Origin: Fomitopsis serialis | Taxonomy: Eukaryota > Basidiomycota > Agaricomycetes > Polyporales > Fomitopsidaceae | Reading direction: 5' to 3' | Assembly (NCBI RefSeq): GCF_022376445.1 | Contig: NW_025954996.1 | Coordinates: 279,939-343,938, forward strand | Length of the DNA: 64,000 bases | Part shown: piece by piece, positions 1-64,000 of the stretch | How the letters are laid out: each line of letters starts with the position of its first letter | How positions within the stretch are numbered: position 1 is the first letter of the stretch | Position numbers and translations under genes: made by a program | Notes under the pieces: generated by a model | Told to the model about the DNA's origin: nothing | The model's input: only the letters and a program-made list of their open reading frames with translations | Database searches by the model: none

Positions 1-1635
1 TTACTGATCGGACTTCATCTTTGTAAGAATCGCTTTACCAGCTATTCGCGAACACCATGGAACCGGCAGGGATGCGATAACCTGCATAGACGTCCTCCTG
101 TCGAACCTTGTGTGGCAAGGCTAGCACAGAATCGAGTTCTATTAGGTATCGTTAACGCCAAACTAGCGCCGCAAATGCGCACCCAAGGGCAATACTGGGT
201 TGCAGCGGTGCACCTCTTTCAGTACCGCTTCAAGGTACGGCAAGTCCTTGCGGTCGCTGCACTTCGGCAGCCTGTGGCTCACGACCGCATCCACTTCGGC
301 TTGAGCCTTCCGTTGAATCTCGGGGTGCTGAGCCATCATGAGGAAGAAGGATAGCAGGGCAGAGGTTGTCTTCAATGGCGTGAGCTGGGGCTTTGACGAG
401 GTGCTGTAAAAGGACTTACCGTGTCTGAGCCAGCTGTGAATTGACGCATATTCAGTCAGTTTGGAGGTCTGAATACCCGTTGGAACACTTGCCCGCATAG
501 AACTGGGTTGACACTAGTCTGTAAAACTCATCGTCTTCAGGTGTACGCTTGCGATTGCTCGTCAGGTAGTCGACGATGAATGAGGGCCTAGCCTTTCCCT
601 CTTGCTGGTCATGTCATGAATGATACAAATCTATGTCCCTGTCGAGACGGCTTACTACTTGCTCTTGGGCCACTTCGTACAACTTGTTCTGCAATCCGAT
701 GGTGGTTCGACGGACGTCCTCCGCAACATGCTTGAATGTTGCCCCTGGAAACCATTGCGGTACGTACTTCACTGCTCAATATCAACATCGCACGACATGC
801 CACTTCATGGTATTGTGTACTCACAGAAGGGCAACACGTCCACCAGATATGCACCGGGCACGGTTATGTCACTGAATGCCCTCAGCGCTTTGTGGACCCA
901 CTGAACTAGAGGGTCTTCACAGCTGTCTACATTCAGTCCGTGAGTGATTCGAAGTACCGTACTGGCCATGAGCCTGAAGAGGATGTCATTGGACCAGGGC
1001 AGCTCGTTTATGTTATGGCCATACGTACCATTGGATATGAGTCTGAAGTTCAGACGGGGCGCGAGCCAGCCGTGATACGAACTCCACCGCTTTAGCCTCC
1101 TCAATCGCATGTAGATCCTCTGCTCTCCGGGTATTCAAGACACCCAGTATAAGTTTACGACCTTCTCTATGCTGCGGACCGTACGGCAGCAACGCGGTGT
1201 AATCTTGGAAGCCCGCCCTGTGTGGAACGTGAATCGGATGTGCGCATGACACAAAAAATACACAACGCATGCGTACAACTCTCCGGCCATGGGTATGACT
1301 GGGCGGTCAGAGTAGATGAGGTTCTTCTTGTTCAGAAGATCGAAGATGGCCTCACGGGAGCTCAGCACGATGAATGAGCTCCCGATGACTGAGAGGTGCA
1401 TAACGGGGCCTGCAGGCATCTATGAGCACTGGCTTTAGGCTCCCGGAAGTGACTGCTCACCGTAGATTTTGGCCCACTCGGCAAACGCGAGCCAACTACG
1501 ATCTGTGGGAATCTGCAATGCATTGCCTAGGAGAGGAATACCTCTAGGACCGGGAGGGAGTGGCAGCCGTCCGACGCCTCGACTGAATTTGTAGGCGATG
1601 AAGGCGGCGAGACAGAGTATGAGGGGCAGGAACAT
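1..1635 (-). CDS. Cytochrome P450 monooxygenase, 3' end cut by window edge (P450-1)
   Basis: Membrane-bound haem-thiolate monooxygenase of the OrdA-like type common in basidiomycetes; the substrate is unknown. The start at 1635 gives a hydrophobic N-terminal anchor followed by the Pro-rich hinge [17 protein letters not shown]. Exon 1 ends at 1461 and exon 2 starts at 1409, joined in phase to give IYG-PVMH. Further exons on the minus strand read the helix-C region ([12 protein letters not shown]), a WFPGATFK block near 730, the I-helix/J region ([18 protein letters not shown]) near 300 and the ExxR motif EVHR near 210. The segment reading EDVYAG.RIPAGS near 60-90 is the last part visible, so the haem-binding Cys exon lies outside the window. 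I found no frameshift in the part seen. It is a close paralogue of the P450s at 2136-4237 and 9459-11551 and lies in the same orientation. Exact exon ends in the middle were not all resolved. Confidence 0.85.
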
Positions 1636-2135
1636 CGCGCCTTGACCAAGGGTATATGTTGGTAGCAAACCGTGGAGGTAAGTGCCAAATGTGCCAGCAG
1701 CATCAGCTCGCATAGACGGTGTCAATAGACAGGCAGCGCCTAACTTATGTATGTCAGGATGCCGGCCGTTCCGCCCCGTTGTTGTACGTACCATAGATAG
1801 CCGCCCTCCCACCTTCCGAGAAGTCCCTTGATGCTGTCCAAGTTTGCAACGGGTGATCCCTCCAGGCAACTTTAGGACAGGAAAGAATATACACAACCCG
1901 AGCTTGTTCGGAGAATCCCTTCAACGGAAGCTGTGGGCAGCAGGATGAAAAAAAATGCAACATGGGGCGAAGACACCGAGTCGGTCTGCAAAGACATGCT
2001 TGTCGACCGGCAACTCGTAATTTATCATGCAGTGAGCACTAGCAGGTCAAGACTCAAGGAATCCCACGTAAATTACAGCACCGAAAGGAATGATGAGCTC
2101 AAGAAGTGGAACTGTCCATCCGCCTCACCGTTCAT
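1636..2135. other. Intergenic region between P450-1 and P450-2
   Basis: It separates the start of P450-1 from the 3' end of P450-2 and presumably holds the P450-1 promoter. I see no gene or clear motif in it. Confidence 0.5.
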
Positions 2136-4237
2136 TTACACAGACCGGCGAGGGATAATGGTGCATGTGAAGTCGTCCGGGTGACTGTGAAGATAACGCA
2201 TGAGAGTCTATTATGCCCAGGTTCAGACTTGACAGACGGACCTTATCATACCACCGCCATATTTGATCGCCTCACCTTCCCGAGGGACGGCATCGCTGAT
2301 GTTGAATGATGCGAGCACGGACGCCGCAACTATGAACAGGGTATCTTCAGCAAGCATCCGTCCGGGACAGACCCTGCAACGGGAGGAAGTGAGCGGGGAG
2401 TCGAGTTCAGTAGAACCACGCTTGGATTGCATACCGTCTCCCGTAGCCGAAGGCGAAGTCTCGAGGGTCTGGGTTCAAGTCGGGATGTTCGTCAGACTTG
2501 TCGAGATATCGCTCCGGGATGACTTCGTCGGGACGAGGATACAAGGTTGGATCGTGGAGCACAGCCCTTGTTTGCAACGTCATTGAGCAAGTCCTGATGG
2601 CAGAATGATAATGCTTAATTCCTTACCAAGTGTTTGCTATGACTGTGGAACCAGCGGGGATACGAAAGCCTGCATAGACGTCTTCACGGCGTACGTGATG
2701 CGGCAAGGCTTCAGAGCCGTGAGGATCAACACGTTGCCGACGACATCTGAATGAATGAGCAATGTCTGGACATACCTAAGGGTAGTACAGGGTTCCATCG
2801 ATGGACCTCTTTGAGCACAGCTTCGAGGTAAGGCATGTCTTTACGGTCGCTGAATCTAGGTAGCGACCGCCAACGGAGGCGTCCACTTCGGCTTGCGCCC
2901 TTCGTTGGATTTCAGGATGTTGGGACATGATGAGGAAGAATGAGAGAAGCGACGAGACTGTCTGAGGGGGCGTACATAAGCCACCGGAAGCGAGAAACTC
3001 TAGATCACTCACTGTATCCGAGCCGGCTGCCGACGCAAGAACACCGACACTCAAATTAACGCTTGATTATCCTGTTGTGCACTTACCACCGAAGAACTGA
3101 GTGGACACTTGTTGGTACAGTTCATGCTCCTCAGGAGTAGGACTGTGATTATCTGCAAGTAAATCAGCCACGAACGAGTGCCTGGCTGTTCCGTAGTCCT
3201 GAAGATGTGATGAGTATCACATGTACATTTGTTTGATCTGTGGGGCGATCTAATCCGGCAGAACGTACCAGTTGGTCTCGTGCTGTCTTGTATAGCTTGC
3301 TTTCCAGCTTATGACCCCGATCACTGACTTCTCTCGCTATTCTCTTGAACGACGCTCCAGGAAACCACTCTGGTATGTGCCTCACTGCTCCCCGTAAATC
3401 AAAGTGCTTGTTAGAACGGGAAACACTCACAGAAGGGAAACCCGTCGACGAGATACGCGCCCGGTGCCGAGATTTCGCTGAAGTCATTCAGTGCCCTCTC
3501 AACTGCGCGAATGAATGGGTCATCGTAGCTGTCCGCGTTGATTCCGTAAGTAATCTGGAGTACAGTGCTTGCCACGAGCCTATGTTGTATGGATCAAGCT
3601 ATCGTCACGCTGATCTTTCATTCAAACTTGAACGTACCAACGGATATGGGACCGGAGCTCGGATGGGCTACGGGCTAGCCTTGAGATAAAATCAGCCATC
3701 TGCGATTCTTCAATGATATGTAGTTCTGGTGCTTTGCGAGTGCTAATCGCCCCTAGAATCAGCTTTCGTCCTTCTCGATGACGCTGTCCGTACGGGGCCA
3801 ACGCGGTGAATTGCTCCATACCGGCCCTGTATGATGTGAATGAATCAATTATCTTCAACGTCAGTCATGCGTTATCGTACAATACGCCCGCCATGGGGAC
3901 CACCGGTCGATCCGAGTACATGAGCTCCTCTTCTCAAGAAGGTCGGAGATGGCCTCGCGGGAGCTCAACACGATGATTGAACTCGAGATAATGGAGACGT
4001 GCATGACAGGGCCTCGATACCTCCGTGAGCATGATATAGGTCGAAATAGTGGATATTCACCGTATATTTTGGCCCATTCCGCGAACGTGAGCCAACTACA
4101 TTCTTTGGGAAGCTGGAGCGCATTGCCTAAGAGGGGATGCCTCTCGGGCCCGGAGGTACTGATAGTTGTCTTCTGTTTCTAATGCCGTAAATGCATGCAA
4201 GAAGGGAGACGAGGAATAGGATAACGAGATTGAACAT
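2136..4237 (-). pseudogene. Cytochrome P450 pseudogene with three one-base deletions (P450-2)
   Basis: Same family and exon layout as P450-3: a hydrophobic anchor starting at 4237, the PPGPRG hinge, the I-helix AGSDT followed by a GTGAGT intron, and the haem-binding segment [17 protein letters not shown] split by an intron near 2440-2380. A last short exon reads SHPDDFTCTIIPRRSV and stops at 2136. Compared with P450-3 the reading frame is lost three times by single-base deletions. One is near 4130 just after the Pro hinge, giving an immediate TAG. One is near 3925 in the segment matching [13 protein letters not shown]. One is near 2860, just before the ExxR helix. All introns still have usable splice sites, so decay is recent or the deletions are sequence errors. 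If the deletions are errors, this is a full-length P450 of about 500 residues. Confidence 0.75.
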
Positions 4238-5010
4238 TGCAGTGACTACTTGGCAGCAGCGAGAGTGTGGTTCGAAGAGCAAGGGTCTTGAAGGGAGCGT
4301 GAATAACGTCGGTTGCCAAGACATTTATAGCCGCTCAGAGAACCGCCCATTCAAATAAACTCGGCCGATTTCACTGAGCTGTCAACAGGACATGAGCGCC
4401 AGACTTCTGACTGATGCAAAATTCAGTCTCGCGAGCGGCGGCCCCACCGGGGCCACGACCAGTGATCACAAGTCCTGTACGGCGGCGTACGCCACCGTAT
4501 CGAACAGCAATCCGGTGAGGGCCTCTGCGGCGTAAGATAAGACACAAGAAAGTCTACAAATCACCTCATTTGAAGACTACGGAGATTTCGGCGACGACAG
4601 TGACGGGCAGCTCGGACGTCTATCATTACATGATGTCCCTGAGACGCATGGGCGCGGCCGCAGCATCAACGTTACCGCGCTGCGGAGGGTCTCAGCCGTG
4701 AGCATCAAGTAAATGTCCTGAGGCGATACGCACAGGCGCAATGGCGATGGGAGGAAGAGCAGCCTACTATCGAATGGAAGTTGCCGCTGTTCCGAGTCGT
4801 AACCCTTGATGAAAGCCTACCAGACCAATAGCTAGCAGTGGAAACCACACGTCCATTTGGATTGGGCATTGGGAAGGAAGAGGGCGACATAGCTCATGGT
4901 AGTAATCAACCAACAGTCGGAGGTGTCGCAATTGCCAAATGCGTTCAGGGACGGGGCTCTTGCATCACAAGTACAAACAACCGCCACAGACGCGTAACCG
5001 TGACCGAGAC
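2136..5010 (-). repeat. Duplicated P450 segment, copy 1
   Basis: This segment is similar to 9459-12370 along its whole length: gene body plus about 770 bp upstream. The strongest blocks are the 3' exons (2250-2640 against 9590-9960) and an upstream block sharing AGGGACGGGGCTCTTGC (near 4947 and 12309). Both copies have the same orientation and flank the oppositely oriented P450 at 6643-8777. Confidence 0.75.
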
Positions 5011-6642
5011 GTTCAAGTTGTTTAAATAATCTACTTATGCTGCTACGCGTAGTACCAAAAGATCTTGTTGTTGCAAGCCTTAATCTCTCGTTTGCGTGCC
5101 TTGTGTGCGGGGAATACAATCAAGGGTCGCAGCCGCTCTGGAACTTGGTATAATTCAATCCTTGCCGGTTCGCTCAGTGACGCTCTCGCCGGCGGGCTGT
5201 GTGCGACCCTTCGCAGACATGTTTGTATTCAAGTTCTTGGGCAGCCCAGCTTTCGTAGTCCCGCAATCACGAAACTCTCGAACGCAGTGCGTGAGTACTT
5301 TGAAGATGTACTTGAACAAACAACACCGCCGTGGACATCGTAGGCACTTAGCCGCTTTCCTGTTTGCTTGCCTGGGATGTTCCGTGCTGTATGGACAGCT
5401 ACTCTTCACTATTGGTCAACCCTGAGTATGCTCGCCTGCATATTCCTCGAGCTGATACTCTGACTGACAGCTACGGTTTCTTGTCTGGAGCATAGTAAGT
5501 CATATGCTCTTGCTCGTGCGCAGTACCAGAGCTAACCGGCACAACGATGAATCGAAGTCGTCTCACTCCACTCTATCTCCCAGCCGTCACGGCGCCCTGT
5601 CGCAGAAGAAACTCAGCTCGGGTGCAACTCGGGTGTGTCGGCGATCCATACCTCCTCCACCATTTGTCTTCAAAAGTTTCGTTCCTGACTAGAGCTCATT
5701 GATGAACAGGAGACGCCTCGGCATGTCACTACGACACATTTCGGTACGCTCATCGGCGGGCGCGCGTGGGAGGCAATGATGTCTGGGAGAAAGACCTCTT
5801 CTCTACGGTAACATGACTCATATATCGTGTCGCTCACCCTTGCGTCTTCCATCACATGTCATGCTCCTTGGAGCGATCGTAGCAGGTGTATGCTCGCGAT
5901 GTGGGGGCGTGGGATGTCATTCACCCGAAAAACCAATGTTGGCATGGCCGGATTGGACGAATTCCGGGATACATACCACCTGACTCAAACCTGACTCGCA
6001 AGTACACGCATTGGTCGTGTGAGTTATGTTGGCCCACATCCCGCCGTCCGGCTGTACTAGTCACGAAGGTATGGAACCTTGACAATTTGCGAATAGCTTC
6101 TGACGTTGACTCCCGAATCACAAGGTGCCCCTCATGGAACCGAAGTACACGTATTAGCACGTACTCCTGGAATCCGCCATCTTACGTGAATATGCAACGT
6201 GGACAGCTTATTCGACAGTGTGTAAGCTTCGCTTCTCAGACGTCCGGGAGTACGAAGCACAATCGGAGGCAGGGGGTGCTAGGACTGCTGAAGATATCAT
6301 TGCTTGAAGCTCCGGCTCTGCGAGACGGTGCGAGACTTTTTGATAGCCTCGTCCAAATGCGCGTGCCCTACTTGTGCCGTATAGATTTCTGATTCCAACC
6401 GCTGGCAGCTAGCAAATTCCCTAAAATTTTGCTCCCGCGAACCTTCTATTGAAACGCCGCGCTGACACCGTAACTTACTCGACTTGATGGACAATGTCAG
6501 TCGCAAACCTTAGGCAGTAGTCTCGTGTCCGAGTCACTGACCGATACCTTGGCTTCGAGGAACCTCTTATAACGTACGCATCGGTGCTCCCCGTTCTGTA
6601 ATCGGACGCGGGTTCTCACTGTGCCCTTCTCAAATCAGCACG
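4238..6642. other. Gene-poor interval upstream of P450-2 and P450-4
   Basis: The first 770 bp belong to the duplicated P450 segment and should include the P450-2 promoter. From about 5011 to 6642 I find no recognisable gene. A 168-codon open frame at 5886-6392 resembles nothing I know and has no protein-like composition. The last part presumably holds the promoter of the P450 starting at 6643. Confidence 0.5.
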
Positions 6643-8777
6643 ATGTATCTCTCAACCGTGGTGTGTTTGGCTTTGGCTGTAGTCTATTTACTGTGGAGAG
6701 TGGCTTCTCGCCACCGTCATCTCCCTCCCGGCCCATCTGGACTGCCCATCATCGGAAATGCCCTACAAATGCCGACGAGAAATGAATGGGTCGTCTTCGC
6801 GGATTTGGCGAAGAAACATGGTGAGTTTTGCTACCTACTCAACATGATGTTTGGTGTCGCTTACGATGAGACAAAGGCGACATTATGCATCTGTCGGCTC
6901 TCGGAAATTCAATCATACTTCTCACGTCTCGACAAGCTATCTCGGACCTGCTGGAGAAGAGAGGCCACATTTACTCTGACCGCCCCATCATGCCTATGGC
7001 GTCTGAGATGTGAGCTCGCGCGCTCATACTACACACCTTCAGGACTCATCCCAAGCGCCAGGATCGGATACTCTCGCTTCACCGTGTTGTGCCCCTATGG
7101 GACCATTCTCAAAGAAAGCCGCAAACTCATCGGCGGGACCATCAATGCCCGCAATGCCCCTCAATTGCAGCGTGTCATCGAAACGAAGATACCGCAACTC
7201 CTTTCGAGGCTTCTCGCCTCTCCGAGTGATTTTAGGCCTCATCTGCGATGGTATGGTCATCATCACCGCCACGAGTCCGCACCAGACTTACGGCCTATTG
7301 CATACAGTCTAGTTGCCAGTATCGTCTTGCAGATCACGCATGGTCGCGATATAAGCGACTCAAGCGACCCTCTGGTCCAGCTTGCAGAGCTAGTCAATGC
7401 GCAATTCTCAGCTACCGCAACTCCCGGCAAATTCCTCGTGGATGTTTTTCCGTTTCGTGAGTTCGCTATTCCCTGGGTAACTGTACTCAAACTCATGGGA
7501 CATCAGTGCGATATGTACCAGAGTGGCTTCCCGGTACCGGTTTCAAGGTTTTGGCGAAGGAGGCCCGTCACAGTCTTGAGAGGCTTCTTGATGAGCCTTA
7601 TCATGAAGTCAAGGAACAACTGGTAAGCTTTGCGATGGAGCATCACAGTGTGGATCGTACTAAAATTTATCTGGTTTGGTAAATGGCAGGCGCGTGGCAC
7701 AGCGGTGCCATCCTTCACTTCAGACATCATTGAGAAGGATCCTAATCCGAGTCCGGAAGAGCTGTTCATAAACAAGATGACATCGACTCAATTCTATGTT
7801 GGTGCGTCATCCGTTTTACCGTAAATGTCTTGCAGCTGATATAATGTGATGTAGCGGGCGCTGACACGGTGCGTAAATTTCATGTGCATCGATGTTCTCG
7901 CTGACACATTCTGCTAGACTGTGTCCGCGCTCGAATCCATGTTCCTAGTTCTAGCGCTGTATCCGGAAGTTCAGCGGAAAGCACAGGCCGAGGTCGATGC
8001 GGCATTAGGGTCTAATCAGCTGCCGAAGTTCAGTGACCATGACAGCCTTCCGTATGTAACTGCGCTTGTCAAGGAAATACACCGGTGGAGGCCTGTGTTA
8101 CCCCTAGGTAGAGTTCATGGCCTATGGGATTACAGACCAACAATTGCTCAACGACCCGTATAGCTCTTCCTCATATGGCCATGCAGGATGATACGTACGA
8201 CGGCTACCATATCCCTAAGGCGCCACGATCATTGCAAATTCATGGTACGCCGGCGGACAACTGTAGTACGAATGCTGAGGATATGTCATGGACAGGGCAA
8301 TTCTGCACGACTCGTCTATCTACCCGGATCCCTTCGAGGTGAAGCCAGAACGGTATCTTGATCGGAAGGAGGATATAAATCCCGACCCCGAAACATGGTC
8401 CTTTGGATACGGTAGAAGGTGGGCTGCGTTCATCATGTCCACATATGCTACCTCTGAATGCGCGTGCACTTGTTAGGGTATGCCCTGGACAGATCCTCGC
8501 AAATGACACGGTCTTCCTAGTCACAGCGTCTATTCTTGCCACGTTCAACATCACGAATGCCAGAACTCTTGACGGACATGCCATTGACAAGAATGTCGAC
8601 TATGAGGGAGGGATAATTGCGTGAGTGCACAATGACAGACGCTCGGGCCAAGGCAGCAACACTAACCGAATACTTGATGTTAGCCATGCACCTCCATTCA
8701 CCTGTACGATCACACCTCGCTCGGCAGACATGGATCAGTTCATCGCTACTAGTCTCAGTGAGCATGGCCAGAGTTGA
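6643..8777 (+). CDS. Cytochrome P450 monooxygenase, divergent member with one probable frameshift (P450-4)
   Basis: Haem-thiolate monooxygenase, more divergent than the three minus-strand paralogues. ATG 6643 opens a membrane anchor, then LPPGPSGLPIIGNALQMP. Exon 1 ends at CATG before GTGAGT (6822). Later exons read helix C (PYGTILKESRKL), WLPGTGFKVLAKEA, the I-helix AGADT at about 7857, ExxR as EIHR near 8085, PERYL in the meander and the haem ligand in VCPGQILANDT near 8480. The final exon (from about 8683) reads HAPPFTCTITPRS and stops at 8777. In the exon around 8220 the expected sequence coding IPKGATIIANSW lacks one G, so the frame shifts. Use of an upstream acceptor near 8281 would restore the frame but replace this conserved segment. 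It could be a functional variant, a young pseudogene or a sequence error. Confidence 0.78.
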
Positions 8778-9458
8778 TGATCGAGTTACATTCGCATTGA
8801 ATGCTGCCGTGAAAGTACCTTCTTGGACCCAGACCCGTACGGACGATAAGTCAGACATGTATGCAGTATCACGGGCTTTGCAAGCTTCGACCTATGTACA
8901 TACCATAAATCGTAGCCGAAGCGTCGAACCCCAGAGCCCCAAGAACTGTCGGAAATTGTATCGGGCGGACCTTCCAGGCAACTTACGATCCGAGTATGGA
9001 TACCAATATCAATCGACTACACTTATGGCAAGCGGTTGCGTCACAATAAGGACAATGGAGTAGCGCCGGATGCTCCGCTTGGCGCGTCGGAGGTTCTGGG
9101 CAGAGAAGTACACTGCAAAGTTGAGCGCGACCGGGTCGCACAGTGGCGTTCGTACATCCGCGACTCGTCGATTGAACTTGTGCAGGTCTCTCATTGAACT
9201 CGCTACATGAATTCGGTGGGCCGACCTCGTCAAGGGCACAATGATCATGATGACAAACGCCCATGGGAGAATCATGGACTGCTCGAGTGTGTGACATGAG
9301 CGGAAGCGACACGAGATCGGCCTGCAAATACAAGTCTTCTGTCGATGGTTCAAACCAGTCTTGCTTATGCAGTGAGGACTAGTAGGTCAAGATGACGTAG
9401 GACACAGCGTAAGACGACGTATTGAGCGCAGAAGGTATGTATGCGGTTCATCGTTCCT
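8778..9458. other. Intergenic region between convergent P450-4 and P450-3
   Basis: This lies between two convergent 3' ends. Short open frames occur in several frames, but none shows a P450 motif or other recognisable domain. I see no gene here. Confidence 0.5.
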
Positions 9459-11551
9459 TTACACTACACGGCGAGGAGTAATGTTGCATGTGAATTCGTC
9501 GGGGTGACTGCGATGATAACGCATGAGAAACTGGCATGCCAGTAACTGAAACATGACCGACGGACCTTAGAACACCGCCGCGATACTCGATCGTTTCTCC
9601 CTCTAGAGGAACAGCGTCGCTGATGTTGAATGACGCGAGCACGGACGCCGCAACTATGAAAAGGGTGTCTTCGGCAAGCATCCGTCCGGGACAAACCCTA
9701 CAACGGGAGGCGGTACAAGTGGGCGGGGAGTCGAGATTAGTAGAACCACGCCTGAATAACATACCGTCTTCCGTAGCCAAAGGCGAAATCTCGAGGGTCT
9801 GGGTTCAAGTCGGGGTGTTCGTCAGGTTTGCCGAGATATCGCTCTGGGATGACTTCGTCGGGACGAGGATACAAGGCTGGGTCGTGGAGCACAGCCCTTG
9901 TTTGCAACGTCATTGAGCAAGTCCTTACGGCGGAGTAACAATACATAATTCCTTACCATGTGTTTGCTATGACTGTGGAACCAGCGGGGATGCGAAAGCC
10001 CGCGTAAACGTCTTCACGGCGTACATGATGCGGCAAGGCTTCAGAGCCGCGAGTATCGACATGTTGTCAGCGACATCTGGATGAACCAGCGATGCCTGAA
10101 CGTACCTAAGGGCACTACAGGGTTGCATCGATGGACCTCCTTGAGCACCGCTTCGAGGTAAGGCATGTCCTTACAGTCGCTACATTTGGGTAGTCGGTCG
10201 CCGACGATGGCATCCACTTCGGCTTGCGCCTTCCGTTGAATTTCAGGATGTTGAGCCATGATGAGGAAGAAAGAGAGAAGCGACGAGACTGTCTATAAAG
10301 GAGTGAGCCATCGGCAATGCAAGACCATTGACATGCCTACTGTGTCCGAGCCAGCTGCCGACGAAGCAACATCTTCAATCGGCATTCTTTCGTAGATTTA
10401 CGCATCAAAGCTTACCACCGTAAAATTGAGCTGACACCTGCTGGTACAGATCCTCCTCTTCAGGTGTCGGGCTGGGATTGTATGCAAGTATATCTGCCAC
10501 GAACGATGGCGTGGCTGCTCCATGGTCCTACGGTAATAGTGAACACCGTATGCGCAACCTTTTGTGCCCTTAGGCGGATGACATACCATTTGTTCTCGTG
10601 ATACCTTGTATAAATTGACTACTAGCTGGGAAGCCCGTTCATTGGCCTCCCTTGCTATTCTTTTGAACGATGCCCCCGGAAACCACTCAGGTATATACTT
10701 CACTACTTCCCGTGAGCTAGAGGGCTTCAGATGAGCTAAAACACTTACAGAAAGGAAGTCCATCGACGAGGTATGCGCCGGGAGCCGTTACTTCACTGAA
10801 ATCATTCAATACTATTTCGACTGCGCGAACATAGGCGTCATCATAGCTGTCCACGTTGATTCCGTAGGTGATCTGGAGTACGATGCTTGCAAGAAGCCTG
10901 TTGTGTCATCGTCAGGGCATTGCTGTGCGGAGCCTTTGTTTCAGCGTACCAACGGAGATGCGGTCGAAACTCGGATGGGTTCCGAGTTAGCCTTGACACA
11001 AAATCAGCCGCCTTCGCTTCTTGGATTGCATGTAGTTCTGGTGCTTTGCGGGCATTGACAGTACCGAGAATTAGCTTACGCCCTTCGCGATGCCGTTGTC
11101 CATACGGCAACATCGCGGTATATTTTCCGAAACCAGCCCTGTACGGTGCATGATCAGTTATAGTGTTCAAATGGCGGGCATGTACAGTCGCACAGTTCTC
11201 CAGCCATGGGAATAACGGGACGATCCGAATACATGGCGTTCTTCTTCTCAAGAAGGTCGGAGATGGCCTCACGGGAGCTCAATACGATGATTGAACTCGA
11301 TATCACATGCACGTGCATGACAGGGCCTAAATGCATTCATGAGACAACAGTTTAAGTCGGAATAGCGCGTACTCACCGTATATTTTAGCCCATTCTGCGA
11401 ACGCGAGCCAGCTACATTCTTTGGGAATCTGTAGTGCATTGCCTAAGAAGGGGAGACCTCTGGGGCCCGGAGGAGTTGAGGATTGCCTTCTGTTCCTACT
11501 GAATGTGTATACGAGAATGGAGATGAGACACAGGGCGATGAGGTCGAACAT
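9459..11551 (-). CDS. Cytochrome P450 monooxygenase, apparently intact (P450-3)
   Basis: Full-length microsomal P450 of the same family as P450-1. ATG at 11551 starts a hydrophobic anchor and [20 protein letters not shown] could follow the frame through about eleven exons: [76 protein letters not shown], then the I-helix. There AGSDT is split from [10 protein letters not shown] by an intron, restoring the canonical AGSDTT. ExxR is EVHR near 10145. The [18 protein letters not shown] exon precedes PERYL, then FGYGRR and [11 protein letters not shown] with the haem-ligand Cys. The last exon, [16 protein letters not shown], ends at 9459. No break was seen, so this is probably the functional sister of the pseudogene at 2136-4237. 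The substrate is unknown. Confidence 0.85.
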
Positions 11552-12370
11552 AGCAGTCAGCAGAGAATGTCCGGCTGGATCAGCAAGGGTGCACCAGGTC
11601 GTACGTCAGTTGCCAACACATTATAACCAGCTCGGAAGACCAGACACGTGGGCTAGGTCGGCTGCGCTGTCAACGCAGCGTGCATACCGCAACCGTCAAC
11701 GTACGTCTCGCGAAGTTGGTGCAGGGTTCCGAAGTCTCATGAACGGCGGCTCCACTGAGCCCATGCCTTTGCGCCGGCGTTATCATTCTAATGACACATC
11801 CCCGAACTGTAAGTCGCTGTCATCGCCAGCAGTTCCACGAAAATTCAGATCATGTGAACGTACAAGAGATAAGATGCACGCACAAGGCAATGCGCTGCCT
11901 ACACTTTGCGCCACAGCGCCTTCTTCAGGATGTTGTTCGCTAGTGCCCGCGGCGGCCGACCGTGGCGACCCACGGGCGCTGCTATCAATATCACCACTCT
12001 AAGTATTACGAAGGTTTCATTATTTGTCAGCATCGACTCTGATGATTGCAGACGCGATACGCACCAGGCACGATTGTGAGAGGAGGAAGAGGAACGTATC
12101 GAACGGAAGTCGGTCACGGTGTTCTCCGAAGCCAACAAGGCCTCTTGGGCAATGATGCCCCGCTAAAACAGTAATCACAGCCAGCGTACTTTCTAGATGT
12201 ATTATTGCGGGAAAAAATAGGGCGACACGAGGAGCTCGTGGTAAAAACGTAAGTAGTAGTTCAACAAGTTGAACACTAAGTTAAGGTTGCTCGATATTGC
12301 CAAATATGGACAGGGACGGGGCTCTTGCCACACAGATGCAAACAACCGCCACCAGCGCGTAACGTCATGC
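9459..12370 (-). repeat. Duplicated P450 segment, copy 2
   Basis: Counterpart of 2136-5010, including the gene body and roughly 800 bp upstream. The distal end shares an AGGGACGGGGCTCTTGC block and a nearby ACAAACAACCGCCAC block with copy 1. Similarity drops beyond about 12,370, just before the Nudix gene. Confidence 0.75.
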
Positions 12371-12511
12371 TTGCCAGCCTGGGCTTGCATGTTCCGCCAC
12401 CGGCAGCTGATCTCAGCCACCCGTCTCGGCTTTGCACATCAACCACCATCTCTACTCATCAAGAATACCAGACTATCATACTCTACCTTTCTATACTCGT
12501 CCCACCCACAC
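11552..12511. other. Divergent intergenic region between P450-3 and the Nudix gene
   Basis: Most of it (to about 12,370) belongs to the duplicated P450 upstream region. The remainder is a pyrimidine-rich leader before the Nudix start at 12512. No separate gene was seen. Confidence 0.5.
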
Positions 12512-13606
12512 ATGCCTCAAAGTCCCAAGATATTGTCGAAGGAGGACTTGCCAACGTCCGAGGCGAAGTAAGCCATACCATTCACGGGCAATCATAGCAC
12601 AGTACGATGCCTGTACTCGCAGATGGGTAGCCCTGAAGAAACTCTACTGGAGCGACCAGGAAGGCAAACAAGTAGGCCAAACCGAGATGCATTTCTGTGT
12701 ACACGGCTTCACATAGTCGCATACTAGAGAACATGGGAATGCGCTGAGCGGACGACTAGAGGCTCGTCTGGAATTGATGGTAACGCCTCATCCGTCTCAT
12801 CTATATGACACGTCTCAAACTATACATTCTCAGCGGTCGCCATCCTTGCGATACTGCGCTCGGAGAGCAATGCGTTCCAGCCGTCAACCGTGATCATAGA
12901 ACAGTATCGTCCACCGGTAGACAAATACGTCATTGGCAAGTGTTTGTGACTCTCCCATGAGTACTTTTCTCACTGCCGCTCTGTCAAACTACAGAATTAC
13001 CCGCAGGTGACCGACGTAGTTCGTAGATGTAGAGACGTTCTAATCGTACGCGTAGGTTTAATCGACGAGGGTGAGACAGCCGAAGAGGCTGCGATCCGTG
13101 AACTTCAAGAGGAGACAGGCTTCAAGGCGTCCAAGGTCCTCGACTCGTCGCCCTGCAAGTTTGGACCCTGGTGCGTCTCACGACATCACATGTTGTCAGG
13201 TTCGCGCATGATGGGAACGGTCTTACTGCAGGCATGACAACCGCCAACATGAAGCTCGTCGCAGTGGACGTTCCTTTCCCGGACAAGCTCGAGCAGTCGG
13301 CGCAGAAGCTAGAGCCGGGTGAGTACATCACAGCGAGGATCGTCGAGCTCGCAAAATTGGCGGATGAGCTGAAAGGTGCGTCTGACTTGTTGATCGGTGG
13401 TGCGAGCCCATGTAACTCGCTACTTCGCAGAGTACGAGAAGAAGGTTTGGATGTGCGTCACGGCTCACGCTCATTGTCGCTCACTTTCGCTTTACATCAA
13501 GGGCTTTGTCGTCGACGCGCGGCTGTCGCACTTCGCGATCGGTATCGAGATGGCGAGAGACTCAGGCAGTCGAAGCTGTGATACGGAGGTTTCTCGTTAC
13601 AATTGA
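12512..13606 (+). CDS. Nudix hydrolase, ADP-ribose/ADP-sugar pyrophosphatase type (YSA1/NUDT5-like)
   Basis: Predicted to hydrolyse ADP-ribose or related ADP-sugars to AMP and a sugar phosphate. The start MPQSPKILSKEDLP at 12512 is followed by SEAKWVALKKLYWSD and RTWECAERTTRG, then the core VIIEQYRPPVDKYVIELPAG. The Nudix box is complete (GLIDEGETAEEAAIREL then QEETGF, pattern G-x5-E-x7-RE-x2-EE-x-G). TTANMKLVAVDVPF and GFVVDARLSHFAIG follow, and the stop is at 13606. About 210 residues, normal for the family. Two tiny exons are needed to keep the frame: 12995-13006 (12 nt) and 13431-13444 (14 nt). The intron before the first, 12936-12994, starts with GC (GCAAGT) instead of GT. Confidence in the family is high and in the exact splice pattern moderate to high, because each join restores conserved residues. 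Confidence 0.88.
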
Positions 13607-13724
13607 AAGCAGGACAAGATACACACATCGTCATAACGTACAATACACCGCAATAGCGCAAGCAGGAGTGCCCTTCCAAGATCTTGCAACACAAGGGAAC
13701 ACGCTCCGGACGTACTCCCTTGAC

Positions 13725-16700
13725 TTACCCGCGTTCCGTGCTATCACAGCAAGGCTGCTGCCTCGTCCACAAGCTGATCGAAGGACACCGTGCTGCCTTG
13801 CAGTGCCTGCACGCGTACTCATACGCCTTCTCCCACAGACCTGCCCATATGTCCATCTGATCGGCCGCCTTCGTCTTCAGGTATGCAATTGCTATGGCTG
13901 TCGCCCAGATCTGTTCGCTCTGCGGTTGCGACTGAATCGAGACGGGCGCTGTGTCTACGACGGTCCCCGATATAACCTTGTCGCCAAACACTAGCTTCCG
14001 GAGTGCGTCATTCAGCTGGAAGGATCCGTCGAACGATTGTAGTCGGGCGATAGCCGTGGTGGGATCGTCCGGGAAAGTCGACTCGAGTGTGCTGCCCTTG
14101 GAGCTACGATGAGATGCACGAGCCAAAATATCCTACAAGTATCGCTGTGCGTCAGCACCCATGATCGCCTAACAGCCGGACAGCTTACAGCGTCCTTTTG
14201 GACTCGCTCTCTTTCCCGCTCCCTGGTTACGCCAAAGTCCACGGGCCGGGGTCTTGACGGCACACTCGCCATCATCTGCTGCATGCCGGTTGCGCCGCCA
14301 TACACCGGCAGGCCCAGCGACGCCGCCTGCAAGCGTGGTTGTCTCCCTCCCATCCCCATACCTTCCATCCCTACCATCTGCATTGCCGTATTATGCGCAG
14401 TAGAGTTTTCCGTCCCCGTCACCTCCGCAAACCTCGTATGATGTTGAACAGGCGCTACCATCCCTATCATCTGTGGTGGTATTGTGCGCGTAAGACCTTC
14501 CTGCCACACAAGAATATACATGGCCATTCGAGGAGACTCACCGGAAATGGAGAACCTGCGAGCGACTGTATTGACAATGTTAGTGACAACGCTGCTATAC
14601 GGGACGGCGCATTCTCACCCTTGTCGATCTCGCAGACTTACTTGCAAGCGCCCCGCGTCCATACCCAGGGCTACTTGGGAGTCCAAACGAGCCCTGCGAG
14701 TCCATATGTCCCTGCTCGACTGCGTGCTGGGCCCGAGAATATCCGACGTGACTTGGCCGATACGCACGTTCTGTAGGGCCTACAATATTTGCATAAGCGA
14801 TGGCAATGTGAATGGCTAACGACGGACCTTGACCTTGATCACCTGGTTTCTCGCTCGTGTCAGGCGTATCGGCTCCAAAGTTGTCGACCCACTCGTCGAG
14901 GCCAATGTCCGATTCGCTGAGCACTTCCAAGTCGCTGTCGTCCTTGAAGCCAGTGTCCTCCGCCTTGTCCTTCTCAACCGCAACGAATGACGCGTATTTG
15001 CTCGCCAGTTGGTATTCTGTGGAATATCGCACGATCGCCTCCCGGGCGATCTCCTTGCTGCGCGCTGAGTCGACTTCTCCTGCAATACCCAGAGTGTCTA
15101 CATAGCCATCTTCGAGTTCTTGGATGATCCTGTGGGCGGCGAGCGTGTGGATGAGGGGTGGCCAGGCCTTCTGGAAGTCTGCAGCAGTGACGGCGATATT
15201 GAGTTCCATCGCCTGGCCATCTGGGGTCTCTCCACGCAGCACAACAGACTTTGGGACTTGTGTAGTCTTAGAGAGTATAGCAGAGACAATGAACCGGCTT
15301 CCGGGGTAGAAGTCAGGAATGACGTGAGGAGCCTGCTGAACGTCGGGAGAGGCAGGAAGGTTGACTGGGAATCCAGTGTCGTCACTTGGTGCAAGAGGAT
15401 CATGGTCCTCGTCGAACAAGTTCAGAACGGCTCCTGGCTCCGCCGGTTTAACGATCTGACTTTTCGGCTTTTCAGCCTCAACTTCCAGTGAAGGGTCCGG
15501 GCCAGCGTATCCCCAGTCAACACGGAGGTTCCGCAGATTGCCCGAAGGCGGCACACGACTCGCACGTAGGAGCCTGGCACATTTCCCTGCCAGCTCCTCG
15601 TTCTGCGTAGTCATGAGACAGAGTCCGTTGCCTACTCGGGCGAGGCCACTGCAGAGGGCGGTCGATGCGCTGTGGCCAACGCCGAGAGTGAAAAGGCGTA
15701 AGTACGTGCCAGATGCGCTGTCTCCTGCGGCTGAAACGCTGTTCCGCAGATTTGCAAGCAATATGTCAACGTTCCATACCTAATAATGTATTAGCTAAAA
15801 TTTGGTGGGATCACTCAAAATCCGCACCTCGCCGTCTGTGAGAACGAACACGGAGGTTGGTCCGGCAGTGGTACGCGACTTCAGGACAGTGTCCAGTGCA
15901 GACCCAATCTCCGTGCCTCCCATATCCGCTTCCATCGAATCAGCGTGGAGAACCTGTGAAAATACCATACATTTACTTGCAGCATATGAGAAGCATATCA
16001 ATAACCTACAGCTGTGTTCAGTGTAGCTGGCGAGTATGATTGACTGACTGGCCAAAGTGACGTATGCGAAGAGCCGAAGCTAACAATATTGAACGCAGTC
16101 CCGTTGGTCGGAAGCGACTTGAGCATGATGAGCAGAGCCTTCTTTGCGTAGTCCATCTTGCTTCCCCTCATGCTTCCACTTCTGTCGATCAAGAAAATGT
16201 ACTCCTGGCTAGCAATCTGCTTCACTCCGAAGCGGGGCACGAGGGTCAGCGAGAGTGCGACGGAATGCTTGTTCGCCAGTGCTTCGGCGACGCAACGTGG
16301 GGCGTCAATCTTGCTCGCCCTGATCGAGAGGACGAAGTCCTTGTCTAGGAATGCAGCCGTTGATGGGTCGAGGATGACGCTGCAGCGCGAATTCGAGTCG
16401 CTGCTATTCTGCATAGTGATCTTCACCGCGTGAGATGGTGAAACGACTTGCTCGATGGCGGAGGCCATCTGTATTTCTGCAGATAGCACGAATCGCGCGT
16501 ACTTTGCTGTCGAGCGTTGGATCGCTGGAGGAGACACTCCATATCTTTCACCGACGTAGGTCGGCAGCGAGAAACGAACTTGTTTGAGGAGTTCGTCATC
16601 GGCCAGTGTTGTAACATACTAACAGGCTACGTCAGAAAGGCGACAGAGGCAGATTCCCCCCACTTACATACCGTTATAGTAGTCTTGATCGCTTGTTGAG

Positions 16701-17194
16701 GTGGGATGGCACCCAACGATACCTCAAAGACTGGATAACAAATATGATATGAATCTCCCGTCAATGAATGTAAAAAAAAAACTATACATACCGTCTGGGG
16801 CAGCTTTCGCTAACAGTCCGGCCATCTTGTTCTGTGACACTGCTTGCGTGAACTCAGCTTCGGCTTGATGAGCTTCCTTAACTTCGCCTACGACCACTTT
16901 CCCGTCTGCGGTACGCATCTCGAAAGCACAAACTGCGCCGCCCACTGGTACAGGAAATACATATCGAGCTGTGGCTGCACGGTCTGTGCGATTGACATTC
17001 GCAAAGTGTTGCGTCAGGGTGACACGAGCCAGGACTGGATGGTGGTGCTTTCAGGACAACAACGGAAACGTAGATTCTCAGCGAGACTCACCATCAGCGA
17101 TATGCACCTGTGCAGACACAGACTGGAGAGGAAGGTACGTTTCACGCCCCGAGGGCAGAATGAGGCAGCATCCGCATATGACTGAGGACGCCAT
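13725..17194 (-). CDS. VIT and von Willebrand factor A domain protein
   Basis: Multi-exon protein of roughly 900 residues with a VIT domain followed by a VWA domain, the architecture of inter-alpha-trypsin-inhibitor-like proteins found as intracellular proteins in fungi. The start at 17194 reads MASSVICGC. An intron joins HIAD to VLARVTLTQHFANVNRTDRA, then YVFPVPVGGAVCAFEM (VIT). The VWA domain starts with YIFLIDRSGSMRGSKM, a complete DxSxS metal site near 16150. TSVFVLTDGEV follows near 15850, carrying the downstream Asp. A long exon at about 15762-14595 then carries a C-terminal module, and near 14080-13850 lies FDGSFQLNDALRKLV with the IWATAIAIAYL helix. The last about 30 codons look shifted: one missing base near 13805 takes the frame away from a family-like ending (stop at 13744) to the stop at 13725. 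The function is unknown; protein-protein interaction is likely. Confidence 0.82.
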
Positions 17195-18163
17195 GATGAA
17201 CGGAAAGGTGAAGTGCCGCCAGACAGTTGGATCTGACACAATTATATACGCTGCCAGAGATTCGGAGTCATCACATGAATGACGCCGAATGCGCAGTTGT
17301 CTGCATAGACACCGGACATGACCTGCTTCGACTGTGCTTCGAAAGCACATACTTATAGTAGTAGGCGGGCTCATATCCGGACAGTGGCAGGGCTATGTTA
17401 GGTTCGACACAAACCCCGCACGTGAACCGCGTGGAGGGTCTTGAGCGAGACTAGGGCTATGTAGACAGCCTCGGTACCGATAGATGAGCTGACGGTTCCA
17501 GATGCCCTGGCACAACAAACGAATATCTCACGAATGCCAATCACACATGAGAATTTGCATCTCAAAGCCCGGAAACACTAGGTCATCCGCGAAAGCAACA
17601 ACTTGAACAGCGACACAACCTAAGACCCACCAGTCATACCAGATTGATCTGACTCTGAGTCAGGATTGCCTCAGGCCTAGGCCCAGTGACAGGAAACCCT
17701 ATGGAGACACATGAACAGCAGACGTGGGTATCGCGTACTAGTAACTTACCTAGTGCGTGGCTTCCAATGCCTGACTCAACGTTTGGATCATAGTTCCTAT
17801 TCGACCGACGGAGCGCGCAGTGAGTCTGTCATATCCAGTTTTCAATCACCGGTACCAGTGACATCCAGTGACATCCAATGCTATGGCCTCAATGATCCAT
17901 ACGCACAACACATGAAGCAAACCTCCTTGGCGATTTCCCAGGTGCGGTTTACTGCACACAGAGCGTCCGCGTCGAAGGGCTGATACGATCTAGGATGAAT
18001 GCCTCACCTTCGCGCTTCACAGGCCGATGAGAACGCTGGAGCGCTGACAAAATGGGAGACGATAAATCTTGCACACAGCACATCACGCGAGACGCGGTCT
18101 CTTCCCCGTCCTCCGAGTGCCCATGGTTCAAATGACGAACATGTATTGGATCCGAGGCGACAA
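17195..18163. other. Intergenic region between the VIT/VWA gene and SDA1
   Basis: It holds the upstream region of the VIT/VWA gene and the 3' side of SDA1. Short frames near 17711-17983 carry no recognisable domain. I see nothing else. Confidence 0.5.
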
Positions 18164-20816
18164 TCAGTGATGACCTTTCTTTGCCCGGTCGATGTGCGCT
18201 CTGAGCTTTTGCTGCTTCTCCCTGAGCGACGCTTTCTTCTTACTTCTGACCGCCCCGCTGGCAAGAATCATCATGATAGGCTTGTTCCTTGCCTTCTCCC
18301 TGTTCGTAGAACTGCTCGGCGCGGCCTTGTTCTTCTTGCCTTTGAGAGAACCGAACTTCTCCCTCCCCTCTCGGCCCTTCTCAATAGAGGCTATGCGCTC
18401 GGCGTAGTCGGCCTTTGCCTTCTTGCGGGGCCCAAGAATGTCGTCCTCGGAGATGAAGGTGTCCGCGCTGTTCCCTGTCTGCGACATAGCCTTCTTGTTG
18501 GCCTCCAGCGTGGCGAGCTTCCGTTTCGCTGAAGAACCACCGCCGTTCTCGGCAGCCTTAGTTGCTGCTTCTATGCGAAGATCATTCAGCAGTGCAAAAT
18601 CAGCAGGCGTAAGGATCTACGCAGCGGGGGTTAGTTTCGAGTCAACTCCGGAGCAGACGCAGTCACTAACCTTAGTGGTGGCAAGTAATGATATTCTTGC
18701 CTCGGCGGTCTCTTCAGCTGGGATCGAGGCCTCATCGTTGTCTTTGACCTTGCTCTTGCCTTTTGCATCCTTCTTATCAGCTTCGTCCTCGCTATCGCTG
18801 ATGTCAAGGTCATCAGCCCCTTCTGACTCCACGTCGATCCACCCGCCAGAGTCATCTGAATCTTCTGACGAGTCTGACTCAATGTCCCAACCATCCCAGC
18901 CAGCCCCGTCGTCTTCGTTCTCAGCATCTGACGCGGCGCCTTCCTCTTCACGCAGCTTCTTGAGATGATCCTCGAGGAGCTGTGGCACATGGGTCAATTC
19001 TGAGCAACGTGCCGGTAGCGCAGAGCAATACGCACCACAAGGCCCTCGATGTCCACCGCCGCATCCGTGCTATGACCAAAGGGTAATGGCTGACTGCCGC
19101 CGGCGATGTTCATGCTGGCTTCTTTGCCACGCTGCCGCCGTTTGAGCATTCCAGGGTTGACTTCCCGGAATAGCTGAAGCAGACCACGCGCGGCCGCAGT
19201 CACAGCCTTGTCCCGGCTCTTCCGGTATTCGACCAGGTCGCCCAGCAACTCTTCTTCCATGGCCCATGGCTGGCGTCTACACACCTCTCGAATCGCGTTC
19301 AAGCCTGCCGCGATTACCTCGCTGCCTACGCCGGGGTGTACGAATTCTTGTGCGAGTTTCCGGACCACTGGTGTGAGAGCGTCAGGCGGCGTGAGGTCGT
19401 GGACGGATTGCGCGAGTGCGACGAGGATCGACGGGATGCGTAGCTGGTGGTACGTGAGGTACTTCACGATGTACGTGTAGAAGCCGAGCACGCAGAGCTT
19501 GTGCGCACCCATAACGCGGGAGAGAAGTTGCATGATGAGGATTTTGTGGTCGAGGGAGAGCCGCTTGTCGTAGCGGTTAAGGCTGTCATAGAGCTTCTCG
19601 CCGAATGTCTGTGGGTCGTTGAGGAGCTGAAGAGCCGGGAAGTTGACTGTTATTGCGTCCGCCTTCTTCTTTTGTTTCTGTTACGGGTACGTTGAGCAAC
19701 GATCAACCGCCGTAATGACTAGCTACTCACCGACTTCATGGACTTTATCGTCTTCCTAATTTTCTTATCTCCACTCCTGGTCTTCTTGTTGATTTCTCTG
19801 CGGTGTACTAAGCCTTTCACGCTAGGCTCCTACGAAGACAGGGGATGAGGTGCATTTCAACGAGAGGTTAACCGAGCCTACATCTTCCGACTCGTCGTCA
19901 CTGTCCTCCCTCTCTTCGTCGCTACCAAGGAAGAAATGCAATGACGCGCTCTGCACCTTGACGACTGGATGGAAGCATCCAAGCGCGACGATAGAGACCG
20001 TCTTTGTGTCATTCCTAGCCGAGCTCAACATCCCAGTGATTCACGAGCGCAAAGGGAGGCGTACCATATGCCCTTCCTCCACAACTCCTTCGTGAGAACG
20101 ATAGCCCACATAGCTTCTCCACCGTTCTGGGAGGCGTTCTGCGCAGAAGAACCGGCGGCAGCGCGGAGCTTTCCCTTGTCGCCGACGACCTCCTGGTCCA
20201 TGCCGCGCTCTACCATGCCGAAGAGCATCGCCTGTACGGCTCGGTTGAGTTTGTGATTCTTCGTGCGAAGGTTCGCGGTTCGGATGTCAGAGAGGATGGT
20301 CCGTCTGATGAAGGCACGGAGGGTAGACGAGGTAGTGCGCGGGAGGAGAGGGAAGAGGGTTTTGAGGAGTCTGCGCTCCTTGCGTGAGTAGGAACGTCCC
20401 ACATAAGCATGGTGCAGAACGCACTCAATGGAGGTTATGACATCCTTGTTTCTAAGCATGACCAGGTTTTGTACGAGAGACTTTCGAGTGTCGGGCGAAA
20501 GTGTCCCGTAGTTTTCAAGGAGCATCGTAGACAAGTGAGACGGAAACTCGGATGTCTCTTTAGGATAACATTGCGACACCTGCACAAGTTAGCGACAAAA
20601 TTTTCCAAGATGTAGCATGCAACTTACCTGAGCAATGAAAACTACCAATTCCCTAAAGTGCTGAGCCTGCTCGTCCGGGTTTATGAGGAAGATCTGCCGT
20701 ATACTGTTGTAGTGATTCCATTGCTGCAAGAACTCCTCTTTGTACGCGGATGGATCACGTTTAATCAGGTTTTGTAGCTGAGGGAGATTGGACGTGAGCA
20801 GGACTCCGCGACCCAT
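18164..20816 (-). CDS. SDA1: SDA1, 60S ribosomal subunit biogenesis/export factor
   Basis: Conserved nucleolar protein needed for pre-60S maturation and export, first known in yeast for its effect on actin and cell-cycle entry. ATG 20816 gives [20 protein letters not shown], the family N-terminus. It continues with [18 protein letters not shown], a Cys-Tyr-Pro block ([13 protein letters not shown]), [15 protein letters not shown] and [17 protein letters not shown]. The text [18 protein letters not shown] and [20 protein letters not shown] leads into a strongly acidic Asp/Glu/Ser region (about 18620-18960). The C-terminus has [20 protein letters not shown] and [20 protein letters not shown], typical of SDA1 proteins, with the stop at 18164. 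Introns were resolved at several points, including one in frame near 20370-20430 that must be removed for SIE-LLKTL. The frame is intact throughout. Confidence 0.93.
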
Positions 20817-21328
20817 GTCGAGCGGTGGTAAGCAGCAGGATGGTAGTAGATGGGCGCTTCCTTGCGGGGTAAATTTCAGTGTGCTGATTTCCTCTTTCGG
20901 TCAGGTACGAAGCTCTTGAACAACAAGGACAAATAAAGAAGCCATTCCTCGAACGAATACTTACAGCTGCCTTATAGAACAAATGTAAAACACGCACGCA
21001 ATGCACTTATGGGATGAACAGGTATTTGACATACTCTACTCAACAGGTGGAACGACCGTCGCTATTGACGTTGCACATTAATGGTATACATCGAATGATA
21101 TCCGGAGAACAGAGCATCTGCGGGAAACATCAGGTACTAACGAGGGTTTAGTGAGCCCGGATCGTGGATATGTGGCATGCCACTTACAACACAGCAGTCC
21201 TCGCACTTTGCGCACTTCTCGTCGCAATACATGCCATACAATACAATCAGCGTTCATTTCGCCATATCCTGCAGAGTCATAATCAACATAGCACCCAGGA
21301 AACAACTCGAAGTGCATACAAGAGTTCG
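20817..21328. other. SDA1 upstream region
   Basis: Short interval between the SDA1 start and the 3' end of the next minus-strand gene. It presumably contains the SDA1 promoter. No gene seen. Confidence 0.5.
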
Positions 21329-22245
21329 CTATGCAGCGGCTGCTGGTGCTTCTACAGGAGTCGCCGGTGTCGCCGGTTCTTCAACAGCCTTCTCAGCCTT
21401 CTCAGTCTTCTCAGTTGTGGGAGTAGATGGTGCTCTTCCGCGCCCACGTCCTGCACCTCCACCACGCACCGCACCACGGATGCCGACGGAAGGTCGAGGA
21501 GCCTTGGCCGTTTCATCGCTGTCCTCAGGCTTGTTGGGCGACTTCCAGTCACGGGCCGGTTTCCCAGCATCCCATTCACGGTTCTGAATCTATTCCCTTG
21601 TGAGCCACGGTAGTCGGTGTATTGATGACAATTCACCTTCTCCAACTTCCGGCGAGCATTCTGCTCGCGAGTACGATCGATAGTCTCCTGGACCTTCTTG
21701 GTCTTTGCCGCCTTGATACGTTCAGCTTCCTGAGTTTTCTTAAAGGCGTCTTCGTCCGCTTGTACATCCTAAGTGGGGTAAGGGCGCATGATCCATGGTG
21801 GACTGCCTGAACACACCATTCGCCGTTGCTTAATCTTCTCGTTCTGCTCCCTGATGCGCGCCATGCGCACAGTGAGCTCCTCCTCGGACAGCTTGTCCTA
21901 CGAAGTGTGAGCACGTCTGGCTATCTTCGGATGTACTGCCTAAGGTCGACATACCCGCTGTGCACCTCCAGTCTTGACGCGCTCCGGGTTGACATACGGT
22001 TTCTTTTTCTCTCTGGGCTCCGTACTCTTGTCTTCAGATGTCGGTGACTTTGCCTCCTCTTCTTCCGCCTCTTCGCCCGCACCCTCATCTGGCTTGGGCA
22101 ACTCCGTCTTTTCGGAAGCTTCCGTTCTAGCCTCTTCGTCTTTGGGTACTGCGGGCGAGCCAGACGACTCGGGGTCGTCCTTGATCTTGAGGGCGTCCAA
22201 GTCGAGGCCGAGCGAGTTGGCTGCAGCGTCAGCTGGGTCGGTCAT
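21329..22245 (-). CDS. Charged coiled-coil protein with RGG-like tract (weak resemblance to CCDC9)
   Basis: Protein of about 250 residues. ATG 22245 starts MTDPADAAANSLGLDLDALK, followed by a Glu/Ser/Pro-rich stretch and VNPERVKTGGAQR. The exons then read a helical segment, EELTVRMARIREQNEKIKQR, and a second one, QEAERIKAAKTKKVQETIDR. WDAGKPARDWKSP, a Gly/Arg tract (RGAVRGGGAGRGRGR) and an Ala/Pro/Thr-rich tail follow, with the stop at 21329. Introns at about 21952-21897, 21811-21768 and near 21640-21590 join in frame. A coiled coil followed by an RGG-type tract suggests RNA association, as in animal CCDC9, but this is inference from general appearance. It is divergently transcribed from PGK1, whose start lies only about 195 bp away, so the two share a compact promoter region. 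Confidence 0.75.
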
Positions 22246-22439
22246 GACGGCAGTGGACAAGCTCAGATGAAGGCAGCCAAGTCCAGATGGATCGGTGTAT
22301 CAGCAGAGTCGCGACGCGTTCGCGCCTCGGCGTGTCTGTGAGAGCCTCAGAGAGACGCCACCGGGACCACGGCGCCATCGATCGCTATATATTGCGGACC
22401 CGCACTCCTCTCCTCCCCATACCCTTGCCATCGCACACC

Positions 22440-24012
22440 ATGTCCCTCTCTAACAAGCTCTCCATCACCGACCTCGACCTCAAGGGCAAGCGTGTCCTCA
22501 TCCGCGTCGACTTCAATGTGCCGATGCAGGATGGCAAGGTCACCAACCCCGCGGTATGTCCGCATTCGATCGTACCATCGGGCGGCCGGAATTAACAGCT
22601 TGCAGCGTATCGTCGCGGCGTTGCCCACTATCAAATATGCGCTAGAGAACGGTGAGCCGCAGCCAGGTCCGAGCGAGGTGGGACGTGTCTAAACGCGAGT
22701 CCAGGAGCCTCCAAGGTTGTCTTGATGTCCCACCTCGGCCGTCCCGACGGCAAGGTAGTGGCCAAGTACTCTCTTGAGCCGGTCTCCAAGGAGCTCGAAA
22801 AGCAGATTAGCAAGCCCGTCATCTTCGTGCACGACTCCGTCGGCGCCGACGTTGAAAAGGCCGTCGCAGAGGCGCCTAACGGCTCGATCGTCCTCCTCGA
22901 GAACCTGCGGTTCCACATCGAGGAGGAAGGCTCCGTAAAGGATAAGGAGGGCAAGAAGACCAAAGCCGACCCCGCAAAGGTTGATGCTTTCCGCGTGGGC
23001 CTCACGAAGCTCGGGGATGTCTACGTGAACGACGCCTTCGGTACGGCGCACCGTGCGCACTCGAGTATGGTCGGCGTGAAGCTGCAGCAGCGCGCGGCGG
23101 GCTTCCTCATGAAGAAGGAGCTCGACTACTTCGCAAAGGCCCTTGAGCACCCTGAGCGCCCCTTCCTGGCCATCCTCGGTGGCGCGAAGGTCTCAGACAA
23201 GATTCAGCTCATCGAAAACATGCTGGACAAAGTCAACTCTCTCATCATCTGCGGTGGGATGGCCTTCACTTTCAAGAAGACGCTCGACAACGTTCCGGTA
23301 CGCTGTGACCTTATTATGGAGCTCCGTCGGTGGCTTAACAGCGGACATAGATCGGCAACTCGCTCTTCGACCAGGCAGGCTCAGAAAAGGTCGCTGCCCT
23401 CATCGAGAAGGCGAAGCAGCGCGATATCAAGATCGTCTTCCCCGTCGACTTCGTCACCGCAGACAAGTTCGACAAGGACGCGGCGGTGAGTCTCTCATGT
23501 TGCAGACACTGAGCGATGCTCATTCGCACCAAAGACGGGTACCGCAGACGATGTGAGCGGAATTCCGGACGGGTGGATGGGTCTCGACTCGGGCCCGAAG
23601 AGCCGCGCACTCTTCAAGGCGACCGTGCTCGAGTCCAAGACGATCCTTTGGAACGGGTGGGTAGCGCCGATGACACCACTATTCAATTATTGCTGATCGG
23701 GCCGAACCCAGTCCCCCGGGCGTCTTCGAATTCCCCAAGTTCGCGGAAGGCTCGAAGGCGCTCCTTGACGCGACGGTCGAGGCAGCGCAGAACGGCGCGA
23801 CTGTCATCGTCGGCGGCGGCGACACCGCAACGGTCGTTGCGCAACACGGTCTGGAGGACAAGCTCAGCCATGTCAGCACTGGTGGTGGTGCGAGTCTCGA
23901 GCTCCTTGAGGGCAAGGTGAGTGGTATCGCTGCACTCGTCTTGCGATACACGGGTTCTAACAGCTGGCTCTTGCAGACGCTGCCCGGTGTCGCGGAGCTC
24001 AGCGAGAAGTAG
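22440..24012 (+). CDS. PGK1: Phosphoglycerate kinase
   Basis: Glycolytic enzyme transferring phosphate between 1,3-bisphosphoglycerate and ADP in the cytosol. ATG 22440 gives [20 protein letters not shown] followed by IRVDFNVPM, the N-domain substrate-binding signature. Exon 3 contains [24 protein letters not shown], the [14 protein letters not shown] motif and [19 protein letters not shown], and further exons read [16 protein letters not shown] text and [12 protein letters not shown]. The C-domain has VGGGDTATV and [15 protein letters not shown], and the short last exon [11 protein letters not shown] ends at 24012. Seven exons with introns of about 50-60 nt; the frame is intact and the length (about 417 residues) matches the family. 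Codons are strongly C/G-ending, as expected for a highly expressed gene. It is divergent from the coiled-coil gene at 21329-22245. Confidence 0.97.
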
Positions 24013-24674
24013 ACCGACGACTGGGTGCTTTAAATGCAGAAGACAACGAATAGAACGCGGTGTACGTGTACGCAGAAGCAAATGACTTATACTACTGTTG
24101 CTGTAGCACCATAATGACGACTCCGTACCCGCATGCGCGCGGTCCCGCAGACCTATTTGGTATACTGTGTCAATGAAGACCGGAAGTATACGATGGCAGT
24201 GTCGACAAAGCTTGATGCACGTACTAATCCTAGCCATTCAACGTTCAACGTTCAGGCCTACGGATATCGCGACCAATTACGAAGCAATATTGGTCGACTC
24301 CTCCAACCGAACTCGGAGCTTCTACATATTCATACTGAATTTTGACTGAAGTATCATACGATTTGGCTCTGCGATGAGCCCAGTTTCACGCGCACGGGTG
24401 AGTTCTGTCAGCGGTGCCGGTGATTCTTGGGTGATTCACTGTGATCATGAGATCACTGAGCGTGCGAGACAACCATAGTGATCGAGGTAAGTAATTCAAT
24501 AGTGGCGGATCAATACTCCATGTAACGAAATTGCAATACAAGTAAGTAAGTAAGTAAGTAAGTAGCATGAGCCATCTGGCGCGCATGGGAGCCTGCTTGC
24601 TAACGTCCGTCACGGTTGCGCACGACGTCGAGCCGACGACGCTCGTGCACACACACACCTTCTGAGTCTAAGCC
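24013..24674. other. Intergenic region between PGK1 and the JmjC demethylase gene
   Basis: PGK1 3' region followed by the promoter side of the demethylase gene. Apart from an AGTA microsatellite at 24541-24564, I see no feature. Confidence 0.5.
24541..24564. repeat. AGTA tetranucleotide microsatellite, 6 units
   Basis: Six perfect AGTA units, about 110 bp upstream of the demethylase start codon. Length polymorphism is likely. Confidence 0.95.
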
Positions 24675-27505
24675 ATGGCCCGTGCTCGCCGCCGCAACGG
24701 TAAGAAAACACCCGAATCTGGGGCTGCAGAAGAGCCGGAGGAGGCTGCCGTTGAGGCGACCGAGGCGACCACTCAGGATAACAACGATTCGTGTCCTGCC
24801 TGCAACGGCAGCGACACGCAGCAGTGGGCGGCGGCGGACAAGGAGAACTGGGTCCGCTGCGACGCATGCAAAACATGGTACCACTGGCGCTGCGCGGGCG
24901 ACGGCAGCGACCTCGATGCCATCGACAAATGGTCAGACCCATCGTCGTGTACCCGTGACGAGGCTTGGCCGCGCTGACCACGACTCCACCCGCTGGGTAA
25001 GACAGGTTCTGCAAGGCGTGCATGACCCAGGACCCAGCACGGACGATCACGATGAAGCCACCGGCGCGCAAGTCGGCGCGGAAGAAGACGCAGCGCGACT
25101 ACGCCGGCCTGCACAATGTCGGCGCGGAAGCGGGGCCGGACAAGTGGTTGCGCATCCTCGAGGGCAAGAAGATCAGTGGCGACCCATTCCGGCGCATGAA
25201 GGGCTCGGAGGTCGGCGTAGAATGGCTGGAGAACGACGAGAGTGCGATGAAGGAGCCGATCGTGATCGAGGCTCCTGAGGGGCTGGGGATGAAGATGCCG
25301 CTGAAGAGCTTCACGGTGGAGGATGTTGCGACGGTCATAGGGGAGGATTCCCCAGTGGAGGTCATTGGTGCGTCTCTTTCCTTGAGAATGTCTGAACGAC
25401 TGGGACATACATATCTGGGACGCGTCCCCGGGACTGGACGGCCTTCACACTTCCACTTACCGCAGTTCTTGCACTCGAACACTGGTACAGCCTTGCGTAT
25501 TCGTGCTACACCTCGACTCCGTCCGTCTGCTGCTCTCGCATGTTTATGAAGCCATCCAAGGAGGCGCGAAGTCAAAGCGCAAGCAAAGTGGCGGAGGAGG
25601 CGCGAGGCGGCAGCAGCGCGGAGCGGTGTATAGTGTCTCACATCACGGACTCCTTATGTGACTGGATCTGACGTCCCGCGTCCCTCGTCCCGGGGATGGA
25701 TGAGTCCTCGTGGTTTCGACTTTCTACTTGTCTTTGGCGGTGTTTCAGGACTGCTCACTCACGTGCATGTATTCTTCAAGACGTCGCTACACAGTCGAAC
25801 GTCCCCGGATGGACACTGGGCAAGTGGGCAGAGTACTACAACCAAGAGCCTTCCGCCCGCGACAAAGTCCGAAACGTCATCTCGCTCGAGATATCTGGGA
25901 CGGAGCTTGCGGACAAGGTGCTCCCGCCACGGGTGGTACGCGAGTTGGATTGGGTGGAGAAGTTCTGGCCCAGTACGAAGAGGGGCAGAGGGAACGCGTA
26001 CCCGAAAGTGCAGCTGTATTGCTTAATGGGCGTTGCCGGTGCTTGGACTGTGAGTTCTATAAGTTGCTGTTCGCTATCTTATTGACTCGCGGCAGGACTG
26101 GCATGTCGACTTCGCTGGATCTTCCGTCTACTACCACATCCTGCATGGTACCAAAGTGTGGATAGTCTCATGTTCTCAGCCACGGCGCGACTAAATTTTG
26201 GCCCTAGGTGTTCTACTTCATCCGGCCGACTGCTGCGAACCTGCATGCGTACGAAAGATGGTCGGGGACGGAGATGCAGAATCACTCGTGGCTGGGCGAT
26301 CTGTGCGACGAGGTCTTCAAGGTCGAGCTTCACGACGGAAACACTATGATCATCCCGACAGGATGGATTCACGCTGTGGTAAGTATCAGCATATCACGAG
26401 AGCCCATGACTAAAGATGGTTTAGTACACGCCGGAGGACACGCTCGTATTTGGCGGCAACTTCTTGCATTCGTACAATGTCCCGATCCGTGAGTGCTCTC
26501 TTCGATGTCAATGGGAACATACTGAGTGGTGAGTAGAGCTGAAAGTGCGCGAGATCGAAATCAACACGCATGTGCCGAAGAAGTTCAGGTTCCCTCACTT
26601 CGTCAAGTATGTCCATGATGTATCATGGCCTTTACACGTTCTGATCATGATGCAGGCTTTGCTGGTACGCTGCCGAGAAGTACCTCCGTGACCTGAAAGC
26701 CAAGGAAGAGTTCTCCGCGCGCGTACTCGAGTCCATCGAAGCACTGGCGGACTTTTTAGTCGGGGAGGCGCGTGCGATGGAGCGCGGCACGGACCATGCG
26801 AAGCGGGAGGCCAAAGAGCAAGTACCAGGCGACCGTGTGAAGGACGCGCCGGCGGTCGCACGAGAGCTGCGCTGGCGCGTGCGGCTTGCGCGAGGAGAGC
26901 CCAGCGACGACGAGGGGCGTGGACACAGAAAGCAGTTGAAGAGCAACGGCAGCGCCGACAGCCTGTCGAACGGCACGAGCGCGAAGCGAAAGCGCACACC
27001 TGTCACCGACGACACCGGGATGTTCAGGAATTTTACGCCCAGGCTGTGGGAGCGCGTCGTTACTGAGCCCGTCGAGCGGGAGAGCCGCATGATCAAGGCT
27101 CGGCGGCCAGCGCCGGACGGGGAAGACTGGAAGTCGCGTTGGGTGGAATGGAAGGAGGGTGTGGACTGGGAGAGCGAGGAAGGGGCAGGGGAGGTGCAGA
27201 TAGAGCGGAGAAAAGACGTCATCGTGAAGGTGAGGAGGACAGAGAAGGGGGTCGAGAGGCAGCGGGTCGAGAGGGTGCTCGAGGAGTGGGTTTGGGGAGG
27301 TCAAGAAGCTCAAGATCAAGCAGACGTGAAGGCTCCAGTGGTGAAAGAGGACGGGGATGTGGACATGAGGGATCCATCGGCCGTCGCTATTGCAGATGGA
27401 GGAACGACGAAGGTGGAGGACCGTCCGGAGGCTTCGGATTTGAATGGACATGCGATGGACATCGTCACCTCCAACGAGACGGTGCCTCAAGCAGCAGCAG
27501 CCTAG
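24675..27505 (+). CDS. PHD-finger plus JmjC histone lysine demethylase (JHD1/KDM2 type)
   Basis: Predicted nuclear Fe(II)/2-oxoglutarate dioxygenase acting on methylated H3K36, by analogy with JHD1/KDM2A. A PHD finger lies near residues 40-90 ([20 protein letters not shown], then FCKAC across an intron). The JmjC domain has the iron ligands in [19 protein letters not shown] (His and Asp) and the second His in [20 protein letters not shown], all conserved, and [14 protein letters not shown] matches KDM2 closely. Helical and charged C-terminal sequence follows, containing a basic SAKRKRTPV stretch. The stop is at 27505. Introns are short except 25368-25780 (413 bp), which carries a dispersed repeat. 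Histone specificity is inferred from family similarity only. Confidence 0.92.
25596..25692 (+). repeat. Dispersed repeat of about 97 bp, copy A, inside an intron
   Basis: Closely similar to 41571-41667, sharing GGAGGCGCGAGG, AGCAGCGCGGAGCGGT, GTCTCACATCA, ATGACTGGAT-type and GCGTCCCTCGTCCC blocks in the same order. It lies within the oversized third-quarter intron of the demethylase gene, in the sense orientation. No inverted termini are obvious. It could be a SINE fragment, a MITE remnant or an introner-like sequence. Confidence 0.8.
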
Positions 27506-27903
27506 GATTCGCTCTATCATTATTCACTTCGCTTTGTATAATCTTCTTGTCTTCGTCGGGAAATTAAGTCTTGCCATGGCTTGGATTCGGACGAGCTCCC
27601 CGCGGCCGCGTGCAACTAAGATTAGACTACTTATGTAAGACAGCGCTTGTCCGGCGATCGCCTTCACTAGCACTGATCACTACTATTAATAACCTGCTTA
27701 TAAGTGTTTATATTGCGCGTGGTAACAAGGGTAAGTAATGCCCTGAAGCGTCCTGTAATCGCGGGAATAAGGAAGATCATCGGTGTTCCCAGAGCCGTTG
27801 AGACCTCGTGTGTCTGCTACCTCTACCTCCTCCCCTTTCGCCTTCATACAGCTTCATACCCTCGCCGACTGCAGGTGCGGCGATACCGACGGTCAGCAAC
27901 ATC
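27506..27903. other. Intergenic region upstream of the chitin synthase regulator
   Basis: Demethylase 3' region and the promoter/leader of the next gene, with pyrimidine-rich sequence at about 27,810-27,870. No gene seen. Confidence 0.5.
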
Positions 27904-30343
27904 ATGGCCGACACCCAAGCGCAACCTGCGCAGGCGCAGGCTGACCCCAGGTTCGCTCAGTACCCCCCCATGCCTCCAGACGGTCAGCATCGGATGCCTG
28001 TCCATCATTATACCCTCGACGACGCCGCTGCTGCCCACCATTACCAACAATATCCCGATGGTGAGTCTTCTGCAGCTCACTCGCCGTTCCCATAAGAGTC
28101 TTAAGCGGCCGCGCTATGCGACTAACGCGTAGCGAACCCACTCATGCGGCATCAGAACCACTCCGTACCCTCGCTACCGACTCAGCAACACCACCATGAG
28201 CCAGCTCCGCCCATGCCGCCGCCGTACGAGGAGACCGACGTCCTTGGCAGTCTGAACAACCTGCGAATCAGCGACCCGTACGGGCGCGGGACCACGCCGT
28301 TCCAACCTGGCTACGACCCAATACAACGTGCGGGCACGTCCATGTCCGTGCACTCCGCCATGTCCGTGCAAACACACGCACGTATGGGACCTCATCATCA
28401 CGCCAGTCTGCCGGCATCGCCCGATCAGGCAGTGCGACGGATGCCTCCTGGTCGCCCGCAGGATCCCAACAGGCAGAACGACGTGAATTCGGTGCATTCG
28501 GTACAATCTGTGGGTAGCGGGGGTAGCGGGAGTGCGTACAACAGTGTTTACAGCGATCACACGCAGGATTCGTTTGCGTACGACGGGTCGGCGGAGACGG
28601 ATGGCACGAGTCTGTACTCGCACGACGACTCGTCGTACCAGCACCATCAAAACGGCGGTGCACTTTCGCCGCATGCGGGCGGGTATCCTGCGCGAAATTA
28701 CTCGCTGCCACCAGAATGGCAAGGACAGGGCCATGGAAGCCAGGGATATGTTATGCAGGGACCGCCCCCCCAACAGAACTTCAACAGTCTGTACGCCGCT
28801 GCCTCCAATGTGCTCGGTATGGGACCGCCTCCCGGTGCTCCGGCGCCGCCACCGCCTGGAGGTTACATGCCACCGCCACAGCAGTACTACGGCGGCAACG
28901 GCCATTCCCCAGTGTCGACTCAGCCACCCCCGAACTTGCTCGGCGCTGCGCCATATCAGCCTGGCGCGCCCTCGATGTATACTGCCTCGCAAACATCCCT
29001 CTCACGCGGTCCGTCAAACGCCTCTTCCATGCATCCGCCTGCCATGCCGCCCGCGCCTCCTCCCGAACCAATTGAAGAGGAGGTTGAATTTCGGAACAGG
29101 CCACCCATTGCACGGTCCGGCACAGCCGCCTCCGTCGCCCTACGCACACAGAAGACGAAAGCCATCGATCTAAGCTCGCCACCCTTCACGAAGGCGTATA
29201 TCGACGAGTACCGCACGCGCATCAAGGACGATCCGGACCCCGAGGCCCACTTCCTGTACGCCAAGTACCTCATCGAGGCGGCGAAGAAGTTCGGTGCGGA
29301 TGCGAAGGACCAGCGGAACGTGAAGAAGTTCCGGGATACGCTGATCGGGGAGTCTCTCAAGGTCATGCGGAGGCTCGCGACGCAGGGTCAGGCGTACGAT
29401 GAAGCGCAGTTCTTCCTGGCCAACTGCCACGGCACGGGCATGCTTGGTCTGCCCGTCGACCACGAGCGTGCATACCATCTGTATCTGCAGGCGGCGAAGC
29501 AGAATCATGCGGCGGCGTGTTACCGCGTGGCGGTGTGTAACGAGATCGGGGCGGGCACACGACGGGAACCCCAGCGCGCACTCGCGTTCTACCGCAAGTC
29601 CGCTTCTTTGGGCGACACTGCTGCGATGTACAAGCTTGGCTGCATACTGCTGCGGGGGTCGTTGGGAGAGCAGGCAAACCCGCGCGAGGCGATTGGCTGG
29701 CTCAAGCGTGCCGCCGAGCAGGCGGACGAGGAGAATCCGCACGCTCTGCACGAGCTCGCGCTGCTGTACGAGTCAACGAACAGCGGCGTGGTACCGTACG
29801 ACCCAGCCTATGCCAAGGAACTTTACACTCGCGCTGGACACCTTGGGTACACCCATTCACAGTACAAGCTCGGGCAGTGCCACGAGTATGGCAGCTTGAC
29901 ATGTCCCGTCGACCCTAGGAGGTCGATTGCATGGTACACCAAAGCTGCGGAAAAGGGCCACGCGGAGGCGGAGCTTGCGTTGAGCGGATGGTACCTAACC
30001 GGCAGTGAGGGCGTGCTCAAGCAGAGCGATTCAGAGGCGTACCTGTGGGCTAGGCGGGCGGCCAACAAGGGCTTGAGCAAGGCGGAGTATGCGGTAGGCT
30101 ACTACGCCGAGGTTGGCATTGGCGTGAAGCAGGACGTCGAGTTTTCCAAGCGGTGGTACATGCGTGCGGCAGGTGCGTAGAGAATTGGAAGTCTTGAATT
30201 GTTCCCTGACTATTCCGTGTATAGCGCAAGGCAACAAACGAGCCATGAATCGTTTAACGGAGATGAAGCGCTCTGGCAACAAACGAGCAAACATGGCACG
30301 GCCTACTCGCCAGGAGGCAAAAGACGAATGTGTGATTGTGTAG
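27904..30343 (+). CDS. Chitin synthase regulator with Sel1 repeats and CaaX tail (SKT5/CHS4-like)
   Basis: Predicted activator/targeting subunit for a class IV-type chitin synthase at the plasma membrane and septum. Exon 1 is 27904-28060, exon 2 is 28133-30172 and a last exon is 30225-30343. The N-terminal half is Gln/Pro/His/Ser-rich and disordered. From about residue 370, Sel1-type repeats follow: NCHGTGMLGLPVDHERAYHL, VCNEIGAGTRREPQRAL, GCILLRGSLGEQANPREAIG, GQCHEYGSLTCPVDPRRS and others. Reading through at 30172 would end at TAG 30180. However, GTGCGT there is a good donor and an acceptor at 30224 adds GNKRAMNRLTEMKR and a terminal CVIV. That is a prenylation motif expected for this family, so the spliced ending is preferred. 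About 730 residues, intact. Confidence 0.9.
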
Positions 30344-30522
30344 TGTCCGCGAGCGTGCTGGGTTCTCTGGGACGGTTTCTTGGGGGCGTGCATCCGGTCC
30401 TTGGTTATGAGACGTTTCGATCCGCGTGTTATCTGTCTTCGCATTCGCTCCACGCCGTAGTCGTTGATCTTATCTAATCTCCTTACTTGTACTACTCTTA
30501 ATCCTGACCTTGTACGTACACC

Positions 30523-31267
30523 ATGGAAGACAGTGATGTGAGCTGGACTCCCGTGCATCCCGCCCCTCGGAGTGTTTCTGACCAGGGCGAGCAGAAATCT
30601 GTGCTTGAGCATCTTGACCTGCAGCAGCTCACCTGCCTCAACGAATCCGAAGATGAGGAGCATACATTCAAGTCCATCGTCTCGAACAGGACGAAAAACA
30701 CCGGCGACGCGTACCTGCTGAGCGATGTCGATGAGCAGCTGCTCCTGAATGTTACAGTGAGTCTCGACGTACTACACGCATGCATTCATGGCTACAGCTG
30801 GGCACAGTTCAATCAGACGGTACGGATACGCTCGATTGCCATCCAGTCGTCGAATGTGGCGCAGGCCCCTCGGAAAATCAAGCTCTTGATCAACCGCCCT
30901 ACGATCGGCTTCGACGATTTCTCCGAGGGCGAGTTCACTCAAGAGTTCGAGCTCACTGAGGACCAGGTGAAGGAGGGGAAGCGGATCCCGCTGAGATTCG
31001 TCCGCTTCCAGGCCGTCAATGCGCTGCATGTGCGTACCGGCGACCTACCACTGAATGTAACTTGACCGCCGCATCGTGTAGATCTTCGTGGAGTCCAACC
31101 ATGGCGACGAGGAGCAGACTCGGATCGATGCAATTGATGTTTACGGCACGGCTGTGATGACGTACGTGCACACCAATCGCGTTCATGTTACGATGACCCC
31201 TGACGTTTCTGTGCATACTAGTGGGACGAGGGACCTCAGCGGTCTCAAGAAAGTGGAGGACGAATAG
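30523..31267 (+). CDS. PITH-domain protein (thioredoxin-like/proteasome-interacting type)
   Basis: Small protein of about 200 residues consisting mainly of a PITH domain, the C-terminal domain of TXNL1 that binds the 26S proteasome. ATG 30523 starts MEDSDVSWTPVHPAP. The domain reads HLDLQQLTCLNESEDEEHTF, SIVSNRTKNTGDAYLLSD and DEQLLLNV, then after an intron VRIRSIAIQSSN, PRKIKLLINRPTIGFDDF and VRFQAVNALH. Two short downstream exons give IFVESNHGDEEQTRIDAIDV and GTRDLSGLKKVEDE, with the stop at 31267. No thioredoxin fold is attached, as in PITHD1-type proteins. Intact. Confidence 0.92.
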
Positions 31268-31887
31268 ACGGTGGACCTGCATGTGGGCACTCTGTACAGC
31301 GATGAATCCAACGGCAGTCGTCGAACAATCATTGGCATGGTTTACATTACTGTTGCGTCTCCGAATACTTTGTACACAACTTCATACGTCGATGGACATC
31401 GTTCCGTGATCGTGCAATGAATGATACTTCGCATCTACATTGTGCGTATGCGCTTCTGAGGGCCGGTCGGAGTCGAGGTGATGTCAGTCCCTGCAGGTAC
31501 TCAGACAGCGTTGCGCTACTCAACTCAAGACGCGTGTCGTTATGATAGCAGATCATCGGATTGAATACGTGGTATAGATCCAGGTAGTACTATTAAATTG
31601 CTATGCTATACAACTATGTGTTCATAAACATCGGTCCGTTATACATAGCAAATCTGAAGTTCGACGCCGGGTCGAAATGAAAGTACTCTGAGGACCGCAA
31701 CGTGGATTAAGCCATCAAAGCGATTATGCTGAGGACATTGAAGGGAATTTATGGTAGAAGATATTGCACAGCAGTTGCAGTGTCGATTATGCAAGCCGAA
31801 GAGAGATCATGCAAGCCATAGAGACCGAGGGTACGAGAGTAAATGTGATCCAGATCTCATATACGGACCGACGGAGCCGTGACAGAC
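31268..31887. other. Convergent intergenic region between the PITH and F-box-1 genes
   Basis: Two 3' ends face each other. The sequence is AT-richer than the genes, and no gene was seen. Confidence 0.5.
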
Positions 31888-33361
31888 TCAGCGCCGAGGT
31901 GCTGGGTATAGATTGCAGCTGTGAAAGTTTACATCAGTGCCGGGGATGTATCCAAGGAGGGACGCCACGTACAGGAGAAGTCCCTGGGTGTGTAATTTCG
32001 GGAACAGAACAGCGAATAGCTCCCGGATCGACGCCTCGCTGGTGGGATGGTCGGTATAGTCGAAGACATGCCAAGCGACATACTTGAGTCTGCTCATGCG
32101 CGGATGCGTGAGGGTGTCGTCGATGACCGAGCATTGCTTAGAGCTGATGCCTGCGAGGAACGCACTAACGATATCGGTGGATGCGCCGATCTTCATGTGG
32201 ATATTGACTTCGCGAAGCTGGTCCGAGAGCTTTGGGAGAGCAGCGGCGCCAGCCAGCCACAGTGGTACAAGTCCTTGTAGAACGCGTGGATCTTGAGGGT
32301 CAAGCTCTGAAGATTGTTGTTAGCACTAAGGCTGATGGACGTGGCTTCATGTTCTGTAAGTATTAGCTTGTTCGCATTCGACGTGAGAACTTACCCGTGA
32401 CACTATCGGTGTTCTCCTCTGAGTCCACGACGACGCCAACGCTCAGCTGCAGGTGCCGAAGAGACGGCCGGCGGCATGCAGGAGTTGTCCAACCCGTAGG
32501 TGCTCTATGTTGCTCAGCTCGAGGCGTCCGATCTTCAACCGCTGGAGACCAGCCGCGCGATCCGAGCTGGCAAAGAACTCAAGGAGGGTGCGCGTGTTCT
32601 CAGGTGACATGAGTGACGTCTGTAGAGAAAGTCTGTTGAGCTTGATATCGGTCCTACGTGGTAGCTGAAGGATGGGTTGTCCGTGGTGGATCCACCGCAG
32701 GTCTGCACATGTAAACCACTCGAGGTGGGGCAATGAGTCGAGTAGCCTAGCGAAATGATTCGCGGAGGTGAAAGTGACGTCCCGCAGATAAAGCACAGTG
32801 ACGGACGTGAAGCGTCGCAGTGCGTCGTAGAAATACGACTGGAGGTGGTAGAACCACAGTGGGTTCATGCAGCAGATGTGGAGCTTGTGCAGCCGCGGGA
32901 GCTTCTGCGCGAAGATGAGCGGAAAGGTCGCCAAGGCCCCACTCGCCCGAGGAGGTCTTAAGTCGTCTCGAGTAGCGCGGCCGGAGAGGTACACAGACTC
33001 CACCAAGCCGAGGAGGGCAGGCTTCCCCTTCAAGAGCTTCACGAAGCCCTGGAGTAGGTCCCATCTCATAATTGCGATATGTCTGCAGAAGACGGCCCTG
33101 CTCATGGTGTAGAACGCTTTGGAGACAAGCGCACAGGCGAGGAGTGCTTTGCGCGTCGGGATGTCCTCAACGTCTGGCTCTGTTGCGAGCTGTTCGATGA
33201 TGCGCTCGCATACTTCCACGGGCAATGACGTGGATGCTTTAGCAACGATTCGAAGGGCCCCAGTCACCGTCCCACCCTATGTAACCACGGTCAGGTAGTC
33301 TGAGGTTGTTAGGACGTCACAGAGGACTCACGCTGGGTGTGTATACGGTAGTCAAGCCCAT
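31888..33361 (-). CDS. F-box-like/LRR-type protein, frame probably interrupted (F-box-1)
   Basis: Member of the expanded basidiomycete F-box-like family, predicted substrate receptors for SCF ubiquitin ligases. ATG 33361 opens a ten-codon exon (MGLTTVYTPS) joined to GGTVTGALR, then the F-box region STSLPVEVCERIIEQLATE and ACALVSKAFYTMSRAVFCRH. Leucine-rich segments such as FTSVTVLYLRDVTF follow. Near 32465 one base seems missing: the frame GQLLHAAGR should continue as LRHLQLSVGVVVDSEEN but instead meets TGA at 32443. Beyond it a further intron and a long exon (RVLQGLVPLWLAGAAALP, HVFDYTDHPTSEASIRELFA) run to a stop at 31888. It is therefore either a truncated protein of about 285 residues or a full gene with a consensus error. 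The substrate is unknown. Confidence 0.65.
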
Positions 33362-34340
33362 GCTCGAGTAGCATCCACAACGTCTTCGAGCAACTCAGTT
33401 GAGTATGCTGACAATGTACAACTTGGGAGGAGGAGGAGAAGGGAGACTCGCTGTGCGGAAGGCTGTGAAATACTTATGTAGTATATACCGCGCGCAGTTA
33501 CATAGGCTCGGAGGGATTCGGACTTGGGCTGACGCGGCACCGAGGACGTATGTAGAGTAGACCCGCGTTACACGGGCGATGTGACGACGAATCGTATGGT
33601 CCTTGGACCTTACTGCACAGCAAGTTGACAGCGCTGTGACAGTGGTAGTGACTATCCGTGATCTGAGGGCGTTCAGGCTGGGTACGTCGGACTGCAAGAT
33701 CATCCAGTGAGGCACATGCGAGAATACGACTCTGACGCACACGATCCGACAGCTTTGGCGGCTGCAGGGATGCACCCACAGGCCGCATCGCCAGTTCAAG
33801 TTGTGGCTGCGGGAGTCTGCTGGAGAAAGCTGCTCTGAAGGATACGTTAGATTGAAAGCCGAGCTCTTCCTTGCGCTGGGCAAGCTTACCAATATATTGC
33901 CATGAGTCGTCGTGCCTGCGATGTACGCATACGGTGTTGGTACGCGTGCAGGCAACGATGTAGTCGAGATAGACCGTAGTACTAAGTAAGTACAGCCGTC
34001 AAGTAATTGTGTAAACAAACTCCGCCGATATGCTGATCATCGGAGATTCAATCAGCCACACACGCGTCCGAGCCCGCGACGCGATCGACGCGAGAACCAC
34101 CGCGACTGTCTCTCAACAACCATCCGCCATGTCATCGGGGGAGACTAGCGTTAGCATCAAACGTGAGCTCAGGAACTTTATCATCAGCGTGGTGAAATCG
34201 ACCGCAAGTGACATGCTTTGCATAGCATCCGGATCCAAGAAGCGATCTATTGACAAGCTCGGGGACGCGGAAGGTAGTGAGCGAAAGAAGGCTCCGAAAT
34301 GTATGTATCCATAGTTGAGTCCACAATTTTGGTGTAGCTG
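33362..34340. other. Divergent intergenic region with a possible first exon of the PNKP gene
   Basis: It contains the F-box-1 promoter side. At 34030-34301 an open frame ends in a Lys/Arg-rich segment (GSKKRSIDKLGD, SERKKAPK) like the nuclear-localisation N-terminus of fungal PNKP. The available GT/AG sites join it to the core one base out of frame, so it was not included in the gene. Nothing else was recognised. Confidence 0.45.
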
Positions 34341-35995
34341 ATGGCGGAGAACCCAGTATTTCCCATCTTCGAGAAGAAACCGAACGAACCGAATTCAACA
34401 TTCCAGTGGATCAAACCAGCCCTTGGTCCGCAACGTACCTGTCTGCACGGCATGAACCTCAATCCCGAGAGCCGACTCAAAGTCGCCGCGTTTGATCTCG
34501 ACGGATGCATCATTCAGTCTAGTTTCCCGAAGAAAACGAAGGGGAATGCTGTACCCGAATTCCAATGGTGGCGACCGAACATCCCCAAGAAGTTGAAAGA
34601 AGTCCACGACTCGGGGTACGCTGATTCATATTTGGGACGTCCCATCTCGCGCGGACTGCTGACATGGTCCAGTTACTCAGTTGTCATAATCACCAACCAA
34701 GCCCTCAAGAGCGGAGCCTTGGAAAGCTGGAAGAAGAAAGTCCCCGCTATAGCTGCCGCTGCAAGTGGTCCGTTGCAACGTGGCTTGAACCGCATTCTGA
34801 CAGTTCGTCTGATGGCTAGCTCTCCGACGTACCGTTTCGGATACTCGCGGCTGTTGCCCGTGATGGCTACCGCAAACCCATGCCTGGCATGTGGTATGAA
34901 CTAGAACGTATCTTCACCTCCGATGGCGTCGTGATAGGTCGGTAGGCACACATCGAATCCTGGAGGTTTCTCGTGACATATCTTGTTCAGATAAATCCTC
35001 CTCTGTGTTTGTGGGGGACGCTGCAGGACGGCAGGGCGATCACGCTTCAACAGACAGGAAATGGGCGCTGAATGTTGAGCTTCCATTCTACACCCCCGAG
35101 GTAAGTACTGACGGCTCACCCAGTCCACAATTTATACATGCCTCCCCTAGGAATATTTCCTCAATTTACCCGCTGCGCCGTATACACTGCCAGGCTTCCA
35201 CGTTTCATCGTTGCCCGCCGACCGTCAGTGTTTCGAACCATGGGAAGTGATGCTTCTGATCATGACTGACTAGCAGTGCCCCGCATAACGCCGACGTCGA
35301 CCCCACTCGTACCGCCTCAACCCAAACAGGAACTCGTTATATTTGTCGGATACCCCTCGATGGGCAAGTCTTCCTTCTACAGAAAACATTTCCAATCAGC
35401 GGACTATGTACATGTCAATCAAGACACGCTTCGTACGAGGGACAAGTGCGTGAAGGCTGTCCAGGAGGCCATTCAGGAAGGCAAGAGTTGCGTGGTGGGT
35501 ATGGAGTCCGCTGTATGTGTGTGACTTGGCCGAGTACTGATTACTGCGCAGACAATACAAATCGTAACGCAGAGACAAGGAGGCATTATGTAGACCTCGC
35601 GAAGAAGTTTTCTGTGCCAATAAGGTTCAGTCCGCCTCTATCAGAGATGGACGGCGCTCCTACTGACGTGCTTGCGCAGATGCATCGTGTTCAACGGCTC
35701 GCTAGAGTTGGCTTGGCATAATAATCTCTATCGCGCCTTCAGCCTACCACCTTCGGCCGCTGAGAAAGAGGTCAGTCTCCCTTTCCTAGCCCGCACATGC
35801 AGCGCCAACTTCCATTTGTCGCAGCCTAAGAGGGAGCTCTTACCGTTCAACGCCTTCACAAGCTTTCGTGCTCAGTACGAAGAACCTGAGCTGGGCGAAG
35901 GCTTCGCAGAGGTGAAGAAAGTGAATTGGGTCTTCGAAGGTCATGAGGAGGAACGGAAACGGTGGAGCATGTGGCTCCAGATTGACGGAAAGTAG
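34341..35995 (+). CDS. Bifunctional polynucleotide kinase 3'-phosphatase (DNA repair)
   Basis: Predicted nuclear end-processing enzyme that removes 3'-phosphates and phosphorylates 5'-OH DNA ends before ligation. The core starts MAENPVFPIFEKKP. The phosphatase (HAD) motif is AAFDLDGCIIQS, where Cys replaces the usual Thr of DxDGT. VVIITNQ is the second motif, KPMPGMWYELERIF the third and VFVGDAAGRQGDHASTDRKW the fourth. The kinase domain has the Walker A motif GYPSMGKSSFYRK, then YVHVNQDTLRTRDKC, a DNTNRNAETRRHYVDLAKK block and the WHNNLYRAF segment. The C-terminus NWVFEGHEEERKRWSMWLQI stops at 35995. One intron, 34761-34819, starts with GC (GCAAGT) and joins IAAA to LSDVPFRI. The start may lie further upstream (34030-34301), but the join is out of frame by one base. 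Confidence 0.85.
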
Positions 35996-36936
35996 GCATT
36001 CGTGGTACCAGGAAATTATGCCTGTTTATGCGGTGTTGTTATTGCTCTCGACGTGGGTCTACTTCTGCAACTCGCAGGACTGTCTGAGCTTTGGCTGCTG
36101 CCGAGATGGCGGAAGATCTGCTTTCCTAGGATTTATTGCCATGCATTGACCTTGCTATTCGAGAACTGATGTATTCGCTGCTGCGTTGTGAGGACACTCA
36201 ATCGAGGGCTACAGCAAGAGCGACGGGAATACGGCTGATGGTGACGAGGAGGTATGTACTGTAATTCTGCGATGGTGGGTACGCTTAATGATTGAGACTA
36301 TCCAAATCGTAAACTTCAACGTGGGGTCTGTTCGGACACAGCTGCCTTACTGTACTGTACTGGGCGTGTTATTGCGAATACCGCCTTGCACAGGATTCAG
36401 GTCTGGAGAACTAGGCTGTGGACTCATGGCGTCCGCAGAAAGCACAGAACCGCTTGCGCATCGTGTGTCCGAGCCTGTGTGTTTGACCGTGCTTCTAAGT
36501 GCGCGCCGGCGAGCTAGCGCTACGTTGTAATGATGCATATAAACATCACTATCCTTCGCTGTCCCGCGCCTCCCCATCGTCCAGCTTCGAGTTTTGCAGC
36601 GCACACCAAGAGCCATTGAAAGTCCTCGCGAGTACGGCTCGCTTTGGCCGACAAATATGCTTACTGATCAGGTACTTTCCTTTCAGCGTCGCGACCACCA
36701 ACGGTCGTCAGCACCTTGCGAACCGACGACCGACACCACACATCTTGGCTTGTCTGCCAGTGGCTAGTAGCCAGTATACACACCGGAAATCAGGTAGCGT
36801 GTTATCTCACTAGGTTCACTCTTGGAGAGCCGCCGTCTGAGACGATGTCACAGTAACGTCTCTTCATCGTCGTGGATCGCAAACGTGCACAAATCCTTGA
36901 GACTTTGATCGGTACGACAACGTGGTTCTCAGCGGA
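35996..36936. other. Intergenic region between PNKP and F-box-2
   Basis: About 940 bp with no recognisable gene, holding the PNKP 3' region and presumably the F-box-2 promoter. Confidence 0.5.
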
Positions 36937-38420
36937 ATGGACACAGTCGAGTCGATGTAAGTGCCACTGTCCGAACGCGGGTAACATGGTTTACACATGT
37001 GGGATACAGTACACCCGCAACGTCCGAGAGCTCCTCAGCTCACGGTCCTTCGGTCCCGCGGCTTCCTGTGGAGGTCTGTGGCCGGATCATCGACCACATA
37101 GCTATGAAATGGCATGACGGTAATATAACGGGCGATCCATATCTGACCACTCTCACATCTTGTGCGCTCGTATGCCAAGACTGGTACTTCTTGACGTGCT
37201 ACCATCTCCACCAATACATCTATCTGCGAGACCGGAAGGATGTCCTCTCGCTCTCCAAATCCCTCCAAGCGCGACCGCGCTTCCGTGAGATCGTTCAAGT
37301 GGTCTTCATATCTGGCGCCTCAATCCGGCACCTGGGGACGGTTGCCGCTATGCTCGCGGGCAAGGCTCCGAAGTTGTGGAGGATCGGCATCAAGGATGCC
37401 GAGTGGACTATCCGCTCGGTTAGAATGGAGGACATCAGCTATCTAGCTGCGTCCAACTCCATTGAGGCTCTAGACCTCTCCAATGTCACCTTGTCGAGCG
37501 TCGCCCAGCTGTCCCGCCTCGTGTCGGCACTCCGGAGGCTTAGGCACATACAGTGCTTCAGAGTCGATTTCTTGCAGGAAGAGGAAGAGCGGGAAGAGCA
37601 AGTATCTCCGGCCTCACTCCCACCGAACTGTGCAAATCTGGAGATTCTCGATGTGCGATGGGTTGCACGAGCAGTCGAAGACCTCTTCGTGCAGATCCGG
37701 GCTTCTCGAGTACGCGATCTCGAGATTGGGGTGAACCACGACTTGGATCCACTGGCAATTTGGGCACCCAGCAGAAGCCAGACTTTGCTGAATGCGCATT
37801 CCACATCTGCACAAACGGTTGTGCTCCACATGCAACACAGCTATCCTGACTACTATCATACAATTGATGCTACAATGGGAAAGTCTTCTCAGTTCTCTCT
37901 CTCTCGTCAGTTGGCTGATCATTTCGTGCCTACAGAGCGAAACTACAACTTTTCACGTTACGACCACTTGTGGAGGTTGGAGTTGCGCCTGTACCACCCC
38001 TTTGTAGAATGGCCCTGGATCCCGTATATCCTGTCTCCCATCGTTTCGAAAAGCTTCCAGGCTCTGTCTGTTATGTTGGTGCTTCAGTCAGACCGCAAGC
38101 TCAAGGCCGATGACTTGGACGAGATGCTGACGACAATGGAGCACGATGGTGTTATGGCGCGATTAGACAGTGTCCTGCAGGAGAAGTACGTCTCCAGCAC
38201 TGCTGTGTCGCCCGGTGTCTGTCTAGGCATCCTCGATAAGAACAGCGTTCGGAGATCGGACGGCGAGCTTTCTGGGGTGTGTTCGGCATTCGGAGAACGG
38301 TACGATCGGTGGGACGAGCTCGTTAAACAGGGGATGCCACGCTCACATGGACAAGGCATATTGAGGTACGTAGTACTGTGGACTTCATCAAATTGCGAAG
38401 GAAAGCTGAATGCCCCTTGA
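36937..38420 (+). CDS. F-box-like protein (F-box-2), intact
   Basis: F-box-like/LRR protein of about 475 residues, a predicted SCF substrate receptor. A 20-nt first exon (36937-36956, MDTVESI) is joined across an intron ending at 37009 to TPATSESSSAHGPSVPRLP. The F-box region then reads VEVCGRIIDHIAMKW and CALVCQDWYFLTCYHLHQYI. The rest has leucine-rich strands (LAGKAPKLWRIGI, SNSIEALDLSNVTLSS) and a conserved tail ERYDRWDELVKQGMPRSHGQ, with the stop at 38420. A paralogue with the same two-exon start is inverted at 43836-45344. Compared with it, this copy is open throughout. Confidence 0.82.
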
Positions 38421-39059
38421 AGCACTGTGCATGACCTCCAGGCATACGAAAGCTGGAGGGAGGACACGCGCAGGATACATACTAGCATGCAAGCTGAACA
38501 GAAACAGGCTGCCGGAGAGGAGGTGTACCCTCGGGGCGAAGGTCAAGACAACAAGTGTCCTCGAGGCGGCACGGATTGACATCCTTGCAACTCTGCCTCC
38601 TCGCTCATGCCCTCGCGTGGAGTTCGTGAGTACAGAGCCATTGTCACTAGGTTGCTATGCTAACTTGTTGCGCGGTCTCAACGTACAGAATGATCCCGCG
38701 GCCGTAACGCGGATCGAAATATCGCTGGTGTCGTTCACATCCGCTCATGATCATGTGTAGCATTCTTTTTCGTTTTACCGGAGAATTGGAAGAACATTAG
38801 TATGAATGTCGTGCAGTCGATCGGAAGCTTCAGACATCATTACATACGACAGTACCTAAAACTAGTAAAAGAGTATTGGCTCCGGCATGCGGATTCTGCG
38901 CAGCTCTAAGGAGCGCTAGCGACGTCGAAGGTCTGTAGCACGCACAAGGATCATAGTAAGCTGCATCCATGAGATTTCCTTTGAGCAAATGTATTAGCCA
39001 ACCTTGCTGATCGTGGTATGTCCGAATACTCACAACAGCGTCCGCCGGGCATGTGGGTC
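38421..39059. other. Intergenic region between F-box-2 and F-box-3
   Basis: A 116-codon frame at 38410-38760 is open but unrecognised and overlaps the end of F-box-2. I do not call it a gene. Confidence 0.45.
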
Positions 39060-40404
39060 TCAGAACTCTTCCTCACCTATCTCTTTTCGAGTCATTGGAT
39101 CCAAAGTGGGGCGCAGGATCCGAAGCCTGCCCTCCTTCCGCAGGTCTGTTAGATGTGTAAGCAGCGCGTCGCGCATGCCCTCCATGATCGGAGCAGAGAA
39201 TCTCGTATTCCTTTCTGCCGCGCATATGAACGAGACGCGGGGGCGAGCGGACGCGAGCGGGCCTGTGGACAAGCACCTTGCGAGCGCTTCGAGGGTGCCT
39301 TTGTCGGACGCCTGGACCGTCGCCCGCACGGTCACATCGACCAGCTCGCGCGACTCCAGCTGACGCAGGATGGCCGGTATGTAGCGCAGGTCGTACATCT
39401 CGAGGTGGAGGCTCCGGAGGGAAGTCATACCCGAAAAAGCGTGTTCGGTGCAGAAGGGAACTGACAGGGTCGTTAGCACGAGGACTCAGACAGTCATCAG
39501 CGGGACTCGGCCGCTTCGGGTCTCGGGGGTGGATTCCGCAGACGACTCCATACCCAGAACACGTTGTAGAACCTGAGTGATAGGTGTTCCAACGTTCCTG
39601 CGCAAGAACGCAACAAAGAGATTACCGGGGTCACATCTTCGGATTTGATAATGCCAAGTGAGAGCTGTCTCAGCTGGGACACTGAAAACGCAGCGACGAG
39701 GATCGGGAGTAGAGGTGGACCCGCGAGATCAATGAGAGCTCGATGGTCCTCACAGTTGCCCTCTGCACATCCGGGGAAGTTGGACGATCGAGCGAAGCCG
39801 TCTCGGCGCCGGGCGGGTTGCGGGGGTATGACAGCGAGAAACATTTGAGTGACGTCGCTGTACTGAGGAGCTCAGCTAGTGTCGAGTACGGTACGCAGGT
39901 ACCGCCGAAGGAGACCAGCTCCAGAGCATCCAACCGCTGGCAGAGGTTCACGAGGCTGCTGCGCGACCTCGCAGAGAGCTGCTCCCAGTCCAAATTCTTG
40001 AGACGAAGGCTCCTGAGCGCTGTCAGTCCGTCGACGCGTATCTTAGGCAAGACTGCTTCGAGCCACGGCTGCCTCTCCTGCGGTCGCGCATGCGCGAGGA
40101 ACGCGCTCTCATTGGTGTCGCTTCTTGCCTGTTCCTCCACTGACAGTTTCAAGCCTTCCTCCAAGTGCAGTTCGCGGATATACGGGAGAACGGTCGATGC
40201 GGGTTCGCACAGGAGCTTGGCTGTCGTTGTGTAGACATACCGGGGTCGGATGTCAACCTTACGAAAGCGATGGCTACGGGCGATCGGGGACCAGCTTCGA
40301 CATACGAGAGAGCAGCTCCCCTGCGTCTTCTTGTCGGTGTAGTCCATGATGATGTCCAGCAATTCAACAGGGATGCGGGAATAACCGCGACGAAGAGATA
40401 ACAT
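39060..40404 (-). CDS. F-box/LRR-like protein (F-box-3), with one probable frameshift
   Basis: ATG 40404 gives MLSLRRGYSRIPVELLDIIM, a typical basidiomycete F-box-like N-terminus, then CSLVCRSWSPIARSHRFRKV. Leucine-rich stretches follow: IRELHLEEGLKLS, LRSLRLKNLDWEQLSARSRS, LDALELVSFGGTCVPYSTLA. Near 39735 the frame must move by one base to continue as LAGPPLLPILVAAFSVSQLR and LEHLSLRFYNVFW; without the shift, translation stops at 39670. A last exon (SLRSLHLEMYDLRYIPAILR and so on) ends at 39060 with IGEEEF. It is not closely related to F-box-2 and -4. It may be a pseudogene or carry a sequence error. Confidence 0.65.
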
Positions 40405-40821
40405 GGCGTACGGGGGTTTCTGTTGCGACTTGGGCTGAGATAAAGCAGAAGACGGTCGGGTCAGTCACATAGGAAGTTGTCGACTAGTCGCTCACCTACA
40501 GGACAGGTACTAGTAGTCAACGTCGGCTCTTGTCGTTGTTCAGTTCAACATAAGTGATAGACAGTGTAGCAATGCTGACCGAGTGAACGTAGTGATGCGT
40601 CCCAGAGATCGTGCTGTGGGTGTGCCAGTGGCGACCTGGTGGGTGCCACACTTCAAATTCAAACGCGTATGTACCAGAGCGGTTCACGTAGGAACGTTAG
40701 GAACGTGTAAGCGCCCGTCGGAACGCTCACTACCGACGGGCGCCTGAGCAGTATGTGAACGAACGTGCAGTGGCAGCCTGAGATCGCCTCCTTCCTCTCT
40801 CGTACCGGACCTGTTATCGCT
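40405..40821. other. Divergent intergenic region between F-box-3 and the PFK-2/FBPase-2 locus
   Basis: Short promoter-sized region shared by two divergent genes. No other feature seen. Confidence 0.5.
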
Positions 40822-43490
<2,669 letters not shown>

Positions 43491-43835
43491 TGAGGACAGC
43501 GTGAGGCTCTGTGAAGGCTACATTCGCGAGTACACGCTTGGAACGACCATTATACAAGCAGTTCCTGGTAGCTACAGTTCCCCGACATATCGGCCACGAG
43601 GTCATTCTACACGTTGAGTAGTTAGCAGAGCGGCCTAATGACTATGACCTGTACTCACGAGTCCCGCGCGAGGATGCAGGGCTGGTGTCAATCCGTGACG
43701 CCTTGAGGACCCTCGCCATCTCGACCCTCTGGCTGCACCTCTTCTTCGGTATTCGTCTGTTTCTTCAACATGCTGGTACGTATCCTTCGCATGTACTGGC
43801 CCATGTACTGGCCCCACTTATACTGTTCTTGTGAG
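43491..43835. other. Intergenic region between the PFK-2/FBPase-2 locus and F-box-4
   Basis: Convergent 3' ends. The true last exon of the PFK-2/FBPase-2 gene may lie in its first part, after a possible donor at 43428. Nothing else recognised. Confidence 0.45.
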
Positions 43836-45344
43836 TTATGCACAGTGCTTATAAAGAACACTCAACCTTTCTCCGCATTTTGACTCAGCCCATAGTACTA
43901 CGTACCTCAATATGCCCCGTCCATGCGAGTGTGGCATCTTCCGTCCGATGAGCTCGTCCCAGCGATCATACCGTTCCCGGAGTGCTGAACCCGTCCCAAT
44001 TAGCTCATCGCTAGGGTTTTGACTGATGACATCATGGTCAATGCCCATGCAGACACTGCGCGATGTAATATTGGAGAAGCGCGTCTCCTGTAGTATAGTG
44101 TCCAATCGAGCCAGGACATCATCCTGCTCCATTGTCGTCAGCATTCCGTCGAAGTCATCAGCCATGTGGTCTGTCGGACTCGGAAACATCAACATAACAG
44201 ATATAGCCTGGAAGTGTTTCGAGGTGATGCGCGACAGGATACGTGGATCCAGGGCCATGTTCCTGCGAAGGGGTGGTACAAGTAAATCTGCAACATCCAC
44301 AGGTGGTCGTAGTGCGAAAGGTTATAAAGTCGCTCTGTACAGACGAAGAGATTAGCCAAGTGACGAGAGAGAGAGCTAATAGGACTTTCCGACTGTGGCA
44401 TCAAGTGTGCCATCACGAACAGGAGAGCTGGGAGAAATATGGAGCACAACCGTTTCTGCAGATGTGGAACTCGCATCCAGCACAGTTGGCTTCTGCTGGC
44501 TGCCGAGGGTGGATCGAACTCGCCTTCCACCCCAAACATCAGAGTGCGCACTCGAGAGGCCCGGCTGATCTGCACGAAGAGGTCTTCAACTGCTGGTGCA
44601 ACCCACAGCACAGCGATCTCCTCCAGATTTGCACAACTCAGTGAGAGGGACGCCGGGGAGACTTGCTGTTTCTGCAAGCAGTCAACATCGTGACACCATA
44701 ACTTTTTGAGTCGCGGTAGTGCTGAAATGAGGTGGGACAGCAGGGCGGCGCTCGACAAGGTGACATTTTGGACAAAAAGAGTGTCGATGCAGGTGAACGC
44801 AGCTAGGTAGCTGATGTCCTCCATTCGGATCAAGCCGGTCGTCCATTCGGCGGATTCAATGGTCATCCTCAACAACCTCGGAGCCTTGCCCGCCAGCATA
44901 GCGGCAAACACCCCCAGGTGCTGGATCGGTTTTCGTTTCCCTGGAGAGGCACCCGATATGACGAGCTGTTGAACAACCTCATGCAGGCGTGGTCTCCCGC
45001 GGAGCGTCTTGGAGAGCGACAGGACGCTTTGCCGGTCTCGCAGATAAATGCGTTGATGTAGATGGTACCACGTCAGGAAGTACCAGTCTTGGCATACGAG
45101 CGCGCAGGTTGTGAGAGTGGCCAGATGTAGCTGTCCCTTCATAGAAGGCCAACCGAAGTCCACCCCCATTGCGACGTGGTCGATGATCCGTTCACAGACC
45201 TCCACAGGAAGCCGCGGGGTCGAAGGGCTCTGAGAGCCTGAGGAGCCTGAGGACGTTGCGGCTGCACTGTACCCTTATGTGTGAACCATGTTACCCACGA
45301 TCAAATCCCAACAGTGACACTAACGTTGACTCATCTCTGTCCAT
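43836..45344 (-). CDS. F-box-like protein (F-box-4), inverted paralogue of F-box-2, frame broken
   Basis: Exon 1 is 45344-45325 (MDRDEST) and exon 2 starts at 45266, the same tiny first exon as F-box-2. It reads TPRLPVEVCERIIDHVAM, CALVCQDWYFLTWYHLHQRI, LAGKAPRLLRMTIESAEW and EDISYLAAFTCIDTLFVQNV. Against F-box-2 there is a one-base deletion near 44490, a compensating two-base loss near 44375 and a further one-base loss near 44245. The last moves the frame away from ITSKHFQAISVMLMF, which is readable in the neighbouring frame to a stop at 43836 (ERYDRWDELIGRKMPHSHGR). Without correction the protein would end at 44189. Pseudogene or consensus error. Confidence 0.65.
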
Positions 45345-45701
45345 TCCGTTGAGAATATGCGCCACAACGATGGGGTCGTCGATTCGTGAGTCGCCGGGAG
45401 TCGCTTCCGACCGGCCAGGCTCACGACGCCGGAAGGAAAGCACGACGTCAATAAGGAGAATCGTTGGCGAACGGTGAGCCGTACCTCACGAGGATTGAAG
45501 CTGGACGAAGGGAGAGAGTACAGCCTGGACACTGAACAGGACAGCGGAGGTAACTTGATATTATGAGTGGCGTTTTCGTGAAAAATTACTTACTAGGTAG
45601 GTCGTACTCTTGTGTACTTAGTTATAGTGATGCGACTTACATTCGCGCGCGATGTGCGTCGCTGCTGGTCGCACTTTGCGTGTTCCACTGTACTCGTACA
45701 C
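45345..45701. other. F-box-4 upstream region
   Basis: Promoter-sized stretch before the minisatellite. No gene seen. Confidence 0.5.
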
Positions 45702-46015
45702 TGTGACGACTTACTCATGCACTACGACGACTTACTCGTGCGCATACCGACTTACTCGTGCACTGCGCCAACTTACTCGTGCGCTACACCGACTTACTCG
45801 TGCACTACACCAACTTACTCGTACGCTACGCCGACTTACTCGTACGCTACGCCGACTTACTTGTGCATTACGCCGACTTACTCATGCAGTATACCGACTT
45901 ACTTGTGCATTACACCGACTTACTCATGCAGTATACCGACTTACTCGTGCATTACACCGACTTACTCATGCACTGTGTTGACTTACTCGTACACTACGCC
46001 GCCTTACTCGTACAG
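45702..46015 (+). repeat. 21-bp minisatellite, about 15 copies
   Basis: Tandem units of the type CTTACTCGTGCATTACACCGA, each 21 bp, with substitutions but almost no length change. All three forward frames stay open because 21 is a multiple of three. A degenerate continuation (GACTTACTCGTAGT-like) runs on to about 46,210. Confidence 0.92.
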
Positions 46016-46372
46016 TATATACCCAGTTAACTCACTTTACCCGGCGTAGTCTGTACTCGGTAGCTGACTTACTCGTAGTGAGACTTATTCGTAGCAATCA
46101 TACACTTACTGTAGCTGGCTTACTCGAGCCGCGGCGATCATACACTTAGCACTACTGACTTACTCCGAGTTGATACACTTACACCTTGCTGAATTACGCA
46201 TTGATCGTACACTTACAGTCGACTTGCCAGCGGCTGCATCATAGGGTGCGTCCGACAGGTGCTTGCCCACTGTTAATCCGATCTCTGATGGTGCCGCAGC
46301 TTTCACTGGCAGACAACGAACCCCAGCATCCTCCGAGTCCTTCAGGCTTGCCCTTCCGTTTTGCCGACCAGT
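46016..46372. other. Degenerate minisatellite tail and upstream region of the integrase-domain gene
   Basis: Scattered ACTTACTCG and CATACACTTA motifs continue the minisatellite at low order. The last 150 bp precede the next start codon. Confidence 0.55.
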
Positions 46373-47641
46373 ATGGATCGCAACACCCGCGGAATCGATT
46401 CTTCTCGGGACCAGCAGCTCTTGAACGAGTTTCGTCTGCGGTATCATCAGTATGTGCGGAATGTTGAAGATATCACGGTGACTTCGTCCGACCCTACTGT
46501 CATTGCTCGTCTTGGCGATGACATTATGCAATTCAGCCAGCTTGTTGAACAGGTAAGCCTTCTTATACCTAACATACTGCAAGCTGACGATTACCTTGAT
46601 CTTTCTCCAGAATGCCAGTGTATTCGATGCTTCGGAGCTTACGATCATGCGGGATAGTCTTGGACTCCTTCGTCATGATGTCCACCTCCTCCACAGTGAC
46701 AGCCTCGATCAATCTCATCATGGCAGGCCTGTCATCCTCACCCAGGTCCATGGTGGTGGGCGTGGCCGACCAAGGCTTGTCATCGACCCGACGTGGCTCC
46801 GCTGGGCATATGGCCACAAGTCTATCGCGGATATAGCGCGTTTTTTAAACATACACCGATCTACTGTACGAGCTGCTCTCATTGAGTATGGCATCAGCGA
46901 GTGCCGGTCTGATCCATTCGCTGGACGCGAAGGTGAACCGAGCTACGACGATGGCAGGAGCAGTATGGAAGAGGTGGAGAACAACCCAGGCGATGGCACA
47001 CATGATGGATATGCTTCCGAATCTTCGGATGAGCATAACCAGGACTCCGAGACCAGGTATGCAAGTCTTTGCCGAGAGATACAGAGGAATCACGACTTCT
47101 TTCAGGGTTTCCGAGGCAGACAATCTGGCTGCAGATACTAGCTCCCGGGTCACCTCCTATACCCGACCTCTCACCGACATCAGTGACGACGACCTTGACA
47201 CCGCTGTCCGGGAGCTCCGGGTACATTACCGCCGCGCCGGGGCTACCATGATGGTTGGCTTTTTGCGGGGGACTCTGGGCATCCATGTCTCGAAAGCGCG
47301 GGTGAGGCAATCCCTGCTTCGAATCGACCCTGTGCGGCGCGTGTTCGATCGCATCCGCATTGAACGCCGCAAGTACCAGGTAGCTGGTCCGAACGCTCTC
47401 TGGCACCATGACGGCCAACATGGTATGTCTGTTTCGGTGTAGGTCGCAGCGATTGCCTTCTGACGTACGCGGTGCAGGTCTTATTCGCTGGCGCATCGTC
47501 ATACATGGATTCATTGATGGCTACTCAAGGCTTATTGTGGGTCTGCACGCGAGCAACAACAACCGAGGCTCAACTGTTCTTGATGTCTTTCTCAACGCCT
47601 GCCGAGTTTTTGGCACCAGATGCTGGCATGCTCATGTATGA
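46373..47641 (+). CDS. Protein with HTH and integrase-like catalytic region, truncated at the 3' side
   Basis: ATG 46373 starts MDRNTRGIDSSRDQQLLNEF, and an intron ending before 46611 joins SQLVEQ to NASVFDASELTIMRDSLGLL. A helix-turn-helix-like segment follows (WLRWAYGHKSIADIARFLNI, HRSTVRAALIEYGIS), then an acidic linker. After a third exon come LRVHYRRAGATMMVGFLRGT, VRQSLLRIDPVRRVF, PNALWHHDGQH and, across an intron, WRIVIHGFIDGYSRLIVGLH, ASNNNRGSTVLDVFLNACRV, FGT. This matches fungal and animal integrase-core-domain proteins: the Asp-containing HHDGQH and IDGYSR strands are present. Homology stops at FGT, and the frame ends at 47641, before the region that should carry the last catalytic residues. 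It is probably a truncated, domesticated or decayed transposon-derived gene. Confidence 0.7.
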
Positions 47642-47687
47642 ATCCCTGTGGTTAGCACAAATGGATCATACATAAACTCCAGAGCTT

Positions 47688-47985
47688 ACAGTGAGCCTTT
47701 ATGTATAAAGGCACTGTAGTGACTGCAGCGAGCGCCCCGCTCGCTACCCAAATGGGCAGCTGCCCTTTAGGGACAGCCCAGGTCACCCGGCGCCGGGGTG
47801 AGCTCGCGCCGGCGGCCCCAACCCAAATATAGGTCCTATCGCGCGTCCCGGATCGGGCGAACGCGATCGTGAAATGTGATCTACAAGATCTCACGTGTTC
47901 TAGTTCTAGGCATGGTGCCATATATAGCAGTGTGTATGTCGTGCTCCATGACATACACACTACGTGTGTTGCGCTCCGCAACATA
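47688..47985. repeat. Cluster of perfect and near-perfect palindromes
   Basis: Successive hairpins lie within 300 bp. The arms are 47688-47702 with 47705-47717 (ACAGTG..CCTTTAT and its complement), and 47727-47734 with 47738-47745 (AGCGAGCG/CGCTCGCT). A GGGCAGCTGCCC palindrome sits near 47755 and a TCACCCGGCGCCGGGGTGA near-palindrome at about 47783. Further arms are 47931-47940 with 47950-47959 (TGTGTATGTC/GACATACACA, 9-nt loop) and 47967-47973 with 47977-47983 (TGTTGCG/CGCAACA). The segment directly follows the truncated integrase-domain gene. Confidence 0.85.
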
Positions 47986-48000
47986 CACTTCACTGAGACT

Positions 48001-49614
48001 TTGTTCTTTGCAATGTCATTCACTGTAATAGGTCTTGCTGCAATTTACACAAAGGGCATAAAGCAGCAGCCTTCCCAATTTGGTATGTTCGAGGCCCCGA
48101 CAATTCGTCATACACTAACAAACGCTGCAGTCGTAGTGATTATATGTATTCATGCGAGTATTAATGATGTACAGTAATTTGGGATGCTAACAGCATCCCT
48201 CGCGAGCAACCCTACAAGCCCAGCCTCGACGTCCTCCATGCGCTTCGTCCCACGCTTGCGCTCCTTCACGCCCTGCGTGACGCACTCAGGAACCTGCGGT
48301 GGCCCGCAGCTGAGCATTCCCGTGGCTTGCGGCGCAAGGAGTGTGCATGGTAGCGAAGGGGTACAGCAGCCCCGGACTCGCAAAGAAGTAGCAGAGGTCG
48401 TGCTCACGGGTGCTCGCGACTCTGTGTGCAGGACGACGCGCGGCTGGAGGTAGTGGATGGCGGGCGTGGGCGTGCCGCAGCAGCGAGGATGTCGGGTAGG
48501 CCTCATCCGCCTGCACGAGGTCGACTCCATCGAGCCAGCGCGGCCACGCCGATGCAGGCCGTGTCTGACACGCTCCACGGCGCTGCGCTCGCCAAGCTCG
48601 GGCTCGCATGCGTGGACAACGGCTCGCGGACGTGGATGGCAACGGCTCGCGGGCGGGTGCAGCGCGCACGCATGCTCCCACGGAGGTCGACGCACTCGTC
48701 TTTGCTAAATCAGCATGTTAGTGGGCGATTTGGGAAGAGGAAGAGGGGGCGTACGAGCTACAGTCGATGTCGTCGATAATCGCGGCACGCATGACGCTGC
48801 CTGTGTAGTCCGAGGGGCCTCTGCTGGTCGACGCGCTGCTGTTCGTACCCGGTGACGCACCGTTTGTATTTTATCGACACACCGCCGTTCGTACTCACTG
48901 ACGCGGCTCCATTCATATGTGCCGATGCGCCGTTCGTGCTGGTCCGAGGGTCGGTCTGAAGTGGGTATGTAGATGGTAGAGCTACAGTATGGTAGCACCT
49001 GGGCGAGCCGTGCGGGCGCCCGTAAACCGAACATTTGTCTCTATTTGTTGTCTCACCAAGTTGGGCAAGCCCAATGTGCTCGGCCTATTCCTGGCCAATC
49101 ACAACGCGTTTAACGGTCCTACTTAGGACCGCAACATATCTGCAACTCACCTTCTGGGCATTTTCGCACTGTGTGTGCATATGTTAGGGATTAGTAGAGA
49201 TTAGATACATGTGTAGTCGCATAAAATACAACAAATGAGGTGCAGTAGTAGAGCAGACAAGCCAAAGTTCTCGTGTACAATAGGAATGTCTACCTACACT
49301 ACTGAACTGGTTCTCCCAGTCTCGGTCATAAGGGGTGTTGCAGCGTGATTTATACTGAACTCGTTTGTATTAGGGTATGTGCTTACTATCTTACAAGGTC
49401 TCTATTTACGATCCTTTACGAACACGTCGGCCGTGTCTGCATGCAGGAGCAGCAGAGCAGTCGGCCCTCGCCCTATGCGTTCGCGGTTGCCGTGTGTTGC
49501 GCGCGCCCCTACATAGGCCTGTTCTGCCCGCCGTCATGGTCACCCGCTTTTCGCTCACGCGCCTGCATTCCGTTCGTCGACTGTGCTTGCGTGCTGGGCA
49601 TTCGCCCGGCACGC
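48001..49614. other. Gene-poor stretch left of the retrotransposon
   Basis: No recognisable gene. A GC-rich block at about 48,180-48,780 has long overlapping open frames on both strands without a known domain. The last 170 bp (about 49,440-49,614) resemble the reverse complement of sequence right of the element (near 63,690-63,850), for example GCGTGCTGGGCATTCG. This suggests insertion into, or beside, an older repeat family. Confidence 0.5.
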
Positions 49615-51189
49615 TGTGGGGCAGGCCCACATGGGAACAGCGGTACGAGCCCGGAACGACACACGCACTCAGGCCCGGGCAATGCGGAGCGAAGCGACAT
49701 CCATTGGCGGAAGGACGACTCGGCGGAAGGACAACCAATATAAGAACACGCGGGAGGAAGACGGCTACAGTACATGGACAACGGGCTCCTCCCCCATGGC
49801 GTCCTCAACCTCTCCTTCCTCCAGATCATTGACATCCCTAACCGGCGCGAACCGCAGGCGGCGAGGTACCCCAGAGTAGCCGTCCGGGACGTAGACTCCC
49901 TCCGACAGGCGGGCGTGCAAGTCGCGAACACCGCCCTCCACCGTATTCAGGCCTCGGGCGATACGAACAGCTTCGGAACGAGCGTCGCGGTTAGCGGTGC
50001 GGCACTCGTCTAGGAGGCCCTGGAACCGAGTAAGGAGGCTGTCGAGGCTGTCGGACGAAGCGCGGTAGGACGAGAGCTGTAAGGGACGCTCCAAGTAGCG
50101 AACCGGAAGGAGGGGACGACCAATCTCTGCGTCGGCCTGCTCGGCGGTGACCCAATTCGGGGCCCAGGCAATCAAAGGGAAGGGTTCGCCCACGTAGCTA
50201 TGCTGCGACGGAAGAGTGAGGAAGACTTGGTCGAGGTACTCGATCAGCTCCTGCACGTCGGGATAGCGGCGGACGAGCGGAAGGGAAGCATCGCCGTGGG
50301 CCACTGCACGGGAACGAGAGTCGAAGAGCATTCGCTGCGGGGAGGACGGCTTAGAGGGGGATCAGGAATCAGGATGAAGGGGAAGACGCACGATTAACCA
50401 CCGAGCTCCGTGGGCCCAGGCAAGCCACTCGTGGTCGCTATCGGGGTTCAGACGAGGCTCGACTACACGTTCGTCACGGAGAAGATCGATGAGGCGGTAG
50501 AACCGGGTGGTGAAGACGATGGTGGACGGGTTCGGGGGAGCATCGGCGGGCATTGCAGACGGTGGGGAAACACTGAGAGCCAGGGGGAGGGAGCGGAAGG
50601 AGCTGGAGAAGGGTATGGCGAGGCGTCGGAAGGAGGCGGAGGGACCGGAAGGAGCTGGAGAAGGGCACGGCGAGGGGTCGGAAGGAGACGCGGCGGGTGC
50701 GGAAGGAACGGGAGAGGAGAGGAACGGGTGCCAGCGAGGGTAGGACGTGGGAAAACGGCGGCGGGAGGAGACTTAGGAGGGGAGAGGGAGGGAGGAGTTA
50801 GTTACCTACCACTACCTCTCAGGACTCCGTATCTAGGTTGCGACGGGCAATCTCAGGCTTCAGGTCTCGTATTAGGAGGAACTTCAGGCTAAGGAAGCTC
50901 GTCAAGGTTAGGCTCAGGCTTAGGAAGAAGGACGCGACAGGTTTAGGATCGTCGGAAGGAAAATCGTCGAGCGCAGCAGGCTTAGGAAGGCCGATATACG
51001 CCCACGGACAGGGCAGGGGAGGTGTTTATCGTATCATCTCGACCTCCCTCTCCTCCGCGAGGTACCAGAGACCTCGCTCCCTCCTTCCGCAGCTGTCAAC
51101 TCGCACCAACGACCCCCGCCCATCGTTTTCACCGATACCTAGAATTCCCTTCCGCGTCGTCTACGCATCGGGGACTCGCAATCACCACA
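49615..51189 (+). repeat. 5' long terminal repeat
   Basis: 1575 bp, TG...CA ends, almost identical to 61544-63119. A CCAATATAAG promoter-like motif lies near 49733, and a second TATA-like GATATACG lies near 50991 before a pyrimidine-rich stretch, a better candidate for the sense core promoter. The minus strand of the repeat encodes a spliced gene (49765-50553). Confidence 0.95.
49765..50553 (-). CDS. Antisense protein gene inside the 5' LTR (about 243 residues, spliced)
   Basis: On the strand opposite to gag-pol, ATG 50553 opens exon 1 (MPADAPPNPSTIVFTTRFYR, then DHEWLAWAHGARWLI), ending exactly in phase at 50392. A 57-nt intron with GTGCGT donor and CCCCGCAG acceptor (50391-50335) leads to exon 2. 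That exon reads RMLFDSRSRAVAHGDASLPL, RRYPDVQELIEYLDQVFLTL and LDSLLTRFQGLLDECRTANR, with an acidic tail DLEEGEVEDAMGEEPVVHVL and a stop at 49765. The same gene is intact in the 3' LTR with only two residue changes seen. I recognise no family. The composition (amphipathic helices, aromatic residues, acidic C-terminus) looks like a real protein and not like a shadow of purine-rich DNA. Its stop lies just downstream of the LTR's CCAATATAAG motif read from the other strand. Confidence 0.6.
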
Positions 51190-51191
51190 AC

Positions 51192-51210
51192 TGGAGCCCA
51201 CCGCGAGGGG
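51192..51210 (+). other. Primer binding site
   Basis: TGGAGCCCACCGCGAGGGG begins two bases after the 5' LTR. It would pair with the 3' end of a tRNA ending in the complementary acceptor sequence plus CCA. The tRNA identity was not determined. Confidence 0.75.
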
Positions 51211-51892
51211 GATTTCGTTGGTAAAAATCTTGTTGACCCAACCCCGGGTGCCACGTCATCCTGCCTATCACACGGTCCCGAGCGAAAACTCTCGCTACCG
51301 TCCCTTATCGTTCAGAGCCTCACACCCCTACGAGAAGTCTACTCGAGGAGCTCGCTATCGCACATCACTCTCCGGACTCGCCGTACGACCCATCGCTCAG
51401 GGTACCCGCGCTAGACGGCATTCCCCTTCCGCGCGCTGACGACAGTGACGGAGAGAACCCGTTCCTCGATCCGGCTGACAGCACCCTCACCTCCGCGCCT
51501 GCATCATCACCAACTCGAAGCTCAGCGTCGAGCGAGTCGATCCCGTTAGCAGACGTACCTCGGCGGCGAGCATACTCTACCCCGTCCGCGCTCTCCTCCT
51601 CGACCAAGTCAGTGGGCAGCCCTGTATCGGTGCCGGCCTCAGTTCCGCTTCCTCCCTCACCATATCCAATCAACGTTCCGCTTCCAGAATCACCCGTCTC
51701 GATATACGCATCACTCCCGTCGTCGCCTGTCAACGAAACCATACCCCTGCTCGTAGTCCCTTTATTCCCGTCTCTCGCCATTCCCTCCGATATATCGGAG
51801 ACAATTTCCTCCGTCTCATCCGTTACTCCCTCCGACGAGTCTGAGCTCGTTCTCCTTTCCTCCGCACTCCTTCCGCCCAACCAGAAATTAAA
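51211..51892 (+). other. Leader between LTR and gag, with an open Ser/Pro-rich frame
   Basis: A continuous forward frame runs from about 51,310 to 52,064, overlapping gag in another phase. It reads text such as DDSDGENPFLDPADSTLTSA followed by Ser/Pro-rich sequence. It has no clear ATG. It could be a leader-encoded extension reached by splicing or frameshifting, or non-coding. Confidence 0.35.
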
Positions 51893-54190
51893 ATGGCCGC
51901 TATCCAGTCACGCAGTATGCCGGTCCGCGGGGATCGCATTGCTCCAAAGTTCGACGATCAGCCCCGGTCGCTCGCGCGTTACTTCGAGGACGTCTCCGAT
52001 CTTCTGGGGCTCGCGAACATCACCGTCGACGAGGAGAAGATTCGGTACGCTCAGAGGTACCTGAACCCCGATCAGTATGAGCTGTGGGGCACTGTAACCG
52101 TCCCCGACAACCCGACGTTCGAGCAGTATAAGGAGGGGATCGTGAAGCTGTACCCTGGGTCGGACGGAGCATCCAAATATCTAGAAACCGATCTGGACGC
52201 AATTGCGGCGGCCGGGCTGAGTGCCGGGACGGACACGCGCAGTGGGGAGGCAGAGTTCTATCGAAAGTTCCTTCCGGTGGCCCGCTACCTAATGACGGAA
52301 GGGCTGGTGTCGAAGTCGCAGGTGCACCAGAAGTACCTCTCCGGATTCGACGCGAAGTCGGCGGACGCGATCCGTCGGAGGGTCGAGATTGTCAACTCTA
52401 CGGTCGACCCCGCGAAAGGATACAGCCTTGAGCAGCTGCATGGGGCAGCGCAGCAGTGTCTCAGCGCGGTCAGCTACGGCGGCGGAGGCAACACTCAAGG
52501 TGGGGGTACTGGTGCGGGAGCCGGCGGAGGAGGGGGGTCATCTGGCGTTAAGCAGGAACCGATGACGGAGGAAGCCCTGAGCCGAGCCTTCGTGGCGGCG
52601 CTAGGGGCACTCCAGCAGACGCATGGAAGCGGAGGAGGCCGCGGAGGAGGGTACACTGCCGGAAACTACGGCGGAGGAGGGTACGGAGCGGGGAACTATG
52701 GCGGAGGAGCCTACACGAGCGCGAACTACAATAGCGGGGGGTACGGCGGAGGAACGGGTCGGGGAGGACCGGTCTTCGGATACCAGCCTCAAGGACCTGG
52801 GCGCGGAGGGTATGGCGGCGGAGGCGGAGGGTACAGCGGAGGTGGAGGGTTCGGGACCAGGACATGCAACTTCTGCGGGGAGATAGGACACTTCCTGCGC
52901 GAGTGTAGGAAAGTCGGGGAATACCTCCGTGCGGGGAAGATCAGGCTCGATGACGAACAGAAGATACGCTTCCCCGATGGGGGTTTTGTGTCGCGGTATG
53001 GAGGCGGATTCCTGATCGACGCTATCGAGGCCAGGATGGCTAACTTGGCCGGCGGAGGGAACGGAGGGCAGCCGCAGCAGCAAGGGAACGTCGGAGGGAA
53101 CGACGGGCAGATTCGGGATGGGCCGCCGCATCTAGGAGCGAACATTGTAGAGATCGTCGAAGGATATACGGTCGAGGAGACGACCGAGGAAGAGGATTCA
53201 CTCAGGCGCGCCGAGGACTTAGAGGAACGTGCACGCGTCTTAGCGGCGGAGGCGGCTCGAGTGCGCGGAGGAGGGAAGAAGGTATCGTTCAGGGATCCTC
53301 CAGCGGAAGAGGATGCGCGCGGAAGCAAGCCCAGCGGGGGAACTGTGCGCGGGGCGGTTGGGAAGCCGCCCGGCATCCCAGCAAAGGGGGTATCACCCGG
53401 AACGAGCGGAGGAGGGCCGGTGGCGAAGGATCAGGGGAAGGGGCGGACGGCCGAACCACAGTATCGGTTCCAGGCGAAGATCAACGAGGGAAAGGACCCT
53501 CGAGCGAAGGCCGAAGATCTGGCGAGGCGGATGATGTACGAGAGTGATCAGAAGGCGAGCTGGGGCGAGATTCTCGAGATCAGCCAGGAGTTTCGGAAGG
53601 TAGTTGACGAGCAGATCAAGACGCAGCGTGTGCAGGTCGCTGGCATGGCGGAGGAAGCGGTGTGGAACGTGGGGACCACCGAGTTGTCCAGCGGAGGGAA
53701 CGTATTCGACAGCGGGTACTGGGACTCCTTGACGCTGCGGGAGCTGCGGCCCCTGATCAATGGCATCGGAAGGGCAGCCTGCATCCTGGATTCCGGGGCG
53801 CAGATGGTCCTGATGCGGAAGGACATTTGGGAGCGCGTCGGAGGGAGTCTTCGCCCTGACGAAGGATGCGTAATGGAAAGCGCGAACAAGACGACCACTC
53901 GGACGATAGGGAAGGCCATCGGGATGGAGTTCGTGTTCGATGACGAGGTGAAGATCGTCATGAATGTCCAAGTGGTAAGGGACGCTCCTTTCGAGGTGCT
54001 CCTGGGTCGGCCCTTCTTCGCCGCGAGCTGCTGCGAGACCCGGGACTTCAAGGACGGAAGCCAGACGGTTGTCCTCACCGACCCGCAGAGCAACCGCCGT
54101 GTGATGGTTCCCTCCTTCGAGCGCCGTGCGGGGTCGAAAAAGAAGAGTGAAGGACGCCCGGCCGAAGATCCTCCCGCGGAGGATTTTTAG
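51893..54190 (+). CDS. Gag-protease polyprotein of the Ty3/gypsy element
   Basis: 765 residues. The N-terminal capsid-like part (PRSLARYFEDVSDLLGL, PTFEQYKEGIVKLYPGSDGA) is followed by a long Gly/Tyr-rich tract (about residues 195-320). A CCHC zinc knuckle follows, CNFCGEIGHFLREC (about 325-338, C-x2-C-x4-H-x4-C), for nucleic-acid binding. After a charged linker comes an aspartic protease with ILDSGAQMVL (Asp near 633) and FEVLLGRPFFAASCC as the second conserved strand. The frame is intact and ends 38 bp before the pol ATG, so pol must be reached by reinitiation, bypass or a separate RNA. Gly-rich sequence ahead of the knuckle is unusually long. Confidence 0.93.
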   Translation: MAAIQSRSMPVRGDRIAPKFDDQPRSLARYFEDVSDLLGLANITVDEEKIRYAQRYLNPDQYELWGTVTVPDNPTFEQYKEGIVKLYPGSDGASKYLETDLDAIAAAGLSAGTDTRSGEAEFYRKFLPVARYLMTEGLVSKSQVHQKYLSGFDAKSADAIRRRVEIVNSTVDPAKGYSLEQLHGAAQQCLSAVSYGGGGNTQGGGTGAGAGGGGGSSGVKQEPMTEEALSRAFVAALGALQQTHGSGGGRGGGYTAGNYGGGGYGAGNYGGGAYTSANYNSGGYGGGTGRGGPVFGYQPQGPGRGGYGGGGGGYSGGGGFGTRTCNFCGEIGHFLRECRKVGEYLRAGKIRLDDEQKIRFPDGGFVSRYGGGFLIDAIEARMANLAGGGNGGQPQQQGNVGGNDGQIRDGPPHLGANIVEIVEGYTVEETTEEEDSLRRAEDLEERARVLAAEAARVRGGGKKVSFRDPPAEEDARGSKPSGGTVRGAVGKPPGIPAKGVSPGTSGGGPVAKDQGKGRTAEPQYRFQAKINEGKDPRAKAEDLARRMMYESDQKASWGEILEISQEFRKVVDEQIKTQRVQVAGMAEEAVWNVGTTELSSGGNVFDSGYWDSLTLRELRPLINGIGRAACILDSGAQMVLMRKDIWERVGGSLRPDEGCVMESANKTTTRTIGKAIGMEFVFDDEVKIVMNVQVVRDAPFEVLLGRPFFAASCCETRDFKDGSQTVVLTDPQSNRRVMVPSFERRAGSKKKSEGRPAEDPPAEDF

Positions 54191-54228
54191 ATGTCGATGA
54201 TGCAAGCAACGCGAGCGGAGACGATCTT

Positions 54229-57200
54229 ATGGGCCACTACTCAGTATATGTCTGGGACGGAGAGGGTGCGGAAGGAACGGATGCGCCTACCGCCAGGCTT
54301 AGCGACTATGGATCGTCGATGGACTCTGCAGATACCCTTTTCCCGAGTTGTAACGAGACCTTGGATCTTAGCGACGAAATACACGAGACCGTTGCTCAGT
54401 ACGAGGTTGCGGGAGGCAGAGAGAACATCGACGAGGGTGAAGGAAGTCGAGAGGAGTCGGTGGGAGGAGCGCGTGGGGGTGAGGGACGATACGACGAGTT
54501 GACGGAAGGAGACGGCGACTCAGCGGAAGAAGAGTACGAGTCGGCGAAAGAGGGACCCAAGTCCGGGGAAGGAAACTACGAGTCGGCGGAAGAAGACTAC
54601 GAGTCGGCGGAAGAAGACTACGAGTCGGCGGAGGAAGACTACGAGTCGGCGGAAGAAGACTACGAGTCGGCGGAAGAAGACTACGAGTCGGCGGAAGAAG
54701 ACTACGGGTCGGCGGAAGAATTCGAGTGGGGGGAGGAGGTGTTCAAGGTGGGAATGAGGTCAGAAATCGAAGTGCTCGCCTACAAGAAGGTAGCTCGGAA
54801 GGTACGACCAGTGGCCGCAACGCTCCCCGAGGAGTTCAGGGTGGTGCGCAGGGCGCCGACCGATCCGCTAACGGGCATGCCCGTTATGCCGATCGCTCCG
54901 CCGGAATTCGTTCCGCGCGGAAGGTACACGCAGGAACGAAGGGACGCACTAGATGTAGGGCGAAGTGGATTCCTATGGCCGGAGGAGGCGAAGCTGGTGG
55001 ACTGGCTCGTAGGGATGCACGAGAAAGTGTTTGCCTGGGATGAAACGGAGAAGGGGCGGCTCAGGGAGGAGTATTTTGATCCTGTGGTGATCCCGACGGT
55101 CGAGCATGTTCCGTGGGTGCTGAAGAACATCCCGATTCCTCCTGGGATATACGACGAGGTAGTCCGCATCATCAAGGATAAAATCTCGTCGGGGGTGTAT
55201 GAACCGTCGAACTCGTCGTACCGGTCGCGATGGTTCTGCGTGGTCAAGAAGGATGGGAAGTCTCTCCGCCTGGTACACGACCTGCAGCCGCTGAATGCGG
55301 TAACAATCAAGGACGCGGCGGTCCCTCCGTTCATTGAGCAGTTAGCGGAGTCGTTCGGTGGAAGGGCGTGCTATGGGGCCCTGGACCTATTTGTGGCGTT
55401 CGATCAGCGAGGATTGGCGATACGGTCGAGGGATCTTACAACGTTTCAGTCGCCACTAGGAGCGTTGAGGCTTACGGCGGTCCCGATGGGGTACACGAAC
55501 GCAATGCAGATCGTGCATGGGGACGTGACATTTATTATGCAGGACGAGATCCCGGAAGTGACGATTCCGTTCGCCGACGACGTCAACACTAAAGGGCCGA
55601 AGACGAGGTACGAACTGCCGGGAGGAGGGTACGAGACGATCAATGGGAACTCAGGGATCAGGCGGTTCGTGTGGGAGCATCTGGCGAACATGAACCGCAT
55701 ATTGCAACGGATGGGTGCAGTCGGAGGGACGTTTTCCGGAAAGAAGGCGCATCTATGCGTGCCGGATGTCGTAGTTCTTGGACACAAGTGCACGTATAGC
55801 GGAAGGGAGCCGGACGATGCCAGGGTGCAGAAGATTCGCGACTGGCCGGCGTGCAAGACGGTGACGGATGTACGGGCCTTCCTTGGTACGATGGGGCTGG
55901 TCCGCATATTCATTAAGGACTTCTCGAAGATAGCGAGGCCACTCACGAGGCTGACGAGGCGGGAGGTCGAGTTTGGATGGGCAGGGGAGGAAGAGTTAGC
56001 GATGCAAACGTTGAAGGACGCGCTTGTGAACTGCCCTGCGCTCCTTCCGATCGACTATACAGTGGATCGGGTGGTGATTCTAGCTGTGGACTCCTCGGTA
56101 ATCGGGGTTGGATTTGTCCTGCTCCAGCGGGACGGGAAGGGAAGGAAATGTCCAAGTCGATTCGGGTCTATAACGTGGAACGAACGGGAGTCACGATATT
56201 CACAGGCTAAGGTCGAGCTATACGGACTCTTTCGAGCGTTGCGGGCGTCGAGGATCCACATCATCGGGGTGCGGAAGCTGGAAGTCGAGGTCGACGCGAA
56301 GTACATTAAGGGAATGTTGAACAACCCCGATATCCAGCCGAACGCAGCCATGAATCGGTGGATAGCGGCGATCTTACTGTTCGATTTCAAGCTAGTGCAT
56401 GTTCCAGGGGTGCTACACTCTGGAGCAGACGGGCTGTCGCGGAGGGAGAGAGCGGAGGAAGATCCGGACGAGGAGGGGGATCCTGAGGAGTGGATCGACG
56501 AGGCCTGCGCATTTACGATCGAAACTTGGAACTCCAGTGAGCCGAGCTATCGGCGGAAGGGACTGCGGGCGCGGGAGGAGGAGCGAGTGCTCTGCCTGAT
56601 AAGTGGGGAGATGGTCCTGGGCGCGGAAGGGGTTGAAATTCCGCAGCACGACAAAGCAGACGCGGCGGAAGAAGATTTGGTCCGCATTGAAGAGTTCCTG
56701 AAGACTACCGAGAGACCGGAAGGAATGACGGACGAGGGAGCGTTCAGGAGATTCGTGCGGAAGGCGGGACGGTTCTTCTTACGCGGAGGGAAACTCTGGC
56801 GACGAGATCCAGGCGGGAAGCACAAGCGGGTGATTCGGAGGGAACGGAGGTTGGGACTGTTGAAGGAGGCACACGACGACCTTGGACATAAGGGAGTACT
56901 TACGGTGCGGACGAGGCTGCTGGAACGTTTTTGGTGGCCGTTTCTGGACCAGGACGTACGGTGGTACGTGAGCACCTGCCACGCATGCCAGCTCAGAAGC
57001 ACGCAACGGTTGAAGATCCCTCCGACGGTCGCGATACCGCAGGGACTATTCCACAAGGTGTACATGGACACGATGCACATGCCTGCCGCGGGAGGATATA
57101 AGATGGTGGTCCAAGGGAGGTGTTCGCTTGGGTCGTATCCGGAGTTCCGGAAGCTGCGGAAGGAGACGGGGACGATACTCGGGGCGTGGATTTACGAAGA

Positions 57201-58046
57201 CATTCTCTGCCGGTGGGGGCGGTGGCGGAGATCGTGACGGACAATGGTCCCGCGTTCCTCGCGGCGATGGAATACCTGGCGAAGAAGTACGGGATCCGTC
57301 ACATCAAGATCTCGCCGTATAACTCAAGAGCGAACGGAATCGTCGAGCGGAGGCACTTCGATGTGCGTGAGGCGACGATGAAGCTCTGCGGAGGAAACGA
57401 GTCGAAGTGGCCTTCGGTAATTGACGCGGTTTTCTGGGCGGAACGAGTGTCGATACAGAAAAGCACAGGGATGTCGCCATACCGAATCATGCACGGGGTG
57501 GAACCCATCTTCCCATTTGACCTGGCGGAAGCAACCTACCTGGTCCCGGCACCGGAAGAAATGCTCACGCAGGAAGAGTTCATCGCGCATCGCGCGCGAC
57601 AGCTGCTGAAGCGGAGGGAGGATCTTAACGAGATCCATCGGAAGGTACTTAAGGCGAGGTATAGGTCGGTCAAGGAGTTCATTAAGCGGAACGAACATAC
57701 TATCAAGGACTACAAGTTCGAACCTGGAGAACTAGTGCTAGTACGGAACTCCCAGATCGAGACGGAACATAGTCGGAAGGCGAAGCAACGGTACCTGGGC
57801 CCAATGATCGTGGTACGGCGGACGGAGGGAGGATCATACATCCTCGCGGAACTGGACGGGAGTGTGTCTAGGCATAGATACGCTGCATTCCGGGTGATAC
57901 CCTATCGCGGAAGGGACAAGGCGCGGGTTGAGATCACGGACTTAGAAGAATGGGAGGAGTACCTACCAGATGAGAACGAAGAGCTTGAAGAGCGGTTTGC
58001 CGTGGACGATGAAGAGGAGGAGTCGGACACGGAGGAAGGGGAATGA
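54229..58046 (+). CDS. Pol: reverse transcriptase, RNase H and integrase, frame broken once
   Basis: The first frame runs 54229-57237 (1002 codons). An acidic N-terminus with heptad repeats is followed by RT (RSRWFCVVKKDGKSLRLVHD, YGALDLFVAFDQ, PFADDVNTKG with the catalytic pair near residue 450). RNase H follows (VILAVDSSVIGVGFVLLQ, VHVPGVLHSGADGLSRR), then the integrase zinc finger (AHDDLGHKG, CHACQLRS) and the first catalytic Asp in VYMDTMHMP (residue 947). In a run of five G at 57215-57219 one base appears missing: the rest of integrase (EIVTDNGPAF, the NGIVERRH Glu with 34 residues between, GPY/F-like YLGPMIVVRR) continues in the next frame and stops at 58046. Either a programmed shift, a disabling mutation or a consensus error. 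No chromodomain recognised. Confidence 0.9.
54577..54720 (+). repeat. In-frame 21-bp tandem repeat coding an acidic heptad
   Basis: Seven near-perfect 21-bp units encode YESAEED repeats in the N-terminal part of pol, before RT. The copies differ by single bases, so unit-number changes between element copies are likely. Confidence 0.95.
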
Positions 58047-58490
58047 CAGGGAGAAGGGGAGGCGGGGAGTCAAGCGGAGGGGCGGAAGGTGCGGGCGTCG
58101 CGTCGGAAGGAGAGCGTGACCCGCGGAGGGCGGAGAGGGATGGGCAGACGAGCTGGATGGGGTGGAGCGGATATGCTCAAGAACGTATGAGAGCTGGGTC
58201 TCGATGACGTCGAGGGCGGCCTGGACGGAGGAATCGTTTTGGATAGTGTCGAGACGGGATCGGATATAACCCCGGAAGGCCTCCAGGGCGCGGACCTTCT
58301 CGGCGAGGGTGTCGAGTCGACGGTCAACGGTGCCACGATCGAAGCCGGCGCGGATCTCGAGGCGTCGCTGGGTGTTAAGGAAGGACTCGTAGTTCCTCCG
58401 GTGCTCCAGGAACAGATCGAGGAGTCCGTTAACTTGGATCGCGATGCGTGTGTCTCCGCGATCGATATCCCTGGCGTGACTCTCGAGCAT
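57963..58490 (-). CDS. Antisense helical/coiled-coil protein frame downstream of pol
   Basis: Opposite to pol, overlapping its last 84 bp. From ATG 58490 it reads MLESHARDIDRGDTRIAIQV, LLDLFLEHRRNYESFLNTQR, VDRRLDTLAEKVRALEAFRG and VIETQLSYVLEHIRST, with regular hydrophobic spacing and charged residues typical of long helices. A Ser/Pro-rich tail follows. The frame stays open upstream of this ATG (EERLTRLEASSARQIRQQER, then IWDEFVEFRRTVNTM) to at least about 58,620, so the true start is probably further up or behind an intron. No family recognised. The plus strand here is purine-rich, which favours open antisense frames, but purine bias alone would not produce heptad order. Confidence 0.5.
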   Translation of the reverse strand: MLESHARDIDRGDTRIAIQVNGLLDLFLEHRRNYESFLNTQRRLEIRAGFDRGTVDRRLDTLAEKVRALEAFRGYIRSRLDTIQNDSSVQAALDVIETQLSYVLEHIRSTPSSSSAHPSPPSAGHALLPTRRPHLPPLRLTPRLPFSLSFPFLRVRLLLFIVHGKPLFKLFVLIW

Positions 58491-59235
58491 CGTGTTAACG
58501 GTGCGGCGGAACTCGACGAACTCGTCCCAGATGCGCTCCTGTTGGCGGATCTGCCGGGCGGAAGAAGCCTCAAGACGGGTAAGGCGCTCCTCGATAGGAA
58601 GGGTGGAGATCGGGACGGCGCGGAAGGGTCGACGGGTGAGGGCGACGGGGGGAACGGAAGGGGAATCTCGTCGGGATCGAAGAAGGGACGACGCTCGACG
58701 CTGGGAGGCGGCGAGCGGCGGAGGGGACGCGAGTCTGAAGGCCGCTCATGCGGAGGAAAGAGGGGGCAGGGAGAAAGCGATGTGCAGGGCAGGATAGCTG
58801 CTCGGGGCACGAGTTAAGAACGATGTGGGAGATGGGATGGATGGACGACTCGCATACCCGAGGCAAGCACAGATCGATGGCGATAATGGGGAGGAGTGGA
58901 CAGTGGAAGGGGAAAGAGGAGGATCAGTAGCCTTGAGGCGTCGGCACCACTCGAAATCAAAGTGATCAACGAGCTAGATGCACAGGATGGAAGCCTCGAG
59001 GTGATTGTACAGGGCGGAGGCCTCGAGGCGATTGGAAATCAACGGGCAGCCCATCCGGTGGCCAGCGAGGAAACGAGTGCGCGGCCTCGGGGAGCTTATC
59101 ACACGGGTGGACGAAGAAGGCGCGGTCAGCGGGGCTCGGGGGGGGTAAGCAGGGATACATTGTACAATTGCGGACTTGGGACGGAGGGAGGTACATCGGA
59201 GGGAGGAGACTACTGCGGAACCACTACTACACTAC

Positions 59236-61245
59236 CTACTGGCCCTCCTCCGACTCAAACTGACGCTCAGGCTTCCCGGGACCTTCCATTTCGACATCTT
59301 CCTCCAGCTCGTCGTGCTCATCTTCTGGGTCGGGGATCTCGGGGGCGCCGAGCATACCGGGGCGGCGGAAGAATTCCCGGACTTCCCCAGACCGGCTGGC
59401 CATCCAATCGAGTCGATCTTGGACGGTTCGGAGGCGAGGAGGAGCGGCAGGCACGGCCAAGGGAGCGGGTGGAGGCTGCGAGGGACCGGCGACCGGCTCG
59501 GGGGATGCAGAAGGAGCGGGAGGTCGAGTAGGCGGCGCTGGAGCACCGCGGAAGGGGAAGTCGGCTCGGATATCCGAAGGACGGGGACCGACGAGGGTGC
59601 CTCCTGGGGTGGTTACCCAGTCGTAAGAGGCGAGGGCGGACTGAGGGAGGTCGGGATGGTGGCCTATATAGAAGAAGCTTGGCGCGCCTTCCTCTGGAAA
59701 GCAAGGGATGAGCAAGTAAGGACGGTAGGCGGAAAAGGGACTCACTAAAGGCACTGAACGCGCACCTCTTCTTCCGGGAACTACACGCGGCGCATGCGTG
59801 GCCCGGAAGGGCGTCGATGCGGCACCGGAAGCGATTTCGACGGCACTCAGGGCAAGGGGTGGTCGGAGAGTACACGTAGGCCCGTACGCGGGCGCTCGGC
59901 ATTGGAAGTGCGCTGCGGCACCGGAGGGAACTTGTCGGGGAGGGCGGGGGACGGAAGGAGGATTGTCGGCGAAGGGGAGCAGCCGAAGCGCCTCCGTGGT
60001 CGGGAAGCTTGAGGAGGACACGACGCGGCATTGGGCGAGACGGGCGAGGAGCGGGAGGAGGGGACGGCTGGGTTGGGCGGTAGAGCCGGGTCCCGATGTT
60101 GCTGGCGAAAATCGCCTCTTCCAACGCGCGAGGTGACATGGACCGCTCCAGGGCGTCATCCTCGATGGTATCGATCGGAGGGGGAGTCGGTGGCGCGCGA
60201 GACAGGGCGGTGCCGCGCGGAGGCCCGGGGGAGGAGATGGTATGGACGGCGCGATGGGAGGTGAGGGCGATGGCGCGAACAGAGGAAGGGGCGCGACGGG
60301 CGGCCTCTCTCTGTGAACAGAGGCGACGAGGAGGGTGGCGGCGAACGCGCGGGCGTAACGGGAGGAGGGACGGAAGGGTCCCGCTCGGTGAACGCGAGCG
60401 AGGACGCGCGGGCATAACGGCCGGGGCGGAGGGAGCCGGCTCGGGGAAAGGGAACCCGAACGGCCCAGCCACGGAGAGGGCGGGCTCAGGCGCGGGAACG
60501 TCCTCGAGGGCCGCGAGACGCACGGCGGGCGAGGGAACAGGACCGTCCTGGGCCGCAGGCTCGGGCATTGGCTCGTCGTACTCGAGAGGGGACGGAGGTC
60601 GAGGTTCGTGGGGCGGCGACCGGGGAGGCTCGGAGACGGGAGACAGATGCGCGGCGGTGGCGGGGAGAGGGGACGGATGAGGCACGGGCGATGGGACGGA
60701 GCGTGAGAGGCGGGACGACGGGACGTGGCGAGGACGGCCGGGGAGAGCTCGAAGGTGGTGCCGGCCCAGTAGCCGGTCGAGCCGTACCGGCGGCCACGCA
60801 GTTGGGCCTCCTGCCGGAGGGTCTGGAGGGAGCCCTGGTACCGGGAGGGCTGGCTGGCGAAGCCGTCCAGCCGCTCCCAGAAGGCGTCCAAGGCGGCCTC
60901 GGTTTCGGGACGCAAACGCGTCTCGAACAGCCCGTTGGTGAGGACGTAGTCGAGGTGCACGTCGTACACGGCCTGGGAGGACCCGTGAGCATGGAGGACG
61001 GGGAGATAGGTATCAGAGGTGCTCACCCAGGCGTAACATAGCTGGCGGCCCCAGATCAACCACGCGCCCGCTTGCGCGTGCGATGGATGGCGGCCCATGG
61101 TCGGCTCTCGAGCGGCGACGATGCTGATTCGCGCCTCAAGGGAGACCAGTTCAGCGGAGGCGGCGAGGCGGACTGGATAGTCCTCGTCGGGGAGACCGGC
61201 GGTGAAGTCCAGAGTGGCGGAAGGAGACGGGGAAGGACGAGACAT
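59236..61245 (-). CDS. Antisense Zn2Cys6-domain protein gene between pol and the 3' LTR
   Basis: On the strand opposite gag-pol. ATG 61245 starts MSRPSPSPSATLDFTAGLPD and a folded-looking N-terminal region (QAGAWLIWGRQLCYAWVSTS, VHLDYVLTNGLFETRLRPET). After a Pro-rich middle in a second frame lies CPECRRNRFRC...CAACSSRKKRC (59854-59762). The six cysteines are spaced C-x2-C-x6-C-x9-C-x2-C-x6-C, exactly the fungal binuclear zinc cluster, with the usual basic residues. A 52-nt intron with GTGAGT donor and TTTCCAG acceptor (59745-59694) returns to the first frame (EGAPSFFYIGHHPDLPQ, TVQDRLDWMASRSGEVREFF) and an acidic C-terminus ending at 59236. The switch between the first two frames near 60,680-60,780 is unresolved (intron or indel). 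Predicted DNA-binding; role in the element unknown. Confidence 0.6.
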   Translation of the reverse strand: MSRPSPSPSATLDFTAGLPDEDYPVRLAASAELVSLEARISIVAAREPTMGRHPSHAQAGAWLIWGRQLCYAWVSTSDTYLPVLHAHGSSQAVYDVHLDYVLTNGLFETRLRPETEAALDAFWERLDGFASQPSRYQGSLQTLRQEAQLRGRRYGSTGYWAGTTFELSPAVLATSRRPASHAPSHRPCLIRPLSPPPPRICLPSPSLPGRRPTNLDLRPLSSTTSQCPSLRPRTVLFPRPPCVSRPSRTFPRLSPPSPWLGRSGSLSPSRLPPPRPLCPRVLARVHRAGPFRPSSRYARAFAATLLVASVHRERPPVAPLPLFAPSPSPPIAPSIPSPPPGLRAAPPCLARHRLPLRSIPSRMTPWSGPCHLARWKRRFSPATSGPGSTAQPSRPLLPLLARLAQCRVVSSSSFPTTEALRLLPFADNPPSVPRPPRQVPSGAAAHFQCRAPAYGPTCTLRPPLALSAVEIASGAASTPFRATHAPRVVPGRRGARSVPLVSPFSAYRPYLLIPCFPEEGAPSFFYIGHHPDLPQSALASYDWVTTPGGTLVGPRPSDIRADFPFRGAPAPPTRPPAPSASPEPVAGPSQPPPAPLAVPAAPPRLRTVQDRLDWMASRSGEVREFFRRPGMLGAPEIPDPEDEHDELEEDVEMEGPGKPERQFESEEGQ

Positions 61246-61528
61246 GGGTGACAGGAGATGGGAGGGAGGAGGAAGGAGCACGAAGGAACAGGAGTGCGGC
61301 GAGCCTTATACGCGGGGAGACGAGGCCCAGCCACACTGATCGGAAGAAGATTCCCCGATCAAGAGACTATCCCGGCCAATCAACGCGTCGGACGAAGCGC
61401 TAGAGAAGCAAGGCGAGCAGAAGGCCGTGATCGATCACCGATCGCTCAAGACTTGGGACGATCCTGAAGGCGGCGTAGGAGTACCATATCGGGAAGAATG
61501 GGAGTCTGACCGGGGACGGTCAGAATTT

Positions 61529-61543
61529 CAAGGTGGGGGTAGA
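61529..61543 (+). other. Polypurine tract
   Basis: A purine run AAGGTGGGGGTAGA immediately precedes the 3' LTR, the expected site for plus-strand priming. Confidence 0.6.
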
Positions 61544-63119
61544 TGTGGGGCAGGCCCACATGGGAACAGCGGTACGAGCCCGGAACGACACACGCACTCA
61601 GGCCCGGGCAATGCGGAGCGAAGCGACATCCATTGGCGGAAGGACGACTCGGCGGAAGGACAACCAATATAAGAACACGCGGGAGGAAGACGGCTACAGT
61701 ACATGGACAACGGGCTCCTCCCCCATGGCGTCCTCAACCTCTCCTTCCTCCAGATCATCGACATCCCTAACCGGCGCGAACCGCAGGCGGCGAGGTACCC
61801 CAGAGTAGCCGTCCGGGACGTAGACTCCCTCCGACAGGCGGGCGTGCAAGTCGCGAACACCGCCCTCCACCGTATTCAGGCCTCGGGCGATACGAACAGC
61901 TTCGGAACGAGCGTCGCGGTTAGCGGTGCGGCACTCGTCTAGGAGGCCCTGGAACCGAGTAAGGAGGCTGTCGAGGCTGTCGGACGAAGCGCGGTAGGAC
62001 GAGAGCTGTAAGGGACGCTCCAAGTAGCGAACCGGAAGGAGGGGACGACCAATCTCTGCGTCGGCCTGCTCGGCGGTGACCCGATTCGGGGCCCAGGCAA
62101 TCAAAGGGAAGGGTTCGCCCACGTAGCTATGCTGCGACGGAAGAGTGAGGAAGACTTGGTCGAGGTACTCGATCAGCTCCTGCACGTCGGGATAGCGGCG
62201 GACGAGCGGAAGGGAAGCATCGCCGTGGGCCACTGCACGGGAACGAGAGTCGAAGAGCATTCGCTGCGGGGAGGACGGCTTAGAGGGGGATCAGGAATCA
62301 GGATGAAGGGGAAGACGCACGATTAACCACCGAGCTCCGTGGGCCCAGGCAAGCCACTCGTGGTCGCTATCGGGGTTCAGACGAGGCTCGACTACACGTT
62401 CGTCACGGAGAAGATCGATGAGGCGGTAGAACCGGGTGGTGAAGACGATGGTGGACGGGTTCGGGGGAGCATCGGCGGGCATTGCAGACGGTGGGGAAAC
62501 ACTGAGAGCCAGGGGGAGGGAGCGGAAGGAGCTGGAGAAGGGTATGGCGAGGCGTCGGAAGGAGGCGGAGGGACCGGAAGGAGCTGGAGAAGGGCACGGC
62601 GAGGGGTCGGAAGGAGACGCGGCGGGTGCGGAAGGAACGGGAGAGGAGAGGAACGGGTGCCAGCGAGGGTAGGACGTGGGAAAACGGCGGCGGGAGGAGA
62701 CTTAGGAGGGGAGAGGGAGGGAGGAGTTAGTTACCTACCACTACCTCTCAGGACTCCGTATCTAGGTTGCGACGGGCAATCTCAGGCTTCAGGTGTCGTA
62801 TTAGGAGGAACTTCAGGCTAAGGAAGCTCGTCAAGGTTAGGCTCAGGCTTAGGAAGAAGGACGCGACAGGTTTAGGATCGTCGGAAGGAAAATCGTCGAG
62901 CGCAGCAGGCTTAGGAAGGCCGATATACGCCCACGGACAGGGCAGGGGAGGTGTTTATCGTATCATCTCGACCTCCCACTCCTCCGCGAGGTACCAGAGA
63001 CCTCGCTCCCTCCTTCCGCAGCCGTCAACCCGCACCAACGACCCCCGCCCATCGTTTTCACCGATACCTAGAATTCCCTTCCGCGTCGTCTACGCATCGG
63101 GGACTCGCAAATCACCACA
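61544..63119 (+). repeat. 3' long terminal repeat
   Basis: 1576 bp, nearly identical to 49615-51189. Differences seen by eye are about six substitutions and one extra A just before the end (GCAAATCACC against GCAATCACC). Confidence 0.95.
61694..62482 (-). CDS. Antisense protein gene inside the 3' LTR, second copy
   Basis: Same structure as the gene in the 5' LTR: exon 1 is 62482-62321, the intron is 62320-62264 and exon 2 is 62263-61694. The two predicted proteins differ, as far as I can see, only at one Trp/Arg position (APNWVTAEQ against APNRVTAEQ) and one Asn/Asp position (RDVNDLEEG against RDVDDLEEG). This copy lies directly upstream, on the same strand, of the antisense Zn2Cys6 gene, with about 450 bp between them. 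All antisense genes therefore read leftward as a possible series starting in the 3' LTR. No family recognised. Confidence 0.6.
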
Positions 63120-64000
63120 GCGCGCAAGTCGCGCGTCGACCCTCTTAGAGTCGCCAACGCCGTACGCAGCCCACGAACATACTGCGGGCGCGAGCACAGT
63201 GAAGAGTGGACGGCTGGAAGGGCGAGTGGCTGGTGGGGAGGCGAGAGCGAGTCCCCATAGGTGAGCGCAAACGCACGCGAGCGCCCACTAACGCAGGTAC
63301 AGGACGCGGCAACGTGCAGCACGACTCGCACGGTTACCGCGAGAACGCAGGTCCTCTGCCCTGCGTGCAGGCACGGCCAATGGACGGCTGGACCACTGGA
63401 CGAGCGGACGCGCGCGCACGGGCAGCCAGCATACACGCTGACTGCGAGCGCGCTGGGCAAATGTCCAGCCACCGAACGCGCGCAACGCGAGCGGGAAGGC
63501 GGGCGGGCCGGTGAACAGGCAAGTAGTACATGAGTGACTGGTCGAGCAGGTGAGCAGACAGGCACACGGGTTGACAGGCGGGTGAGTAGGCGGGCGAGGA
63601 GGCACACGAGGAGGCACACGAGCGAGTGGGCGGGCGGGTCAGCGGGCACACAAGCAGGGGACCACACACACGCCGACCACGAGCGTGCTGGACGAATGCC
63701 CAGCACGCAATCATGGCGGACGAACGGAGCGCGTGCGCGAGCTCAGGATGGGAGGACAACGACGACGCTGAGCAGGGCCGGGGCGTGCGCAACACGCCGA
63801 CCACGAGCACATAGGGCCAGTGCCCGCGTGCAAACGCAGCCGACGAGAGTGTCGTGGCCACAACTTGGAAGGTTAGTACTTTGATGTGCGCGACGCGCTG
63901 GAGTCCGAGTCGCGCGGCGCGGACTCGCACGTCGGACTAATAGTACTGAAGTATTTCTGTAATGACCATAGAGTGTTGATTGATCGACGTTAGTGTCGAT
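63120..64000. repeat. Right flank with degenerate repeat family
   Basis: GC-rich sequence with internally repeated motifs: GCGCTGGGCAAATGTCCAGC near 63,450, GTGCTGGACGAATGCCCAGC near 63,685, and GAGGCACACGAG twice near 63,600. The reverse complement of about 63,690-63,850 resembles the left flank at 49,440-49,614. A GAGTC...GACTC near-palindrome lies at about 63,917. No gene is supported, although several long frames are open on both strands because of base composition. Confidence 0.55.

Follow-up and report, generated by a model that had tools for sequence, protein, structure and literature searches.

Sequence evidence for an antisense gene with a Zn2Cys6-type cluster in a Ty3/Gypsy retroelement of Fomitopsis serialis

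Antisense genes of LTR retroelements

The HBZ gene of HTLV-1 encodes an antisense bZIP regulator, and the antisense promoter of HTLV lies in the 3' LTR. HBZ is also mentioned in excerpts of PMC11963269 and PMC7264820. Excerpts of the same two sources place the antisense additional ORFs of plant elements in the interval between pol and the 3' LTR, i.e., gene23 of Grande, those of RIRE2 and the Retand ORFs with TRP28, and for Grande a promoter upstream of gene23 has been described (excerpt of PMC7264820). Among fungi, the Boty-like elements of Botrytis cinerea carry an antisense gene named brtn (Zhao 2011, as cited in excerpts of PMC7264820, PMC8365987, PMC4227169 and PMC5987419). PMC7264820 regards the roles that antisense genes play in these elements as still to be determined.

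Here we describe gene B, an antisense gene of a Ty3/Gypsy element found in a stretch of 64,000 nucleotides (the window) of the basidiomycete Fomitopsis serialis. Judging by its sequence, gene B belongs to a known kind, the antisense additional ORFs located between pol and the 3' LTR: it runs opposite to gag-pol, occupies that interval and is conserved over copies with coding selection. As far as the excerpts go, the plant ORFs are alike in place, orientation, conservation over copies and suspected nuclear or DNA-binding role, whereas the plant products named there (TRP28, SMC) have no zinc cluster (PMC7264820, PMC11963269), and the present element stands apart from them by its introns, its TATA box, its Zn2Cys6-type cluster and a gene embedded in the LTR. 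With brtn, gene B has in common being an additional antisense gene of a fungal LTR element; Botrytis is an ascomycete, unlike the present host. HBZ and gene B are both antisense-coded putative transcription regulators of a retroelement and no homology is claimed, since the first is a bZIP with its promoter in the 3' LTR and the second has a zinc cluster and a promoter in internal DNA. In the titles and opening lines of abstracts on antisense genes of LTR elements we have found none with a zinc cluster, and the form considered here, an antisense additional ORF that combines introns and a TATA box with a Zn2Cys6-type cluster, was not found described in them.

The host element and its copies

The element (Table 1) is bounded by LTRs that are 99.56% identical over 1576 columns (six mismatches and one gap). 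No perfect 5-bp target-site duplication was found beside them (flanks 49605-49614 and 63120-63130). The gag ORF reached the Pfam zf-CCHC profile with 20.8 bits (cut-off 20.8) and gag-asp_proteas with 20.5 bits, under the cut-off of 28.2, and the pol ORF matched RT_RNaseH_2, RT_RNaseH and Integrase_H2C2 above their cut-offs. The integrase continues in another frame (rve, E 0.0052, below the Pfam cut-off), which overlaps pol by 136 bp at 57102-57237 in the window copy; this frame change is either a frame break or a programmed shift. A series of 21-bp tandem repeats within pol (54449-54763) codes for runs of ESAEEDY-like units. From the pol stop (58046) to the 3' LTR (61544) there are 3.5 kb, in which the reading frames under selection are all antisense.

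The searches covered one genome, that of F. serialis (66.2 Mb, 806 contigs). Gene B was compared over 18 copies, the window copy and loci L009-L025, and a distant set comprised eight fragments of the same genome (L026-L033) with 27-64% amino acid identity to the matched gene B segments. L033, which lies at a contig end, contains only the N-terminal part (47-54% identity). The antisense arrangement beside pol or integrase recurs in L027-L030. The L019 locus matches the window beyond the LTR end up to the end of the query (63120-63200, 99.5%), which would fit either a duplication or a second haplotype carrying this insertion. The window also holds two further repeat pairs, one direct (2125-4181 / 9448-11498, 78%) and one inverted (36926-38435 / 45355-43835, 74%).

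Table 1. Features of the element and of its antisense genes, in window positions.
Feature	Position	Strand	Basis or remark
Ty3/Gypsy element	49615-63119	+	LTR pair flanking gag-pol
5' LTR (TG...CA), ~1.58 kb	49615..51189	+	self-alignment of the window
Gene A copy in 5' LTR	49765..50553	-	matching ORF 49765-50361, LTR identity, genome hits at both LTRs
gag ORF, CCHC knuckle and protease-like part	51845..54190	+	Pfam profiles
pol ORF (RNase H, integrase zinc domain)	54151..57237	+	Pfam profiles
Integrase continuation, other frame	57102..58046	+	rve profile; relatives in L027-L030
ORF C (core 58616-58127, start approximate)	57963..58745	-	overlaps integrase end by 84 bp
Gene B, two introns	61245-59236	-	opposite gag-pol, between pol and 3' LTR
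Gene B exon 3, acidic tail	59236..59693	-	dN/dS 0.11-0.22 vs five diverged copies
Gene B intron 2, 52 nt (GTGAGT...TTCCAG)	59694..59745	-	delimited in 16/18 copies
C-x2-C-x6-C-x9-C-x2-C-x6-C cluster CPECRRNRFRCRIDALPGHACAACSSRKKRC	59762..59854	-	spacing pattern, six frames
Gene B exon 2: end of N-terminal domain, Pro-rich linker, zinc cluster	59746..60972	-	frame broken in window copy
Gene B intron 1, 54 nt, phase 0	60973..61026	-	splice sites conserved over copies
Gene B exon 1	61027..61245	-	dN/dS 0.07-0.31 vs L010, L013, L015, L016, L018
TATAAG box, 65 bp upstream of the gene B ATG	61305..61310	-	TATAA[AG] over copies
Conserved promoter motif CCGATCAGTGTGGCT	61329..61343	-	exact-match genome search
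Palindrome TGATCGG-N11-CCGATCA, candidate Gal4-type site	61337..61361	-	only one in window
3' LTR	61544..63119	+	self-alignment of the window
Gene A, 243 aa, inside 3' LTR; intron 62320-62264	61694..62482	-	selection, intron boundaries

Gene B, its zinc cluster and its neighbors

The preliminary description had reported a perfect six-Cys cluster on the opposite strand between pol and the 3' LTR, followed directly by an intron that leads into a frame with an acidic C-terminus, and all of this was borne out. The cluster has the exact spacing, the intron joins its frame to that of the acidic tail, and the last 40 residues of the L021 product contain 42% D/E with a net charge of -15. The upstream intron, the TATA box, the antisense frames A and C and the frame break of the window copy go beyond that description. 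Intron 1 has a GT[AG]AG donor and an AG acceptor in 18/18 copies, with a length of 51-55 nt that is not a multiple of three in eight of them, and intron 2 measures 52-73 nt in the copies where it was delimited; in L018 the second acceptor was not found by the script. The linker is of low complexity, with 30% Pro in L021.

Only three of the 18 copies retain an open frame all the way from the conserved start to the exon 3 end, namely L021 (636 aa) and L013 and L014 (661 aa each). The frame is broken upstream of exon 3 in 12/18 copies, including the young window copy, in which the break falls after exon 1 and ahead of the cluster and which, when spliced from the ATG, stops at residue 491 in a wrong frame. 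The cluster frame is absent in L012 and L025, the match of L025 to the window ending short of the cluster. These breaks may be true lesions or assembly errors.

Selection was estimated region by region on the best blastn piece of each region, for six of the 17 other copies. Against the diverged copies L010, L013, L015, L016 and L018 (60-98% DNA identity), the antisense-frame dN/dS was 0.08-0.39 in the N-terminal part of exon 2 and 0.04-0.14 in the cluster, besides the exon 1 and exon 3 values of Table 1, and a single stop was met, in exon 3 of L018. The sense frame that shares the wobble position gave 0.08-0.58 but has stops. Of all the frames, the antisense one alone joins low dN/dS (0.04-0.39) to near-absence of stops. 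In the pooled tblastn pieces third-position changes dominate over the diverged copies, and the linker is weakly constrained (0.18-0.69); the dN/dS of L009, L012, L022 and L025 is raised because these pieces mix frames in frame-broken copies, and the values of 0.3-0.8 for near-identical copies derive from very few changes. On these codon comparisons, the six-Cys cluster, the N-terminal domain and the C-terminal domain of gene B are under purifying selection.

The general cluster spacing gave a single match in the six frames of the window and none in 60 second-order Markov simulations of 64 kb. Loss of the Cys spacing in other copies had been named in the preliminary description as evidence against the cluster; the six Cys are intact at exact spacing in 16/18 copies, and they are kept in four of the eight distant fragments (L026, L027, L028 and L029), the distant families being about 40% identical to gene B in this region. 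L030 matches the cluster partly, and L031-L033 have no match there. All six Cys are invariant in the eight aligned rows.

The C-x2-C-x6-C-x(5-12)-C-x2-C-x(6-8)-C spacing of PF00172 fits the gene B cluster. In the Zn_clus profile search proposed earlier, the profile was matched by 8/8 rows (best E 6.4e-4), all of them below the 21-bit cut-off, with 19.6 bits for the isolated domain (row 1) and 11.2 bits for the long ORF, and the best stretch covers only profile positions 17-33 of 39. A PDB profile search gave no significant match, a C2H2 finger ranking first at E 0.048 (AlcR 0.54; Gal4 1.8). The PROSITE-type pattern, which demands a basic residue in the interval from Cys 2 to Cys 3, matches 4/8 rows, the window-type row included, and fails in the other four, among them all three distant-family rows. 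The distant families keep the six Cys and have lost the basic residues of that interval (AKRNHV, VTRGTI), which the window-type families retain. The cluster region is basic (net +8 over 65 aa) and lies in the C-terminal third of the protein, at about residues 462-492 of 636.

Gene B shares with Gal4/AlcR-type factors the six-Cys spacing, the basic residues (in the window-type families) and a CGG-N11-CCG palindrome nearby, and differs from them in its score below the Pfam cut-off, the position of its cluster, the loss of basic residues in the distant families and its location in a retroelement. Since the Pfam cut-off is missed, the PDB search is silent and the distant families lose basic residues, we do not file gene B as a Zn2Cys6 transcription factor: of the earlier proposal of a gene of this type, the exact six-Cys spacing under selection stands, and the product is at most a putative member of the class. 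Taken together, these data strongly support gene B as a real antisense gene that encodes a protein with a selected Zn2Cys6-type cluster.

A TATAA[AG] box lies 65-81 bp upstream of the gene B ATG in 18/18 copies; together with the splice sites it lends indirect support to antisense transcription. By exact matching in this one genome, the 15-bp motif of Table 1 has 23 sites in 66 Mb, 23/23 of them upstream of gene B (in the window or at element loci), and the reversed motif used as control has none. Of the 25 loci L009-L033, 22 have CCGATCA[GC]TGTGGC starting 33-43 bp upstream of a TATAA; L027-L029 are without it. The motif forms, in three subfamilies, one half of the palindrome TGATCGG-N11-CCGATCA. 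Genome-wide this palindrome occurs at 14 places, all of them gene B promoters and all among the motif sites. Its core is CGG-N11-CCG, the Gal4-type spacing. L015-L017 have an altered palindrome arm, L018 and L033 lack one arm, and in L026 and L030-L032 the arms are 4 bp apart. We infer that the gene B product could bind this palindrome. Neither motif nor palindrome was found in the LTRs, which leaves a direct effect on the gag-pol promoter with no site to point to.

Two further antisense frames accompany gene B. Gene A lies wholly within the LTR and is therefore carried twice by an element with both LTRs; it has at least 185 exon-level matches in the genome and a dN/dS of 0.07 at dS ~1.0 against L015, L016 and L017. 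ORF C, coiled-coil-like by eye, has a dN/dS of 0.05-0.09 against L010, L015, L016 and L021; the L018 pieces for A and C are about 40 nt long, and dN/dS there is meaningless. No TATA box was conserved in 260 bp upstream of A (11 loci) or C (six loci), with the start mislocated in some loci (for A, L027 and L030) and a short stretch of L015 for A. In viral contigs, three pattern matches to gene A were obtained and none was confirmed. Kinship of the N-termini of A and B as paralogues was rejected (BLASTP E 1.6; profile comparison aligning the WLxWA stretch only, P 0.023, probability 2%). In each gene a phase-0 intron lies 12 residues away from the W of this stretch, a common position that is no more than suggestive of N-terminal kinship. 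Between the window and L020-L023, dS is ~0.8-0.9 in ORF C but at most 0.05 in the N-terminal part of gene B (reference L021), and the element copies look like recombinants of subfamilies.

Origin and possible role of gene B

That gene B is a chance ORF or an annotation artefact is scarcely credible. GC-rich DNA has long ORFs in many frames and most copies are frame-broken, but the empty simulations, the antisense-frame selection, the conserved splice sites, the cluster of the distant families and the promoter motif stand against it, and conservation across families refutes it at the sequence level. It is also very improbable that the antisense RNA alone is functional, as a double-stranded-RNA trigger or interference transcript. 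Convergent promoters would give complementary RNA, an idea raised for plant elements in the excerpted PMC7264820, but selection acts on the amino acids, with third-position changes dominating. Capture of a host Zn2Cys6 gene by the element, offered by the preliminary description as an alternative, is improbable too and found no support, although fungi are rich in Zn2Cys6 proteins, at least 26 Zn_clus matches occur in the host genome and the introns of gene B could be a host-gene relic. The cluster and C-terminal part gave at least 42 genome matches at E <= 0.01, spread over 20 contigs and all falling at element copies; among these matches no stand-alone host copy was found in this genome, and among the Zn_clus matches listed none lies at a gene B locus. 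Recent capture was rejected, no host paralogue having been seen in the genome searches, and any capture must be old because gene B is common to several diverged families. In the protein database, no whole-protein homologue of gene B was found among 8000 candidates scored, nor one of region 440-560 among 916 candidates. As a control, pol residues 230-760 gave 1922 relatives with basidiomycete names among the 120 matches listed, of which the best named is from Rhodofomes roseus (79% identity) and others are from Pleurotus and Leucocoprinus; fungi are thus represented in that database, and relatives of gene B could still escape the search because introns split the gene and a length filter was applied.

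We lean towards gene B being an accessory gene proper to this Ty3/Gypsy lineage, whose product would act as a zinc-cluster regulator. The main rival, which we hold to be a real but lesser possibility, accepts gene B as real and selected and assigns the cluster to another step: it could act as a chaperone of nucleic acids, take part in nuclear import of the pre-integration complex or in its choice of target, or suppress silencing by the host. A regulator is supported by the exact Cys spacing, the antisense-frame selection, splice sites kept while intron lengths drift, the TATA box, the promoter-confined motif, the palindrome, the Zn_clus matches, and the basic cluster region with an acidic tail. 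It is weakened by the Pfam and PDB scores, the distant rows that fail the PROSITE-type pattern, the motif missing in L027-L029 and the LTRs, the palindrome arm lost or altered in L015-L018, the 12/18 frame-broken copies and the weak constraint on the linker. Another role for the cluster draws on that same weak Pfam and PDB support, on distant families that keep the six Cys without the basic residues, and on a cluster away from the N-terminus; the motif upstream of gene B could, moreover, belong to a host factor. Against it, the motif is found nowhere else in the genome, which is unexpected for a common host factor, and the window-type families retain the basic residues.

If gene B is a regulator, its mRNA would start just below the TATA box and be spliced twice, giving a nuclear protein of ~640-660 aa whose cluster would hold two zinc ions and bind DNA at or near the conserved motif in its own promoter. 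The protein would set the level of antisense transcription and, through it, the activity of the element and, in trans, of sister elements. Its role would be by analogy the counterpart of those of HTLV-1 HBZ and of nuclear products encoded antisense in Grande and other plant elements. It is plausible, as the preliminary description proposed, that the element encodes its own regulator. A wider proposal is more tentative: a basidiomycete Gypsy lineage may possess an antisense regulatory set of A, B and C, each selected and with A and B intron-bearing, in which B would bind the Gal4-like palindrome in its own promoter and tune the family in trans, as an independently evolved fungal equivalent of retroviral antisense regulators.

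In gene B a recognisable class of metal cluster meets a conserved promoter and, within one element, a candidate binding site, and this makes the regulator idea directly testable. If a retroelement carried a gene with introns on its genomic strand, the introns would be lost on copying, and the opposite orientation spares them. As gene B is antisense, its introns would not be spliced from the sense genomic RNA and would survive reverse transcription. Genes A and B illustrate here how genes with introns can persist in a retroelement, in one case inside the LTR itself.
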